Below, piece after piece: positions 1-64,000 of a DNA stretch of 64,000 bases (positions are counted from its first letter, which is position 1; every line of letters begins with the position of its first letter). Below the pieces are notes generated by a model. That model was not told the DNA's origin. It did not search any database and saw nothing but the letters and a program-made list of their open reading frames with translations. The DNA is from Rahnella variigena (lineage in GTDB: Bacteria > Pseudomonadota > Gammaproteobacteria > Enterobacterales > Enterobacteriaceae): contig NZ_NSDJ01000001.1 in the NCBI RefSeq assembly GCF_003610915.1, forward strand, positions 3,162,001-3,226,000, given 5' to 3'. The translations under genes were made by a program, and so were the position numbers.

Positions 1-933
1 GCATTTCTGGTCGCGGCGCACGCCGGTGCCAGCACTTCCCGTATCCATTTTCTGCTGGCACATCGTCCGGGCTTTGTCGCCCCGACACTGGCAGCGCGCA
101 AACTTGCCACGCTGGATCACCTGCTGGAAGGACGCGTCGCCGTGCATATCATCAGCGGCGGCAGTGACGCCGAACAGCGTCGTGACGGTGATTTCGAACC
201 GAAATCTGGCCGCTATCAGCGCACGGACGAATATATCGATGTGCTGAAACAGAGCTGGTATTCGGAAACGGGCTTTGATCATCAGGGTGAGTTTTATCAG
301 GCGGAAAACGCCTTCTCCGCCATTAAGCCATATCAGAAAAAGCTGCCGGTATTTTTCGGCGGATCTTCTGATGACGCCATTCGCGTTGCCGGAAAACAGG
401 CAGATGTGTTCGCGCTTTGGGGCGAGCCGCTGGAAAGTGCTGCGGAAACGGTCGCAGCGGTGAAAGCGTCTGCGGCAAAACATCAGCGGGAGATCGATTT
501 TAGTATTTCATTCCGCCCGATCCTCGGTAAAACCGAGGAAGAAGCCTGGGCCAAAGCCGACGAAATCCTCGCGAAAGCCACCGCACAACAGGCTGAAAAA
601 GGTCAGGCGCTGGCGGCTAAACCGCAAAGTGTCGGCGCACAGCGTTTACTGAAGGCAGTAGCACAAGGCGACCGTCTGGATTCCTGCCTGTGGACCGGCA
701 TTGCCGGACTGATTGGCGGCGGTTCAAACTCCACCGCGCTGGTCGGCACGCCGGAACAAGTCTCCGATGCCCTGCTGAAATATTACGAACTGGGGATCAC
801 CACGTTCCTGATCCGCGGTTTTGATCCGCTCAATGACGCCACCGAATACGGTAAAAGTCTGATCCCGCTGACTAAGCAGAAAATCGCTGCACGTCAGGCA
901 CAAAATAAAACCGCCGCCACCACGCTGGTATAA
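1..933 (+). CDS. LLM-class flavin-dependent monooxygenase, SsuD-like (5' end missing)
   Basis: The frame is open from the first base of the window, so the N-terminus lies outside; about 310 of the roughly 360-380 residues usual for the family are present. The conserved stretch around residues 50-62 (IISGGSDAEQRRDGD) is the FMNH2-binding signature of alkanesulfonate monooxygenases of the bacterial luciferase family, which release sulfite from sulfonates using reduced flavin from a partner reductase. A glycine-rich segment (GLIGGGSNSTALVGTPEQV) and the late IRGFDPL stretch also fit the family. The next gene, 9 bases downstream, is a sulfonate-type binding protein, which supports a sulfur-scavenging role. 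The exact substrate (alkanesulfonate, sulfone or other) cannot be told from sequence, so no symbol is given. Confidence 0.85.
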   Translation, partial: AFLVAAHAGASTSRIHFLLAHRPGFVAPTLAARKLATLDHLLEGRVAVHIISGGSDAEQRRDGDFEPKSGRYQRTDEYIDVLKQSWYSETGFDHQGEFYQAENAFSAIKPYQKKLPVFFGGSSDDAIRVAGKQADVFALWGEPLESAAETVAAVKASAAKHQREIDFSISFRPILGKTEEEAWAKADEILAKATAQQAEKGQALAAKPQSVGAQRLLKAVAQGDRLDSCLWTGIAGLIGGGSNSTALVGTPEQVSDALLKYYELGITTFLIRGFDPLNDATEYGKSLIPLTKQKIAARQAQNKTAATTLV

Positions 934-942
934 GGAACCCTG

Positions 943-1881
943 ATGCGAGTGAATGTGAAAAATCTTCTGCTGCTGGTTTCGCTGATTGGCAGCGCCTTTG
1001 CGGTCAATGCCGAACAAATCACCCTGCGGGTGGCCGACCAGAAAGGCAATATGCGCGCGCAACTGGAGGCGGCCAATAAACTGGATAATCTGCCGTACAA
1101 AATTGAGTGGTCAGAATTTCCTGCCGCCGCACCGCTGGCTGAAGCGCTGAATGCGCAGGCGGTGGACGTCGGTATTATCGGTGATGCCCCCCTGTTATTT
1201 GCCGAAGCCGCAGGCGCGCAAGTGAAAGCCATTGCCGTGGATAAATCGGATGCTTATGGCACCGCGCTGCTGGTAAAACCGGACAGCCCGATTAAAAGTG
1301 CGGCAGATTTAAAAGGTAAAAGTATTGCCACGAACCGCGGTTCCATCGGGCATTTCGTGGCGCTAAAAGCGCTGGCATCTGCCGGACTGACGGCCAAAGA
1401 CGTGACCTTCCGTTTCCTGCCGCCTAGCGATGCCAAACTGGCGCTGACCCAGGGTTCTGTGGATGTCTGGGCTACGTGGGAACCCTACACCGCTTTCGCC
1501 GAAACACAGGATCATCTGCGGGTTCTGGTGAATGGCCGTGGTTTGTGGTCAGGCAACAGTTTCCTGGCGGCAACAGATACCGCGCTTAAAGATAAAGCCA
1601 AACGTGAGGCGATTGCCGACTACCTGCAACGTCTGAGCGATGCGCAAATCTGGGCATATAAGAATCTGGATGCTTATAGCGAGAAGCTGGCGAAAATCAT
1701 CGGCTTCCCGCTGGATGCGGCGAAACTCGGGTTTGAGCGACGTAAATCCTACTGGCAACCGATTGATGCCGCGACTGAAACGCAGCAACAGCAAACGGCG
1801 GATTTCTATCATGAGCAGGGATTGTTGCCCGTCGCTCTGAATGTCACCGGTACGTTTGATCACTCGTTCCTGCTGAAATAG
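943..1881 (+). CDS. ABC transporter periplasmic substrate-binding protein, SsuA/TauA-like
   Basis: This 312-residue protein starts with a Sec signal peptide (hydrophobic run at residues 7-21, probable cleavage after VNA). The mature part is a NitT/TauT type binding protein: an early LRVADQKGN strand, the DVGIIGDAP motif near residue 75, the DLKGKSIATNRGS hinge segment, and the VDVWATWEPYTA motif typical of SsuA-type aliphatic sulfonate receptors. It should capture a sulfonate in the periplasm for an ABC importer. It follows the flavin monooxygenase by 9 bases, so the two are co-transcribed. No permease or ATPase genes follow it; they may lie upstream of the window. Family is secure, ligand is inferred. 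Confidence 0.85.
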   Translation: MRVNVKNLLLLVSLIGSAFAVNAEQITLRVADQKGNMRAQLEAANKLDNLPYKIEWSEFPAAAPLAEALNAQAVDVGIIGDAPLLFAEAAGAQVKAIAVDKSDAYGTALLVKPDSPIKSAADLKGKSIATNRGSIGHFVALKALASAGLTAKDVTFRFLPPSDAKLALTQGSVDVWATWEPYTAFAETQDHLRVLVNGRGLWSGNSFLAATDTALKDKAKREAIADYLQRLSDAQIWAYKNLDAYSEKLAKIIGFPLDAAKLGFERRKSYWQPIDAATETQQQQTADFYHEQGLLPVALNVTGTFDHSFLLK

Positions 1882-1895
1882 CCGCATCAAAACGA

Positions 1896-1920
1896 CGGCA
1901 CCGGCAATCAGCAGGTGCCG
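1896..1920 (+). terminator. weak hairpin after the sulfonate genes
   Basis: CGGCACC (1896-1902) pairs with GGTGCCG (1914-1920) 15 bases after the stop codon of the binding-protein gene. There is no T-run, so this is at best a weak or Rho-assisted transcription end. Confidence 0.3.
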
Positions 1921-2072
1921 GTTCACCTCGCTATTTCTGCCGCCCGCCATTCATTACGCCAATCATCCTGACTTAACGTGCTGATAATGTGAACTATCAC
2001 CCTGTAACTGAAAACCGGACGTGGTTAATAGAAGACGTCGCCAGAAATCAGGCTTAGCTAACAGGATGCAGC

Positions 2073-2300
2073 ATGGAAAATTACGCCAATAAAAGCGGTG
2101 ATTCACAGGTCGTCAGCTTCCAGATTGATGCCAATTCAATCAAAGTCCGTTTCAAGAATAACCACGTTTATCTCTACGACATCCGCCATCCCGGCCCTGA
2201 GCATCTTGAGAAGATGAAGGAACTGGCCCGTGCCGGATGGGGCTTAAATACCTACATCGAAAGCGAAGTGAAAACCGATTTCTCCTCCAAAGTTTTCTGA
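2073..2300 (+). CDS. small conserved-looking protein, KTSC-like
   Basis: This is a 75-residue soluble protein with no signal peptide or membrane segment. The pattern of a strand with V-R-F-K, an aromatic-rich YLYDIRHPGPE segment and a helix ending LARAGWGLNTYIES resembles the small KTSC fold (a short domain related to the C-terminal part of lysyl-tRNA synthetase), but the match is by eye only. The gene stands alone between the sulfonate genes and dacD, with its own upstream spacer of 190 bases and a strong shared terminator downstream. AACAGGATG lies just ahead of the start as a modest ribosome-binding site. The function is unknown. Confidence 0.6.
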   Translation: MENYANKSGDSQVVSFQIDANSIKVRFKNNHVYLYDIRHPGPEHLEKMKELARAGWGLNTYIESEVKTDFSSKVF

Positions 2301-2432
2301 AATTTTGCACACTCACCGGCCGGATGTGAGCCATTCGTCCGGTGGCTTCAAAATCAATTACACCATGTTAACAATCATTTGTGACAATTCTCGATTTTCA
2401 GGCCGGGAAGTCTGATGTGAATCTCAGGGACA

Positions 2433-2459
2433 AAAAAGGCGCCGCTGCGGCGCCTTTTA
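2433..2459. terminator. bidirectional terminator between the small gene and dacD
   Basis: GGCGCCGC and GCGGCGCC form a perfect stem flanked by an A-run on the left and TTTT on the right, so it can stop transcription from both the plus-strand small gene and the minus-strand dacD. Confidence 0.85.
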
Positions 2460-2475
2460 CGTTCAGAAAATCGAA

Positions 2476-3645
2476 TCAGATTTTCAGTTTCACGTAATCA
2501 ATCGCACGGCTGATGATGCCGCCTTCTGCGACATCTTCCAGTGCCACCAGCGGCACGGTTTTGATGACTTTGCCGTTATCCACGATATTAATGTTGCCGA
2601 GCTCCTGGCCTTTTTTCAGTGGCGCGTCAATCTGCGGATTGGTCAGCACATACTGCGCTTTCAGTTTATCGGCGTCAGCCTGCGGCACGCTGATAAACAC
2701 ATCGCTGAGGGAACCTACTTTCACCTGAGGAGCGGCACCAAACCAGACGTGCTCATCCGAAACGGTCTGACCCGCTTTGAAAATCTGTTTGCTGGTGTAT
2801 TCGCGGAAACCCCAGGTCAGCAGTTTACGCGCCTGTTCTTCGCGCCCTTTTGAGCTTTTACCGCCCATGACAACGGCAATCAGACGGCGATCACCCTGCG
2901 TCGCAGAGGCGATGATGTTGAAACCGGCGCTTTCGGTGTGACCGGTTTTCAGGCCATCCACCTGCAGGTTTTTATCCCACAGCAGGCCATTACGGTTTTG
3001 CTGGGTGATGTTGTCGTACGTCAGCGATTTCTCGGCATACATACGATATTCCTCAGGCTCACCGCCGATAATGGCGCGGGACAGCTTCGCGAGGTCATAA
3101 GACGTGGTGTACTGACCCGGTGCATCCAGACCGTGGACGGTTTCGAAATGCGTATTGGTCAGGCCGAGGCTGGTGACGTATTGGTTCATCATGCCGACGA
3201 ATGAGTCCTGGCTGCCCGCGACATAATCGGCCATCGCCACACAGGCATCGTTGCCGGAAGTGATGATGATGCCGCGGATCAGATCACGCACGCTCACACG
3301 GTCACCCGGTTTGAGGAACATCAGCGAAGAACCTTCCAGGCTCTTGTTACCAGCAACCCAGGCTTCCTGAGGCACGGTGACCACATCGTCCATGGCGATT
3401 TTTTTATGATCCAGTGCGCGGTCAATGACATAACCTGTCATCAGTTTGGTCAGGCTTGCCGGATTGCGGCGGTCGTCCGGGTTGCCGGCGGCCAGCACAT
3501 CACCACTGGCATAATCCATCAGCACAAAAGAAGCTGCATCAATGCTCGGCGGGACAACAGGGAAATCCAGTGGTGCGATTGCTTTCGCACTGCCTGCGGA
3601 GAACATCAATACACAAGATAAGACACTAATTACACTACGTTTCAC
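2476..3645 (-). CDS. dacD: D-alanyl-D-alanine carboxypeptidase (penicillin-binding protein 6b)
   Basis: This periplasmic serine carboxypeptidase trims the terminal D-Ala from murein pentapeptides. All three active-site motifs are visible: SxxK (SLTK), SxN (SGN) and KTG (the DGLKTGHTESAGFN segment). It begins with a Sec signal peptide ending in AKA and ends with the beta-rich PBP5 C-terminal domain and an amphipathic tail (ISRAIDYVKLKI), which would anchor it to the inner membrane. The GTG start at 3645 was chosen because AAGGA lies 8 bases upstream and the product (389 residues) then equals E. coli DacD. An in-frame ATG 36 bases further out has no such site. Residues such as GLDAPGQYTTSYDLA and NGLLWDKNLQVDG match DacD more closely than DacA or DacC. 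Confidence 0.93.
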   Translation of the reverse strand: MKRSVISVLSCVLMFSAGSAKAIAPLDFPVVPPSIDAASFVLMDYASGDVLAAGNPDDRRNPASLTKLMTGYVIDRALDHKKIAMDDVVTVPQEAWVAGNKSLEGSSLMFLKPGDRVSVRDLIRGIIITSGNDACVAMADYVAGSQDSFVGMMNQYVTSLGLTNTHFETVHGLDAPGQYTTSYDLAKLSRAIIGGEPEEYRMYAEKSLTYDNITQQNRNGLLWDKNLQVDGLKTGHTESAGFNIIASATQGDRRLIAVVMGGKSSKGREEQARKLLTWGFREYTSKQIFKAGQTVSDEHVWFGAAPQVKVGSLSDVFISVPQADADKLKAQYVLTNPQIDAPLKKGQELGNINIVDNGKVIKTVPLVALEDVAEGGIISRAIDYVKLKI

Positions 3646-4104
3646 TGAATCTTCCTTAAACGCGCTACAGAGTCGGGGCATAAACTGAGCCGCACTCTAT
3701 ACAAAAAACCTATGGATTCAAAATCTGCGGCATAGGTTGCACTAAAACTACTCGCAGAAAAACCCTTAGTCTTTTGCTAAGCATTTCATAATGAAACGAT
3801 ACTGTTACAACTTGTGTTAATTTCAGCCGAAAACCACATCGCGCGAGGTCATTAGTTTTCATTATCACAACCCGCTGTTTTCAAACTGATTGGCAGTGCG
3901 CTCCCGCCCCTGATTTTTAGACGCTATTTGCGTTATTCCCCGATATTTTCCTGCGATAGAGCGCTTCTATCACACCATCATGGCATTCGATTAGACGGCA
4001 GCGCATACCCCTCCTAAACTTGTGACATAAAATTAACAATCCGGTTAACAATTCATCGTTGCGGTTGTTTAAAATCAGACAAAAATCACCTGCGAAGCAT
4101 AATT
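3646..4104. promoter_or_regulatory. divergent intergenic region between dacD and the YdeP-like gene
   Basis: This 459-base stretch holds no plausible gene and must contain the promoters of both divergent genes. It is AT-rich near both ends. The clearest element is the inverted repeat GATAGA-N5-TCTATC at 3955-3971, about 135 bases upstream of the oxidoreductase start, which could be an operator. A run containing two copies of TTAACAAT (around 4032-4054) lies closer to the start. I could not assign either to a known regulator. Confidence 0.5.
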
Positions 4105-6411
4105 ATGAAATTCAAAACTGAGATCAAACCCTACCACGGCGCGGCCGGCGGCTGGGGTGCACTGGAATCAACCACCCGTTTCGTCTTCGACAGTAAAAAA
4201 GTTCTGTCTAATCTGCGTAACCTGATGCGTGTTAACAAAGGTCGCGGATTTGACTGTCCGGGCTGTGCCTGGGGCGATGATAACCACAGCACCTTCAGCT
4301 TCTGTGAAAACGGCGCGAAAGCCGTCAGCTGGGAAGCCACCCGTAAAGCCGTTGAGCCTGAATTCTTCGCCCAACACAGCGTGAGCAAGCTGCGCGAACA
4401 AAGCGATTATTTCCTGGAATACCAGGGGCGCCTGACTCACCCGATGCGCTATAACCGCGAAACTGATCATTATGAACCTGTCAGCTGGGACGCCGCATTT
4501 GCGCTGATCGCCAGTCATCTGAAAGGTCTGGAAAACCCGGATCAGGCAGATTTTTACACCTCCGGCCGCGCCAGTAACGAAGCCTCGTATCTGTATCAGG
4601 TCTTCGGCCGCATGTTCGGTACTAACAACTTCCCTGACTGCTCAAACATGTGTCACGAAGCCAGCGGTGTCGGCCTGAAACAAAGTATCGGCGTCGGTAA
4701 AGGCACTATCCGTCTGGATGACTTTGAAAAAGCCGATGCCATTTTCGTCTTTGGCCAGAATCCGGGCACCAACCATCCGCGTATGCTGCACAGCCTGCGT
4801 CATGCTTCTGACCGTGGCGCAAAAGTGGTGAGTTTTAACACCTTGCGTGAGCGTGGTCTGGAACGTTTTGCCGATCCGCAAAAACCGCTGGAAGTGGTCA
4901 CACCTAAAGCCGGTCGCATCAGTGCGGCGTATTATCAGCCCAATCTTGGTGGCGATATGGCCGCCGTGCGCGGTATCGTCAAAGCGCTGTTGCAGACTCA
5001 CCGTGAGCGTATCGCTTCCGGTCAGCCCTCCCTTTTCGATGAAGATTTTATTGCGGCTAACAGCGTTGGCGTGGATGAGTATCTGGCCGTCGTGGATGCC
5101 ACCAGCTGGGAAAAAATCACCGAACAGTCCGGTCTGAGCGAACAGGATCTGCGTGAAGCAGCGTCTATTTATATGAACGCCGAACGCGTGATTTGTACCT
5201 GGGCGATGGGCATAACGCAGCATAAACACTCCGTTCCGACCGTGCGTGAAATCACTAACCTGCAACTGCTGTTTGGTCAGCTCGGTAAACCGGGTGCCGG
5301 TCTGTGTCCGGTTCGCGGCCACAGTAACGTGCAGGGCAACCGCACCATGGGCATCGATGAAAAAGCACCAAAAGCGTTGCTCGATGCCATGGAAAGCCAC
5401 TTTAAATTCACGCCACCACGCGTGCCGGGCCACAACACCGTTGAAGCGCTGGAAGCGATGCTGCGTAAAGAAGCCAAAGTTCTGATCTGCCTCGGCGGTA
5501 ATCTGGCAGCAGCGGCACCGGACACACCGCGCACCGAACGGGCGCTGAGTAATCTTGAGTTGTCAGTGCAAATCAGCACCAAACTCAACCGCTCTCACCT
5601 GACACCGGGCAAAGAAGCACTGATCCTGCCAACACTGGGGCGTACTGAGCTGGATATGCAAGCCACCGGTTCGCAGTTCATCACCGTTGAAGACTCCTTC
5701 AGCATGGTGCATGCGTCCGAAGGCGTCGGCATTCCGTTATCGAAAGAACAACGTTCCGAAACCGCGATTGTCTGCGGTATCGCCAATGCCGTTCTCGGTG
5801 ATAAATACCTCGACTGGATGGCGCTGGCTGACGATTACAACCTGATCCGCGACCACATCGAAGCGACCATTCCGGGCTTTAAAGATTTCAATGCACGCTG
5901 CGATATCAAAGGCGGCTTCTATCTGGGCAATGCGGCAGCGGAACTGAATTTCAACACGCTCAGCGGCAAGGCGAATTTCAGCGCGTCCCCGTTGCCGGAC
6001 GTGCTGATCCCGATGGGCGATCAAAATGCGCCGTTCACCCTGCAAACGTTGCGTTCGCACGACCAGTACAACACCACCATTTACGGCCTTGATGACCGTT
6101 ACCGTGGCGTTTACGGCCAGCGCGAAGTGCTGTTCATCCATCCGCAGGATCTGGCTGATTTAGGCCTGAAAGACGGCGAACTGGTGGAAATAGAAACGCT
6201 GTGGAACGACGGTATCGAGCGTAAAGTTACCGGCTTCAAACTGGTCAGTTACGACATTCCGCGCGGTAATCTGGCGGCTTATTATCCGGAAACCAATCCG
6301 CTGGTGCCGATCTCCAGTTTTGGCGACCAGACCCACACCCCGACCTCCAAAGCTGTTCCGGTGACTATCCGTCGCTGCGAGCAAAAAGTCGACCTGCAAC
6401 GTATCGCTTAA
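4105..6411 (+). CDS. FdhF/YdeP family molybdopterin oxidoreductase
   Basis: This 768-residue protein belongs to the formate dehydrogenase alpha-like family that includes E. coli YdeP, a protein linked to acid resistance whose substrate is not established. The N-terminus carries Cys51, Cys54 and Cys67 (GFDCPGCAW, then CENG), where the family can hold an iron-sulfur site. Cys183-His184 (SNMCHE) sits where E. coli FdhF has selenocysteine-His, making Cys183 the likely molybdenum ligand. Bis-MGD-binding segments include [29 protein letters not shown] and the C-terminal [12 protein letters not shown]. There is no Tat signal, so it acts in the cytoplasm. It is a single-gene unit with dacD divergent upstream. 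The protein is complete and not rearranged. Confidence 0.88.
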
Positions 6412-6440
6412 GTCAGACTTGCGCACCATCGCGCAAATCT

Positions 6441-6474
6441 CCCCTTTCGCTTCAGGGTTATGAGGCGAAAGGGG
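6441..6474. terminator. hairpin after the YdeP-like gene
   Basis: A perfect 10-bp stem (CCCCTTTCGC with GCGAAAGGGG) and a 14-base loop follow the oxidoreductase stop by about 30 bases. No T-run follows, so it may be a weak terminator or an mRNA end-stabilising structure; it also lies 87 bases before rnb. Confidence 0.5.
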
Positions 6475-6560
6475 TAGATGCCGCTTGCCCGAAGGGGCCA
6501 GATCGCGTAAAACTGTCTGCCGCTAATCGAGCCACATTAACCCCCAATTCTCTGGACGAT

Positions 6561-8504
6561 ATGTTTCAAGATAACCCGCTGCTCGCGCAGCTAAAACAGC
6601 AACTTCACTCTCAGACTCCACGTGTCGAAGGCATTGTGAAAGGCACTGAGAAAGGCTTTGGCTTTCTTGAAGTAGACGGTCAAAAAAGCTATTTCATTCC
6701 GCCTCCGTACATGAAAAAAGTCATGCACGGGGATCGCGTCATTGCCTCCCTGCAAACTGAGAAAGAGCGTGAAATCGTCCAGCCCGAAACGCTGGTTGAG
6801 CCGTTCCTCAGCCGCTTTGTAGGCCGCGTGACCAAGAAAGACGACCGTCTTTCCATTATCCCGGACCATCCTTTATTACGTGATTCCATTCAGTGTCGTG
6901 TTGCCCGCAATATCAATCATGAAGTGAGCGACGGCGACTGGTGTGTGGCTGAAATGCGCCGCCATCCGCTGAAAGAAGGCGATCACAGCTTCCAGGCTGA
7001 AATCACCGAATGGATCACCACCGGCACCGACGATCTCGCCCCGTGGTGGGTAACGCTGGCACGTCATAATCTCGAACGTGAAGCGCCAAAATCTGACATC
7101 GCTGAACTGCGCGATGAAGGCCTGACCCGCGAAGATCTGACTGCCCTGCCATTCGTCACCATCGACAGCGGCAGCACGCAGGACATGGATGACGCGCTGT
7201 ATGTGAAAGACAACGGCGACGGCACCCTGCAAATGACTATCGCGATTGCTGACCCGACGGCTTACGTCAGTGAAGGCAGCGATCTCGACAATATTGCCAA
7301 AAAACGCGCATTCACTAACTATCTGCCGGGCTTCAACATCCCGATGCTGCCGCGTGAATTGTCTGATGATATCTGTTCCCTGTGGCCGGACGTCAGCCGT
7401 CCGGTTCTGGCGTGCTCTGTGACGCTGGGCACCGATGGCGCACTGGGCAGTGATATTCGCTTCTTCGCCGCGACCATCGAATCCAAAGCCAAACTGGCTT
7501 ACGACGATGTGTCTGACTGGCTTGAAGCGGATGAGAAAAGCGAATGGCAACCGGCCAGCGATGTCATTGCTTCTCAGATCCGTCTGCTGAAACGCGTCTG
7601 TGACGTGCGCAGCGCATGGCGCACCGAGCACGCGCTGGTATTCAAAGATCGTCCTGATTACCGCTTCGTGTTAGGTGAGAAAGGCAACGTGCTGGAAATC
7701 GTCGCTGAACATCGTCGTATCGCTAACCGCATCGTGGAAGAATCGATGATTGCCGCCAACGTCTGTGCGGCTATCGCCCTGCGTGACAGCCTCGGTTTCG
7801 GCGTTTACAACGTGCATACCGGTTTTGATCCGCTGCTGGTAGAAAACGCAGTGACCGTGTTGCAGGCCAACGACGTGGAAGCTAATGCTGAAGAACTGCT
7901 GACACTGCCAGGTTTCTGCGCATTGCGCCGTAAACTGGATGCGCTGCCAACGCAGTTCCTCGACAGCCGTATCCGTCGTTTCCAGACTTTTGCAGAAATC
8001 AGCACCACCCCTGGGCCGCATTACGGTCTGGGTCTGGAAGCTTACGCCACCTGGACATCGCCAATCCGTAAATACGGCGACATGGTGAACCACCGTCTGC
8101 TTAAAGCGATGATCCTGCAACAGTCTGCTGAGAAACCTCAGGACGAGATGACTGTTCAGCTGGCAGAACGCCGCCGTGCCAACCGCATGGCCGAGCGCGA
8201 TGTTGGTGACTGGCTGTATGCGCGTTATCTGGAAGATAAAGTCGGCACTGACATTAAATTCAGCGCTGAAATCATCGATGTCACCCGTGGCGGTCTGCGA
8301 GTGCGTCTGCAAGATATCGGCGCCGTGGCGTTCATCCCTGCTCCGTTCCTGCACAGTGTGCGCGACGAACTGGTATGCAGCGCTGATACCGGCACCGTGC
8401 TGATCAAAGGCGAAGTGGCCTACCGTCAGAGCGACATCATTGATGTGAACATTGCGGAAGTTCGCATGGAAAATCGCAATGTGATTGCCAAACCGGCAGC
8501 CTAG
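6561..8504 (+). CDS. rnb: exoribonuclease II
   Basis: Processive 3'-to-5' exoribonuclease that degrades single-stranded RNA in the cytoplasm. At 647 residues it matches E. coli RNase II (644). The N-terminal cold-shock domain ([17 protein letters not shown]) is followed by a second CSD, the RNB catalytic domain with the magnesium-binding aspartates Asp202, Asp208, Asp210 and Asp211 ([15 protein letters not shown]), and a C-terminal S1 domain ([21 protein letters not shown]). The DICSLWPD and [16 protein letters not shown] segments are family hallmarks. It is monocistronic with its own terminator. Confidence 0.97.
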
Positions 8505-8524
8505 GTTTCGCTTTTAGCGAATGT

Positions 8525-8553
8525 AAAAAACCGGTCTCAGGACCGGTTTTTTT
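8525..8553 (+). terminator. rho-independent terminator of rnb
   Basis: AAAAAACCGGTC and GACCGGTTTTTTT form a GC-centred stem followed by a T-run, 20 bases after the rnb stop codon. Confidence 0.9.
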
Positions 8554-8592
8554 ATGCCCAAAAGAGGCATTGCTGAGAAAGTGCTCTGTCAA

Positions 8593-8721
8593 CTCCCTCC
8601 CCTGCGAAGGGGAGGGTTGGGGTGGGGTATTACTGACAAATCAAACAGTTGAAGTATGCTTTGGCATTAATTTCGTTTGCTATACCCCCTCCCAACCTCC
8701 CCCTTCGCAGGGGGAGGAGCG
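8593..8721. repeat. pair of inverted REP-like palindromes
   Basis: The left unit (8593-8628) folds by CCCTCCCC (8595-8602) with GGGGAGGG (8609-8616) and continues GTTGGGGTGGGGT. The right unit (8684-8721) is essentially its reverse complement, with CCTCCCCC (8696-8703) pairing GGGGGAGG (8710-8717). The 55-base spacer is AT-rich and non-coding. The two-unit, head-to-head organisation is like that of BIME/REP elements. I recall similar CCCTCCCC-type palindromes as common extragenic repeats in proteobacteria, but no family search was possible. Confidence 0.75.
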
Positions 8722-8739
8722 AAAAGCCAGCCCGTTCTC

Positions 8740-9693
8740 TCAGATCTGGTAGTCAATTACCGGTTCTCCCCCCGTCGTAAACACCTTCTCTTTAATCTCA
8801 TTCACCGACAGTCCCGGATTACACAATTCAATAAACCGCCAGACGTAGTTACGTTGCAATTGCGATTTTTTCAGCCCCAGCCAGACGGTGTTCGCTTCGA
8901 ACAAATGCTCGGCGTTAATCAGCTGAAGGCCAGTATCACGGGCAGCTTCGAACGCTTTATCCGCCAGGATCCCCACACCCAGCCCTAACTCGACGTAGGT
9001 TTTAATCACATCGGAATCCTGAGCGCTGAGCACGATGTCGGCGGTGAGCGCGGCGCGGCTGAACGCTTCATCGAGACGCGAGCGGCCGGTGATCCCCTGA
9101 CGATAAGTGATTAACGGCTGTTCACTGAGATGCTGCAATGTCACCGGGTGCTGCAACGTCAGCGGATGCCCTTGCGGAACCACTATCGCGTGGTGCCAGC
9201 GGTAATAGGGAAACGCCGCCACAGCCGGGTCGTTCATCAGTTTTTCACTGGCAATGGCCACATCCGCCTGTCCGCTCAGCAACATCGCAAGGACTTCCTG
9301 TGGCGAGCCCTGATGTAATTCCAGACGAACGCCGGGATAAATCGCGCGGAACGCTTTGATGACTTTTGGCAGGCTGTAACGCGCCTGGGTATGTGTCGTG
9401 GCAATAGTCAGAACGCCAGCGTCCTCTTTCGAGAAAACATCGGCCAGACGGCGAATGTTCTGGGCTTCGTTGAGGATCCTTTCGGCAACAGCCAGCAACT
9501 CTTTACCGGGCTCCGTCAGCCCCAGCAAACGCTTACCACGACGGATAAATATCTCAACGCCCAGCTCATCCTCCAGCTCGCGGATATGGCGGCTGACCCC
9601 TGACTGTGAAGTGAATAACATGTTCGAGACTTCAGTCAGGTTGTAATTGCATCGCGCTGATTCCCGTATAATTTTGAGTTGTTGAAAGTTCAC
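8740..9693 (-). CDS. cbl: LysR-type regulator Cbl, sulfur starvation activator
   Basis: CysB-like activator of sulfonate and taurine use genes (ssu, tau in E. coli), released when sulfate/adenylylsulfate is scarce. The N-terminal winged helix (NLTEVSNMLFTSQSGVSR) and the effector domain (TIATTHTQARYSLP, HQGSPQE, ITYRQGITGRSR, SAQDSDVIKTYVELGLGVG) match E. coli Cbl almost word for word, and both proteins end in IDYQI. The GTG at 9693 was chosen as start because AGAGG lies about 10 bases upstream and the product (317 residues) then begins VNFQQLKIIRE, like E. coli Cbl; longer in-frame starts have no support. The window opens with sulfonate genes that could be its targets. Confidence 0.93.
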   Translation of the reverse strand: MNFQQLKIIRESARCNYNLTEVSNMLFTSQSGVSRHIRELEDELGVEIFIRRGKRLLGLTEPGKELLAVAERILNEAQNIRRLADVFSKEDAGVLTIATTHTQARYSLPKVIKAFRAIYPGVRLELHQGSPQEVLAMLLSGQADVAIASEKLMNDPAVAAFPYYRWHHAIVVPQGHPLTLQHPVTLQHLSEQPLITYRQGITGRSRLDEAFSRAALTADIVLSAQDSDVIKTYVELGLGVGILADKAFEAARDTGLQLINAEHLFEANTVWLGLKKSQLQRNYVWRFIELCNPGLSVNEIKEKVFTTGGEPVIDYQI

Positions 9694-9808
9694 CGCTGTC
9701 TGCCTCTTGCTTGCCAAAACCCTATTGTTACGATCTGTTGCTATGCCAGACAAATAAGAAAAAGCTGTGTCTTATGCTTTTTCTGACTAACGGAGGGATG
9801 ACACTCGT

Positions 9809-9833
9809 AAAAAAACGCCGTCAGGGGGCGTTT
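9809..9833 (-). terminator. terminator of the 2-hydroxyacid dehydrogenase
   Basis: On the minus strand AAACGCC pairs with GGCGTTT and is followed by a T-run, about 33 bases after the dehydrogenase stop codon. Confidence 0.85.
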
Positions 9834-9865
9834 ATGTCAGGGTGCAGGCGAGCGGTGATAACGTG

Positions 9866-10810
9866 CTATTCCGGCACCGGGGTCATGACCGGTTTGTCGC
9901 TAAAATGCGCCGTGAGATTAGATAATACCAGCGTCATCATGTTTTCAACGGATTCTGGCGAACGGCCTGCCACGTGTGGCGTGATGACCAGGTTATCCAG
10001 TGTCAGCATTTGTGCAGGTACCTTTGGCTCGCCATCAACCACGTCCAGCGCAGCGCCGGCAATTTCACGATTCTGGAGACTGGCGATCAGCGCCCCGCTG
10101 TCCACCACGCTGCCGCGGGCAATGTTAATCACAAATCCGTCCGGCCCCAGCGCGCGAAGCACCTCCGCATCCACCAGCCTGACCGTGTCTTTGCCACCCG
10201 GCGTGGCGACCACCAGATAATCGGCCCATTGCGCCAGTCCGGTGATATCCGGGAAATAACGGTATGGCGTGTCCTGCAGAGGACGACGGTTATGATAAGC
10301 AATTTCCATATCAAACCCGCCCGCAGCACGGCGTGCAATAAGACTGCCGATGTTGCCCATGCCGATAATTCCTAAACGCTTACCCGCCATTCCCGGCGTA
10401 TTCCAGCGCGCTTTTTTCCATTCTCCGCCACGCACCGCCGCATCAAATTGCGGGATTTTACGGGTGATCGCCAGCATCAGCGCCAGCGTGTGATCGCTCA
10501 CGGAAGAATTATTGGTTCCCGGACCATGCGTGACATAAATACCGCGCTGTTTCGCTGCAACTACATCAATATGTTCATACCCGACACCTTGCGCACAAAT
10601 GATTTCCAGATTGGGCAGGTTATCCATTTCTGCCGCGCTTAAACCGATACTGCCGATAGTCAGTACCGCGCGGATCTGCTGCGCTATTTGCGGGTCCAGC
10701 GAGGCACGTTGTTCCGGGGTCGTCGCAAAATAAAGAGTAAAACCGGCCGCTTCGAACCGGTCAGGATAGCCAGCATCAAGATCGACATGGCTGAGTAACG
10801 CGATGGTCAT
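9866..10810 (-). CDS. D-isomer-specific 2-hydroxyacid dehydrogenase
   Basis: This 314-residue NAD(P)-dependent enzyme interconverts 2-keto acids and D-2-hydroxy acids. The Rossmann motif GIIGMGNIG is at about residues 147-155. The catalytic Arg (NIARGS), Glu (VDGEP) and His (ITPHVAG) triad is complete. The family includes glyoxylate/hydroxypyruvate reductases (GhrA, GhrB), phosphoglycerate and D-lactate dehydrogenases. The compact size and the TPGGKDTVRLVD segment are most like glyoxylate/hydroxypyruvate reductase types, but the substrate cannot be settled by eye. It is a single-gene unit with its own terminator; cbl downstream on the same strand has a separate start region. Confidence 0.88.
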   Translation of the reverse strand: MTIALLSHVDLDAGYPDRFEAAGFTLYFATTPEQRASLDPQIAQQIRAVLTIGSIGLSAAEMDNLPNLEIICAQGVGYEHIDVVAAKQRGIYVTHGPGTNNSSVSDHTLALMLAITRKIPQFDAAVRGGEWKKARWNTPGMAGKRLGIIGMGNIGSLIARRAAGGFDMEIAYHNRRPLQDTPYRYFPDITGLAQWADYLVVATPGGKDTVRLVDAEVLRALGPDGFVINIARGSVVDSGALIASLQNREIAGAALDVVDGEPKVPAQMLTLDNLVITPHVAGRSPESVENMMTLVLSNLTAHFSDKPVMTPVPE

Positions 10811-11024
10811 GGGGATTCCTCGGGAGAATGTCAGACAATAACTAGCGGGCTAGCCTTTTCGTTCTCACTATCATTGAAGCCCGGCGCCTTGTACAGCTTT
10901 TCGACGGTTAACGGGAGAAGTTCCAAACTCCGGTCTACACTCGTTGTTGTCGTCTGTGCATGCGCAGATGGCCCTCTTTCGGCAATTTTTTGTCAGATTT
11001 CCCTGAAACGGAGTGACGTCGAGT

Positions 11025-13307
11025 ATGACAAAGGCCCGGTCCAGCAAGACAAGTAAACCTACCGCCACAAAGGAAGAAGTTCGCACAGTTCCTTCACATG
11101 CTCAGGTTGATATCGCCGTGGATGAACTCGGCGTAAGGATTATCCATCCCTACAGTGACGGCGAAATTGTTCGCAGTTTCGATTCCGGACATACCACCCG
11201 CGTACGTGAAGGATTGCCCGTACCGCTGGGTGCGACATGGGACGGACTGGGTGTGAATTTCGCCCTTTTCTCGGCTAATGCCACCAAAGTCGAGCTGTGT
11301 CTTTTCAATGAAGACGGCGAACAGTACGACGTGATTGAGCTGCCGGAATATACCGATGAGGTCTGGCATGGTTATCTGCCCGATGCCCGCCCCGGTCTGC
11401 TTTATGCCTATCGCGTGCATGGCCCGTATGCGCCCCATGACGGACACCGGTTTAATCCCGCCAAACTGCTGCTCGACCCGTATGCTAAACAGATTGTCGG
11501 TGAGCTGAAATGGGACGATGCGCTGTTCGCCTATGATATGCAGAGCCCGAAAAAAGACCTGCACATTGATAACCGCGACAGCGCGGAGTTTCTGCCCAAG
11601 TGTCGTGTAATCGACCCGGCGTTCTCCTGGGCACGCTCGCGTAAAAGACACATTCCGTGGGAAAAAACGCTGATCTACGAAACGCATGTTCGCGGTTATA
11701 CCATGCGCCATCCGGCGGTTCCCGAACATCTGCGCGGAACATTTTCCGGCATGAGTACCCCGCACATTGTGGAATACATCCGCTCGCTGGGCGTAACGTC
11801 AGTCGAGCTGATGCCCATTCATGCATTTACTGATGACCGGCATTTGCAGGACAAAGGGCTGCATAATTTCTGGGGTTACAACACGCTGAGTTTCTTTGCG
11901 CCTCATCCGCAATATATGGCGACGCACACCGTGAACGAATTCAAGCAGATGATTGCCACCCTGCACGCCGCCAATATCGAGGTGATACTGGATGTGGTGT
12001 ATAACCACACGGCGGAAGGTAACGAACTCGGACCGACACTCTCATTTAAAGGCATTGATAACGCCAGCTATTACCGCCTGATGCCGGACAATAAACGTTA
12101 TTACATTAACGATACCGGCACCGGAAACACCCTCAATCTCAGCCATCCACGTGTGCTGCAAATGGTTACCGATTCATTGCGTTACTGGGCGACAGAAATG
12201 CAGGTCGATGGTTTCCGCTTTGACCTGGCAACCATTCTCGGGCGTGAAAGTTACGGTTTCGACGAAGGTTGCGGTTTTCTCGATACCTGCCGTCAGGATC
12301 CGATCCTAAGCCAGTGCAAACTGATTGCTGAGCCCTGGGATTGCGGTCCCGGCGGTTATCAGGTGGGCGGCTTCCCGCCGGGCTGGATGGAATGGAACGA
12401 CCGTTTCCGCGATACGGTGCGCAAATTCTGGCGAGGTGATGAAGGCCAGCTGGCGCAGTTCGCCACCCGACTTTCCGGCTCAGCAGATTTGTTCAATCAC
12501 CGTGGCCGCAAGCCCTACGCCTCTGTGAATTTTATTACCGCGCACGACGGTTTTACGCTCAATGACTGGGTTTCGTATGCCAGCAAACACAACGAAGCCA
12601 ACGGCGAGAATGGTAAGGACGGCAGCGATAACAACATCTCGGCCAACTACGGTGTGGAAGGCCCGAGTGATGATCCGGCGATCAATGAACTTCGGTTGCG
12701 GCAGATGCGCAATATGCTGGCGACGCTGCTGCTTTCACAGGGTACGCCTATGCTGCTGGCCGGTGATGAGTTTGCGCGGTCGCAGAATGGCAATAACAAT
12801 GCCTATTGTCAGGACACTGAGATTGCGTGGATTAACTGGAATATCGAAGAAAAAGGTCAGGCGTTACTGCTGTTCACTTACCGGCTGATTGCGTTGCGTA
12901 AGCGCTTCCCTATTTTACATCGCGGGCGCTTTCTCACCGGTGCGGTTCACGAGAAGCTGGGCGTGAAAGATGTCAGCTGGTTCCAGCCACAGGGGCCGGA
13001 AATGACCGATGCAGCCTGGAAAGATCCGCATGCCAAATGCATTGCGATGCTGCTTGATGGTCGCGCGCAACCGACCGGTTTACTGCGTCAGGGTTCGTTA
13101 AGTACGGTCCTGCTGTTGTTTAACGCCTCACACAAAGACGTGGTGTTCACACTGCCTTCCGTTGCACACGGCGAAAGCTGGCGGCATATTTTCGACACCT
13201 TCCAGCCGGATGACGTTAACGAACATAATTTCGAATTCGGCCGCGAGTATATCTGCACATCCCGCACCGTGGTGCTTTTCGAGCTGATAAGTACCTCGAA
13301 ACACTAA
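11025..13307 (+). CDS. glgX: glycogen debranching enzyme, GlgX/TreX type
   Basis: Cytoplasmic alpha-1,6-glucosidase of family GH13 that removes short branches from phosphorylase-trimmed glycogen. The order is: an N-terminal tail of about 60 residues, a CBM48 domain (PLGATWDGLGVNFALFSANA), the GH13 barrel with the nucleophile Asp (VDGFRFDLA), acid/base Glu (IAEPWD) and transition-state Asp (TAHDGF), then a C-terminal beta domain. At 760 residues it is longer than E. coli GlgX (about 657), mostly because of the N-terminal tail. GGAG lies 12 bases before the ATG at 11025; a GTG 12 bases upstream overlaps that site and is less likely. No other glg gene is near, so this is a stand-alone copy. Confidence 0.88.
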   Translation: MTKARSSKTSKPTATKEEVRTVPSHAQVDIAVDELGVRIIHPYSDGEIVRSFDSGHTTRVREGLPVPLGATWDGLGVNFALFSANATKVELCLFNEDGEQYDVIELPEYTDEVWHGYLPDARPGLLYAYRVHGPYAPHDGHRFNPAKLLLDPYAKQIVGELKWDDALFAYDMQSPKKDLHIDNRDSAEFLPKCRVIDPAFSWARSRKRHIPWEKTLIYETHVRGYTMRHPAVPEHLRGTFSGMSTPHIVEYIRSLGVTSVELMPIHAFTDDRHLQDKGLHNFWGYNTLSFFAPHPQYMATHTVNEFKQMIATLHAANIEVILDVVYNHTAEGNELGPTLSFKGIDNASYYRLMPDNKRYYINDTGTGNTLNLSHPRVLQMVTDSLRYWATEMQVDGFRFDLATILGRESYGFDEGCGFLDTCRQDPILSQCKLIAEPWDCGPGGYQVGGFPPGWMEWNDRFRDTVRKFWRGDEGQLAQFATRLSGSADLFNHRGRKPYASVNFITAHDGFTLNDWVSYASKHNEANGENGKDGSDNNISANYGVEGPSDDPAINELRLRQMRNMLATLLLSQGTPMLLAGDEFARSQNGNNNAYCQDTEIAWINWNIEEKGQALLLFTYRLIALRKRFPILHRGRFLTGAVHEKLGVKDVSWFQPQGPEMTDAAWKDPHAKCIAMLLDGRAQPTGLLRQGSLSTVLLLFNASHKDVVFTLPSVAHGESWRHIFDTFQPDDVNEHNFEFGREYICTSRTVVLFELISTSKH

Positions 13308-13324
13308 AATCGGGCAGCGCTGTT

Positions 13325-13939
13325 TCAGTTACCGAGGATCTGAAGCAGCGTTTCCCTTCCCTCTGCCAGCCCTTTCTCACGTCCAATTGCCTGACGGCTC
13401 AAACCTTCAGCACGAATAATATGGCAATCCGCTACGCCCATCAGTTCCAGAATCGACGCCAGATACGGCTCCTGAAAATCATGCGGAAGTGTTTCCGGTG
13501 TGCTGTAAACGCCACCGCGACTTGAGGCAACAAAAGCCGTTTTGCCTGGGATCAGCCCGACCACACCCTGCGGGGTATAACGGAACGTTTTGCCTTTCTG
13601 ACAGACCTGATCCAGCCACGCTTTCAGGTTGCTCGGAATGGAGTGGTTATACATCGGAGCGCCAATCACCAGTACGTCGCAGGCGATAAGTTCTTCGATT
13701 GACTGATAAATCCCGTCGAGTTCGGCCTGCAACTCTGGCGTGATCGTCACATCCTGCGCGTTGTGTAGCAGGCTCATGGCACCGGCTGAAAGGTGCGGCG
13801 GTGGCGCAATACCGAGATCGCGATAGGTTACGCTGGCGTCCGGATGGCGTGAACAAAGTTCCGTGACAATCATCGCCGAGAGTTCACGGGAAACGGACTC
13901 GTTAATAAACGGGCTTGAATCGATATGTAATATTTTCAT
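13325..13939 (-). CDS. azoR: FMN-dependent NADH-azoreductase
   Basis: Flavodoxin-like quinone and azo-compound reductase, active in the cytoplasm as an FMN-containing dimer. The N-terminal MKILHIDSSPFINESVSREL carries the FMN phosphate loop; APMYNHSIPSNLKAWLDQV and ASSRGGVYS are the other flavin-binding stretches. The start at 13939 gives 204 residues (E. coli AzoR has 201). A longer in-frame reading to 14080 would run through the operator region and lacks homology. The gene is divergent from a LysR regulator, an arrangement usual for azoR-type genes controlled by their neighbour. Confidence 0.94.
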   Translation of the reverse strand: MKILHIDSSPFINESVSRELSAMIVTELCSRHPDASVTYRDLGIAPPPHLSAGAMSLLHNAQDVTITPELQAELDGIYQSIEELIACDVLVIGAPMYNHSIPSNLKAWLDQVCQKGKTFRYTPQGVVGLIPGKTAFVASSRGGVYSTPETLPHDFQEPYLASILELMGVADCHIIRAEGLSRQAIGREKGLAEGRETLLQILGN

Positions 13940-14018
13940 TTTTAAATCCTGTTGGCAGATGTTCTGCGGAATGAACACAGGATAATCGTTGTTGATATGG
14001 CGTGAAATATCTAATATA

Positions 14019-14047
14019 GCAACATATCGTTGCCATTTCGCAACGAT
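14019..14047. promoter_or_regulatory. overlapping inverted repeats in the azoR/LysR divergent promoter
   Basis: The sequence reads GCAAC (14019-14023), GTTGC (14029-14033), GCAAC (14040-14044). The inner pair extends to a perfect 8-bp inverted repeat, ATCGTTGC (14026-14033) with GCAACGAT (14040-14047). Repeats of this kind between a LysR gene and its divergent target are the usual operator, so this is the likely binding site of the regulator at 14064. Confidence 0.65.
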
Positions 14048-14063
14048 GAATATGAGAAGGCAG

Positions 14064-14966
14064 ATGAACGATAATCTCAATGATATGGCGCTGTTTGCCG
14101 CCGTCGTCCAGCATCAGGGATTCACCGCCGCGGCGCGGGTGCTGGGCGTTTCAAAATCCCTGCTCAGCCGCCGGATTGACGCACTGGAAACCCGTCTCGG
14201 GGTCCGGCTGCTGCAACGCACTTCCCGCCATTTTTCCGTGACCAGTGTCGGCGAGTGCTACGCCATCGAATGCCAGAAACTGCTGCAACAGGCGCAAACG
14301 GCACAACAGGTGATTGACGATTTACAGCAAAATCCCAGCGGATTGTTGCGGGTTTGCACGCCGGTAATGATGGCGGAAATGGTCGTGGCTCCGCTGATGA
14401 CCGAGTTTCTGAGACGTTATCCGGCTATCACGCTGGAACTTCTGGCTATTAACCGCAGCGTGGATCTACTCGAGGAAAATTTTGATGTGACGATACATTC
14501 GCACAGCGAACCTCTGGAAGATTCCGGGTTGTATCGCAAACCGCTCGGGACGCTGAAATATGTGCTGGTTGCCAGTCCGGCGTTTGTTGCGGCATTACCT
14601 GCGCCGCCTTCTGTGGATCAACTGAGTTATCTGCCAACGCTGGTGCGCAAAACACCGTGGGCCGGATCACAGTGGGAACTGGCTCATCCGCAGGAAGGCA
14701 CGCGAAAGGTGTCGTTAACCCCCCGCATGATCAGCAATAATTTACTGGTTTTACGTCAGGCGGCAGTGGACGGCATGGGCATCGCGCTGTTGCCGGAAAT
14801 GGCCTGCAAAAAGAGTCTGAACGAAGGCAAATTAATGCCTCTGCTACCTGACTGGCAAACGCAGCCGTCTTCCATTTCTGCGTTGTATGCCAGTCATAAA
14901 GGCCAGTCGCCCGCGCTGAGGGTGTTTCTGGATTTCCTCTCAGAAAAACTTCACGGGGCGCTGTAG
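14064..14966 (+). CDS. LysR-family transcriptional regulator, divergent from azoR
   Basis: This 300-residue regulator has the N-terminal winged helix-turn-helix (FTAAARVLGVSKSLLSRRIDALETRLG, cited here only by position 18-44 of the protein) and a two-subdomain effector-binding half. AGAAGG ends 3 bases before the ATG at 14064. A second ATG at 14046 would lie inside the operator palindrome and has no ribosome-binding site. It most resembles the LTTRs that control quinone or electrophile-responsive reductases, and its likely target is the divergent azoR. The effector is unknown. Confidence 0.88.
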   Translation: MNDNLNDMALFAAVVQHQGFTAAARVLGVSKSLLSRRIDALETRLGVRLLQRTSRHFSVTSVGECYAIECQKLLQQAQTAQQVIDDLQQNPSGLLRVCTPVMMAEMVVAPLMTEFLRRYPAITLELLAINRSVDLLEENFDVTIHSHSEPLEDSGLYRKPLGTLKYVLVASPAFVAALPAPPSVDQLSYLPTLVRKTPWAGSQWELAHPQEGTRKVSLTPRMISNNLLVLRQAAVDGMGIALLPEMACKKSLNEGKLMPLLPDWQTQPSSISALYASHKGQSPALRVFLDFLSEKLHGAL

Positions 14967-14987
14967 TCCGCGGATTCAGTACGCGGA
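14967..14987. terminator. hairpin between convergent LysR gene and apbE
   Basis: TCCGCG (14967-14972) pairs with CGCGGA (14982-14987) in the 22-base gap between two convergent genes. No clear T-run is present, so its efficiency as a terminator is doubtful. Confidence 0.35.
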
Positions 14988-14988
14988 A

Positions 14989-16038
14989 TTATTCCGGGTC
15001 TTTCAGATAGGCTTTGAACTGCGGCGACATATAACTTTTGAACGTGTCACCTTCTTTGGTGATCAGATACACGGCCAGATGCTGTTTTTCCGCCAGCGCC
15101 AACGCTTTATGCGTGCCCAGCACCATCAGTCCGGTATCCCATCCATCGGCTTCCAGCGCGGTAGGCGCAATCACCGTTGCGGATACAAGCTTGTGCGTGA
15201 TCGGCGAACCCGTGGCGGGATCAATAATGTGTGAAAGGCGTTTTCCATCCAGTTCGTAATAATTGCGATAGCTGCCGGACGTGCTGATACCCATGCCCTG
15301 CAAATCGACAATCGCCTGCACGGCCGTTTCTTTATCCGTTGGTTTCTGAATCGCCACCTGCCACGGATTGCCCTTTGCATTATGTCCGCGGGACACCACC
15401 GCACCGCCCACAGACACCAGATAATTACTGATGCCATTGCCTTCAATCAGACGCGCCAGATGATCCGTGGCGTAACCCTCGCCGACCGTTGAGAGATCCA
15501 CGTACATCCCCGGCAAATCTTTTTGCAGATACTGTCCGTCGCTTTGCTGGATCACTTTCAGATGCTGTAATCCGGTCAGTTTACGTGCGGCGGCAATCTG
15601 ATCCGGCGTCGGCGTTTTGACCGGTTGTTTGTCCGGTCCGAAGCCCCAAAGATTGACCAGCGGGCCAACGGTGATATCCATCGCGCCGCCGGTCAGCATT
15701 CCGATGCGCATAGACGTAACAATCGCATCGGCCATGCCTGCGCTGATGGGTTGCGGCACGCTGCCCTGATACTGATTAAAGCGCGAAAGCACCGAGTCTT
15801 CTTTGTAAGTCGAAAGCTGGTGATCATCTTCTTTAAGCTGCGCCTCGATTTGTTCGCGCAGCGCGGCTTCACGACTTTTATCCACCCCCGCCAGACTGAC
15901 GCGGTAAAACGTCCCCATGGTCTTACCTTCAATCACCATCGTCTCGCCCTGTTCAGCCGCTTTGCGGTCACAGGCAGATAAAAGAGTGACGCCGCAAAGC
16001 AACAGCGCGCAGCGCAAATAAATCGGTTTCAGGAACAT
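14989..16038 (-). CDS. apbE: FAD:protein FMN transferase (lipoprotein)
   Basis: ApbE transfers FMN from FAD to a threonine of target proteins on the periplasmic side, for example subunits of Na+-pumping NADH:quinone reductase or Rnf. The protein has a lipoprotein signal (LLSAC, Cys23) and the ApbE core: MGTFYRVSL near residue 41, MDITVGPLVNLWGFGP, DLSTVGEGYATD (FAD and metal binding), SVGGAVVSRG, and HIIDPATGSP near the end. At 349 residues it is of normal length. Unlike many apbE genes it is not next to nqr or rnf genes here; smrA lies upstream on the same strand, separated by 112 bases and a hairpin. Confidence 0.94.
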   Translation of the reverse strand: MFLKPIYLRCALLLCGVTLLSACDRKAAEQGETMVIEGKTMGTFYRVSLAGVDKSREAALREQIEAQLKEDDHQLSTYKEDSVLSRFNQYQGSVPQPISAGMADAIVTSMRIGMLTGGAMDITVGPLVNLWGFGPDKQPVKTPTPDQIAAARKLTGLQHLKVIQQSDGQYLQKDLPGMYVDLSTVGEGYATDHLARLIEGNGISNYLVSVGGAVVSRGHNAKGNPWQVAIQKPTDKETAVQAIVDLQGMGISTSGSYRNYYELDGKRLSHIIDPATGSPITHKLVSATVIAPTALEADGWDTGLMVLGTHKALALAEKQHLAVYLITKEGDTFKSYMSPQFKAYLKDPE

Positions 16039-16056
16039 GCAAATAACTCAATTAAG

Positions 16057-16072
16057 TGCCCGTTACCGGGCA
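16057..16072. terminator. small hairpin between smrA and apbE
   Basis: TGCCCG and CGGGCA form a perfect 6-bp stem with a TTAC loop (seen on the plus strand). The following minus-strand sequence is only mildly T-rich, so this is a weak candidate terminator of smrA or a leader structure of apbE. Confidence 0.3.
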
Positions 16073-16150
16073 TGGAAAAGTGTCAGGACAGTAAGGGATA
16101 GCGCTTAAACCACGCGGCAACAAACGTTGACCTGGCCGGATCCGCGAGTA

Positions 16151-16717
16151 TCAGCGGCTGCGTTTGGCGTGGCGTTCCCAGTTTTCCTGTTTCGCCTGCG
16201 CGGATTTTTTCAGCACAACATAACAGGCACCGGCACCGCCATCTTTTTGGATGGCCACACAGAACGCCTGAACATCATCAAGCTGTTTCAGCCATTTGGC
16301 GAGATAACTGCGCACAATGTTGGCATGACTTTCATCATCACGGCCACGACCGTGGATGATCAGCAAAGTACGCAGATTTTCGGCCTGTGCCTGGCAGAAG
16401 AACGTAAATAGCTCCTGACGACACTGTTCAACGGGTTTGCGCAGCAGATTCAGGCTGGCTTCCAGCGGATATTTTCCCTGACGAAGTTTGTCGAGAACGC
16501 CCTGCTGAACACCGTCATGCTTATACCCGAGCGGTTCGTCGCACGGCTGGATATTCAGAAAGCCAGTGGTCAGCGGATTTTCACGTTTTTCCGTTACCTC
16601 TTCGCTGCTGACCTTCTGTCCGGTGGTTGAGTTTTTGAGGTAGACCACCCGTTTATCCGACGCCAGTGGCTGAACTCCGGCCATTTCCTGACTGAATAAA
16701 TCATCATCTTCGCTCAT
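16151..16717 (-). CDS. smrA: Smr-domain DNA endonuclease SmrA
   Basis: This 188-residue protein is the counterpart of E. coli SmrA (YdaL, 187 residues), reported as a small MutS-related nuclease. The C-terminal Smr domain contains the catalytic-type LLIIHGRGRDDESHANIVR stretch and ends with the strongly conserved AQAKQENWERHAKRSR. The middle segment (GVQQGVLDKLRQGKYPLEASLNLLR, protein residues about 68-92) is the usual start of the domain. The N-terminal 55 residues are charged and variable. It stands alone, divergent from the glucosylglycerate pair. Confidence 0.93.
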   Translation of the reverse strand: MSEDDDLFSQEMAGVQPLASDKRVVYLKNSTTGQKVSSEEVTEKRENPLTTGFLNIQPCDEPLGYKHDGVQQGVLDKLRQGKYPLEASLNLLRKPVEQCRQELFTFFCQAQAENLRTLLIIHGRGRDDESHANIVRSYLAKWLKQLDDVQAFCVAIQKDGGAGACYVVLKKSAQAKQENWERHAKRSR

Positions 16718-16930
16718 CTGCTTACCTCTTTCTCAGCGGTGGGACTGCTGCAAATTATCTCTGTAAACCTCCTGCGGGTAAAGCTGTCAGCAAACGAGCC
16801 TGCGGCGGTAAAAAATCCTGAAATGGCGGCGCGGTCAATAAAACTCATTTTTCTATCTATACTTAGCTGCTGGGACAGAACTAAATCGTTAAAGATTTGC
16901 GTCTGTTACCGGCTGAATTGAGGAGAAAAG

Positions 16931-17746
16931 ATGCCTTACCTTGACGATCCCTTGATTATTTTTACTGACCTTGATGGCTCCCTGCTCGATCATCATGATT
17001 ACAGCTGGCAACCGGCCCAACCCTGGCTGGATAAACTTTCGGCGGCAAAAATTCCGCTTATTCTGACGACCAGTAAAACGTCTGCTGAAGTCGCGACATT
17101 GCAGTCAGCTTTGCACCTGACGCACCAGCCTTTTATCGCTGAAAATGGCGCGATGATCCATCTGCCGCCGGACTGGCGAACCGCGGATGAAGTCCCGTTT
17201 TATATCAACGGCGCGGGTTACAGCGAAATCCGCCAGACGCTGGTCGAATTGCGTCAGCGTTACGATTTTGAGTTTCGCGGTTTTGGTGATGTCACGCCAA
17301 AACAAGTCGCCGTCTGGACGGGTTTATCGGAGCAGGAAGCAGAGCTCGCCATGCAGCGCGTGGCGTCCGAACCGCTGGTCTGGTTTGGGAATGATCTGGA
17401 TTTTGCGCATCTGAAAAAATGCCTGGCCCGCGAAGGTCTGGCACTCACCCGTGGCGGACGGTTCTGGCATGTCATGGCAGCTGGCGCAGGTAAAGGTCAG
17501 GCTGTGCAGTGGTTGTCTGATCGCTATCAGCAAAAACGCGGGCAAGCAGTTATCAGCATCGGTCTTGGCGATGGCCCGAATGATTTATCCATGCTGGAGG
17601 TGGTGAATTACGCGGTGGTGGTTAAAGGTCATCATGACCATGAAATGCCGCTGCATCGTGACGATATCTTAGGAGTTTTTCGTACCAGTGAATTTGGCCC
17701 TCATGGCTGGAGTCAGGGGCTGAGTCATTTTATCCCCCTTCTTTAA
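16931..17746 (+). CDS. yedP: mannosyl/glucosyl-3-phosphoglycerate phosphatase (YedP type)
   Basis: HAD-superfamily phosphatase of the MpgP/YedP family, 271 residues, the same length as E. coli YedP. The nucleophile motif DLDGS is at residues 13-17 (IIFTDLDGSLLD), the second motif is LTTSKT and the metal motif is GLGDGPNDLSML. It removes phosphate from a glycosyl-3-phosphoglycerate. The next gene, 120 bases downstream, encodes a GT81-type synthase that makes glucosyl-3-phosphoglycerate, so the natural substrate here is probably the glucosyl form and the product glucosylglycerate, a compatible solute. A clear AGGAG lies just before the ATG. Confidence 0.9.
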   Translation: MPYLDDPLIIFTDLDGSLLDHHDYSWQPAQPWLDKLSAAKIPLILTTSKTSAEVATLQSALHLTHQPFIAENGAMIHLPPDWRTADEVPFYINGAGYSEIRQTLVELRQRYDFEFRGFGDVTPKQVAVWTGLSEQEAELAMQRVASEPLVWFGNDLDFAHLKKCLAREGLALTRGGRFWHVMAAGAGKGQAVQWLSDRYQQKRGQAVISIGLGDGPNDLSMLEVVNYAVVVKGHHDHEMPLHRDDILGVFRTSEFGPHGWSQGLSHFIPLL

Positions 17747-17866
17747 AGGGCAAATTTGAAGAGGTAATGGCCTTTATTAATAAATTGTTTTCACATTGTT
17801 TATCGTTCTGTATTTACAGAGAAGACTTCCAATAATTTTATCAATTCTAAAATTGGAGAATACCGT

Positions 17867-19087
17867 ATGAGCGATTTTTATCAGGATGGAGTCATTACCA
17901 ATTTTCATAATCTGACTAACCGCAAAGTCGAAGAACTGGAATACGATTTGCAGGTTTTTTCAGGCCGCCGTTCAATGGGATTAATATTACCGTCACTTTT
18001 TTCAGAACTTGAAGGTCCGGCACTGACCCGCATTGTGGATGAGCTGACCAAAGTCCCGTATCTGGAGGAGATTGTTATTGGGTTAGATCGCGCTGATCGC
18101 GATCAGTTTTTATTTGCGCGTGAATTTTTCTCCCGCCTTCCGCAGCGCCACCGAATTTTATGGAATGATGGCCCGCGCCTCAAAGCGCTGGATGAAGAGC
18201 TGAAAAAAGAAAATCTTTCACCGAATGAGCCGGGCAAAGGCCGCAACGTGTGGTTCTGTGCCGGTTATACGCTGGCATCGCGGCGCACGTCGGTGGTCGG
18301 ACTGCATGATTGTGACATTGTCACTTACAGCCGCGATATGCTGGCCCGTCTGATGTATCCGGTGGCGAATCCCAACTTCCATTACGATTTCTGTAAAGGG
18401 TATTACGCGCGCGTCGCCGACGGAAAATTCAATGGCCGCGTGGGACGTCTTCTGGTCTTCCCGCTGCTGAAATCGCTGCAAATTGTTTACGGCCACTCTG
18501 ACTTTCTGGAATACCTGCGTACCTTCCGCTATCCGCTTTCCGGCGAATTTGCGATGCGCACGGACATTCTGAATGACCTGCGTATCCCGAGCGACTGGGG
18601 TCTGGAGATTGGCGTTCTTTCAGAACTTCATCGAAATACGGCGACCAAGCGTATTTGTCAGGTCGATATCGCCGATACCTACGATCATAAGCACCAGCCG
18701 ATGTCCGAAGATGATGCGACTAACGGGCTGCAACGCATGAGTATCGATATCACCAAGGCGCTTTACCGCAAGATGGCGATCCTTGGTGTGAATATCACCA
18801 GCGAATCTTTCCGTATCCTCAAAGCCACCTACTATCGCAATGCGCTGGATATGATTGACGGGTTTGAGAATGACGCAAAAATGAACGGATTATCGTTTGA
18901 CCGTCACAGCGAAGAATCTGCTGTAGAACTGTTTTCAGGCGCGATTATGGAAGCCGGTCAGGCATTTGTGGATACGCCAAGCGAAAAACCCTTTATCCCG
19001 AGCTGGAGCCGCGTACAGTCTGCCTTCCCGGATATGCTGGATCGCATTCACGAAGCGGTGGAAAAAGATAACGAAGGTGATGTGTAG
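17867..19087 (+). CDS. gpgS: glucosyl-3-phosphoglycerate synthase-like glycosyltransferase (GT81)
   Basis: This 406-residue cytoplasmic GT-A fold enzyme should join glucose from a nucleotide sugar to 3-phosphoglycerate. The DxD metal motif is DCD (GLHDCDIVTY, about residue 149). The SGEFAMR and SDWGLEIGVLSE segments match the GpgS/MgsA family, where GEFA...DWGLEIG positions the acceptor. A D-x-D at HDCD and the KGRNVWFCAGY stretch support the same family. Its partner phosphatase lies directly upstream; the 120-base gap is AT-rich and may hold an internal promoter. It could accept GDP-mannose, but the family pattern favours glucose. Confidence 0.83.
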   Translation: MSDFYQDGVITNFHNLTNRKVEELEYDLQVFSGRRSMGLILPSLFSELEGPALTRIVDELTKVPYLEEIVIGLDRADRDQFLFAREFFSRLPQRHRILWNDGPRLKALDEELKKENLSPNEPGKGRNVWFCAGYTLASRRTSVVGLHDCDIVTYSRDMLARLMYPVANPNFHYDFCKGYYARVADGKFNGRVGRLLVFPLLKSLQIVYGHSDFLEYLRTFRYPLSGEFAMRTDILNDLRIPSDWGLEIGVLSELHRNTATKRICQVDIADTYDHKHQPMSEDDATNGLQRMSIDITKALYRKMAILGVNITSESFRILKATYYRNALDMIDGFENDAKMNGLSFDRHSEESAVELFSGAIMEAGQAFVDTPSEKPFIPSWSRVQSAFPDMLDRIHEAVEKDNEGDV

Positions 19088-19116
19088 CGCCGGTAATTTC
19101 TCTCTCCGCACAAAGC

Positions 19117-19145
19117 AAAAACGCTGCATCCGCAGCGTTTTTTTA
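19117..19145. terminator. bidirectional terminator between gpgS and terC
   Basis: AAAAACGCTGC and GCAGCGTTTTTTT form a stem with A- and T-runs on either side, between convergent genes. Confidence 0.9.
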
Positions 19146-19165
19146 TACCTTAACGTCAGCTCACG

Positions 19166-20191
19166 CTATGCGGCTTCTTTTTTTGCGGGAAACAACAAGC
19201 TGGCAATAATGCCCAGCGCAAGAACACCCAGCACCACGTAGAGGCTGGCTAAGGCGCTGATTTCAACCCCGTGATGCCACAGATGGTTACTGGAATTCAG
19301 TGCCAGTTTCGCCGCCACAAAGAACAGCAGGAAAATCACTGATTTCTCAAGATGCACCAGATATTTGCGCAATGCCTCGAGCACGAAATACATCGTACGC
19401 AAACCGAGTACGGCAAACATCATGGCGGAATAAACAATCAGCGGTTCGCGGCTGACGGCGATAACCGCAGGCACGCTGTCGAACGCAAACATCAGGTCAG
19501 AAATCTCAACCACGGCAATACACAACAGCAACGGCGTCGCGTAACGCACGCCCTTTTTCACCGTAAAACTGAAGCCCTGATTTTCAGGCTTTGCCAGCTC
19601 AGCTTCGACCTGTTCACTGCTGACCAGAAAATGCGGGCCGACCAGTTTTGGAAACACCGGGAAGAAACGGCGAACCAGCCGGTTGGCGATATGATCTGAG
19701 TAATCATCATTATCTTCGTCATCATTTCCCGCACGCATCATCAGGATCGCTGTCCAGAGGATCACCACGGCAAACACCATTTCGACCCAGGGTCCGAGCG
19801 CCAGCAAACTGGTGCCGATCACCACGAAAATCCCGCGGAACACGATTGCGCCAATCACGCCCCAGTACAAAATCCGGTGACGATAACCGTCAGGCACTTT
19901 GAACCAGGCGAAAATCGCCATAATCACAAACAGGTTATCGATGGAAAGCACCTGCTCCAGCGCATACCCGGTGAGGAAAAGACTCGCGACTTCTTTGCCA
20001 TGATGGACATATAAAAACGCGGCAAAACTCAGGGAAACGGCAATCCAGAACAGTGTCCATAAAGAGGCACTTTTCAGGCCAATCGGCTTGTGACTGCGGT
20101 GCGCAAAGATGTCAGTTAACAACGCGGCGACCGCCACGACGACAAAAACAATGGTTGTTTCCAGCGGAAAACCCAGGGAATCGGACTGCAT
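19166..20191 (-). CDS. TerC-family integral membrane protein
   Basis: This 341-residue protein has about nine membrane segments and the TerC core: GYALEQVLSIDNLFVI with a membrane-buried Asp, and a second repeat VVEISDLMFAFDSVPAVIAVSREP. These acidic residues are proposed to bind metal ions, and TerC/Alx proteins are associated with manganese efflux and with tellurite resistance. The sequence is nearer to TerC of plasmid tellurite clusters than to E. coli Alx (which starts differently and lacks the long EDNDDYSDH loop). No other ter gene is present, so it probably works alone, perhaps with secreted metalloproteins as reported for TerC relatives. Confidence 0.88.
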   Translation of the reverse strand: MQSDSLGFPLETTIVFVVVAVAALLTDIFAHRSHKPIGLKSASLWTLFWIAVSLSFAAFLYVHHGKEVASLFLTGYALEQVLSIDNLFVIMAIFAWFKVPDGYRHRILYWGVIGAIVFRGIFVVIGTSLLALGPWVEMVFAVVILWTAILMMRAGNDDEDNDDYSDHIANRLVRRFFPVFPKLVGPHFLVSSEQVEAELAKPENQGFSFTVKKGVRYATPLLLCIAVVEISDLMFAFDSVPAVIAVSREPLIVYSAMMFAVLGLRTMYFVLEALRKYLVHLEKSVIFLLFFVAAKLALNSSNHLWHHGVEISALASLYVVLGVLALGIIASLLFPAKKEAA

Positions 20192-20622
20192 GACACCTTT
20201 CCTAAAAGTAAACGAATGCTAAACGAAGGGAGCATTGTAAGCGGTTGTGAGGAGAATGGGTATCAAAGTCGATCCGCTTCAGTGTTTATGCCATAATCCT
20301 CTGCCGCATATTTCAGGATTCATCAGGGCTAAAATAAAGCAAAACGGGCGAAAAAATTCATTCTTAGCCTGCTATAAATTGATTTAAATCCTTTATTTTC
20401 TCCGCACTAAATATTCCCCCCATCAATAAATTGATCCTGATTTAAAGCTCATTGATTCTCAGTTCGGCTTAATTGCATGTGAAGATCAATTTTTTATTTA
20501 AAAAAAACCTTTTAAAATCGGGGTTTTTTAACATTTCGCTCTTTTCGCTCCTTTAAGCTACTTATCACTCGGCGTAAAAGATGTTAAAATTGACCCATAT
20601 CAATATTGCCAGAGTGACTCTT
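20192..20622. promoter_or_regulatory. divergent terC/fnr intergenic region
   Basis: This AT-rich 431-base stretch has no gene. Besides the FNR box listed separately, TTGATTTAAATCCT at 20379-20392 matches 8 of the 10 fixed FNR-box positions. AAAAAACC (20502-20509) and GGTTTTTT (20522-20529) form a weak hairpin upstream of fnr. The rest is likely promoter DNA for both genes. Confidence 0.5.
20590..20603 (+). promoter_or_regulatory. FNR box for fnr autoregulation
   Basis: TTGACCCATATCAA matches the FNR/CRP-type consensus TTGAT-N4-ATCAA at 9 of 10 fixed positions. It sits 20 bases before the fnr start codon, as expected for a site overlapping the transcription start and used for anaerobic self-repression, as known in E. 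coli. Confidence 0.85.
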
Positions 20623-21378
20623 ATGATCCCGGAAAAGCGTATTATTCGACGTATCCAATCTGGTGGCTGTGCGATCCATTGTCAGGACTGTAGCATTAGC
20701 CAGCTTTGTATTCCTTTCACGCTTAATGAGCATGAACTTGATCAGCTCGATAACATTATCGAAAGGAAAAAGCCGATCCAAAAAGGTCAGGCATTGTTTA
20801 AAGCCGGTGATGAATTGAAATCCCTGTATGCCATTCGTTCCGGGACTATCAAAAGCTACACCATTACCGAGCAAGGTGACGAGCAAATTACCGGTTTCCA
20901 TCTGGCAGGCGATTTAGTCGGCTTCGATGCTATCGGTGGCTTGCAGCATCCGAGCTTTGCTCAGGCGCTGGAAACCTCAATGGTTTGCGAAATTCCTTTC
21001 GAAACCCTGGACGATTTGTCCGGTAAAATGCCGAATCTGCGTCAGCAAATGATGCGTCTGATGAGCGGTGAGATTAAAGGTGACCAGGATATGATCCTGT
21101 TGCTTTCGAAGAAAAATGCCGAAGAACGTCTGGCGGCATTTATCTATAACCTCTCCCGCCGCTTCGCTCAGCGTGGTTTCTCTCAGCGCGAATTCCGCCT
21201 GACGATGACGCGTGGCGATATCGGTAACTACCTCGGTCTGACTGTAGAAACCATCAGCCGCCTGCTCGGCCGTTTCCAGAAATCAGAAATGCTGAGTGTT
21301 AAAGGTAAATACATCACGATTGAGAATCATGAAATGCTTTCTCAGTTAGCCGGTCAGTCCGCGCCGGTCTCTGCCTGA
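20623..21378 (+). CDS. fnr: anaerobic global regulator FNR
   Basis: Oxygen-sensing transcription factor of the CRP family that binds a [4Fe-4S] cluster and dimerises when oxygen is absent. The cluster ligands Cys20, Cys23 and Cys29 ([10 protein letters not shown]) and the distant Cys122 (SMVCEIP) are all present. The DNA-recognition helix contains VETISRL, with the Glu, Ser and Arg that read TTGAT. The product has 251 residues against 250 in E. coli and differs at few positions (e.g. AIGGLQHPS). The start was moved 42 bases in from the longest frame to the ATG at 20623, which gives the conserved [11 protein letters not shown]-terminus; the longer reading would translate the FNR box. Confidence 0.98.
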
Positions 21379-21533
21379 TCTGCCAGGCTCCCGCCTGACA
21401 ATTATTGCGTCGGATCATCAATGAATAATTTGTTGATCCGACTCAATTTCTCCGCTATCCGATTGCTTAATCTTGGTTTACTCTGTACTTAATACACTGA
21501 CCGCCGTTCTCTTACAGGTGTTAAGGAGTCCCC

Positions 21534-22493
21534 ATGGCTAAGTATCAGAATTTACTCGTTGCTATCGACCCCAATCAGGATGACCAACCCGCGCTTCGTC
21601 GTGCCGTTTATCTGGTGCAACGTAACGGCGGCAGCATCAAAGCCTTTTTGTCGATTTATGATTTCTCCTATGAAATGACCACCATGCTTTCGCCAGATGA
21701 GCGAATCGGTATGCGGCAAAGCGTAATCAGTGAACGGGAAGAATGGATTAAAGAACAGTGTCGCTACTATGTCGAAGCGGGTATTCCGATCGACGTGAAA
21801 GTGGTCTGGCACAACAAACCTTTCGAAGCCATTATTCAGGAAGTGATTGCCGGTAATCATGATTTGCTGTTGAAAATGGCCCACCAGCATGACCGTCTTG
21901 AATCTGTCATTTTCACGCCTACGGACTGGAATTTACTGCGCAAGTGCCCTTGCCCGGTCTGGATGGTCAAAGACCAGCCGTGGCCTGAAAGCGGTAAAGC
22001 CGTTGTCGCCGTTAACCTTTCCAGTGAAGAACCCTATCACGACCCGCTTAATATTAAACTGGTGAAAGAAACCATCGAACTGGCTTCACACGTTAATCAG
22101 ACGGAAGTCCATCTGGTCGGCGCGTATCCGGTCACGCCAATTAATATTGCCATCGAACTGCCTGACTTTGACCCAAGCGTCTATAACGATGCTATCCGCG
22201 GTCAGCATCTGATTGCGATGAAAGCATTGCGACAGAAATTCCAGCTTGACGAAAAATTCACACACGTGGAAAAAGGCTTACCGGAAGAAGTCATTCCTGA
22301 CCTTGCAGAGCATTTGCAGGCAGGTGTGGTTGTTCTCGGTGCGATTGGCCGTACCGGTCTTTCTGCGGCGTTTTTAGGCAACACCACGGAACAGGTGATC
22401 GACCATCTGAAATGCGATTTGCTGGCCATCAAACCGGATGATTTCGAATGTCCGTTAACATTCGATGACGATGAAGAAGATGACGACGAGTAA
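21534..22493 (+). CDS. uspE: universal stress protein E
   Basis: Tandem two-domain universal stress protein, 319 residues (E. coli UspE has 316). The two UspA-like halves begin at [14 protein letters not shown] and [12 protein letters not shown]. The second half keeps a recognisable nucleotide-loop type sequence ([24 protein letters not shown]), while the first is degenerate, as in E. coli. The protein ends in a very acidic tail (DDDEEDDDE). It lies directly downstream of fnr, the same neighbourhood as in E. coli, with its own spacer and an AAGGAG ribosome-binding site. It is linked to stress survival and motility/adhesion. Confidence 0.96.
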
Positions 22494-22538
22494 TCAGTGA
22501 GAATACTGTCTGAGAATAATCGCTGAATCGCGCACAAA

Positions 22539-22567
22539 AGAAAGGCCAGTCAACTGACTGGCCTTTT
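22539..22567. terminator. bidirectional terminator between uspE and pntB
   Basis: AAAGGCCAGT and ACTGGCCTTT form a perfect 10-bp stem with a 6-base loop, flanked by A- and T-runs, between convergent genes. Confidence 0.92.
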
Positions 22568-22584
22568 TCATTGTGCCTCAGGAA

Positions 22585-23976
22585 TTACAGAGCACGCAGG
22601 ATTTTCTCAACGCTTTCTTTGGCATCGCCAAACAGCATCTGAGTGTTTTCTTTGAAGAACAGCGGGTTCTGCACACCGGCATAACCGGTATTCATTGAAC
22701 GTTTGAAGACGATCACGTTCTGCGCTTTCCACACTTCCAGCACCGGCATACCGGCAATTGGACTGCGTGGATCTTCCTGTGCCGCCGGGTTCACGGTGTC
22801 ATTTGCACCGATAACCAGCACAACATCGGTATCGCTGAAATCGTCGTTAATTTCGTCCATTTCCAGCACGATGTCATAAGGCACTTTCGCCTCAGCCAGC
22901 AGCACGTTCATATGGCCCGGCAAACGCCCTGCAACAGGGTGAATACCGAAACGCACCTTGATGCCTTTAGCGCGCAGTTTGGCGGTAATGTCATGCACCG
23001 GATACTGTGCCTGAGCCACCGCCATGCCGTAGCCCGGGGTGATGATCACTGAGCTGGCGTTTTTCAGCAGCTCAGCCACATCTTCCGCGCTTGCTTCGTG
23101 ATACTCACCCATCTCTTCAGCGTCGCCCGTAGAAGAGCCATCAGTACCGAAACCACCGGCGATCACGCTGATAAACGAACGGTTCATCGCTTTACACATG
23201 ATGTAAGACAGAATTGCACCTGAAGAACCCACCAGCGCACCGGTGACGATCAGCAGGTCGTTGCTGAGCATAAAGCCCGCTGCTGCCGCTGCCCAACCTG
23301 AATACGAGTTCAGCATGGACACTACAACCGGCATATCCGCACCACCGATGGAAGACACCAGGTGCCAGCCGAACGCCAGAGCGATGATGGTCATGATCAG
23401 CAATGCAACAACCTGCAGACCGACGCTATCAGTGCGAACAAACATCACCATCAGCAGGAAAGAAACAACCAGCGCAGCCAGATTCAGTTTATGACGATGC
23501 GGCAAAGCCAGCGGTTTGGAAGAGATAATCCCGCGAAGTTTACCAAACGCCACAATCGAACCGGTAAAGGTCACAGCACCGATGAAGATACCGAGGAATA
23601 CTTCGGTCAGATGGATGTTTTCCATCACGCCTTCCATCGGCACCGCACCGTGATCCAGATAGCTGTTAAAGCCCACCAGAACCGCAGCCAGACCCACGAA
23701 GCTGTGCAGAATGGCGACCAGTTCCGGCATTTCGGTCATTTCGACTTTACGTGCCAGATAAACACCAATCGCACCGCCTATCACCATGGCGACGATGATC
23801 CAGCCAACGTTACCGGAGTCAGGCCCAAGAATGGTCGCGATTAACGCGATGGCCATCCCGGTGACGCCGAAGATGTTACCCTGTTTGGATGTTTCATGTT
23901 TTGACAGCCCGGCAAGGCTGCAAATAAACAGAATAGCGGCAACAATATATGCTGCTGTAACTAAACCCCCAGACAT
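22585..23976 (-). CDS. pntB: NAD(P) transhydrogenase subunit beta
   Basis: Beta subunit of the proton-translocating transhydrogenase, which uses the proton gradient to reduce NADP+ with NADH. The N-terminal two-thirds hold about nine membrane helices, and the C-terminal third (from about residue 285) is the NADP(H)-binding domain dIII with [31 protein letters not shown] and [10 protein letters not shown]. It has 463 residues (E. coli 462). It follows pntA with a 9-base gap, so the two are one operon. Confidence 0.98.
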
Positions 23977-23985
23977 ATATTCCCC

Positions 23986-25515
23986 TTAGTTCTTACGAAA
24001 CATCTTCAGCATGCGCTGAGTGACGGTGAATCCGCCGAAAATATTGATACTCGCAATCAGCACGGCAATAAAGGACAGGAAGCTGACCCATCCGCCATGA
24101 CCGATTTGCAGTACGGCACCGACCACAATAATCCCCGAAATGGCGTTAGTTACCGACATCAGCGGGGTATGCAGCGCATGGCTGACATTCCACACCACGT
24201 AGTAACCGACCACACAGGACAGCGCAAACACCGTAAAGTGAGAGAGGAACTCTTTCGGCGCCACATTCGCCAGCCAGCCAAACAGCACAATGGCAACGGC
24301 CATGATGATAAATTTGGTCCACGGAGATGCGGGCTTAACTTCAGCTTTTGCTACCGGCTCAGCGGCTTTCGCAGCCTGCGGCTGAGCAGAAACCTGAATC
24401 GGCGGTGCCGGCCAGGTTACTTCACCCGCTTTCACCACGGTCACACCGCGCACAACGGTATCTTCAAAATCGATTTTGATTTCACCGTTTTTCTCTTTGC
24501 ACAGTAATTTCAGCAGATTAACCAGATTGGTGCCGTAAAGCTGGGAGGACTGCGTCGGCAGGCGGCTTGGCAAATCGGTATAGCCGATAATCTTCACGCC
24601 GTTTTCTGTGGTGGTAATCTGGTCAGCGACCGTCAGTTCACAGTTACCGCCCGTTTGTGCTGCCAGATCGACAATCACACTGCCCGGTTTCATCGAAGCG
24701 ACCATTTCTTTGGTGATGAGCTTCGGTGCAGGACGTCCTGGGATAAGCGCGGTGGTCACAATGATGTCTACTTCTTCGGCCTGGGCGGCGAACAGCGCCA
24801 TTTCCGCTTTAATGAAAGCTTCTGACATCACTTTCGCGTAGCCGTCACCGCTGCCCGCCTCTTCTTCGAAGTCCAGTTCCAGGAACTCCGCACCCATACT
24901 TTTTACCTGTTCCTTCACTTCAGGACGGGTATCAAAAGCACGGACGATAGCGCCGAGGCTTCCTGCTGCGCCAATGGCAGCCAGGCCAGCCACACCGGCA
25001 CCGATGATCATGACTTTCGCCGGCGGCACTTTACCCGCAGCAGTGATCTGCCCGGTAAAGAAACGACCAAATTCATGGGCGGCTTCCACAATCGCGCGAT
25101 AACCCGCGATGTTAGCCATTGAGCTCAGGGCATCAAGAGATTGTGCGCGGGAAATACGAGGCACAGAATCCATTGCCATTGCCGTCACCTGACGGTCAGC
25201 CAGTTTTTGAATCAACTCAGGGTTTTGCGCAGGCCAGATGAAACTGACCAGCGTGGTGCCTGCTTGTAATTTATCGATTTCATCGTTTTCAGGCGCATTC
25301 ACCTTCAGCACGATATCTGATTGCCATACATCATCGCCGCTGACGACAGATGCACCCGCCAGTTCATAAGCTGCATCGTCAAAGCTGGCTAATTTACCGG
25401 CTCCCTGTTCGATAGCGACCGTAAAGCCGAGTTTAAGCAACTGTTCCACCGTCTTCGGCGTGGCTGCAACCCGGGCTTCATTGGTCAACCGCTCTCTTGG
25501 TACACCAATACGCAT
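23986..25515 (-). CDS. pntA: NAD(P) transhydrogenase subunit alpha
   Basis: Alpha subunit of the same membrane enzyme. The N-terminal soluble domain dI binds NAD(H) ([22 protein letters not shown] at about 166-187; [19 protein letters not shown] is the conserved mobile region), followed by a linker and four membrane helices. The start at 25515 was chosen because AAGGG lies just upstream and the product (509 residues) then begins [10 protein letters not shown], as in E. coli (510). The longer frame adds 15 residues without homology. The first gene of pntAB, divergent from ydgH as in E. coli. Confidence 0.98.
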
Positions 25516-26052
25516 AGTATTCCCTTCACCCTTTTCATTGATGATTTGTGTCATCGTCATAACAATTCAACTTCACGCCTGCCGGTTAACAGTAAACCCC
25601 GGTTTGTATTTTTTCAGGCCGCTTATAACCTACTGAATATCTAATCAATAATCTACGTATCACAGCGATAGTCAGACAATTAATAATGAAAAAATTGATA
25701 TGGGCCGCAAACCTGCTGCAAACCTGAGTAAACAGGCCTTTAATCTACCTGATAACCTGCTTTAAACCCGATCTATCACTGGGGGTTTCTCTACCTTAAC
25801 CCGCTCAGAACGGGCATAAAAGTTAGAAAATAGTGAATAATTAACATTTATTTCACTACTTGGATTATTCAACAAACTTATATAAGTTATACCTGGTAAA
25901 AAAAGTCGCTGTTATCGCCGGTGGCGCACGCATTATTGCCATAAATTGCTGAGACACTCGGCATTGTTACATGCAATAATCGGCCGCTAACCTGTTACAC
26001 ATCAAGAATTCAGCACGTTTCAACATTACTGCGCAAGGTGAAAGGATTTTTT
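25516..26052. promoter_or_regulatory. divergent pntA/ydgH intergenic region
   Basis: This 537-base AT-rich stretch carries no convincing gene. Noted elements: the perfect 14-base palindrome AACTTATATAAGTT at 25875-25888; two tandem copies of GCAAACCTG at about 25707 and 25718; and a 13-codon frame (MKKLIWAANLLQT) at 25686-25727 without a clear ribosome-binding site. The region must contain both promoters, but I cannot place -35/-10 boxes confidently. Confidence 0.5.
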
Positions 26053-27006
26053 ATGAAGCTGACAAAAACGATCATCGCATCGGCCCTGTTTTCTGTTTCT
26101 GCGCTGTCGGCTGCACATGCCGCGCAGGAAATTAGCCCACAGAAAGCTGCAGCCATTAAGCCTTTTGATCGCATTGTTATTACCGGGCGTTTCAACACGC
26201 TGGGCGATGCGGCTGATGCCGTGTCCCGCCGTGCCGATACGCTGGGTGCAGATTATTTTTATATTCAAGATACCAACAGCACTAACAATAGCGGTAACTG
26301 GCGTGTAGTGGCAGATATCTATAAAAAAGATGCGCCGGAAGTGAGCAAAGATCCCCATTATCGCGTCATTAATGGCGTGGTAGAGCTGCCGAAAGACGTC
26401 GCTTATGGACTTGAGCCTTTTGATACTGTGACTGTCAGCGGTTTCTATCGCAGCCAGCCAGACGTTAACGATGCCATTACAAAAGCGGCGAAAGATAAAG
26501 GGGCTTATTCCTTCTTCATCGTCCGCCAGATTGATGCCAACAGCGGCGGCAACCAGTACATCACTGCGTTTATTTATAAGAAAGATGCGCCAAAACGCGT
26601 GGTTCAGTCTCCTGATGCTATTCCTGCCGATTCTGATGCAGGCCGTGCAGCACTGGCAGCCGGTGGCGCAGAAGCGAAGAAAGTTGAGATCCCAGGCGTA
26701 GCATCTTCCGGCAGTCCAAGCCGTGAAGTCGGCCGTTTCTTCGAAACACAGTCGTCTACTGGTAAACGTTACACCGTCACAGCAACCAACGGCGCGAAAA
26801 TTCAGGAAGTGAATGACGTGACCGCCGCTCAGATGGTGCCGTTTGACTCCACGACCTTCACCGGTCACTTTAACAGCACCACGGATGTTTCACAGGAAGT
26901 GGCAAACCGTGCAGCTGCCAAAGGCGCCAAGTTCTACCACATCACTCGTCAGTGGCAGAACAAAAGCGGTGGCAACCTCACCATCAGTGCAGACTTCTTC
27001 AAATAA
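26053..27006 (+). CDS. ydgH: periplasmic protein YdgH with three DUF1471 (YhcN-type) domains
   Basis: The protein has 317 residues with a Sec signal peptide cleaved after AHA (about residue 23). It contains three repeats of the YhcN/BhsA-type domain, each with a phrase like KPFDRIVITGRF, EPFDTVTVSGFYR or VPFDSTTFTGHFN near its start and an YFYIQDT, SFFIVRQID or KFYHITRQW segment. The architecture and much of the sequence match E. coli YdgH, an envelope protein under stress control whose precise role is unsettled. The ATG at 26053 was preferred to an upstream GTG in the same frame because AAAGGA precedes it and homology starts there. Confidence 0.95.
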   Translation: MKLTKTIIASALFSVSALSAAHAAQEISPQKAAAIKPFDRIVITGRFNTLGDAADAVSRRADTLGADYFYIQDTNSTNNSGNWRVVADIYKKDAPEVSKDPHYRVINGVVELPKDVAYGLEPFDTVTVSGFYRSQPDVNDAITKAAKDKGAYSFFIVRQIDANSGGNQYITAFIYKKDAPKRVVQSPDAIPADSDAGRAALAAGGAEAKKVEIPGVASSGSPSREVGRFFETQSSTGKRYTVTATNGAKIQEVNDVTAAQMVPFDSTTFTGHFNSTTDVSQEVANRAAAKGAKFYHITRQWQNKSGGNLTISADFFK

Positions 27007-27024
27007 GTCTGAGCCCGAAACAGC

Positions 27025-27055
27025 AAAAAGGCAGCCAGAAATGGCTGCCTTTTCT
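27025..27055 (+). terminator. terminator of ydgH
   Basis: AAAAGGCAGCCA and TGGCTGCCTTTT form a long stem with a GAAA loop followed by a T-rich tail; the left A-run also lets it serve the convergent dipeptidase gene. Confidence 0.92.
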
Positions 27056-27082
27056 TTTGCCGCGAACATATTTCCCGCAGCC

Positions 27083-28195
27083 TTACTGCCCCCAGGTACG
27101 TTCCAGCACATTAATCCAGTTCTTGTAACAGATTTTCTCCAGCAACGCCTGGCCATACCCCGCTTTTCGCAGTGCTTCAACCAGCACCGGCAGACCGCGT
27201 ACGTCCTTCATAAACGGTGCCATCGATGCCCCGTCAAAATCCGAACCGAAGCCCACGCCATCCTCACCCAGATGTTCAACCAGATAATCCACATGACGCA
27301 CCATAATGTCTGTGCCGGTATCGTCGCTGCGTTTGCCGTCTTCACGCAGGAATGGCACAGCAAAATTGAGCCCGACAAAACCGCTGCTCTCTTTGATTGC
27401 GCCAAGCTGTTTATCAGTGAGATTACGCGACATCGGGCATATGCTGAACGCATTGGAATGGCTGGCCACCAGCGGCGAGTCGCTCAGTTCAGCCACCTGC
27501 CAGAACCCTTTTTCGTTCAGATGTGACAAATCAATCATGATGCGTTTTTGGTTACAGGCTTTGATCAGCCGGATACCCGCATCGGTCAGCCCCGGTCCGG
27601 TGTCCGGCGATGTCTGGTATTTGAATGGCACACCCTCGCCGAAAATGTTCGGGCGACTCCAGACTGGCCCGAGAGAACGCAGCCCCATACTGTAAAGCAC
27701 ATCCAGATTATATAAATCCTCATCTATCGCTTCCGCCCCTTCGATATGCATAACCACAGCTAATGCATGGTTATCTATCGACTGTCTGATTTCCTGCGCG
27801 GTACGACAAATTTTCACCTTTCCCTGTGACTGTTCTTCGATTCTGAGCAGGAACGCCATCATGCCAAATGTGACGTCACGTGCAAAATCGAAAGAAGGTG
27901 TCGGGGAAAAATCAGGATGCTTTTGAGTACCTTCCGGCAGAAAACGGGTGTCCACAGTACGATCAGGCACGCTAATTGCTAGATCTACTTCAGGAGTAGG
28001 CACCCAGGCGGCGAAAAGCCCGCCGGCAAAGCCTGCGTCACGACAGCGCGGCAGGTCTAATTGTCCGCTGGCGGGTCCCTGAAGGAATGTCTGTGCAGGA
28101 TCCTGACGATGTTCGTTCCAAAGTTGTAGCAAAACATCGTTATGTCCATCAAAAACCGGCATTAATTCTTCAGTTCCGTGCGCTACGTTATTCAT
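27083..28195 (-). CDS. M19 (renal-type) membrane dipeptidase family protein
   Basis: This 370-residue zinc dipeptidase shows all family metal and catalytic motifs: FDGHND (residues 14-19), HIEGAEAI (bridging Glu), IDLSH, ASHSN and GSDFDG. Family members cleave dipeptides, including those with a C-terminal D-residue. It has no signal peptide, so it is probably cytoplasmic. It is divergent from a peptide ABC importer (250-base shared promoter region), and a D-aminopeptidase-like hydrolase closes that operon, so this locus looks dedicated to uptake and breakdown of short or D-residue peptides. Some M19 proteins act on other substrates, so the exact specificity is open. Confidence 0.9.
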   Translation of the reverse strand: MNNVAHGTEELMPVFDGHNDVLLQLWNEHRQDPAQTFLQGPASGQLDLPRCRDAGFAGGLFAAWVPTPEVDLAISVPDRTVDTRFLPEGTQKHPDFSPTPSFDFARDVTFGMMAFLLRIEEQSQGKVKICRTAQEIRQSIDNHALAVVMHIEGAEAIDEDLYNLDVLYSMGLRSLGPVWSRPNIFGEGVPFKYQTSPDTGPGLTDAGIRLIKACNQKRIMIDLSHLNEKGFWQVAELSDSPLVASHSNAFSICPMSRNLTDKQLGAIKESSGFVGLNFAVPFLREDGKRSDDTGTDIMVRHVDYLVEHLGEDGVGFGSDFDGASMAPFMKDVRGLPVLVEALRKAGYGQALLEKICYKNWINVLERTWGQ

Positions 28196-28445
28196 AAAAA
28201 AGGTCTACCTTTGATTGAGCATGGCTAAGACAACGGAGATTTGTTCCGACAGGGTGCACTCACCGCGTGAAATTGCACCAGCAAAGAACAAGCACAGTAC
28301 GCTTCACATTAGTTTTTTCGATATGAAACGTCGGGATGTGTAAAGCAACAGTTTTTCATTTAAGCCAGTTGCCCGGAGTTAAGTCAAGGGTTGGCCAACG
28401 TAATTTTTAATTTTACTTTTATATATCAACACGATGGGAGTAGTT

Positions 28446-30041
28446 ATGGTTACCAGGCGTCAATTTGTTACCGGTTTTTCCGCAATACCTGTTCTGTCCT
28501 ACCTGAAATTCGATGCTGTGTTTGCTGCCACACCGGCCTCAATTCTGGTGATGGCTATCCAGCTTGATATCATTACCAGCCTTGATCCGCATGAAAGCTT
28601 CGAGTCCGTGGGCAGTGAAATTACCGGCAATATGTACCAGCAACTGGTGAAACCAAAACTGGCCTCCCCTGATGAAATCGAAGGCGATCTGGCTGTTTCA
28701 TGGACCGCTTCCGACGATAAAAAAACCTTCACGTTCAAACTCGACCCGAAAGCAAAATGGGCCGATGGAAAACCTGTGACCGCCGAAGACGCCGCATTTT
28801 CCCTGCAGCGTGTGGTGAAACTCGACAAGAGCCCGGCCTACATCATCAACCAGTTTGGCTATACCAAAGATAACGTCGACAGCCTGATTACCGCACCGGA
28901 CGCCGAAACGCTGGTGATCCAGACCACCGAACCTGCTTCTGAATCCTTCCTGCTGTATTGCCTGACCGCGAACGTGGGCAGTATCGTGCAAAAATCTGCC
29001 TGCCTGGCCAATCAGGCAGGTGACGATCTGGGTAACGCCTGGCTGAAGAAAAACAGCGCCGGTTCTGGTGCTTTCAAACTGCGCGACTGGAAAGTCAGCG
29101 AATCCGTGATTCTCGAAAGCAACAAAAACAACCCGCACGCAGGCAAAATCCAGCGCATCATCATGCGTCACATCATCGATCCTTCTGCCCAGTTGCTCAT
29201 GTTGCAGAAAGGCGATATAGATATCGCGCGTAACCTGACCACCGAACAGTTACGTCCTCTGCTGAAGGACAAAAACTTCACGCTGGTACAGAAAGGCATT
29301 GCCGGCACCTTTATGCTTTCTGCCAATACCGCGCATCCGAATCTTGCCAAACCGCAGGTCTGGCAGGCGATCAAATGGGCCATCGATTACGAAAACATCC
29401 AGCAGCATATCGTGCCGCTGACCCACAAAATCCACCAGAGCTTCCTGCCGGAAGGTTTCCCTGCGGCGGTGAATACCATTATGTACAAACGTGATGTGGC
29501 AAAAGCCAAAGCGCTGCTGGCCGAAGCCGGTTTCCCAAACGGTTTTGAAATCACCCTCGATCACTACTCCGCCTCGCCTTCTTCTGACATCGTGCAGGCA
29601 TTGCAATCTAACCTCGCCGAAGTCGGGATTAAAGTCACGCTGCTGGCTGCCGAAAGCCGTCAGGTGCTGACTAAAATGCGTGCGCGCCAGCAGCAACTGG
29701 CGATGACCCAGTGGGGCGCGGATTACTTTGATCCGAACTCCAATGCAGAAGCCTTCTGCAGCAACCCGGATAACACCGACAAAGCCAAGAGCCGCACGCT
29801 GGCATGGCGTTGCAGCTGGCAGGATAAAGACATTTCAGATCTCAGCACCAAAGCGCTGAAAGAGTCTGATCCGGCCACCCGCATCAAACTCTACGAAGAG
29901 TTGCAGACCAGACATATGGAAAACAGCCCGTTTGCCATCATGTTGCAACCCACCATGACCGCCGCCTGCCGAAACGTGATTTCCGGCGTGGTATTAACAG
30001 TAATGAGCACCAGCCCTTACGAGAAGGTTGTTAAAGCGTGA
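28446..30041 (+). CDS. peptide ABC transporter substrate-binding protein with Tat-type signal
   Basis: This 531-residue SBP family 5 protein (DppA/OppA-like) has a body with the family pattern LDPHESFESVGSEITGNMYQQLV, then WTASDDKKTFTFKLDPKAKWADGKPVTAEDAAFS, cited here by region 30-120 of the protein, and late YEELQTRHMENSPFAIML. The N-terminus is TRRQFVTGFS followed by a hydrophobic run, a twin-arginine export signal, unusual for this family. The ATG at 28446 follows GGGAG by 5 bases. It starts a five-gene ABC operon with a four-base overlap to the first permease. Ligand probably di- or oligopeptides. Confidence 0.88.
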   Translation: MVTRRQFVTGFSAIPVLSYLKFDAVFAATPASILVMAIQLDIITSLDPHESFESVGSEITGNMYQQLVKPKLASPDEIEGDLAVSWTASDDKKTFTFKLDPKAKWADGKPVTAEDAAFSLQRVVKLDKSPAYIINQFGYTKDNVDSLITAPDAETLVIQTTEPASESFLLYCLTANVGSIVQKSACLANQAGDDLGNAWLKKNSAGSGAFKLRDWKVSESVILESNKNNPHAGKIQRIIMRHIIDPSAQLLMLQKGDIDIARNLTTEQLRPLLKDKNFTLVQKGIAGTFMLSANTAHPNLAKPQVWQAIKWAIDYENIQQHIVPLTHKIHQSFLPEGFPAAVNTIMYKRDVAKAKALLAEAGFPNGFEITLDHYSASPSSDIVQALQSNLAEVGIKVTLLAAESRQVLTKMRARQQQLAMTQWGADYFDPNSNAEAFCSNPDNTDKAKSRTLAWRCSWQDKDISDLSTKALKESDPATRIKLYEELQTRHMENSPFAIMLQPTMTAACRNVISGVVLTVMSTSPYEKVVKA

Positions 30042-31051
30042 GCAAGAGACTCAAAGGATTTCTGAGTACCTGCATCAGCGTTTGTCTTACTTTGTTTGGT
30101 CTGTCGGTGGTGACTTTTTTCATCGGTCGCGTGATGCCGACAGACCCGGTTCTGGCTGCGGTTGGCGATAATGCCCCGCAGGCAGTCGTCGAACGGGTTC
30201 GTCATGAAATGGGGCTGGATCAGCCCCTCTGGATGCAGTTCTTCCATTATCTCAGTCAGGTATTTCACGGTGACTTAGGCCGTTCTGCCCTGACCTCCAA
30301 TCTGGTGACCACCGATATCGCGCGCTTTTTCCCGGCAACGCTGGAACTGGCGACGGCGGCCATTATTATCGCCGCTATTGTCGGTATTCCGCTGGGCGTC
30401 TGGGCGGCAACGCGTCAGGGCAGCTGGATTGATCAGACGATCCGCGTAGTGTGTCTGGCCGGTCACTCCCTGCCGGTGTTTGTGCTGGCGCTGCTCAGCC
30501 TGCTGATTTTCTATTCCGCGCTGGGTATCGCGCCGGGACCTGGGCGTCAGGACATCATCTATCAGGACATGATCCCGCAAGTCACCGGTTTGCTTACCGT
30601 TGATTCTCTGCTGGCCGGTGACATGGGCGCATTTTGGGATGCCCTTGCGCATATGGCCCAGCCGGTGCTGATCCTCGCGTATTTCAGCATGGCTTACATC
30701 ACCCGCATGACCCGTACTTTTATGCTCAACGCACTCGGCGGAGAATATGTGATAACGGCCCGCGCCAAAGGGCTTTCTGCGCAACGCGTCATCTGGAAAC
30801 ATGCTTTCCCGACGGTCGGCGTACAGCTGATTACGGTGCTTGCACTGACGTATGCCGGTTTGCTGGAAGGCGCAGTCGTGACTGAAAACGTCTTCTCCTG
30901 GCCCGGCCTCGGGCAATACCTCACCGTCTCGCTGATGAATGCGGATATGAACCCGGTGATCGGCTCCACGCTGCTGATTGGCGCGATTTACGTGCTGCTT
31001 AACCTGCTGGCCGACCTTCTCTACAGACTATTGGATCCCCGCGTAAAATGA
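30038..31051 (+). CDS. peptide ABC transporter permease (DppB-like)
   Basis: This 337-residue inner-membrane permease has an N-terminal helix followed by five membrane helices. The GTG start overlaps the binding-protein stop by 4 bases (GTGA). The EAA-type cytoplasmic loop (ITARAKGLSAQRVIWKHAFP) contacts the ATPase. The segment GLDQPLWMQFFHYLSQVFHGDLGRS is typical of DppB/OppB. It pairs with the next gene to form the translocation channel. Confidence 0.93.
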   Translation: MSKRLKGFLSTCISVCLTLFGLSVVTFFIGRVMPTDPVLAAVGDNAPQAVVERVRHEMGLDQPLWMQFFHYLSQVFHGDLGRSALTSNLVTTDIARFFPATLELATAAIIIAAIVGIPLGVWAATRQGSWIDQTIRVVCLAGHSLPVFVLALLSLLIFYSALGIAPGPGRQDIIYQDMIPQVTGLLTVDSLLAGDMGAFWDALAHMAQPVLILAYFSMAYITRMTRTFMLNALGGEYVITARAKGLSAQRVIWKHAFPTVGVQLITVLALTYAGLLEGAVVTENVFSWPGLGQYLTVSLMNADMNPVIGSTLLIGAIYVLLNLLADLLYRLLDPRVK

Positions 31052-31974
31052 GCACTCTTCCTGTCACACCTCAACCCCGCGCGGGCAGCCGTGCCTGGCT
31101 GCTGGCGGATACGCCGCATACCCGGACACAAGCCGTCTGGGGCCGTCGTTACCGCATCTGGCTTGGTCTGCGCAAAAATCCGCTGGCCGTTACCGGTCTG
31201 TTCACCGTGCTTATCGTCCTGCTGATTTCCATCTGTGCGCCGTGGCTGACCAGTTACGATCCGGGTGCACAGGATCTGGCACACCGTCTGGCAAAACCGT
31301 CTTCCCTGCACTGGCTGGGTACCGACGAACTGGGACGCGATACCCTGAGCCGTATTCTTTATGGCGGACGTATCACGCTCGGGATGGTGATTATTGTGGT
31401 GGCGATTGTTGCCCCGCTTGGCCTGCTGATCGGCTGCGTGGCCGGTTACGCAGGCGGATTGCTTGACCGTATTCTGATGCGCATCACCGACATTTTCCTG
31501 GCATTCCCGCGTCTGATCCTGGCTCTGGCCTTTGTGGCTGCACTCAGGCCTGGTATCGAAAGTGCCATTCTGGCGATCGCCCTTACTGCCTGGCCGCCGT
31601 ATGCCCGTCTCGCCCGCGCTGAAACTATGCAGGTGCGCGGCACGGATTATATTGCCGCCTGCCGCCTGACCGGCGCGACACCGGCGCGTATTGTGCTTCG
31701 CCATATCATGCCGCTGTGCGTGCCCAGTCTGGTGGTGCGCATCACGCTGGATATGAGTTCGATCATTATCACCGCTGCCAGCCTGGGTTTTCTGGGGATG
31801 GGCGCTCAGCCGCCGTCGCCGGAATGGGGCGCGATGATTGCCACTGCGCGCCGTTTCCTGTTCAGCGAATGGTGGGTGCCGCTGATCCCAGCCATTGCGA
31901 TTTTTGTCACTTCACTGGCGTTTAACTTCCTCGGCGACGGCCTGCGCGACGTCCTCGATCCTAAGGAGAAATGA
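31048..31974 (+). CDS. peptide ABC transporter permease (DppC-like)
   Basis: Second channel subunit, 308 residues, with a leading cytoplasmic segment of about 45 residues and six membrane helices. It shows the DppC/OppC N-terminal signature (HWLGTDELGRDTLSRILYGGR) and the EAA loop (IAACRLTGATPARIVLRHIMP). The ATG overlaps the previous stop by 4 bases (ATGA). It belongs to the same operon. Confidence 0.93.
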   Translation: MSTLPVTPQPRAGSRAWLLADTPHTRTQAVWGRRYRIWLGLRKNPLAVTGLFTVLIVLLISICAPWLTSYDPGAQDLAHRLAKPSSLHWLGTDELGRDTLSRILYGGRITLGMVIIVVAIVAPLGLLIGCVAGYAGGLLDRILMRITDIFLAFPRLILALAFVAALRPGIESAILAIALTAWPPYARLARAETMQVRGTDYIAACRLTGATPARIVLRHIMPLCVPSLVVRITLDMSSIIITAASLGFLGMGAQPPSPEWGAMIATARRFLFSEWWVPLIPAIAIFVTSLAFNFLGDGLRDVLDPKEK

Positions 31975-32804
31975 TGCTGGTTGATATCAAAGATCTGCAT
32001 ATTACCTTTCAGACCAACAGCGGCAGTTTCGACGCAGTTCGCGGCGTTTCGCTGTCACTGGGTAAAGAAAAGTTCGGGATTGTCGGCGAGAGCGGTTCGG
32101 GGAAATCCCTGACCGCGCGTTGCCTGATGAACCTGTTGCCTTCAAGTGCAAAATGCCGTGCTGAAACGCTGTCTTTCGACGGTATTGATTTGCGCAACGC
32201 CAGTGAAAAGCAGATGCGGCAGATACGCGGCAAACGCGTCGGATTTATTTTGCAGGATCCGAAATACTCGCTCAATCCGGTCATGCCCATTGGTAAACAG
32301 GTGGCGGAAGCGTGGCAGACACATAAAGGCGGTTCGAAAAAACAGGCGATGAACGCCGCCATAGAATTGCTGGATCAGGTGCGTATCCGTGACCCGCATA
32401 AAGTCGCCGAACGCTATGCGCATGAAGTGTCCGGCGGTATGGGCCAGCGCGTAATGATTGCCATGATGCTGGCACCGGATCCGGAACTGATGATTGCCGA
32501 TGAACCGACCAGCGCGCTGGACGCCACCGTGCAGGCCGAGATTTTACGCCTGCTGGATGACTTAGTATCCAGTCGCGGTATGGGGCTGATCCTGATTAGC
32601 CACGATTTGCCGCTGGTATCCAAATTCTGCGACCGCGTGGCCGTGATGTACGCAGGCCGTATCGTCGAAACATTACAGGCGGGCGACCTGCTGAAAGCGC
32701 AACATCCTTACACCCGCGGGCTGCTGGAATGTCTGCCGTCGCTGAAACATCCGCGTGACAGACTGCCGGTTCTGGTGCGTGACGAAGCATGGAAAACCTC
32801 ATGA
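31971..32804 (+). CDS. peptide ABC transporter ATP-binding protein (DppD-like)
   Basis: This 277-residue ATPase has Walker A GESGSGKSL (about residues 39-47), the signature motif VSGGMGQRV, Walker B MIADEPTSALD and the switch His (LISHDL). The start overlaps the preceding stop (ATGATG; either ATG is possible) and AAGGAG lies ahead. It is shorter than DppD (about 327) because it lacks most of the C-terminal oligopeptide-transporter extension with its Cys-rich segment, ending soon after the LPSLKHPRDRLP region. Confidence 0.92.
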   Translation: MMLVDIKDLHITFQTNSGSFDAVRGVSLSLGKEKFGIVGESGSGKSLTARCLMNLLPSSAKCRAETLSFDGIDLRNASEKQMRQIRGKRVGFILQDPKYSLNPVMPIGKQVAEAWQTHKGGSKKQAMNAAIELLDQVRIRDPHKVAERYAHEVSGGMGQRVMIAMMLAPDPELMIADEPTSALDATVQAEILRLLDDLVSSRGMGLILISHDLPLVSKFCDRVAVMYAGRIVETLQAGDLLKAQHPYTRGLLECLPSLKHPRDRLPVLVRDEAWKTS

Positions 32805-33586
32805 CTGACCAATCCCCTCTTTTCTATCAGGATGCAGATAACAACAAAATCATTCTCAACAATTTGCGGATTGCTTTTGGCGAGACCGAAGTGGTCAAAG
32901 GCGTGAGTTTCAGCGTTGCGCCGGGCGAATGCTTCGGGATTGTCGGCGAAAGTGGCTCCGGAAAATCGACCATTTTACGCGCGCTGGCCGGACTGAATCA
33001 GTCATGGTCAGGAGAAATGGTAATCGGCGGTGAAGATCAACTGCCGGTACGCCAGAAACGCTTCTTCCGCCGCGTGCAGATGGTGTTTCAGGATCCGTAC
33101 GGTTCGCTGCATCCGCGCCAGACCATCGACCGCATTCTCAGCGAACCTTTGATCGTGCATGGTTTTCTCAACATTGAGAAGCGCATAACCGATGCCCTGA
33201 GCGAAGTCGGTCTGCCGCAGGCGGTGCGTTTTCGTTTCCCGCATCAGCTTTCCGGCGGACAGCGTCAGCGTGTCGCCATTGCGCGGGCAATGATTTCGGA
33301 ACCGGAAATTTTACTGCTCGATGAACCGACTTCGGCGCTGGATGTGTCGGTTCAGGCGGAGATCCTCAATCTGCTAAGCGACCTGCGTGAACGGCGGAAA
33401 CTGACTTATATTCTCGTCAGCCACAATCTGGCCGTGGTAACGCATCTTTGCACCAGCATTGGCGTAATGATTGGTGGTGAAATGGTCGAGCTTCTGAGCG
33501 CAGACGATTTACGGACGGGCAACGTCACCCACCCGCATACAGCAGAACTACGATCGTTAAGTCTCAGTTTAGAGGAGCCCGAATAA
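32801..33586 (+). CDS. peptide ABC transporter ATP-binding protein (DppF-like)
   Basis: This 261-residue ATPase has Walker A GESGSGKST, signature LSGGQRQRVAIARAM, Walker B LLDEPTSALD and switch His (LVSHNL). The ATG at 32801 overlaps the previous stop by 4 bases, the same junction used throughout this operon, and was preferred to an ATG 12 bases upstream. Like its partner it lacks the long C-terminal extension of DppF (about 334 residues). The two ATPases form the heterodimer that drives import. Confidence 0.92.
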   Translation: MTDQSPLFYQDADNNKIILNNLRIAFGETEVVKGVSFSVAPGECFGIVGESGSGKSTILRALAGLNQSWSGEMVIGGEDQLPVRQKRFFRRVQMVFQDPYGSLHPRQTIDRILSEPLIVHGFLNIEKRITDALSEVGLPQAVRFRFPHQLSGGQRQRVAIARAMISEPEILLLDEPTSALDVSVQAEILNLLSDLRERRKLTYILVSHNLAVVTHLCTSIGVMIGGEMVELLSADDLRTGNVTHPHTAELRSLSLSLEEPE

Positions 33587-33671
33587 CCGTTGCACAAACG
33601 GACATTATTCCGGTCTCACGGGCAGTCCGGCTGCCCTCTTATTCACTGATAGACAGTCTGTGGAGATTCTC

Positions 33672-35219
33672 ATGACCTCTGATTTACAGTGGCAAGCCGC
33701 TGAGGCGACAGCAAAACGCATCACTCAAAACTGGGATAAACCCGGTGAGCCCGGCGGGGCAATCACTCTTTTCGACAGTAAAACACTGCGCGGTTTCGCC
33801 ACCGGTGGCCTGGCCAATCTGACCACTTCGCAGCCCTTCAGCATTGATTCCGTGGTTCGCTATGCTTCAGTCACCAAGCATATTTTCGCGGCGCTGGCCT
33901 TACTGAAAAGTGATGCCGGACTTTCAACGCAAGACCGCCTCGGTCAGTATCTGCCTGACCTGAAACCGCCGATGTCTGAAGTGACTGTCGGTCAGGCACT
34001 GGACATGACGGGCGGGTTGCCAGATGTACGGGAAACGCTCTCCCTGCTGGGGATTTCGGTTTATAACGTCAGCGATGCGGAGGCGATTATGGGATTTCTC
34101 GCGCAGGACGGCGCGCTGAATTTCCCCGCTGGCACCGAGATTTCCTACAGCAATACCGGTTACCGGCTGGTGGAAGAAATCCTCAGGCAAAAAGGCATTT
34201 TGTTTGACGATTTGCTGGCGGAACACATCGCGCGTCCGCTTGATGTAGCCTTCCGCGCGCCGGAAACCTGGTTTGATATTGTGCCCAATCTGGTGCCCGG
34301 TTACTGGCAGGACACGAGCGGCTGGAAAACAGCGGTCGCCGGATTACATCTTTCGGCTTCCGGCAGTCTGACCGGCAGCGTACGGTCGCTTTCCGTCTGG
34401 CTGCAGAGCCTGCTGGCAGACAGCGGTCCGGGTGCAGGCGTGCTGAAAACGCTGACCGCGCAACGCCATCTGCACGGCAATATCCCTTCCGCTTACGGGC
34501 TGGGAACCACCTCGTCGCAAATCGGTGAACATACGGTTTACGGCCATGGCGGCTCACATGCAGGATACAAAACCTATTTCCTGCTTCACCCGCAACTGGA
34601 CGCGGGCATCGCGCTGGTGTCCAACCGTGAAGATACCACTGCCTATACGCACGCACTGGAAGTGATGTCCGCATTACTCGCATCACCGCTTCCCGCCCGC
34701 AGCGACGCCCTGCCGGACGGTTTGTATTCCAGCATCGCCGATCCTTACTGGCTGAAAGTCAGTAACGGCACCGCCAGTTATCTCGGTTCCGCCGATAACT
34801 TGTATCAGGGCGAAGATGCCGGTGAGGCCATTACACTTTCGGCGCATATGCCGATGCGCTTGCGCTGGAATGGTCATGCCATTGAAGGGGAAATCGGCCA
34901 CGCGCCACGTTATTTCCGGCCGATTGAGCCCAATGACTGCCTGAAGATGGTTCAGGGGCGCTGGTATCATCCTGAGTCAAAAGCCGCCTTTGATATCGAC
35001 GGCGACAAACTGCGGACTGGCGTTGGCACTCAGCGCGCCAGCGGCCAGCTAACCTCGCTGGGGGCTGGCCGTTTGCTGGTGGAACTTCCCGACGGCCCGT
35101 GGAAGAAAACCTTCTGTCTTTATTTCCAGGGCTACAACGTCAAACTCATTTCAAACCGCAGCCGTGTGCTGAGCTTCCGCCGCGACGAATGCCGCAGCAG
35201 CTGGCAGCCGGGTCAGTAA
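33672..35219 (+). CDS. S12-family serine hydrolase, D-aminopeptidase-like
   Basis: This 515-residue protein of the beta-lactamase/penicillin-binding fold has the active-site motifs SVTK (SxxK), YSNTGY (YxN) and GHGGSHAGY (HxG). The first 340 residues form the catalytic domain; the remaining 170 are beta-rich, matching the three-domain layout and length of D-stereospecific aminopeptidase DAP of Ochrobactrum (about 520). It has no signal peptide, so it should act in the cytoplasm on imported peptides. The ATG at 33672 follows GGAG by 7 bases. It sits 85 bases after the ABC genes and before a terminator, so it is probably the last gene of the peptide operon. D-amino-acid specificity is inferred. 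Confidence 0.8.
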   Translation: MTSDLQWQAAEATAKRITQNWDKPGEPGGAITLFDSKTLRGFATGGLANLTTSQPFSIDSVVRYASVTKHIFAALALLKSDAGLSTQDRLGQYLPDLKPPMSEVTVGQALDMTGGLPDVRETLSLLGISVYNVSDAEAIMGFLAQDGALNFPAGTEISYSNTGYRLVEEILRQKGILFDDLLAEHIARPLDVAFRAPETWFDIVPNLVPGYWQDTSGWKTAVAGLHLSASGSLTGSVRSLSVWLQSLLADSGPGAGVLKTLTAQRHLHGNIPSAYGLGTTSSQIGEHTVYGHGGSHAGYKTYFLLHPQLDAGIALVSNREDTTAYTHALEVMSALLASPLPARSDALPDGLYSSIADPYWLKVSNGTASYLGSADNLYQGEDAGEAITLSAHMPMRLRWNGHAIEGEIGHAPRYFRPIEPNDCLKMVQGRWYHPESKAAFDIDGDKLRTGVGTQRASGQLTSLGAGRLLVELPDGPWKKTFCLYFQGYNVKLISNRSRVLSFRRDECRSSWQPGQ

Positions 35220-35240
35220 TCCAATACGCGTTATTCTACA

Positions 35241-35265
35241 GCCTCCCTTAGCGGAGGCTTTTTTG
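35241..35265 (+). terminator. terminator of the peptide-uptake operon
   Basis: GCCTCC and GGAGGC form a stem with a 6-base loop followed by TTTTTTG, 21 bases after the hydrolase stop codon. Confidence 0.9.
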
Positions 35266-35610
35266 TTAACTTCATCACAATTTATTAATACAAACGGATC
35301 ATCTGGTACATAACCGCACAAAATGTTCAGTCCTTATTTAACAAGGCCTGCAAGCCCGTTTTGCCCAAAATACCCTCACAAAATCTCCTGAAAATTAGTT
35401 ACCACCCGCAACCGTCACTTTTTCACGCTTGTTAATTGAATTAACATCTGGGAAACAAAATTCAATACCCGCTTCATCTGCATGGTATTAAGAAACACAT
35501 CAAGTGTTCAGCTCATGACGCCACTGAATTTTAAAGATATTGATTTAATGCAATTATTTTTCCAGATCTTTTTTAAGCAATGTTTTGCTACCGCTACAAG
35601 GGATGAGTCT
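35266..35610. other. non-coding stretch upstream of the HbpS-like gene
   Basis: This AT-rich stretch shows no convincing gene. A frame from an ATG at 35482 continues into the HbpS-like gene, but its first 43 codons lack a signal peptide or homology, while the ATG at 35611 has both a ribosome-binding site and a signal peptide. The stretch therefore probably holds the promoter of that gene; no operator was recognised. Confidence 0.5.
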
Positions 35611-36087
35611 ATGTCTGTTAAAAAACACACAGCACGTGCTGTGATTTGTGCTTCCGCTTTATTATTCTCTGCCACTTCCGCTTTCGCCGCCGGGCATCCT
35701 CAGCTCGATAGCGCGCAGGCTGCAAAAGTCATCGACAGTGTTAAATCGACCATTGCTGAGCAACACAGCACCGGTTGCGTTGCTGTTGTTGATGCGTCTG
35801 GTTCATTACTGGCATTCCAGCGTCTGGACGGCTCTCCTGCCGGATGCATCGAAGCCTCCATCGGTAAAGCACGCACTTCAGCGCTGTATCACGCTCCTTC
35901 GCTGAAATTCATGCAGCGCCTGCAAGGCGGTGAAACTACCGTGCTGGCAATCCCGCACGCCGTGGCACTGGGTGGCGGCTTCCCGCTGACCATCAACGGT
36001 GAAGTGGTTGGTGCAGTCGGTGTCAGCACACCGAAGCAGGACATCGATAATCAGTCATCAGAAAAAGCGGCCAGCGTCCTGAAATAA
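35611..36087 (+). CDS. secreted HbpS/GlcG-family protein
   Basis: This 158-residue protein has a Sec signal peptide ending SAFAA (about residue 24). The mature part has the compact HbpS/GlcG (DUF336) fold pattern: CVAVVDASGSLLAFQRLDGSPAG, SIGKARTSALYHAPS, and a terminal VVGAVGVSTPKQDIDNQSSEKA. HbpS of Streptomyces binds heme, and other family members are of unknown function. AAGGGATG precedes the ATG. It has its own terminator, so it is a separate unit from the gluconate 2-dehydrogenase type genes that follow, although the two may be functionally linked through the heme-containing subunit. Confidence 0.82.
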   Translation: MSVKKHTARAVICASALLFSATSAFAAGHPQLDSAQAAKVIDSVKSTIAEQHSTGCVAVVDASGSLLAFQRLDGSPAGCIEASIGKARTSALYHAPSLKFMQRLQGGETTVLAIPHAVALGGGFPLTINGEVVGAVGVSTPKQDIDNQSSEKAASVLK

Positions 36088-36116
36088 CAGGCACTTTTAA
36101 TTACTCCTTCTTGTTG

Positions 36117-36140
36117 ACGGCCACGCCCGTGGCCGTTTTA
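36117..36140 (+). terminator. terminator of the HbpS-like gene
   Basis: ACGGCCAC and GTGGCCGT form a perfect 8-bp stem with a GCCC loop and a TTTTATA tail, 30 bases after the stop. Confidence 0.88.
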
Positions 36141-36165
36141 TACGGAACATTTACGGACTTTCAGC

Positions 36166-36750
36166 ATGATCAATCTCTCTCGTCGCCGGTGGATACTCGG
36201 CACTGCGGGCGTCATGGTTGCGGGTATCGGTAGCCAGATGCTGGGCGGTGGCGTATTTGCCACCCTCGCCCATGCCGCGCCACCGCTGGCTTCTGCTGTG
36301 ACAATGCCAGACAGTTTTATGGCACTTTCTAAACAGCTGACCGGCATGGACACGCTCGAACCGCACCTCGCTCAGGCGCTCTACAGCTGGCTGCATCAGT
36401 CACAAAATCATCAGTCATCAAATAATACGCAGCTCGACACGCAGCTGGATGCCCTTTCGGCGCTGATCACCACGCACAAAAATGTTGTCGGTGAAGATTT
36501 GCATCAGTTGCTGGCCACGCAACCGGCAGAGCTGGCGCAGCTGTATCAGCAACTGGTCAGCGGCTGGTATCTCGGTGTGGTCGGTCAGCCTGGCAGCCAG
36601 AAATGTATCGGATTCGAAAATATCGTCAGCTATCAGTTGCTGAAAAATAACCTGCTGCCGCCAAGTTATGCGCCGGGTGAACCGAATTTCTGGGTCAACA
36701 AGCCTGCTGCACTGCAACAAAATTCCACGGAGGTGATTGCTCATGGCTGA
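36166..36750 (+). CDS. gluconate 2-dehydrogenase type complex, small subunit
   Basis: This 194-residue protein begins with a Tat signal (SRRRWILGTAGVMVAG) and a hydrophobic run to about residue 37, so it is exported folded, carrying its flavoprotein partner. The remainder resembles the small subunit of membrane FAD-dependent sugar/gluconate dehydrogenases (GWYLGVVG, SYQLLKNNLLPPSYAPGEPNFWV). Such complexes oxidise gluconate or related sugars in the periplasm and pass electrons to ubiquinone through the cytochrome c subunit. The gene overlaps the next by 8 bases. Confidence 0.88.
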   Translation: MINLSRRRWILGTAGVMVAGIGSQMLGGGVFATLAHAAPPLASAVTMPDSFMALSKQLTGMDTLEPHLAQALYSWLHQSQNHQSSNNTQLDTQLDALSALITTHKNVVGEDLHQLLATQPAELAQLYQQLVSGWYLGVVGQPGSQKCIGFENIVSYQLLKNNLLPPSYAPGEPNFWVNKPAALQQNSTEVIAHG

Positions 36751-38347
36751 TGCACTGAATGCAGATGTCGTTGTTATTGGTGCGGGTATCGCCGGTTCGC
36801 TGGCTGCGCTGAAAATGGTGAAAGCCGGCGTTTCCGTGCTGATGCTCGATTCAGGGCCGGTGATTAAACGCGATGAAGCGGTAGAACTGTTCCGTCAGTC
36901 ACCGCTGAAAGGCGATTTCACCGAGCCGTATCCGCCCAAACCCTGGGCTCCGCAACCGAAGTTCCAGCCAAAAGATAACAACTATCTGATCCAGAAAGGC
37001 CCGGATCTCTATGCTGCGCAATATCTGCGCGGTGTCGGCGGTACGACCTGGCACTGGGCGGGACAGGCGTTCCGTTTGCTGCCAAACGACATGAAGATCA
37101 AAACGCTGTATGGCGTGGGTCGCGACTGGCCAATCAGCTATGAAGAGCTGGAGCCGTATTACACCGAAGCGGAAATTCAGATGGGGGTTTCGGGTGATGA
37201 TGCGCTGGACTCCCCGCGCTCACAGCCTTATCCGCTGCCGGGTATTCCGCTGCCTTACGGGTTCGACCGCATCAGTAAACGCATTGCCAAACTCGGTTAC
37301 ATCCTGGGTATCGGCCCACAGGCGCGCAACAGTATTCCTTACGATGGCCGTCCTGCCTGCTGTGGCAACAACAACTGTATGCCTGTCTGTCCGATTGACG
37401 CGCAATATCACGGCGGTATCTCCGCGCGCAAAGCCATTGAAGCCGGTGTACGCGTGATTGCCAACGCCGTGGTGTACAAAATCGAAGCCAATGACAGCGG
37501 TGAAATCGTGGCCGTGCATTATCTCGATGCAGACAAAGTGCCCCACAAAGTCACCGGCAAACGCTTCGTGCTGACCGCCAACGGCATCGAAAGCCCGAAA
37601 CTGCTGCTGATGTCCACCAGTGACAAATACCCGGACGGTATCGCCAACAGTTCCGGTATGGTCGGCCGCAACCTGATGGATCACCCGGGTACTTCCGTTG
37701 AATTCTATGCCGATGAACCGGTGTATTTCGGTCGCGGCCCGATGCGTCCGGGCAGTATCAATAATCTGCGTGATGGTGATTTCCGCCGCGAACGCTCTGC
37801 GTTACGTATCGACGTCGCCAACACCTCGCCGGTGCGTTATCTGACCGAGCGCCTGGTACGTCAGGGATATTACGGCAAAGCGCTGAACGACAAACTGACC
37901 TATCAGTCCGAGCGTTTTATTCAGCTGAAATGCCTGCTGGAAATGCTGCCGGAGCCTGAAAACCGCGTGGTACTGAGCAAGACCGAAAAAGACGAATGGG
38001 GGATCCCGCGTCTGGAGGTTCACTACAAATTCCCGGACTACGTTCACCGCGGCTATGACCAGTCGATGCTCGACTTCCAGAAAATCGTCAAAGAGATGGG
38101 CGGCACCGAAGTGGTGTACAGCAAACGTGGCGTTTACGACAACAACCAGCACATTACCGGCACCATGATCATGGGCAGCGACCCGAAAGATTCCGTGGTG
38201 GATGGAAATTGCCGTACGCATGACCACCCGAACCTGTTTATTGCCGGTACCGGCATTATGCCTTCTGCTTCGACAGTGAATTCCACGCTGTCCGGAACCG
38301 CGCTGGCATTACGTATGGCTGACGCGGTGCTGAAAAGCCTGGCCTGA
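36743..38347 (+). CDS. gluconate 2-dehydrogenase type complex, flavoprotein (GMC) subunit
   Basis: This 534-residue GMC-family FAD enzyme has the Rossmann motif VVIGAGIAG near the N-terminus, the GGTTWHWAG FAD-loop and a C-terminal stretch AGTGIMPSASTVNSTLSG ending the active-site region. A Cys motif (Cys206, Cys207, Cys212, Cys216; C-C-x4-C-x3-C) corresponds to the cluster ligands described for the bacterial FAD glucose dehydrogenase catalytic subunit, so a 3Fe-4S cluster is likely. It has no signal of its own and should be carried out by the Tat-signal small subunit. The ATG at 36743 follows GGAGGTGA by 8 bases; a TTG 6 bases earlier is rejected. Confidence 0.9.
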   Translation: MADALNADVVVIGAGIAGSLAALKMVKAGVSVLMLDSGPVIKRDEAVELFRQSPLKGDFTEPYPPKPWAPQPKFQPKDNNYLIQKGPDLYAAQYLRGVGGTTWHWAGQAFRLLPNDMKIKTLYGVGRDWPISYEELEPYYTEAEIQMGVSGDDALDSPRSQPYPLPGIPLPYGFDRISKRIAKLGYILGIGPQARNSIPYDGRPACCGNNNCMPVCPIDAQYHGGISARKAIEAGVRVIANAVVYKIEANDSGEIVAVHYLDADKVPHKVTGKRFVLTANGIESPKLLLMSTSDKYPDGIANSSGMVGRNLMDHPGTSVEFYADEPVYFGRGPMRPGSINNLRDGDFRRERSALRIDVANTSPVRYLTERLVRQGYYGKALNDKLTYQSERFIQLKCLLEMLPEPENRVVLSKTEKDEWGIPRLEVHYKFPDYVHRGYDQSMLDFQKIVKEMGGTEVVYSKRGVYDNNQHITGTMIMGSDPKDSVVDGNCRTHDHPNLFIAGTGIMPSASTVNSTLSGTALALRMADAVLKSLA

Positions 38348-38365
38348 TTTTCTGAGGATTGAGCA

Positions 38366-39685
38366 ATGAAAATGAAATTCGTGCTGGCGGCGCTGCCGAT
38401 AATGGCAGCAGCCAGCGCCTGGGCTGATGATGCAGCAGGCAATGCGGAGATGATTAAACGCGGTGAGTATCTGGCAATAGCCGGTGACTGTACCGCATGC
38501 CACACCGCACCGGGTGCAGATAAAACCGCGAAGTTTGGCGGCGGTTATCCGCTGGCATCCCCTTTCGGGGTGATTTACGGCACCAATATTTCTTCTGATA
38601 AGGAATTTGGTATCGGCAGCTGGAGTGACGATGAGTTCGTTCGCGCGGTGCGTGAAGGCGTCGGCAAAGACGGACAGCAGTTGTATCCCGCAATGCCTTA
38701 CGATTCTTTCACCAAAATGAAACGTGAAGACGTACTGGCGATCAAAGCCTATCTGATGTCGCAACCAGCAGTACATTCCGCCGGGCCGCAAACGGATTTG
38801 TCTTTCCCGTTTAACCAGCGCTGGGGCATGCGCGTGTGGAAGATGTTTAACTTCGATAAAGGCGAGCTGAAAAACGATCCGTCCAAATCAGCGGACTGGA
38901 ATCGCGGCGCATATCTGGTGGAAGCGCTGGAACACTGCGGCACCTGCCATACACCGCGCACGCTGACCATGGGCATGGATACCGATAAAGCGTTTTCCGG
39001 CGGTGATTTAGGCTCGTGGGTGGCGTTTAATATCACGCCGGACAAAAACGCCGGGATCGGCAACTGGTCGCAGCAGGAACTGGTAACTTACCTGAAAACC
39101 GGTTTTGTGGCGGGCAAAGCGTCAGCTTCCGGTGCGATGTCTGAAGCCATCGAGCACAGTTTGCAACATCTGACAGACAATGACCTGAACGCGATTGCGA
39201 CCTATATCCGCTCGGTTCCGGCGATCGGTGATGACAAGCAAACCAAACCGCGCGATGAATGGGGCCAGAAAAATCAGGACGTTTATCCGCTGCGTGCTGA
39301 AGGTCAGACAATCGACCAGTCAGCCGCCGCCCTGTTTAATGCCAGCTGCGCAGCCTGTCACGGCAAAGGCGGTGAAGGCAGCGGCGAGGGCTTCCATGCG
39401 TATCCGTCGCTGTTCAGTCATACCAGTACCGGTTCTTACGACAACAAAAATCAGGTTTCCGTTATCCTTAATGGCGTGCAGCGTCATATGGATAAGGGCG
39501 AAATCATGATGCCGTCGTTTGCCAATCAGCTGAATGACGAGCAGATTGCGACACTGAGTAATTATGTCAGCACGCAATTCGGAAATCCGGCAGCGGCAAC
39601 TGTCACCGCCAAAGACGTTGCAAAAATGCGTGAAGCGGCTGACCTGAAGTATCCGCCGAAAATTGAAGAAGGAACGCAGAAGTAA
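38366..39685 (+). CDS. gluconate 2-dehydrogenase type complex, triheme cytochrome c subunit
   Basis: This 439-residue periplasmic cytochrome c has a Sec signal ending SAWA (residue 20) and three heme-binding CxxCH sites: Cys42-His46, Cys191-His195 and Cys328-His332. A likely axial Met is MP (e.g. YPAMPYD). The C-terminal part (KYPPKIEEGTQK) has no membrane helix, unlike the Gluconobacter type with a C-terminal anchor. It follows the flavoprotein by 18 bases, completing the small-large-cytochrome operon. It should pass electrons to ubiquinone. Confidence 0.92.
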   Translation: MKMKFVLAALPIMAAASAWADDAAGNAEMIKRGEYLAIAGDCTACHTAPGADKTAKFGGGYPLASPFGVIYGTNISSDKEFGIGSWSDDEFVRAVREGVGKDGQQLYPAMPYDSFTKMKREDVLAIKAYLMSQPAVHSAGPQTDLSFPFNQRWGMRVWKMFNFDKGELKNDPSKSADWNRGAYLVEALEHCGTCHTPRTLTMGMDTDKAFSGGDLGSWVAFNITPDKNAGIGNWSQQELVTYLKTGFVAGKASASGAMSEAIEHSLQHLTDNDLNAIATYIRSVPAIGDDKQTKPRDEWGQKNQDVYPLRAEGQTIDQSAAALFNASCAACHGKGGEGSGEGFHAYPSLFSHTSTGSYDNKNQVSVILNGVQRHMDKGEIMMPSFANQLNDEQIATLSNYVSTQFGNPAAATVTAKDVAKMREAADLKYPPKIEEGTQK

Positions 39686-39707
39686 TCTGCTTTCTGATAA
39701 CAAACCC

Positions 39708-39733
39708 ATGGAGCCTTTTAAGGCTCCTTTTTA
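39708..39733. terminator. terminator between the cytochrome gene and the diguanylate cyclase
   Basis: GGAGCC and GGCTCC form a stem followed by TTTTT on the plus strand, 24 bases after the cytochrome stop codon, between convergent genes. Confidence 0.88.
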
Positions 39734-40837
39734 CATTCTGGAATAATGACGTTTCGTACCGAGCGTAGCCAGTGTCAGGATCGAGCTGGCGACCACGCGG
39801 TTTTTGCCCTGCCGTTTGGCCTCATATAATGATAAATCCGCCAGTTTTAGCGACTTGCGGATAATCATTCCCGGCAAATACAATGACACGCCTAATGACA
39901 CCGTCACTTTAAGTTCCCTGCCATCTTCCAGAATGATCACGCAGTTTTCGACTTCCTGGCGGATGCGTTCCGCTATAGCCAGCAGCGTCGGCGGGTCATA
40001 AGCCGACGTCATGACCAGAAACTCCTCGCCGCCGTAACGCCCGGCGAAATCTTCATTGCGTGTCAGGTGACGTAATAAACGTCCTACTTCAATTAATACC
40101 CGATCGCCCGCCAGATGCCCAAGGGTATCATTCACCCGTTTGAAGTTATCGATATCGAGCAGAATTAAGCCGCAGGCTTCCCGCTGCGTTTGCCGCTGCG
40201 CCAGCCAGTAATCAATACTGGCCCGGTTGTTAATTTGCGTCAGTTCATCAGTCGCCGCCTTCACGCGGATGGTGAACACTTTGCTCATGTAGATTTCTTT
40301 ATAATTCAGCGCGTGATAACAAAGGATCATGCAGAATGCGGCCACCAGCTGATAAAAAATCAGCTCCGTCCATGGCACCTTAATGCCATGCAATCCGGAA
40401 ACCAGCGCCAGACGGAAAATACCGATCAGCACAATGGTAATGTAAAGTTCACGGTGTTTCCGCCGTTGCCAGACACGGAATAAAAACAGGGTGCAGAGGA
40501 TTATTGCGATAAATAGATTATTAAGCGTGAACATACCGCTGAAGAAAAATGCCACGAAATAACTGGATAACCCACTGAGCCAGCCGCCGAAAAAAGTCAC
40601 TAAAATCATCGGCAACATTTCAAAACTAAAAGAAAGGCTGTCCGTTAGCGCCAGCTGATTGCCCCGCAAATAGAGCGACGTGATGCCCGCCACCAGGCCG
40701 AAGGCCAGGCGTTTCCAGTACGACCCTTTGAAGGTAAAAGGCTCACTGCGGCTGAGGACAAAAAAGCTGATCGAGAGCGTGGCGTACGTGACACAAATAT
40801 CCGCATACAGGCTGGTCAGCGAAAATATATCCGGCAT
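39731..40837 (-). CDS. membrane-bound diguanylate cyclase
   Basis: This 368-residue protein has about six membrane helices in the first 185 residues (a 5TM-LYT-like sensor module) and a C-terminal GGDEF domain. The active-site loop is GGEEF (YGGEEFLV) and the substrate-binding DNFKRVNDTLGHLAGD stretch is intact, so it should make c-di-GMP from GTP. A product-inhibition I-site RxxD (RNED) lies 5 residues before GGEEF. The C-terminal extension of about 20 residues is variable. The ligand sensed by the membrane module is unknown. It is a single-gene unit, divergent from dauA. Confidence 0.93.
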   Translation of the reverse strand: MPDIFSLTSLYADICVTYATLSISFFVLSRSEPFTFKGSYWKRLAFGLVAGITSLYLRGNQLALTDSLSFSFEMLPMILVTFFGGWLSGLSSYFVAFFFSGMFTLNNLFIAIILCTLFLFRVWQRRKHRELYITIVLIGIFRLALVSGLHGIKVPWTELIFYQLVAAFCMILCYHALNYKEIYMSKVFTIRVKAATDELTQINNRASIDYWLAQRQTQREACGLILLDIDNFKRVNDTLGHLAGDRVLIEVGRLLRHLTRNEDFAGRYGGEEFLVMTSAYDPPTLLAIAERIRQEVENCVIILEDGRELKVTVSLGVSLYLPGMIIRKSLKLADLSLYEAKRQGKNRVVASSILTLATLGTKRHYSRM

Positions 40838-41108
40838 AATTAAATGCGTCCTCTCACGCTATTACCTGTCGATTCACGGGTATTAACATAAATATAGATG
40901 ATGAATGCCTTCGTCGTATTCGCATGTAAAATAACTGGCGGCACATCACATTGCCACCCGTTACAATAAAATGAAGACTACGCAGGAAAGTGTTATCGAG
41001 TCTTGATTTATATCTACGTAACCCAAGTCAGACCGGCGTAGGCTGTGACTTTTCCGGTGAAGGAATACCGGGTTATTATCAATTCTTCTCCCAGGTGGTT
41101 TACGCCCT

Positions 41109-42788
41109 ATGAATATCTCAGGAAGTCGCCGCATCAGACTTTTCAGTGCTCTGACCGACGCCTGTTTTCGTGAAAAATATACCTTTCAACGTTTACTCAA
41201 AGACGCCATTGCGGGCGTAACCGTCGGGATTATCGCTATCCCCCTTGCGATGGCGCTGGCCATTGGCAGTGGCGTTCCGCCGCAGTACGGACTTTATACC
41301 TCAGCGGTAGCCGGGATAATTATCGCTATTTTCGGCGGCTCTCGCTTTAGCGTATCAGGCCCGACCGCGGCATTCGTGGTGATCCTCTATCCGGTTTCGC
41401 AGCAATTCGGCTTATCCGGCCTGTTGCTGGCGACACTGATGTCCGGCTTTATGTTGCTGCTAATGGGGCTGGCGCGTTTTGGCAGGCTGATTGAATATAT
41501 CCCGTTGCCCGTCACGCTCGGGTTTACCTCCGGCATTGCGATTACTATCGGGACGATGCAGTTCAAGGATTTCTTTGGTCTGACGATGGCGACGGTGCCT
41601 GAACATTATCTGAGTAAAGTGGCCGCGCTGGTGATGGCATTGCCAACGCTGGATATGGGCGATGCAGCGATTGGCATTGTGACGCTCGGGGTCTTAATCC
41701 TCTGGCCGAAACTGGGATTGCGCGTTCCCGGCCATCTTCCGGCGCTGCTGGCCGGTTGCGCGGTAATGGCGATTTTCATGCAGGCCGGGCATCCGGTTGC
41801 GACTATCGGTTCCCGCTTTCATTTCCTGTTACCGGATGGCTCGCAAGGTAACGGCATCCCGCCTATCTTGCCGCAATTCGCCCTGCCGTGGACTCAACCC
41901 GATGGCAGCGGACTGAGCTGGTCTCTGGTGCAGGCGCTGCTGCCCGCTGCGTTTTCCATGGCAATGCTCGGTGCAATTGAATCGTTACTGTGTGCTGTGG
42001 TTCTCGATGGGATGACCGGCAAGAAACACCATTCGGACAATGAACTGATCGGTCAGGGTATTGGCAATATGGTCAGCCCTTTCTTTGGCGGTATTACGGC
42101 GACGGCGGCCATTGCCCGATCCGCCGCTAACGTTCGTGCCGGTGCGACATCGCCGGTGTCTGCTGTGATCCACTCCTTGCTGGTGATCCTCGCCCTGCTT
42201 ATTCTCGCGCCGCTGCTTTCCTGGTTACCGCTGGCGGCGATGGCCGCGCTGCTGCTGATGGTGGCGTGGAATATGAGCGAGGCGCATAAAGTGGTGGATA
42301 TCCTGCGCCGCGCACCGAAAGACGACATTCTGGTGATGCTGACCTGCATGAGCCTGACGGTGCTGTTTGATATGGTGATTGCCATTACTGCCGGTATCGT
42401 GATGGCGTCTTTACTGTTTATGCGTCGGATAGCGAAACTGACGCGGCTGACGGAAGTCCCTGGCGAAACGGCGGAAAATACGCTGGTACTGCGTGTTAAC
42501 GGTCCGCTGTTCTTCGCTGCGGCTGAGCGCCTGTTCAGTGAATTACAGGCACGCAGTTCCGGTAAGCAAGTGATTGTCTTGCTGTGGGATCGTGTGGCTG
42601 TTCTTGATGCCGGTGGCGTTAATGCGTTGCAGCACTATATCGACGGTTTACCGGAAGGTACCGAACTGCGGCTTGCCGAAATCCCCTTCCAGCCCCTGAA
42701 AACCATGGCCCGTGCCAGAATGCAACCGGTTGAAGGAAAACTCAGTTTCTATAGTTCCCTGCAGGATGCCCTTCACAATCACCACTAA
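41109..42788 (+). CDS. dauA: SulP-family C4-dicarboxylate transporter DauA
   Basis: Inner-membrane transporter, 559 residues, with a SulP membrane domain of about 14 segments (the [28 protein letters not shown] region is the family signature) and a C-terminal cytoplasmic STAS domain ([17 protein letters not shown]; the [16 protein letters not shown] stretch ends the domain). It matches E. coli DauA (YchM), which takes up succinate and other C4-dicarboxylates and interacts with acyl-carrier protein. In E. coli the gene lies after prs; here it sits next to kdsA, convergent with it. Confidence 0.92.
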
Positions 42789-42790
42789 AC

Positions 42791-42825
42791 GAAAAAGGCG
42801 ACCCGAAGGTCGCCTTTGTTTTATC
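42791..42825. terminator. bidirectional terminator between dauA and kdsA
   Basis: AAAAAGGCGACC and GGTCGCCTTTGTTTT form a stem with a CGAA tetraloop between convergent genes. Confidence 0.9.
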
Positions 42826-42838
42826 CGGCTGAGACAGA

Positions 42839-43747
<909 letters not shown>

Positions 43748-43787
43748 TTATCAACATTTATCAGATGGAACGAGAGGTAATTATAAA

Positions 43788-44597
43788 TTAATGGAGTGTC
43801 ACTTGCTTGTGCTCAATCGAGTGGATCTGCACTTTAATCACTTCTGAAATCGGGTCTTCCGGGCACTGTTCAACGAAATAGTTAAGATCGTTGATCGCCA
43901 CATGATCACATTCCAGCTGGGCGTAAATCAGCCCACGGTCACGGATTTCATACGGGTCTTCCGGGTCGAACTGTAATACGGTTTCACTGGCACGAAGAGC
44001 CAGTTCAAACTGTTTTTCTTCCATCAATGCGGCTTTAAGCGTGTCGAGCATTTTACGCACGATAAGCGTATTTTCCGCTTCATCGAGATCATCATCTTCG
44101 ATTTCCGCCGTCACACCCAGATTGCCTTTCAGCCACACATTGAGCATGTGCTCATTGAGCGTGTCGCCGTTGATTGGATTGAGCAGCCACATTTCTTCAT
44201 CGAGCCAGTCGGCACGCATGATAAGTTGTGTCGGGAAAATAACCGGCATCAGCGGCAGATCAAGCTCATGCGCGATATGCAGGAAAATCACCCCCAGCGA
44301 AACCGGGGTTCCCTGGCGTGATGACAATACTTTGTCTATCCAGATAGCGTCCGACAGGCGATAAACGCCCCCCGCGCCACCAAAACCCCAGGTACGGTAA
44401 AACAGTTCAATCAACACTTCGAGCTGCTGATCCTGATCAAGATCCGCAGGAACGACGCTGCGCGCTTCATCAACCAGCAATTGCAACTGATGGCGAACTT
44501 CGTCCGGATTAAAATCAAAACGCACGGATTCTGTTACTTTGATCACCCCGGCACTGAGCCGGGCGGTGTTAAATTCAAAATCAGCAAGGGTACTCAT
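43788..44597 (-). CDS. sirB1: SirB1 family protein (YchA)
   Basis: This 269-residue cytoplasmic protein matches E. coli SirB1 (269): a transglutaminase-like N-terminal region followed by TPR-like helices at the C-terminus (ELALRASETVLQFDPEDPYEIRDRG). The core contains AKSE-type YRTWGFGG and DKVLSSRQGTPVSLGVIFLHIA stretches. Its molecular role is not established. It starts 2 bases after sirB2 ends, so the pair is translationally coupled. Confidence 0.94.
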   Translation of the reverse strand: MSTLADFEFNTARLSAGVIKVTESVRFDFNPDEVRHQLQLLVDEARSVVPADLDQDQQLEVLIELFYRTWGFGGAGGVYRLSDAIWIDKVLSSRQGTPVSLGVIFLHIAHELDLPLMPVIFPTQLIMRADWLDEEMWLLNPINGDTLNEHMLNVWLKGNLGVTAEIEDDDLDEAENTLIVRKMLDTLKAALMEEKQFELALRASETVLQFDPEDPYEIRDRGLIYAQLECDHVAINDLNYFVEQCPEDPISEVIKVQIHSIEHKQVTLH

Positions 44598-44599
44598 AG

Positions 44600-44992
44600 T
44601 TATCCCATTAGCAGCGGTATTTTCGTCAGCGCCAGTTTAAGAATCACATACAGGCAAGCAAGCGCCAGGATAAAGGCCAGCCAGCGGGTTTTCTGACTCA
44701 CTGGTCGCTTGCTCAGGGCTACAAAACCCAACGCAATATAGATAATAACGCCAAAAATCTTTTCGGTCAGCCAGGTTCCCTGTGGGCTGAACGGATAAAA
44801 GTGTGTGATGAAGATAAGCGAAATACCACTTAATAGCAGTAAAGTATCCACAATATGTGGAACAACCTTCACCCAGCGTTTCTGCATCATAGCAGAACCC
44901 GCCCATTTCCAAAAAAATCGCAGGACAAACAGCGTAATGCTCAGCGTGATTGTCAGCAAATGCAGATTTTTAATCCAGACATACGACGCCAT
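44600..44992 (-). CDS. sirB2: SirB2 family membrane protein (YchQ)
   Basis: This 130-residue protein has four predicted membrane helices, the first at about residues 8-25 and the last at 108-126, and is of the same length as E. coli SirB2. HIVDTLLLLSGISLIFITH is the conserved second-to-third helix segment with buried polar residues. It lies between prmC and sirB1 as in E. coli. Function unknown. Confidence 0.94.
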   Translation of the reverse strand: MASYVWIKNLHLLTITLSITLFVLRFFWKWAGSAMMQKRWVKVVPHIVDTLLLLSGISLIFITHFYPFSPQGTWLTEKIFGVIIYIALGFVALSKRPVSQKTRWLAFILALACLYVILKLALTKIPLLMG

Positions 44993-45056
44993 TGTCTGTT
45001 TCCTTTCTGTCAGTTGTACTTAAAGAGTGATGCTCTTAGAAATTGATGATGCGTCG

Positions 45057-45890
45057 TTATGGCTGCCATTGTCCGAGGCTGACACGATCATTCCCGCCAT
45101 AATCTTTGATGGTCATCACCTGCTGATAGCCAGCATCCTGGAAAAGTCTTTGTACATCCGCCGCCTGTTGCCAGCCATGTTCAAGCAATAACCAGCCGCC
45201 TTTCTGAAGATACGCGGGTGCAGCGGCAATAATATGTGCGAGATCAGCCAGACCGGCATTATCTGCCACCAGTGCGCTCGCGGGCTCAAAACGCACATCT
45301 CCCTGAAACAGATGCGAGTCCGTGGCATCAATATAAGGGGGATTACTGGCAATCAGTGCAAAACGTTCTCCGGCAACCGGCGTAAACCAGCTGCCCTGCA
45401 AAAACTGCGCATTCAGGATATTTAGCTTCTGTGCATTGTGTTGCGCCAGGCTGACAGCATCGGGTTGCAGATCAATCCCGGTGACCTGGCAGTCAGGCCG
45501 TTCACTGGCTAAAGCCAGCGCGATGGCACCGGTGCCGGTTCCTAAATCGAGAATACTGACAGGTTCAGACGGCAGACGTTCCAGCGCCTGTTCGACCAGA
45601 CATTCGGTATCAGGACGAGGGATTAATGTGGCAGGAGAAACAGAGAGAGGCAGCGACCAGAATTCGCGTTCTCCGGTCAGATACGCAACCGGCTCACCCT
45701 GCTCACGTCGCGCCAGCAGGGTTTCGAGCTGTTGAAGCTGTTCAGCGGAAAGTTGTGTTTCACCAAAAGCCATGATGAAAGTTCTTGCCCGGCCAGTCAC
45801 AAAGCCGAGCAAGATTTCAGCATCACGCTTCGGGCTTTCACCCGCAGCCAGACGACCGGTGGCGTCACGCAGCCAGGACTGAAAATCCAT
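45057..45890 (-). CDS. prmC: release factor glutamine methyltransferase
   Basis: Methylates the Gln of the GGQ motif of release factors RF1 and RF2 using S-adenosylmethionine. The N-terminal helical domain is followed by the Rossmann methyltransferase domain with LDLGTGTGAIALALA and the catalytic SNPPYI motif. The ATG at 45890 shares its A with the prfA stop codon (TGATG) and gives 277 residues, as in E. coli; a TTG one codon earlier is rejected. Its substrate gene prfA is directly upstream in the operon. Confidence 0.97.
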   Translation of the reverse strand: MDFQSWLRDATGRLAAGESPKRDAEILLGFVTGRARTFIMAFGETQLSAEQLQQLETLLARREQGEPVAYLTGEREFWSLPLSVSPATLIPRPDTECLVEQALERLPSEPVSILDLGTGTGAIALALASERPDCQVTGIDLQPDAVSLAQHNAQKLNILNAQFLQGSWFTPVAGERFALIASNPPYIDATDSHLFQGDVRFEPASALVADNAGLADLAHIIAAAPAYLQKGGWLLLEHGWQQAADVQRLFQDAGYQQVMTIKDYGGNDRVSLGQWQP

Positions 45891-46987
45891 CAATCCTGCT
45901 CTGAAAGTGCGGCGAGCTGATCGGCCTGATACTCCTGCACGATCGGCTGGATAAGACTGTCGAGTTTACCTTCCATCACTTCATCCAGACGATAAATAGT
46001 CAGGTTGATACGGTGATCGGTAACGCGCCCCTGCGGGAAATTGTAGGTGCGGTTACGGTCTGAACGATCGCCGCTGCCGAGCAGGTTACGGCGTGTTGAA
46101 GACTCTTCAGCCTGACGTTTCGCCATTTCAGCAGCACGGATACGCGCTCCCAGCACTGACATCGCTTTGGCTTTGTTTTTGTGCTGAGAACGTTCGTCCT
46201 GACATTCCACCACGATACCGGTAGGAATGTGCGTAATACGGATAGCCGAATCGGTGGTATTAACGTGCTGACCGCCCGCGCCAGATGAACGGAACGTATC
46301 GATACGCAAATCACCGGCGTTGATTTCTGGCAGTTCGGCTTCAGGAATTTCAGGCAACACCGCTACGGTACAGGCGGAGGTATGAATACGCCCCTGAGAT
46401 TCGGTTTCCGGTACACGCTGAACGCGATGACCACCTGACTCAAATTTGAACTGGCCGTAAGCGCCTTCACCACTGATTTTGGCGATCACTTCTTTGTAAC
46501 CGCCGTGCTCACCTTCACTGGCGCTCACGATCTCTACACGCCAGCGACGCATTTCGGCGTAGCGGCTGTACATACGGAATAAGTCACCGGCGAAAATAGC
46601 CGCCTCATCACCGCCGGTTCCAGCACGAATTTCCAGGAAACAACCGCGTTCATCGTCCGGATCTTTTGGCAGTAACAGAAGCTGTAATTTTTCTTCGAGT
46701 TCTTCGATATTGGCTTTGCACTCTTTGATCTCATCCTGCGCCATTTCGCGCATTTCTTTATCATTAAGAGCAGGATCGTTGAGCATCATCTCAGCGGTTT
46801 CTAAATCTTCCTGCGCCTGACGCCAGGCCAGAAAACATTCAGAAACAGCCGTTAACTGTGAATATTCGCGGGAAAGACTGCGGAATTTATCCTGATCGGC
46901 AATAACGCTGGCATCGCCAAGCATCGCCTGCACTTCTTCGTGGCGCTCTTGTAACGCTTCCAGTTTGGCAACAATAGAAGGCTTCAT
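45890..46987 (-). CDS. prfA: peptide chain release factor 1
   Basis: RF1 recognises UAA and UAG stop codons and triggers peptide release. The GGQ motif is in [14 protein letters not shown], and the stop-codon reading PxT motif reads PET (RVPETESQG) where E. coli has PAT. The product has 365 residues against 360 in E. coli, with the difference mostly a short insert near residues 72-76 (PALNDKEM). It follows hemA with a 32-base gap and precedes prmC with a one-base overlap, the E. coli arrangement. Confidence 0.97.
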
Positions 46988-47019
46988 GCGTGGTGTTTAA
47001 CCCTGTGAGAAAAGGAGAA

Positions 47020-48282
47020 CTATTGCTGACCCAGCCCGAGGCTGTCGCGTAAAATTTGCAAACGCTCCACATCACCGTCGCTGGCTGCCTGTTGCAGAGA
47101 ACGGGTTGGCGCGTGAATAAGACGGTTTGTCAATTTATGGGCTAATTCATGGATCACCGCTTCGACGTCAGCGCCCTGCGCAATGGCGGCGAGAGCTTTT
47201 GCTTGTGCGTCGGCGCGAATAATATCAGCACGCGAGCGATAATCACGAATAATTTCAACGGCTCCCTGCGAACGCAGCCAGGCCATGAAGTTTGAACTCT
47301 CCTGCTCCACGATAGTTTCAGCCTGAATGGCCGCCGCTTTGCGTTGTGCAAGATTGTTTTGAATGATGCTGTGCAGGTCATCGACGCTGTACAGATAGAC
47401 GTTCGCCAGTTTGCCGACTTCCGGTTCGATATCACGCGGAACGGCGATATCCACCATCAGCATTGGCTGGTTACGGCGGGCTTTTAATGCACGCTCGACC
47501 ATACCTTTACCGATAATCGGCAACGGACTGGCGGTGGAACTGATTATGATGTCGGCTTCAGCGAGGCGGGAATCGATATCCTGCAGGCTGATCACTTCTG
47601 CGTTCACTTCCGTCGCCAGCGACTGCGCACGCTCGCGCGTACGGTTGGCAATCATCATGTGACGCACATTATGCTGATGTAGATGACGCGCAACCAGTTC
47701 GATGGTTTCACCCGCACCGACCAGCAACACATTCACATCTGAAAGGGATTCGAAAATCTGGCGCGCCAGCGTACAGGCAGCGAACGCCACAGAGACGGCG
47801 CTGGCACCGATATCCGTTTCAGTACGGACACGCTTGGCCACCGAGAAGGATTTCTGGAACAGACGTTCCAGTTCACCGGAAACGGCCTGACCGTTTTGCG
47901 ATTCCGCAAAGGCTTTCTTCACCTGCCCGAGAATTTGCGGCTCACCGAGAACCAGTGAATCCAGTCCGCTGGCGACGCGCATCAGATGGCTGACGGCTTC
48001 ATTATCATGATGCCAGTAAAGGCTTTTGCGGACTTCATCTTCACTCAGATGATGGTAATCGCATAACCACTTAACCAGCTGTTCCTGCAGATTTTCCTGC
48101 TGCTCAACACTGAGATACAACTCAGTGCGGTTACAGGTAGACAACACGACTCCGCCCTGCACCAGCGGTTGCTGGAGCAGACTGGAAAGCGCCTGATCGA
48201 GAGTCTCGGGTGAAAATGTTACCCGTTCACGCAGAGACACCGGGGCTGTTTTGTGGTTGATACCTAATGCAAGCAGGGTCAT
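47020..48282 (-). CDS. hemA: glutamyl-tRNA reductase
   Basis: First committed step of tetrapyrrole synthesis: reduces glutamyl-tRNA to glutamate-1-semialdehyde with NADPH. The catalytic Cys50 is in [10 protein letters not shown], the N-terminal [14 protein letters not shown] motif binds the substrate, and the NADPH-binding domain starts at [16 protein letters not shown]. It has 420 residues, compared with 418 in E. coli. It leads the hemA-prfA-prmC-sirB2-sirB1-kdsA operon and is divergent from lolB. Its N-terminal Lys/Arg region is the part used in heme-dependent turnover in related bacteria. Confidence 0.98.
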
Positions 48283-48544
48283 ATCGGGAGCGGTTATCGG
48301 CTTATACTTTATAATAGTATGGGTTTACGTCTGCTGCGCATTCTACAAGATGCGCGAGATCAATAAAAGGCGAACAGCACCTTCGGTTAAATCCTTTTAC
48401 ACATCAGCATTGTCCCAAAACGAATTGATCGCCGATCATCTGCGCAGGGTTGAGATCATCCAACGCTTCTGCTGTGCTAAACTGACGCACGCCACATTTG
48501 CCCTGGCATCCCATTTCGCCAAAGCACAAAGGATTTTATCTGTT

Positions 48545-49168
48545 ATGCCAATGCGTAAAGCACACTTTGTCCGCCTTCTTCCTCTTGCAAGCTTAGTGCT
48601 TGCCGCCTGTTCGATTAACGCGCCGAAAGGCCCGGCGACCAGCCCGACTTCTCCGCAGTGGCGTGAACATGAAGCTCAGGTTAAACAGCTCGAGCATTAT
48701 CAGACCCGCGGTTCTTTCGCTTATCTTTCCGATAAACAGAAAGTCTATGCCCGCTTCTTCTGGCAACAATATTCCCCGGACAGCTACCGTTTATTGCTGA
48801 CCAATCCGCTGGGCAGCACCGAAATGGAGCTTAAAGTGCAAAGTGGTATTGCGCAGCTGACCAATAATGAAGGCAAACGCTACACCAGTGATAACCCTGA
48901 TGACATGATCCAGAAGCTGACCGGCATGTCGATCCCGCTGGCTAATCTGCGTCTTTGGATGCTTGGCCTGCCAGGCGATGGCACCGATTTCACGCTCGAC
49001 AGCCAGTACCGTCTGTCTCAGGTGAAATTCACGCAGAACGGCAAAGCGGGCACCGTGGTCTATCAGAGCTATGACGATGACGCCAAACCTTCCCTGCCGC
49101 AGCGTCTGGAAATGACTCAGGGCGAACAGCGTATCAAACTGAAAATGGATAACTGGACGCTAAACTGA
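48545..49168 (+). CDS. lolB: outer-membrane lipoprotein receptor LolB
   Basis: Receives lipoproteins from LolA and inserts them in the outer membrane; itself a lipoprotein. The signal peptide ends LVLAAC with the lipidated Cys22. The product has 207 residues, equal to E. coli LolB. Conserved segments include [30 protein letters not shown] and the terminal [15 protein letters not shown]. The long open frame reaching back to 48251 is not coding: the ATG at 48545 gives the signal peptide. The gene stop lies one base before the ispE start. Confidence 0.96.
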
Positions 49169-49169
49169 G

Positions 49170-50033
49170 ATGACGCAGCAATTGTGGCCTTCTCCGGCTA
49201 AACTCAATTTGTTCCTTTATATCACCGGGCAGCGCCCGAATGGCTACCATGATTTGCAGACGCTGTTTCAGTTTGTCGATTACGGTGACAGCCTGAGTTT
49301 TAACGTTCGTGACGACGGCGACATCGTCCTGACCACCCCGGTTGAGGGTGTGGCTACCGAAGATAATCTGGTGGTGCGCGCCGCGCGTTTATTGCAGCAG
49401 CATACGGGCACGCCTCAGGGAGCAGACATTGCGCTGCAAAAACGTATTCCGATGGGCGGCGGTCTGGGCGGCGGTTCTTCTAACGCTGCGACCGTGCTGG
49501 TGGCGCTGAATACGGTCTGGAATTGCGGGCTTTCCGATACTGAACTGGCGCAACTGGGTGTAACGCTGGGCGCGGATGTGCCGGTATTTGTGATGGGCCA
49601 TGCCGCCTTCGCCGAAGGGATTGGCGAGATTTTACAGCCGGTCGAACCAGCGGAAAAATGGTATCTGATCGCACATCCGGGCGTCAGTATTCCAACGCCG
49701 GTGATTTTCGGCGATCCCGAGCTGACCAGAAATACACCAAAACGCCCTGTTAATGTGCTTTTGGACACGCCTTACGCAAATGATTGCGAACCGATTGCGA
49801 GAAAACGTTTTTACGAGGTTGAACAGCTACTTTCTTGGCTGTTAGAATACGCGCCGTCGCGACTGACCGGGACAGGTGCTTGTGTGTTTGCAGAATTCGA
49901 CACTGAGTTTGCCGCCCGTCAGGTTTTGGACAAAATGCCATCGTGGAGTCGGGGTTTTGTCGCGCAAGGTGTTAATATCTCGCCGTTGCACCGTTTTCGC
50001 GAAGTCTGGTTGAGAACTGCGGGCAAAGCGTAG
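49170..50033 (+). CDS. ispE: 4-diphosphocytidyl-2-C-methyl-D-erythritol kinase
   Basis: GHMP kinase of the methylerythritol phosphate isoprenoid pathway; phosphorylates CDP-methylerythritol with ATP. The N-terminal [20 protein letters not shown] and the ATP-binding loop [15 protein letters not shown] are complete. The product has 287 residues (E. coli 283). It starts 1 base after lolB, as in E. coli, so the two are co-translated. Confidence 0.97.
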
Positions 50034-50120
50034 AGAGTCACAGCAGTTTTGTGTCTGTTCTTTGCCAGCCAATTATTCAACAGATTTAAGTAGTAAGATT
50101 TAGAAGTATCGTGAGCATAA

Positions 50121-51143
<1,023 letters not shown>

Positions 51144-51149
51144 TCATTA

Positions 51150-51178
51150 CGCCCCTGTTTCAGGGGCGTTTTGTTTTG
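51150..51178 (+). terminator. terminator of prs
   Basis: ACGCCCCTG and CAGGGGCGT form a perfect stem with a TTT loop followed by TTTGTTTTG, a few bases after the prs stop codon. Confidence 0.92.
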
Positions 51179-51209
51179 CCTGAATGCGTTTTGCCATGAA
51201 CAGAAATGC

Positions 51210-51247
51210 AAAAACCGTTATCGCGCGAGCGACAACGGTTTTTTATT
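51210..51247. terminator. second terminator between prs and ychH
   Basis: AAAAACCGTT and AACGGTTTTTT bracket a GC-rich inner loop (TCGCGCGAGCGA), with A- and T-runs on either side, so it can serve the minus-strand ychH as well as catch read-through from prs. Confidence 0.88.
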
Positions 51248-51295
51248 GTTTATAAAACACTGTTTATAAAACTTTGTTAACTTTGTTTAAGAGAC

Positions 51296-51574
51296 TCAGG
51301 AATGGCGATGCGATTTGCTGTTCGCGCAGCGGGAATCAAAGTGGCGAACCCACCAGTAACGGTCTGCGACGCGTTCATGCCCGCCGACTCTCGCTCCTGC
51401 CACCCATAAAATGGCGCCGACGAAAATACTGCCGATCGCGCCATGAGCCAGGAATTGCGGCAACCCGAGTTCAGGCATCTGGTTCAAAATCGAATAACCA
51501 ACACCACCGACCATTGTGAGTAAACCGAGTCCCATCAGGCCATTGCCGATCATTCGTGCGGTTTTACGTTTCAT
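51296..51574 (-). CDS. ychH: YchH family stress-induced membrane protein
   Basis: This 92-residue protein has two membrane helices (about residues 8-30 and 40-62), a conserved KRKTARMIGNGLMGLG start and a C-terminal GARVGGHERVADRYWWVRHF followed by SKSHRHS. It is the same length as E. coli YchH, which is reported to be induced by several stresses. Position between prs and pth is as in E. coli, although dauA, which in E. coli lies beside it, is elsewhere here. Confidence 0.94.
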   Translation of the reverse strand: MKRKTARMIGNGLMGLGLLTMVGGVGYSILNQMPELGLPQFLAHGAIGSIFVGAILWVAGARVGGHERVADRYWWVRHFDSRCANSKSHRHS

Positions 51575-51867
51575 AAGTCACCTCCAGTTGTCGATAGTCT
51601 TAGCATCATTGCTGTCTTGTCTTTTCCTGCCTTTAACTATAGACGTCCCATCCGGTTCACTTTGCGGCAGCGATCACAGAGAGAGAACATTGAACGACAA
51701 ATCTTTACGTTTTCCAGATATATAGGTTTGAAAGGTTAATAGTCAGCACAATGAACTATTCAATATTTTGCGTAACTGGCACGAATTATTCTTTGTGATG
51801 TTTGGCACAGTGAAACGCGACAGGTAAACTAGCCCGCTAAACCTCACCGGATAAAGAAGCGAAAATC

Positions 51868-52458
51868 GTGAGCAGCATTAAATTGATCGTTGGACTGGCC
51901 AATCCCGGCGCAGAATACGCCCAGACCCGCCATAACGCAGGGGCCTGGTATGTTGATCTTCTCGCCCGTCAGCACAACCAGCAGCTGAAAGAAGAAAGTA
52001 AGTTTTTTGGTTACACCGCGCGTCTGTCGCTGGCCGGTCAGGACGTCCGTCTGCTGGTGCCGACCACCTTTATGAACCTCAGCGGCAAAGCGGTTCTGGC
52101 GATGGCGCAGTTCTACCGCATCGAGCCGGACGAGATTCTGGTCGCGCATGATGAGCTGGATATCCCTCCGGGCATGGCGAAAATCAAACTTGGCGGCGGT
52201 AACGGCGGTCACAACGGTCTGAAAGATATTCAGAGCAAATTCGGTAACAACCCGAATTTCTACCGTTTGCGTATCGGAATCGGCCATCCGGGCGATAAAA
52301 GCAAAGTAGTGGGATTTGTGCTGGGCAAGCCTCCAGCCAGTGAACAGAAGCTGATTGATGATGCAATTGATGAGTCATTGCGCTGCACTGAATTGCTGAT
52401 GAAGGAAGGTCTGGAAAAAACCATGCGTCGTCTGCATACCTTTAAAGCCGAGCTTTAA
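51868..52458 (+). CDS. pth: peptidyl-tRNA hydrolase
   Basis: Releases tRNA from peptidyl-tRNAs dropped by ribosomes. It has 196 residues (E. coli 194). The catalytic His is in YAQTRHNAG (about residue 22), with the other family motifs [21 protein letters not shown] and [12 protein letters not shown]. In E. coli pth is followed directly by ychF; here an 8-kb block separates them. Confidence 0.98.
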
Positions 52459-52484
52459 CACGCATTTCCGGCAAGCAAGATGAA

Positions 52485-52515
52485 ACGCGGGCGCAAATTT
52501 GCGCCCGTTTTCTTT
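52485..52515 (+). terminator. terminator of pth
   Basis: GGGCGCAAATTTGCGCCC is a self-complementary stem followed by GTTTTCTTTA, about 30 bases after the pth stop; it lies 30 bases before the convergent ATPase gene end. Confidence 0.85.
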
Positions 52516-52544
52516 ATATGAACAGAACAACAAAATTCAGACGT

Positions 52545-54449
52545 TCAGAGCGGCTCGTCGAAACGCAGTAAACGTCCGGCATTACCCAGCACCAGCAACG
52601 TGCTCAGATTATGCAGCAATGCGGCGATCAGTACGCCCGCCACGCCGAGCAATCCCATTGCAGCAGCAGCCATCACCACCAGCGTCCAGCCCAGTCCGAT
52701 GAATACGTTGATTTTCAGCGTCCGGCGGCACGCACGGCTCAGGCGGACACACGTTCCGAGACGACGTAAATCGCTGCCGATCAGCACCACATCGGCAGAG
52801 GCCAGCGCGATATCACTGCCGCCTGCGCCCATCGCAATCCCCACCACGCCAGCCTTCAGCGCCAGAGAATCATTGATGCCGTCACCGACCACCATCGGAC
52901 GGTAGCCCTGGGCAATTTCAGCGGAGACCTGATGCAGTTTATCTTCAGGTAAAGCCTGAGCGACCACGTCACTGATGCCCAGTTCACCGGCAATACGATG
53001 CGCCACACTGGCGCGGTCGCCGGTCAGTAAAAGCTGTCGTTGCAGCCCCAGCTGACGCAGTTCGGCTAACGCAGTCTGCGCTTCAGGCCGTAAAGAATCT
53101 GCCAGCAGCAACCAGCCAAGAAAACGCCCGTTCAGCGCCAGACCGACCAGCGGCCCGTCATGCTCAGGGACATCACTCACCGCGACGTTGTTCTGGCTGA
53201 AAAACGCCGGACGACCCAGCAATGCCTCGCCCTGCGCAGTTTGCGCCCGCACGCCCATGCCCTGCTGTTCTGAAAACTCTTCCAGTGGTAAATATTGTTC
53301 CCGGGGAAATAACTTCGCCAGCGCGCGGCTGACCGGATGGCTGCTGGCCGCGCCGAGACTGGCCGCCAGAACAAGCACTGCATCCGGGGATTCGTTTTCC
53401 TCCAGCACCGTTTGTTGCAGATGCAGTTCGCCGTGCGTCAGCGTGCCGGTTTTATCCACCACAATGGCGTTGAGATCGGCCAGTTCTTCCAGAAAAGCAG
53501 AGCTGCGGATCAGGATCCCGTGACGCGCCGCGACAGCAATACCGGCAATTGCGGTCGCGGGTGCGGAAAGCACCAGCGCACATGGACAGGCCGCCACCAG
53601 CACCGCCAGCATGGCGTGGGCATCACGCGTGATGAACCAGGTCGCCGCCGCGATCAGCAAAATCAGCACCAGATATTGCCCGGCATAACGCTCGAGCAGA
53701 CGGGTGATCGGCGGTTTGGCATGTTCAGCTTTTTGCATCAGCGCAATCACTTTACCCAGCGTGGCATCCGCGCCGGTTCGCGTGACTTCAACAGACAGCA
53801 ATCCGTCGAGATTAATGGCGCCACCAAAAACATCGTCTCCTGCACGGGCTTCCTGTGGCACGGATTCGCCAGTGATAGGTGCGGTATCCAGACTGGCACT
53901 GCCGGAGATGACACGCCCGTCGGCGGGCAGCCGGTCGCCAGCGCGGACTTCAACCCGGTCGCCGGTTCGCAGCTGATGGTTGTCGATCTCTTCAATCTCA
54001 CCATCGGGCAAAATCCGCCGTGCGCGGCTGCGGGTCAGACGGCTGAGCGCATCAATGGCTTCCTGCGAACCGATCACACTACGTTCTTCCAGAATATGAC
54101 CAAAAATCATAATGCCCGGCAGCAATGCGGCGGTCATCAGGTCGCCGGTCGCCCACGCGCCGAGCATCGCCAGTGCAATCAGCTGATCGGTAACACCGTG
54201 CAAACTCGGGCTGCGCAAGCTGTAAATCGCCGAACGCAATACCGGCACCGCCACCAGCAAAGACGCCACGCCGAACAGAATCTGCCCGACATCGCTTTGC
54301 TGCGGGAACAGCCACTGCCAGATCCAGCCGCACAGGAGCAAACCGAACGCGGTCATCGCCAGAAGCAGCTGCGCCGACAGGCTCCGCTGTTCATGACGCG
54401 TCAGCAGCACGCTTTTCGCTGCCGGTTCTTCAGAAGTAAAAGAAGTCAC
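52545..54449 (-). CDS. P1B-type metal-transporting ATPase without N-terminal metal-binding domain
   Basis: This 634-residue inner-membrane ATPase has the actuator motif TGES (193-196), the metal-site CPC motif in the sixth core helix (288-290), the phosphorylation site DKTGT (332-336), the heavy-metal SHP motif (370-372) and the hinge GDGIND (522-527). The last-but-one helix carries HNLSTLLV (613-620), a variant of the HE/HD-G-S/T pattern of zinc/cadmium/cobalt P1B ATPases, so the likely cargo is a divalent metal, probably zinc or a relative. There is no CxxC or His-rich domain at the N-terminus; the His-rich tract is on the SPFH neighbour instead. It is the last gene of a four-gene operon with three SPFH proteins, 12 bases after the preceding gene. 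Confidence 0.9.
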   Translation of the reverse strand: MTSFTSEEPAAKSVLLTRHEQRSLSAQLLLAMTAFGLLLCGWIWQWLFPQQSDVGQILFGVASLLVAVPVLRSAIYSLRSPSLHGVTDQLIALAMLGAWATGDLMTAALLPGIMIFGHILEERSVIGSQEAIDALSRLTRSRARRILPDGEIEEIDNHQLRTGDRVEVRAGDRLPADGRVISGSASLDTAPITGESVPQEARAGDDVFGGAINLDGLLSVEVTRTGADATLGKVIALMQKAEHAKPPITRLLERYAGQYLVLILLIAAATWFITRDAHAMLAVLVAACPCALVLSAPATAIAGIAVAARHGILIRSSAFLEELADLNAIVVDKTGTLTHGELHLQQTVLEENESPDAVLVLAASLGAASSHPVSRALAKLFPREQYLPLEEFSEQQGMGVRAQTAQGEALLGRPAFFSQNNVAVSDVPEHDGPLVGLALNGRFLGWLLLADSLRPEAQTALAELRQLGLQRQLLLTGDRASVAHRIAGELGISDVVAQALPEDKLHQVSAEIAQGYRPMVVGDGINDSLALKAGVVGIAMGAGGSDIALASADVVLIGSDLRRLGTCVRLSRACRRTLKINVFIGLGWTLVVMAAAAMGLLGVAGVLIAALLHNLSTLLVLGNAGRLLRFDEPL

Positions 54450-54461
54450 AGGGCAAATACC

Positions 54462-55505
54462 TCAGGGTTGAGAGGATGGACGGTCTGGCCCCGGCAGGAT
54501 CAGATGCGCGTCGTCATGGGGGTCAACCGCCGTCACGCTGCCGGCATGAGCCAGGATCGCAGGCATCCGCTCGCGCCACAAACGCCACAACAATTCAGGA
54601 GAATGATCGTTTGCCAGTTGCACAATCGTCGCGGTATCGGTGGAAGCCCGCGCAATCTGTTCACTGGCTTTGGCCTGTGAAACCTGTAAGGCGCGATCTG
54701 CCGACTGAACAGCGTCCTGATGCACACGAGCCGCCTCATTAGTGGCGCTGGCGATGTTTTGCTCCGCCTGCTGACTGGCAGTCAGAACGGCATTAAAAGC
54801 ATCAACCGCCGCAGGCGGCAAAGAAGACTGCACATCAACACGCATGACTTCAATACCGGTGCTGCTGCCCGCCGCATTCAGCGCGGCGAGTTGCTGATTG
54901 ATGCCCTGACGCAAATCACCGCGCAGCCGCTCGCGTCGTTCGGCGATATTGCTACTGTTACCCACCATTTCTGGTCGTGCGACCAGAATCGTGTCGAGGT
55001 CGCGTGAGGCACAAATCGCCACCGCCGCGTGTTCGGTTAAGCGATCCAGCGCCGGTAATACATGCCCGCCCTGTAACACAAACGCCACCGGATCCGTGAT
55101 GACGTAATACACCTGCACATCCAGCTGGACCACGCCGGAATCACCGGTCAGCAAATATCCGGCACCGGCTACCGCGTCACTTTTCTCGCCGCCGGTATTG
55201 GTCCACGCGGGCACAATGTCTTTTCTCAGCAAGGCTGTAACATGGTGTTCGATCACCCTGTCGGCGGCGGGTAATATTTCCACCTGCTCCAGCGGTTCGG
55301 GCCACGCCAGCAGCAGACCGGCACCTGCCGTGCGTGATACGGCTCCGAAGCGCATCACCACCGCGCGTTTGTCCGGCTCAATCTGGCGGACATTGGAGAA
55401 CAGCCAGCTGGCGGCGGCAATCAGCGTTATGGCAAATAAGGCCAGATACGCCATCCTTCCCGCCTGAAACCAGGCATTGCCCTGAAAACGGGCCAGCGGA
55501 TTCAT
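54462..55505 (-). CDS. SPFH-domain membrane protein, HflK/HflC-like (third of three)
   Basis: This 347-residue protein has one N-terminal membrane helix (about residues 18-37) followed by an SPFH (stomatin/prohibitin/flotillin/HflKC) domain starting IEPDKRAVVMRFG and containing the HflK-like stretch YLLTGDSGVVQLDVQVYYVI. From about residue 235 to 300 it has an Ala/Gln-rich coiled coil (QQAEQN, then ASEQIARAS). Such proteins build large membrane rings or scaffolds, as HflKC does around FtsH. It is not the hflK/hflC of the hflX operon, given its metal-ATPase context. ATG overlaps the upstream stop by 4 bases. The coiled-coil and ring role is inferred. Confidence 0.85.
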   Translation of the reverse strand: MNPLARFQGNAWFQAGRMAYLALFAITLIAAASWLFSNVRQIEPDKRAVVMRFGAVSRTAGAGLLLAWPEPLEQVEILPAADRVIEHHVTALLRKDIVPAWTNTGGEKSDAVAGAGYLLTGDSGVVQLDVQVYYVITDPVAFVLQGGHVLPALDRLTEHAAVAICASRDLDTILVARPEMVGNSSNIAERRERLRGDLRQGINQQLAALNAAGSSTGIEVMRVDVQSSLPPAAVDAFNAVLTASQQAEQNIASATNEAARVHQDAVQSADRALQVSQAKASEQIARASTDTATIVQLANDHSPELLWRLWRERMPAILAHAGSVTAVDPHDDAHLILPGPDRPSSQP

Positions 55506-56545
55506 GGATGTGGCTCGTTATTGGCGGCGGGTAAAACCGGCGGGCCTTCGACTAGCTGTCTGAACGGTGCGGCATCGGTACGCAATACAAGCTGTGTGCC
55601 GGGCGTGATCACGCTGTTGAGCGTATCGAGCGAGCGCAGCAAATCGTACAACGGGGGATTACCGGCCCACGCTTTGGCGTAAATCGCCGCACTTTGTACC
55701 TGCGCCTGCGCTTCAATATTGGCGGCGTTAACCGACGCATCGGCCTTAATCACGCGGGCATCGCGCTCGGCGGAAGACCGGATTTCGGCCGCCTGACGTT
55801 TGCCTTCAGCAGAGCGCTGGGTGGCGATGGTTTCGCGTTCAGCACGCATACGATCTACGGTTGCATCCAGTGTCACGGAAGGCAGCGTCAGGCGCTCAAC
55901 GCCAACCTGCACCAGTTCGATGCCGTAGCTGTCGAGTAACTGGCGGGCAATCTGGTCATGCAGATGCTGTTCAAAACCGGAAAGACGAATTTTGCTGGCG
56001 TCGGTATTCACCAGATCAGCCAGCGCAAAACCGCTGGTGGTGGTTTCCAGCGCCGAGCCAATAAACGTGCGTATCTGCGCGGCAGCCATATCCGGCTGGT
56101 TTTGTACCGCACGGATAAAACGCTGCACATGCTGAGCATCGTTTTTCACCTGCCAGACGGTATACGCCTGCACGATGATCCGCAGGCCGTCGCGCGTGCC
56201 AACATCCTGCAAACCGCTCGACGTGGTGCGGATGCGTAAATCTACCGGAATGGCAGTTTCCAGCGGCACCGGCAGATGCCATGCCAGCCCGGGATTCAGC
56301 AGCACCCGTACCGGATCACCAAATCGGGTGATCACCATCGCTTCGCCGGAACGCACCTGTACCAGACAGGCAGACGCGGCAATCAGCGCCACCAGCACGA
56401 TGGCAACCGACGCGCGCCGCCAGAATTTCGGCGCAGCGGGTCCGGAATGCGCGTGGTGATGATGGTGATGTCCGCCACCGTGATGATGCACGTGTTGGGC
56501 ATCGTGGTCATGGTCGTGGGATTGAGTATGTTGGGGATCACTCAC
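55502..56545 (-). CDS. SPFH-domain membrane protein with histidine-rich N-terminus (second of three)
   Basis: This 347-residue protein has an SPFH domain (start VRSGEAMVITRFGDPVR) after one membrane helix at about residues 45-64. The first 33 residues contain 15 histidines (positions 6, 10, 12, 14, 18, 20-22, 26-31, 33), interspersed with Asp, a pattern of zinc/nickel/cobalt-binding tracts; it faces the cytoplasm if the topology is like other single-pass SPFH proteins with short N-terminal segments. The C-terminal half (DRMRAERETIATQRSAEGKR) is the HflC-like coiled coil. GTG start overlaps the upstream stop by 4 bases. A metal-gathering role is inferred from the tract and the ATPase neighbour. 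Confidence 0.87.
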   Translation of the reverse strand: MSDPQHTQSHDHDHDAQHVHHHGGGHHHHHHAHSGPAAPKFWRRASVAIVLVALIAASACLVQVRSGEAMVITRFGDPVRVLLNPGLAWHLPVPLETAIPVDLRIRTTSSGLQDVGTRDGLRIIVQAYTVWQVKNDAQHVQRFIRAVQNQPDMAAAQIRTFIGSALETTTSGFALADLVNTDASKIRLSGFEQHLHDQIARQLLDSYGIELVQVGVERLTLPSVTLDATVDRMRAERETIATQRSAEGKRQAAEIRSSAERDARVIKADASVNAANIEAQAQVQSAAIYAKAWAGNPPLYDLLRSLDTLNSVITPGTQLVLRTDAAPFRQLVEGPPVLPAANNEPHP

Positions 56546-58500
56546 CGGGTAGTCTCCGCTTTAACAGAATGCGCCGCTTTATCCGCACCGGGCGTAAATG
56601 GCAGGGTGAAATTTCTCAGATCCAGAACCGGCGGCGTTTCGCCACCAATACGGCTGTCGACAATCAAAACTTTTGGATGTTGTTGCATCGCCAGCGTCAG
56701 CTGGCTGAAATAACGCTCATTCAGGAACGACTGCCCGCCAGCCTGATACGCCTGATTTTCCGCGTTAAACCGCAAGGTCATCACCTGCGCCTGATCGAGA
56801 TTTTCATGACTTTGTGCCGTGGCAGCATCCAGCGCCAGACGGGAAAATTGCTGCGCGGCATTCAGCTGCTGCGCGGCCTGTCCTTTCTCACCGGCAATCG
56901 CGCTTTGTGCCAGGATCTGCGCGGCCTGTACGCCATGATAAGCATCCGCTGCCCCTGCTGGCGGATGGATGGATTCGATCACCGTCGCCAGCAGTTCCAC
57001 ACCGCTGTGGAGATTATCCAGCTGGCGTTGCACTTTCTGGCCGATATCGGCGGCAAGGCGGGTCTGTTCGCTGCCCAGCAGATTGTCGAGCGTTCGGGAG
57101 GAGAAATCATGCACCAGCACCTGATTGGCGATACTGCGGATCAGCACCGGCATATTTTCGGTGTGATACAAACTCGCCATTGCTGCGTCATCGTTCATGC
57201 CGATGCGGTACACAAACCGCACGTCCATATCCATGATTTGAAAGCTCTGCCGGTCATTGCCCGCGCTGGCGATAATTTGTGATTTGTCGCTGCTGTGGCT
57301 GGAATCCCATAACCGGTTGGCGCTTTCCGGCGCGGGGCCTTCGGCGGTATCGGCAACCTCAACCGGCGATGCCGTCGCCGGTTCTTCCGCGCCGGTGGTA
57401 AGTTCATGCACTTCGCCGTTGTCAACCATTTGCGTATGCCCGAAAGGCCACGGCAGACCGAGATGCAAACCAGGTTGCCTGACCGCGACCGGTTTCCCGA
57501 AGGATTCATAAATCCCACGCTGCGTCAGCGGGACTTCACTGACACCGGTCAGCAGCCAGCCCGTCAGCAGTAAGAATGCGGCCAGCGGCAACAGCGCGCG
57601 GCGGATAAAATGGAATGCCCAGATCTGGCGCAGATCGATGCCGAAATGCTGATGCAATTCGTTCTGCACAAACTGCAGCGGACGCGGCGGCCAGCAAATT
57701 TGTGCTGCCAGCAGGCTGCCCGCGATAAACTCAGGCTCTTTGTCCTCACGCGGTGGCGAAAACAGCGCCATCAGCGCGCGCAGGAAAAGTTCCAGCGCCA
57801 CCAGCGCCGGCAAAATTCCCGTGAGCATAAGCAAATGCGCGGGCCAGACCGCCGTGCCACGTGCAAACATCACGCCGGCGGCACTCAGTAGCAAAACGCC
57901 AATCAGCATGCGCAGCAGCGGTGCCAGTCTTGCGGCTTCCGGCCATTCCTGCGGATTTTTTAACGTCCAGTGACGTTCAAGCACCAGCACCGCAAATGCG
58001 CAAAGAATGAAGAATGATCCGGCAAAATATCCCGCATCCCCTGCTTCGTTAGCGGGTAAAGGCAGTTGCCACAAAAGAAAGATGAGCAGTAATGCGGCTA
58101 ATGCTGGAAGTGCCTGAAAGAACACGTGCGCATCGACATAACGCAACAGCGGGCGCACGCGAGCTGAAGCAGTCAGACGACGGAGAAAAGCGGAAGGTTT
58201 TTCCGGCAAAACGGGTTCAGCCGGAGATGCAAACTGATGCCCGCGCCAGCGGGTAATGCGTCGCGCACATTGCAGGGAGGCGGCGCAAACCCACAGGGCA
58301 GCCATAATATTGCCGGTCACCCAAGGCCAGACTGAGTCAGGGGAAACCATATACAGCATCAGCAATATCAGATACAGCACGCTGCTGATCACCATAATGC
58401 CGTTGATAAGCCCGGTCAGCCAGCGTGTGTGGGAGGCGGCCACCTGAAAACGCAGAGGTTTAACGGCGTCATCAGCCCCGGATGCCTTGTTTGTGCTCAT
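56542..58500 (-). CDS. seven-helix membrane protein fused to an SPFH (HflK-like) domain
   Basis: This 652-residue protein begins the operon. Predicted helices lie at about 28-52, 60-78, 127-148, 157-176, 195-213, 220-246 and 301-320; the SPFH domain follows from about residue 322 (VPLTQRGIYESFGKPVAVRQPGL begins the core, cited by position) to about 560, with a low-complexity Glu/Ala/Ser linker near 365-405. The late part (QILAQSAIAGEKGQAAQQL) is coiled coil. Normal HflK has a single helix; the six extra helices are unlike any HflK I know. GGAG is 6 bases before the start and is involved in the leader structure. The 4-base overlap with the next gene shows coupling. Confidence 0.85.
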   Translation of the reverse strand: MSTNKASGADDAVKPLRFQVAASHTRWLTGLINGIMVISSVLYLILLMLYMVSPDSVWPWVTGNIMAALWVCAASLQCARRITRWRGHQFASPAEPVLPEKPSAFLRRLTASARVRPLLRYVDAHVFFQALPALAALLLIFLLWQLPLPANEAGDAGYFAGSFFILCAFAVLVLERHWTLKNPQEWPEAARLAPLLRMLIGVLLLSAAGVMFARGTAVWPAHLLMLTGILPALVALELFLRALMALFSPPREDKEPEFIAGSLLAAQICWPPRPLQFVQNELHQHFGIDLRQIWAFHFIRRALLPLAAFLLLTGWLLTGVSEVPLTQRGIYESFGKPVAVRQPGLHLGLPWPFGHTQMVDNGEVHELTTGAEEPATASPVEVADTAEGPAPESANRLWDSSHSSDKSQIIASAGNDRQSFQIMDMDVRFVYRIGMNDDAAMASLYHTENMPVLIRSIANQVLVHDFSSRTLDNLLGSEQTRLAADIGQKVQRQLDNLHSGVELLATVIESIHPPAGAADAYHGVQAAQILAQSAIAGEKGQAAQQLNAAQQFSRLALDAATAQSHENLDQAQVMTLRFNAENQAYQAGGQSFLNERYFSQLTLAMQQHPKVLIVDSRIGGETPPVLDLRNFTLPFTPGADKAAHSVKAETTR

Positions 58501-58550
58501 GTCTGCTCCGGCAGAGAAAAAATAACCCGCGACGCGGGCACGGAGCCAGC
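58501..58550 (-). promoter_or_regulatory. structured leader of the SPFH/ATPase operon
   Basis: Read on the minus strand just before the first gene: CCCGC-GTC-GCGGG (58538-58526) followed by TTATTTTTT is a rho-independent-terminator shape. GCTCCG (58546-58541) can pair with CGGAGC (58510-58505), which contains the ribosome-binding GGAG. A third stem, TCTGC/GCAGA (58515-58502), puts CGGA in its loop and competes with that pairing. It could be an attenuator or ribosome-site switch, or simply the terminator of the upstream SulP gene. Confidence 0.55.
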
Positions 58551-58745
58551 AATTACGCAGTCAGATGAGCGTAACCGTATAACATTACAGAATTTTCAGC
58601 GATATGAATTTGGCCGTTTTTTTGCCACGAATTGTAAGCATTTATCAGCAAGGCGGGACGTCCGGCAGATTGGTTTTCTGCCAGCCGTTTTTATAAGGAA
58701 AGTCACATAAGAGGTGCGCCATTTTCAGGCGACACCATGAGGATT

Positions 58746-60227
58746 TCAGAGAGTATCTTCCGCGACATAATATTGCGGATCGTCGAGTTCATGCGAGCAG
58801 AATGGTCCGGCTTTCTTAAGCAGACTTATGCAGTCATGACTCAGATGGCGCAGGCGGATGCTTTTACCGGCTTCAAGATAACGCGTCGTCAGCTTATCAA
58901 TCGCCTCCACCCCGCTCGAATCCATCACCCGCGTACCGGCAAAATCCAGCACCACATTTTGCGGATCGTTTTCAGGATTAAACAGCTCGGCAAAGGTTGC
59001 GGCAGAGCCAAAGAACAGCGGCCCGTCCAGTTTATATACCGCCAGGTCGCCTTTGGTTTTGTGCTCACGAATACGGATACGCGCCTGCTGCCAGGCGAAA
59101 ACCAGCGCCGAGATAATCACACCGCTGATCACCGCCACAGCCAGATCGGTGAAAATGGTAATGACGGTAACAATCAGCATCACCAGCACATCGGCTTTCG
59201 GCATACGGCGCAAGCGGCGCAACGAACTCCACTCAAAGGTGTTGTAGCAGACAACCAGCATAATCCCGGCCAGCGCGGCAACCGGCAGCAGACCTATATA
59301 TCCGGAGAGACTGACCACGAACAAGATCAGCAAAATAGCGCCCACCGTACCGGAAATGCGTCCGCGACCGCCGGACGTGAAGTTAATGATCGACTGCCCG
59401 ATCATTGCACAACCGGCGAAACAGCCAAACAATCCGCAAATCGTATTTCCAGCACCCTGCGCAATACTTTCGCGGTTACCGTTACCTTTCTGATTACCCA
59501 TTTCATCGAGCACTGTCATGGTCAGCAGCGATTCAATCAAACCGACCAGCGCGATGACGACCGCATACGGCAACACGACTTTCAGCATTTCAGCATTGAA
59601 CGGAGCGACCGGCAGGCTGAAATGCGGCAACGCGCCGGAAATATCCGCGAGATCTCCCACACGTAAAGTATGCAGATTAAAGCCAATCGCGACGGCGGAG
59701 ACCACAATCAGCGCAGCCAGCGAAGACGGAATGATTTTGGTCAGTTTAGGGAACAGCACCACCACCAGAATCGCCAGCAGAACCAGCCCGTACATCAGCG
59801 GTCCCTGCCCGGCAATCATGTGTAACTGCGCCAGCATAATGACAATCGCCAGCCCGTTCACAAAGCCGTGAACCGCGGGCAACGGCACCAGACGGATAAA
59901 TTTACCGAGGCGGAAAACGCCAATCAGGATCTGAATGATCCCGGCAAAAATCGTCGCCCACAGGACGTATCCCATGCCGTGCTGTGCCGCCAGACTCATC
60001 AGCACCACCACAATAGAACCTGCCGCGCCGGAAACCATGCCCGGTTTGCCGCCGAACAGCGCGGTCACCAGCCCGATAATAAACGCCGTGTGCAGACCGA
60101 CAATCGGCGACAACCCGGCCACCAGCGAGAACCCCACCGCTTCCGGGATCATCGACACCGCCACCACAAATCCGGCCAGCGTTTCATTCTTCACTTCTGA
60201 CAACTTCAAACCACGCAGGCTAAACAT
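58746..60227 (-). CDS. SulP-family anion transporter with STAS domain
   Basis: This 493-residue inner-membrane protein is of the SulP family, with about 11-12 helices. Early segments are PEAVGFSLVAGLSPIVGLHTA and GLLPVAALAGIMLVVCYNTF; the C-terminal STAS domain includes VVLDFAGTRVMDSSGVEAID, with the Asp-Ser-Ser that is phosphorylated or structural in other STAS proteins. It carries an inorganic anion such as sulfate or bicarbonate, or a dicarboxylate; this cannot be decided from the sequence. It is shorter than and distinct from DauA at 41109. It is 245 bases upstream of the SPFH operon, with no clear terminator in between except the leader hairpin. Confidence 0.87.
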   Translation of the reverse strand: MFSLRGLKLSEVKNETLAGFVVAVSMIPEAVGFSLVAGLSPIVGLHTAFIIGLVTALFGGKPGMVSGAAGSIVVVLMSLAAQHGMGYVLWATIFAGIIQILIGVFRLGKFIRLVPLPAVHGFVNGLAIVIMLAQLHMIAGQGPLMYGLVLLAILVVVLFPKLTKIIPSSLAALIVVSAVAIGFNLHTLRVGDLADISGALPHFSLPVAPFNAEMLKVVLPYAVVIALVGLIESLLTMTVLDEMGNQKGNGNRESIAQGAGNTICGLFGCFAGCAMIGQSIINFTSGGRGRISGTVGAILLILFVVSLSGYIGLLPVAALAGIMLVVCYNTFEWSSLRRLRRMPKADVLVMLIVTVITIFTDLAVAVISGVIISALVFAWQQARIRIREHKTKGDLAVYKLDGPLFFGSAATFAELFNPENDPQNVVLDFAGTRVMDSSGVEAIDKLTTRYLEAGKSIRLRHLSHDCISLLKKAGPFCSHELDDPQYYVAEDTL

Positions 60228-60444
60228 AAGACATCCGGTATATTTCCAACTCAGTTAAAAAATTGTGACAAGTATCTAAAAATGACGGAACTGAGGCAAG
60301 GTTTAATCCGCAGCCTGCACCACGTGGGATCACAAGCGGATCGAGATAAATGTCGTTTACGTGTATAATGCGGAGAATTATGGACATTACATCGTGCGGT
60401 TAGAGTTAATCGCTTGATAACTAAGCTATTAAGGTGAGAAAAAC

Positions 60445-61536
60445 ATGGGATTCAAATGCGGTATCGTGGGCCTGCCGAACGTCGGTAAATCTACTCTGTT
60501 CAATGCGCTGACCAAAGCGGGTATCGAAGCAGCAAACTTCCCGTTCTGCACCATCGAACCGAATACCGGCGTGGTGCCAATGCCTGATCCGCGTCTAGAC
60601 AAGCTGGCCGAGATTGTAAAACCGCAGCGCATTCTGCCAACTACCATGGAATTCGTGGATATCGCAGGTCTGGTAAAAGGCGCATCTAAAGGTGAAGGCC
60701 TGGGTAACCAGTTTCTGACCAACATCCGTGAAACCGAAGCGATCGGCCACGTTGTACGTTGTTTCGAAAACGACAACATCATCCACGTTAACAACAAAGT
60801 GGATCCGGCTGACGACATCGATGTCATCAACACCGAACTGGCGTTATCTGACCTCGATACCTGTGAGCGCGCCATTCACCGTGTGCAGAAACGCGCTAAA
60901 GGTGGCGATAAAGATGCCAAAGCAGAACTGGCTGCGCTGGAAAAATGCCTGCCACAGCTTGAAAACGCCGGTATGCTGCGTGCGCTGGACCTGACCGAAG
61001 AAGACAAAGCGGCCATCCGTTACCTGAGCTTCCTGACGCTGAAACCAACCATGTACATCGCGAACGTCAACGAAGACGGTTTCGAAAACAACCCTTACCT
61101 CGACGTGGTGCGTAAAATCGCAGACGCCGAAGGCTCTGTGGTTGTGGCCGTCTGTGCAGCGGTTGAGTCTGATATTGCTGAGCTGGAAGATGCTGACCGC
61201 GAAGAGTTCATGGCTGAACTGGGCATTGAAGAGCCGGGCCTGAACCGCGTGATCCGCGCCGGTTACGAACTGCTGAACCTGCAAACTTACTTCACCGCTG
61301 GTGTGAAAGAAGTCCGCGCATGGACCATCCCAGTGGGTGCCACCGCGCCACAAGCTGCCGGTAAGATCCACACCGACTTCGAGAAAGGCTTCATCCGCGC
61401 ACAAACCATCGCGTTCGAAGACTTCATCACCTACAAAGGTGAGCAAGGCGCGAAAGAAGCCGGCAAAATGCGTTCAGAAGGTAAAGACTACATCGTCAAA
61501 GATGGCGACGTGATGAACTTCCTGTTCAACGTGTAA
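60445..61536 (+). CDS. ychF: redox-regulated ATPase YchF (Obg-like)
   Basis: This 363-residue P-loop NTPase of the Obg/YchF group prefers ATP. The P-loop is GLPNVGKST (about residues 8-16). [20 protein letters not shown] is the switch region; the NKxD-type motif is degenerate (NVNEDG), as usual in YchF. A C-terminal TGS domain ends in the conserved [13 protein letters not shown]. It is the same length as E. coli YchF, which is linked to oxidative stress sensitivity and translation. The usual neighbour pth lies 8 kb upstream. Confidence 0.98.
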
Positions 61537-61562
61537 ACCGCACTTCAGTTTCTGCATTGACT

Positions 61563-61592
61563 AAAAACCCACGCATTGTCGTGGGTTTTTCT
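61563..61592 (+). terminator. terminator of ychF
   Basis: CCCACG and CGTGGG form a stem with a CATTGT loop followed by TTTTTCTTTTT, 30 bases after the stop codon. Confidence 0.92.
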
Positions 61593-61707
61593 TTTTATGA
61601 TCAGGCTACCGGCGCCCGACTCCCTCTTTCATTTCGCCTCTCCCTCATTACGCGATATATTAGAGGCATTCTCATAAAATTTTCTCTTCGTAACAGGTAA
61701 CATCTCA

Positions 61708-62055
61708 ATGGCACTGATCCCAAAAAACTACCAGCGGCTGGAAAGCGGCTATCGTGAGAAAGCGCTCAAAATCTATCCGTGGGTGTGCGGACGCTGTTCG
61801 CGGGAGTTTGTGTATTCAAACCTGCGTGAACTGACGGTTCACCATATTGATCACGACCATACCAATAACCCGGCAGATGGCAGTAACTGGGAGTTATTGT
61901 GTCTGTATTGCCATGACCATGAGCACTCGAAATACACCGAAGCCGACCAGTACGGTTCAACGGTGGTAGCCGGTGAGGATGCACAAGATGATGTCGGCGC
62001 TGCCACCTATAATCCGTTTGCTGATTTACAGGCGATGCTGAATAAGAAGAAATAG
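61708..62055 (+). CDS. yajD: HNH nuclease-family protein YajD
   Basis: This 115-residue protein has an HNH fold with two Cys pairs: CGRC (residues about 27-30) and CLYC (68-71). The HHIDHDH core (His-His near residue 46) and NWELLCLYCHDHEHSKYT make up the HNH motif. It equals E. coli YajD in length and most residues (e.g. RLESGYREKALKIYPWVC start region). Its biological substrate is unknown. It is a single gene with its own terminator. Confidence 0.95.
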   Translation: MALIPKNYQRLESGYREKALKIYPWVCGRCSREFVYSNLRELTVHHIDHDHTNNPADGSNWELLCLYCHDHEHSKYTEADQYGSTVVAGEDAQDDVGAATYNPFADLQAMLNKKK

Positions 62056-62106
62056 GATCGATTTCGCTCCGCTCCTCCAGCAAAACTAAAAACCTCGGCA
62101 TTAACC

Positions 62107-62137
62107 AAAATCCACGCGATGCCGTGGATTTTTTTAT
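62107..62137 (+). terminator. terminator of yajD
   Basis: ATCCACG and CGTGGAT form a stem with a 6-base loop followed by TTTTTTTATG, about 50 bases after the yajD stop. Confidence 0.9.
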
Positions 62138-62224
62138 GATGTACGAGGCGATTCCCGCCAAATAAGTTAGCCAGCTTAGATTTTCCTTGCATCCCAAATT
62201 GTCGCAAGCATAATCGCAAATCAA

Positions 62225-62243
62225 AATAATAATGATTCTCAGT
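62225..62243 (+). promoter_or_regulatory. candidate Fur box
   Basis: AATAATAATGATTCTCAGT matches the 19-base Fur consensus GATAATGATAATCATTATC at 11 positions. It is 24 bases upstream of the receptor start codon, consistent with iron-repressed expression. Confidence 0.7.
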
Positions 62244-62267
62244 CCTTTTTTACATCAGGGTTACATT

Positions 62268-64000
62268 ATGCGCGATTCCGCTACATTCACAGGGTTTAAA
62301 CCGAGCCTGCTGGCACTCTTTGTCAGCGTCACTTGTATACCGGCGATGGCGGCGACTGCTCCGGCGACCTCTTCGACAGCAGCGTCAGGCGATACCATGA
62401 CCATCGTCAGCGCGCCAGATAATGAATTCAAACCAGGCGGAAATGATCTGGTTCCGGCGTATCTCGATGGACAGGTGGCGCACGGCGGCCGTCTCGGTAT
62501 GCTCGGCGAACAAAATGCGATGGATGTGCCGTTCAACGTGATGAGCTTCACCTCGAAACTGGTGCAGGATCAGCAGGCAAAAACGATTGCTGATGTAGTG
62601 CGTAATGATGCCACCGTCCAGAACGTGCAGGGATACGGCAACTTTGCCGAAACCTACCGCATCCGTGGCTTTGAACTTGACGGCGATGACATGACCTATG
62701 GCGGACTGCCGGGCGTCGTTCCCCGTCAGGTCATGGATGCCTCATTAATCGACCGGGTAGAAATTTTTAAAGGTGCCAACGGATTGATGAACGGTGCAGC
62801 GACGACCGGCGTCGGCGGCATGATCAACCTCGAACCGAAACATGCGGATGACACGCCACTGACCCGTGTCGGTATTGATTACACATCCTCTTCTCAGGTT
62901 GGCGGCACGCTGGAGCTGGGGCGTCGTTTTGGTGATGATAATCAGTTTGGTGTCCGTCTCAATGCGGTTAACCGAGAGGGTGAAACCGATATTGATGGTG
63001 AGAAAAAACGTACCACGGCAGCGTCACTCGGGCTCGATTATCGCGGCGATCGTCTTCGCACTTCTCTGGACATGGGCTATCAGAAGAAGACCTTCCACGA
63101 CGCCCGTCTTGGCGTGAATATCAGCGGAGTGGATTTCATTCCGAAAGTGCCGTCCAACAGCCACAACTACAGTCAGGACTGGATTTACAGCAACATTGAA
63201 TCTGAGTTCGGGATGGCCAAAGCGGAATACGATGTCACCGATAACTGGACCGTCTATGGCGGCGTTGGCGCACAGCATTCGCGGGAAACTGGCGACTACG
63301 CGTCCCCTGCCCTGAAAGATGAAGACGGAACGGCGACGATTGGCCGTCTGGACACTAACCGCATCATCAACAACTTCAGCGGTATGGCGGGCATTCGCGG
63401 CAATTTCGAAACTGCATTTATCACTCACAAAGTGAACTTCGGTTATTCCGCACTGACGTCACGCAATAACACCGCCTGGCGTATGGCTTACGGTGCCAAT
63501 GCAGAAAACACCAATATTTATGACACCCCGAATGTCCCGAACCCGACACCTAATCTTTCAGGCGGCAATTACAACGATCCGCTGACGACCGGACGTAACC
63601 GCACTCAGGGCTATTTACTCAGCGATACGTTGGGTGTGCTCGATGACACCGTGTTGTTCACCGTCGGTGCCCGTCATCAGAAAGTAGTCGTGCGTAACTA
63701 CAGCAATAAGACCGGCGCAGAAGATGTTTCATCGCGTTACGACGACAGTCGCTGGATGCCGACGTACGGCGTGGTTTATAAACCGTGGCAGGTACTTTCC
63801 CTCTACGCCAACCATACCGAGTCTTTGCAGCCGGGCGATGTCGCACCGGATACCGCGAAAAACTACGGTACAACCACCGGGATTGCGCATTCAAAACAGA
63901 ATGAAGTGGGCGTAAAAACAGATTTTGGTCGCATCGGAGGTTCACTGGCGTTATTTGAAATCAAAAAACCTTCCGGCATCCTGAACAGTGATGGCTATTA
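62268..64000 (+). CDS. TonB-dependent siderophore receptor (3' end beyond the window)
   Basis: The frame from the ATG at 62268 is open to the end of the window (577 codons), so the gene is only truncated by the window. It has a Sec signal peptide ending AMAA (residue 29), a TonB-box-like stretch (GDTMTIVSAP, about residues 42-51), a plug domain (NVMSFTSKLVQDQQAKTI then YGNFAETYRIRGF and VEIFKGANGLMNG) and the start of the 22-strand barrel. The pattern is that of ferric siderophore receptors related to FcuA, FhuE and FpvA types. The cognate siderophore cannot be decided from this part. Confidence 0.9.
   Translation, partial: MRDSATFTGFKPSLLALFVSVTCIPAMAATAPATSSTAASGDTMTIVSAPDNEFKPGGNDLVPAYLDGQVAHGGRLGMLGEQNAMDVPFNVMSFTSKLVQDQQAKTIADVVRNDATVQNVQGYGNFAETYRIRGFELDGDDMTYGGLPGVVPRQVMDASLIDRVEIFKGANGLMNGAATTGVGGMINLEPKHADDTPLTRVGIDYTSSSQVGGTLELGRRFGDDNQFGVRLNAVNREGETDIDGEKKRTTAASLGLDYRGDRLRTSLDMGYQKKTFHDARLGVNISGVDFIPKVPSNSHNYSQDWIYSNIESEFGMAKAEYDVTDNWTVYGGVGAQHSRETGDYASPALKDEDGTATIGRLDTNRIINNFSGMAGIRGNFETAFITHKVNFGYSALTSRNNTAWRMAYGANAENTNIYDTPNVPNPTPNLSGGNYNDPLTTGRNRTQGYLLSDTLGVLDDTVLFTVGARHQKVVVRNYSNKTGAEDVSSRYDDSRWMPTYGVVYKPWQVLSLYANHTESLQPGDVAPDTAKNYGTTTGIAHSKQNEVGVKTDFGRIGGSLALFEIKKPSGILNSDGY

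Follow-up and report, generated by a model that had tools for sequence, protein, structure and literature searches.

The four-gene operon described here lies in a 64,000-nucleotide stretch of Rahnella variigena DNA (the window) and, by orthology of its products, is a Rahnella-type copy of the Pseudomonas aeruginosa hmtA (heavy metal transporter A) cluster PA2439-PA2435. On balance it is somewhat more probable than otherwise a zinc-starvation import operon, in which an HmtA-type pump works with its own SPFH assembly and is the main client of that assembly. From the present analysis, orthology, co-conservation, SPFH paralog make-up, a predicted fold, His-arm conservation, and Zur-like boxes point this way; published work contributes reports of a zinc-starvation response, in vitro Zur binding, and an import claim. 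The new elements are the co-occurrence of gene 1 (TMS) and pump, the set of one HflC-like and two HflK-like paralogs, the predicted CDF-like fold, the Zur-like boxes, and the conservation of the His arm.

Operon organization

The operon consists of four minus-strand ORFs; genes 1/2 and genes 2/3 each overlap by 4 bases, and a 12-base gap separates genes 3/4 (Table 1). The junctions given in an earlier sequence-only reading agree with these coordinates. That reading also listed a 7-TM/SPFH fusion, a His-rich second SPFH protein, three SPFH proteins in all, and a P1B ATPase lacking a metal-binding domain, and each of these descriptions stands. Seven helices are predicted in the gene 1 product; Band_7 (PF01145) scores 57.6, 106.8, and 74.3 bits in genes 1, 2, and 3 (cut-off 23.6); the His tract was located at the gene 2 N-terminus; and no HMA match appears in gene 4 up to E 1. 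Chance or mis-called genes are ruled out by the ORFs, the domain matches, and the gene order conserved in 30/31 loci.

Table 1. Positions of the operon genes and their features in the window
Feature	Position	Strand	Description
Gene 1 (TMS)	56542..58500	-	652 aa; six-helix CDF-like membrane domain (predicted) and HflK-like SPFH; orthologue of PA2439
Gene 1, residues 17-251	57748..58452	-	CDF-like six-helix domain, predicted fold; without sequence-level support
Gene 1, residues 318-610	56671..57549	-	SPFH domain and coiled coil
Gene 2 (SPC)	55502..56545	-	347 aa, GTG start; HflC-like SPFH with His-rich N-terminal arm; orthologue of PA2438
Gene 2 His-rich arm, about residues 6-35	56441..56530	-	From sequence; kept in 27/30 loci
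Gene 3 (SPK)	54462..55505	-	347 aa; HflK-like SPFH; orthologue of PA2437
Gene 4 (ATP)	52545..54449	-	634 aa, GTG start; HmtA-type P1B ATPase without HMA; orthologue of PA2435 (HmtA)
Pump CPC motif, residues 288-290	53580..53588	-	Encoded within gene 4
Pump His613-Asn614, last helix	52608..52613	-	His; five related P1B pumps carry Asp here
Zur-like box 5' of gene 1	58569..58585	-	12.7 bits; lower than any of the four native sites used for training

Relationship to the Pseudomonas hmtA cluster

The sequence-only reading knew of no described system with this composition. Its four-gene set nevertheless counts as described, because the orthologous P. aeruginosa cluster is already in print as PA2434-PA2439 (PMC4542158). 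Genes 1, 2, 3, and 4 are 49, 73, 62, and 74% identical to the P. aeruginosa PA7 copy, which has the four orthologues in the same order, an HMA-less HmtA-type pump, and a His arm on its HflC-like protein. The PA7 cluster differs in an extra small gene between genes 3 and 4 (the PA2436 position, no Pfam match), in a DUF4946 gene after the pump, and in a pump with its own His-rich N-terminus, which the window pump lacks. Further literature background comes from PMC10393844, PMC8456098, and PMC9147137.

Conservation and co-occurrence

In samples of 149 family genomes and 398 phylum genomes, the TMS gene and an HmtA-type pump are found in the same 14 genomes, and neither occurs alone in any genome at the cut-offs used. 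The four-gene order is intact in 14/14 of these genomes, so the neighbourhood search suggested by the sequence-only reading finds the genes kept together. Pump cut-offs were E 1e-60 in the family sample and E 1e-120 in the phylum sample; at the latter a weaker lone pump relative would therefore go unlisted. Up to eight first-look candidates were scored per genome in the family sample, and the top three in most genomes of the class and phylum samples. In the class sample (369 genomes), TMS proper occurs in the window's own genome only; the next match (E 9.3e-19) covers the SPFH part only. The E. coli genomes searched gave no near match to the operon.

Among the 31 loci compared, 30 carry the identical four genes in identical order, which makes the set more than chance. 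The sole exception, Aquibium locus L017, is a different cluster and is excluded from all 30-locus counts. Of the 30, ten are near-copies that come from genomes of the Rahnella type. Gene 2 was the means of finding loci L013-L016 and L018-L029, so all of these have it by construction.

The SPFH trio and the gene 1 membrane domain

A quick tree search, with SH-aLRT support only, places the SPFH proteins in three clean clades, one HflC-like and two of sister HflK-like paralogs, all separate from the sampled HflK/HflC. In the equivalog test (TIGR01933/TIGR01932), genes 1 and 3 score 54.9 and 92.0 bits with the HflK model, below its cut-off of 159.4, and gene 2 scores 100.9 bits with the HflC model, below 134.4. 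These scores and the separate clades rule out the trio as canonical HflK/HflC; the host genome has its own hflKC besides. The likeness to the HflK/HflC-FtsH system lies in the HflC-like and HflK-like subunits and in the TMS model, whose best structural match is to HflK/C structures (Foldseek, E 3.6e-10). The trio differs from that system not only in its sub-cut-off scores but also in having a pair of HflK-like paralogs, of which one bears a six-helix membrane domain, and in being encoded with a pump rather than beside hflX-type genes. The open-licence literature yielded no role for SPFH proteins with the pump.

The seven helices of the gene 1 product comprise six in one domain and a single helix (residues 294-317) directly before the SPFH domain. 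The sequence-only reading saw this 7-TM part and missed its predicted resemblance to a zinc transporter: in structure models the membrane part takes on a CDF zinc-transporter fold but lacks the metal residues of CDF proteins. Profile comparison (probability 0.3 for the membrane domain) does not support homology at the sequence level, which leaves predicted structure as the basis of the CDF reading. No CDF protein is among the best 50 Foldseek matches of the better TMS model. TMS differs from CDF zinc transporters (YiiP, ZnT) in lacking profile similarity, any Cation_efflux match (PF01545, up to E 1), and conserved His/Asp in helices 2 and 5 across 57 sequences.

In a separate protein family, from an Aquibium plasmid and relatives, the membrane part joined to the SPFH protein is a true CDF. 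A search gave 1,642 relatives of these CDF-SPFH fusions, and the existence of the family counts in favour of the main reading. The family resembles the operon in its transporter-like membrane domain and HflK-like SPFH part, with HflC-like and HflK-like genes next and a P1B pump further on; it differs in its true CDF domain, which keeps the H/D/H/D residues. The link to a P1B pump is based on a single Aquibium locus, where the pump is also different (33% identity, two HMA domains, encoded after a PPIase gene). The fusion was found in 0/398 phylum genomes at E 1e-70, an empty result that says little in a search without a positive control. Among plasmids it was found only in the query's own record, besides a single hit (E 1e-40) confined to the SPFH part.

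The HmtA-type pump and the His arm

Gene 4 matches the E1-E2_ATPase and Hydrolase domains and scores above cut-off for both TIGR01525 and TIGR01512 (494.9 vs 313.5 bits for the latter). It stands much closer to PA7 HmtA (74% identity) than to P1B pumps of other kinds, the next of which reaches 38% in the 149 family genomes. It shares the CPC, DKTGT, and HP motifs and the above-cut-off TIGR01512 score with ZntA-type pumps and differs from them in lacking HMA. P1B-2 (ZntA-type) ATPases are expected to carry Lys and Asp in their final two helices, as five related P1B pumps do, whereas the window pump and three orthologues have Thr and His. These residues and the low family identity rule out a ZntA or CopA copy.

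Import of transition metals by P-type ATPases is rare and disputed. The example usually cited is HmtA, reportedly the topic of a 2009 paper by Lewinson et al. Reviews report that HmtA imports Zn and Cu; the claim is based on overexpression, and one review calls for its confirmation.

The sequence-only reading proposed that a His tract on the second SPFH subunit could replace the missing metal-binding domain of the pump. The tract is conserved, with the arm kept in 27/30 loci. It is not simply a stand-in, however: in 9/30 loci the pump itself has a His-rich N-terminus, 7 of these nine loci have the SPFH arm as well, and one locus, L029, has a His tract on neither protein. The His counts draw on 45 upstream residues of the open frame, a few of which may precede the true start.

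Putative zinc regulation

In P. aeruginosa, deleting znuA is reported to raise the hmtA cluster 5.6- to 14.4-fold (PMC4542158), and Zur with zinc to shift the PA2439 promoter in vitro (PMC8531726). Reports from other zinc-starved settings also describe raised cluster proteins or transcripts (PMC11761036, PMC9431628, PMC8557868). Other published observations count against the import reading: hmtA mRNA in P. aeruginosa is described as low throughout, without repression by added zinc (PMC8531726), one review excepts hmtA from Zur binding, and the published Zur site of the cluster is weak (E 0.11; PMC4542158).

A sequence matrix places Zur-like boxes 5' of 19/30 operon copies, all ten near-copy Rahnella-type loci being among the 19; the matrix was built from four sites, all from the host genome, and the shuffles kept single-base composition only. 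The other 11 loci score <12 bits, four of them <2. For L018, L024, and L026, the top-scoring box is the same stretch read in a shifted register. The window's own box ranks second among 63,979 positions there and falls below all four native sites, which score 14.0 to 25.8 bits when each is left out of training. A metal link, as the sequence-only reading supposed, is real in view of the HmtA orthology, the reported Pseudomonas zinc-starvation regulon, and the Zur-like boxes; the purpose of the operon is most likely zinc-starvation uptake, and the suggested SPFH assembly that stores or gates metal for the pump is hypothetical.

Proposed mechanism and alternative explanations

Under zinc starvation, release of Zur would allow the HmtA-type P1B ATPase to be made, and the pump would carry Zn, and perhaps Cu as well, into the cell. 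Along with it would come an SPFH assembly of its own, made up of one HflC-like and two HflK-like subunits. The SPFH domains would arch as a ring or dome above part of the inner membrane, as they do in HflK/C, and the pump would be the main client. The CDF-shaped domain of gene 1, without the CDF metal residues, would probably be a structural or gating partner. Incoming metal would be taken up or buffered by the His arms, which the HflC-like subunit would supply in many copies on the cytoplasmic side. We infer that the assembly exists and contacts the pump, as well as the role and side of the His arms. If HmtA is inseparable from its SPFH neighbours, one of them zinc-transporter-like, tests of HmtA alone may have covered a part-complex. 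The operon also offers a new, testable candidate for a client, other than FtsH, that an SPFH assembly may enclose.

It is possible, though doubtful, that the operon encodes a metal-uptake machine of a new design, in which an SPFH cage built from three types of subunit encloses the importer HmtA in a membrane patch of its own, with the metal-dead CDF domain of one HflK-like subunit docking to or gating the pump, dozens of His arms beneath the cage catching entering metal, and the CDF-SPFH fusions with intact sites forming a second branch. If true, this would make SPFH-enclosed metal transporters a general class. FtsH is a zinc protease, and the trio could instead be zinc-starvation modulators of it, replacing or joining HflK/C and either shielding the pump against degradation or directing FtsH to zinc exporters, with no direct metal role. 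All three genes are SPFH and HflK/HflC-related, papers annotate them as FtsH modulators (PMC4542158, PMC11761036, PMC9431628), and one P-type ATPase, MgtA, has been named among the substrates of FtsH (PMC13220708). We still consider such modulation unlikely: no trio member reaches an HflK/HflC equivalog cut-off, the trio clades stand apart, the genome keeps its own hflKC, and modulation alone explains neither the CDF-like domain, nor the His arm, nor a trio never seen without the pump in the samples.

Export of metal, for Zn/Cu loading of periplasmic or membrane enzymes or for detoxification with the SPFH proteins as helpers, would suit the cadmium-type TIGR01512 score and the reviews in which P1B ATPases are usually exporters. 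The reported zinc-starvation induction (PMC4542158) and the Zur-like boxes fit uptake instead, and the Thr and His of the HmtA group replace the Lys and Asp of the five related pumps, which leaves export quite improbable. The Paraburkholderia copy speaks to both sides, since copper-chaperone genes and a metal-uptake ABC transporter adjoin it. SPFH proteins are general organisers of membrane patches, and a shared operon is no proof of contact; trio and pump might share the operon for joint regulation only, with no joint action. That is very unlikely given the same gene order in 30 loci and a pump and TMS unseparated in all 14 genomes of the family and phylum samples.

Identity and gene content of the operon

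The account that best fits the operon is an import unit for zinc starvation that has an SPFH assembly of its own. Its four genes all lie on the minus strand, with -4, -4 and +12 bases at the junctions, between two genes that we take from their sequences to be pth and a SulP-type gene. Pfam and NCBIfam bear out the sequence-only reading here: three of the products are SPFH proteins, and the fourth is a heavy-metal P-type ATPase that lacks an HMA domain.

Features of the operon and of the loci compared with it
Feature	Sequence	Coordinates	Strand
TMS (gene 1, six-helix domain of predicted CDF-like fold and HflK-like SPFH)	window	56542-58500	-
SPC (gene 2, HflC-like SPFH with His arm)	window	55502-56545	-
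SPK (gene 3)	window	54462-55505	-
ATP (gene 4, HmtA-type pump)	window	52545-54449	-
pth (presumed)	window	51868-52458	+
SulP-type gene (presumed)	window	58746-60227	-
Zur-like box	window	58569-58585	
Terminator-like hairpin, then T run	window	58525-58539	-
hflK-hflC, adjacent pair	same genome, C1	242860-244571	
Further single SPFH gene	same genome	1978483	
Gene 2 open in two pieces	L060 (G019)	8211-8215	
Other genes between the same flanks	L155 (G035)	7605-15595	
Metal ABC transporter and PCu(A)C gene	L014	1-2436, 4798-5244	
CDF-SPFH fusion	L017, NZ_CP018172.1	6367-7911	

With SPC as query, a scan of named genomes found a locus in Pseudomonas aeruginosa PA7 with identical gene order and 49, 73, 62 and 74% identity to TMS, SPC, SPK and ATP. 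Published gene names and order equate this locus with PA2439-PA2435, PA2435 being HmtA. The sequence-only reading knew of no described system of such composition; papers on the hmtA cluster make the operon type known by name and regulation.

Deletion of znuA raises PA2434, PA2435, PA2437, PA2438 and PA2439 5.6- to 14.4-fold, and the Zur site at the cluster is weak, with an E value of 0.11 (Pederick et al. 2015, PMC4542158). HmtA and its neighbours are up without zinc (p 0.011 to 0.42; 2025 preprint, PMC11761036), PA2437-PA2439 are raised by N-acetylcysteine acting as a zinc chelator (PMC9431628), and calprotectin raises HmtA (PMC8557868). hmtA mRNA is low throughout, and zinc gives no repression (Ducret et al. 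2021, PMC8531726). Reviews describe HmtA as an unusual zinc and copper importer (PMC10393844, PMC8456098). One of them adds that the import claim still needs confirmation and also makes hmtA an exception to Zur binding (PMC10393844), whereas the paper it cites for this found that zinc-loaded Zur does shift the PA2439 promoter, at the head of the hmtA locus (Ducret et al. 2021, PMC8531726).

Upstream region

A Zur matrix was built from native sites at genes presumed from their sequences to be rpmE2, a COG0523 gene, znuA/znuCB and a second zinc ABC transporter. The Zur-like box scores 12.7 bits (rank 2 of 63,979 window positions), and 13 of 2000 shuffles of the upstream stretch score at least as high; native sites, each left out in turn, score 14.0 to 25.8 bits. 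It lies within a block conserved across all 10 aligned Rahnella-type loci. At least 12 bits are reached upstream of TMS in 19 of 30 loci, with a maximum of 23.2, and four fall below 2. The PA7 upstream stretch, of a promoter type that binds Zur in vitro, scores 7.0 bits.

Between box and gene 1 start stands a terminator-like hairpin, its stem only partly kept in the alignment of Rahnella-type loci. It may terminate transcription of the gene upstream, or it may be an attenuator in the leader.

The SPFH trio

In a tree of 80 SPFH parts, TMS, SPC and SPK each form one clade of 17 (support 100). SPC groups on the HflC side, its nearest outside row being the HflC-like gene of an Aquibium cluster (96), while TMS and SPK group together on the HflK side (99). 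The trio thus has a single HflC-like subunit and a pair of HflK-like ones that one duplication probably produced. SPC is 91-95% identical to copies in nine Rahnella genomes, a similarity that assigns the window to a Rahnella relative.

Zinc uptake is very probably the operon's purpose, and a dedicated SPFH assembly would serve the HmtA-type pump in zinc starvation. The main rival is that the trio's role is directed at FtsH; the hmtA-cluster papers call its SPFH genes FtsH modulators, by annotation. None of TMS, SPC and SPK reaches the HflK/HflC equivalog cut-off. The genome holds an hflK-hflC pair and a single SPFH gene elsewhere, so this trio is an extra SPFH set. In the open-licence library searched, no role was found for the SPFH genes alongside the pump. 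We lean slightly towards an assembly that acts on the pump; enclosure of the pump in an SPFH cage with the CDF-like part for docking is a tentative and rather unlikely version.

The pump and the His arm

In every one of the 30 loci, the HmtA-type pump carries CPC, DKTGT and the last-helix HN pair. In ZntA, a Lys in the penultimate helix and an Asp in the last serve zinc binding and counter-charge. In an alignment with five further P1B pumps from the family sample, which carry Lys and Asp at these positions, Thr and His stand in the window pump and three orthologues, so a transport chemistry different from that of ZntA is plausible.

The SPC arm, at least 8 His in some 20-residue stretch before the membrane helix, is kept in 27 of 30 loci. 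Immediately ahead of the SPC helix, basic residues point to a cytoplasmic arm; a pump N-terminus would lie on that side too. At least 4 His in the 20 residues before the first pump helix occur in 9 of 30 loci, 7 of which also have the SPC arm. Among the three loci without the arm, L013 and L061 have a His-rich pump and L029 has neither. The SPC tract, though conserved, is thus more than a plain replacement for the missing pump domain, as which the sequence-only reading saw it: seven loci have both, and L029 neither. The two sites, on SPC and on the pump, may be interchangeable; the evidence is a pair of loci that lie close together in the tree.

Conservation and distribution

TMS proper occurs in 5 of 149 family genomes (weakest E 5.7e-119; sixth match 9.5e-4), the same five that carry the HmtA-type pump (65-100% identity; next pump 38%). 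Across the phylum, both occur in the same 11 of 398 genomes (TMS weakest E 8.9e-205, next match 1.1e-28; pump E up to 1e-120, 68-100% identity). The samples overlap by two genomes, and in all 14 loci of their union (fetched loci and window) the four genes share one strand and keep their order. When copies from plasmids and named genomes are added, 30 of 31 loci have the full set; the neighbourhood check that the sequence-only reading proposed thus finds the genes kept together in other genomes. In G019, gene 2 is split into two open pieces that share one frame, which may reflect decay of this copy or an assembly error.

The operon's distribution is patchy. Copies lie on Klebsiella aerogenes and Burkholderia ubonensis plasmids typed conjugative and on large Paraburkholderia and Rhizobium plasmids typed non-mobilizable. 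In G035, of the same genus, the operon is absent, and an ABC-transporter set, an MFS transporter and a two-component pair lie between the same flanking genes, which suggests that genes turn over at this place.

On a Paraburkholderia sprentiae plasmid (L014), the operon copy adjoins a metal ABC transporter as well as a gene for a PCu(A)C copper chaperone, so zinc and copper handling both neighbour it there. On an Aquibium oceanicum plasmid (L017), the HflC/HflK-type cluster is headed by a fusion in which a true CDF domain precedes an HflK-like SPFH part; genes for a PPIase, an HMA-type P1B pump and copper chaperones also belong to this cluster. Each of the 120 relatives listed has a CDF and an SPFH domain.
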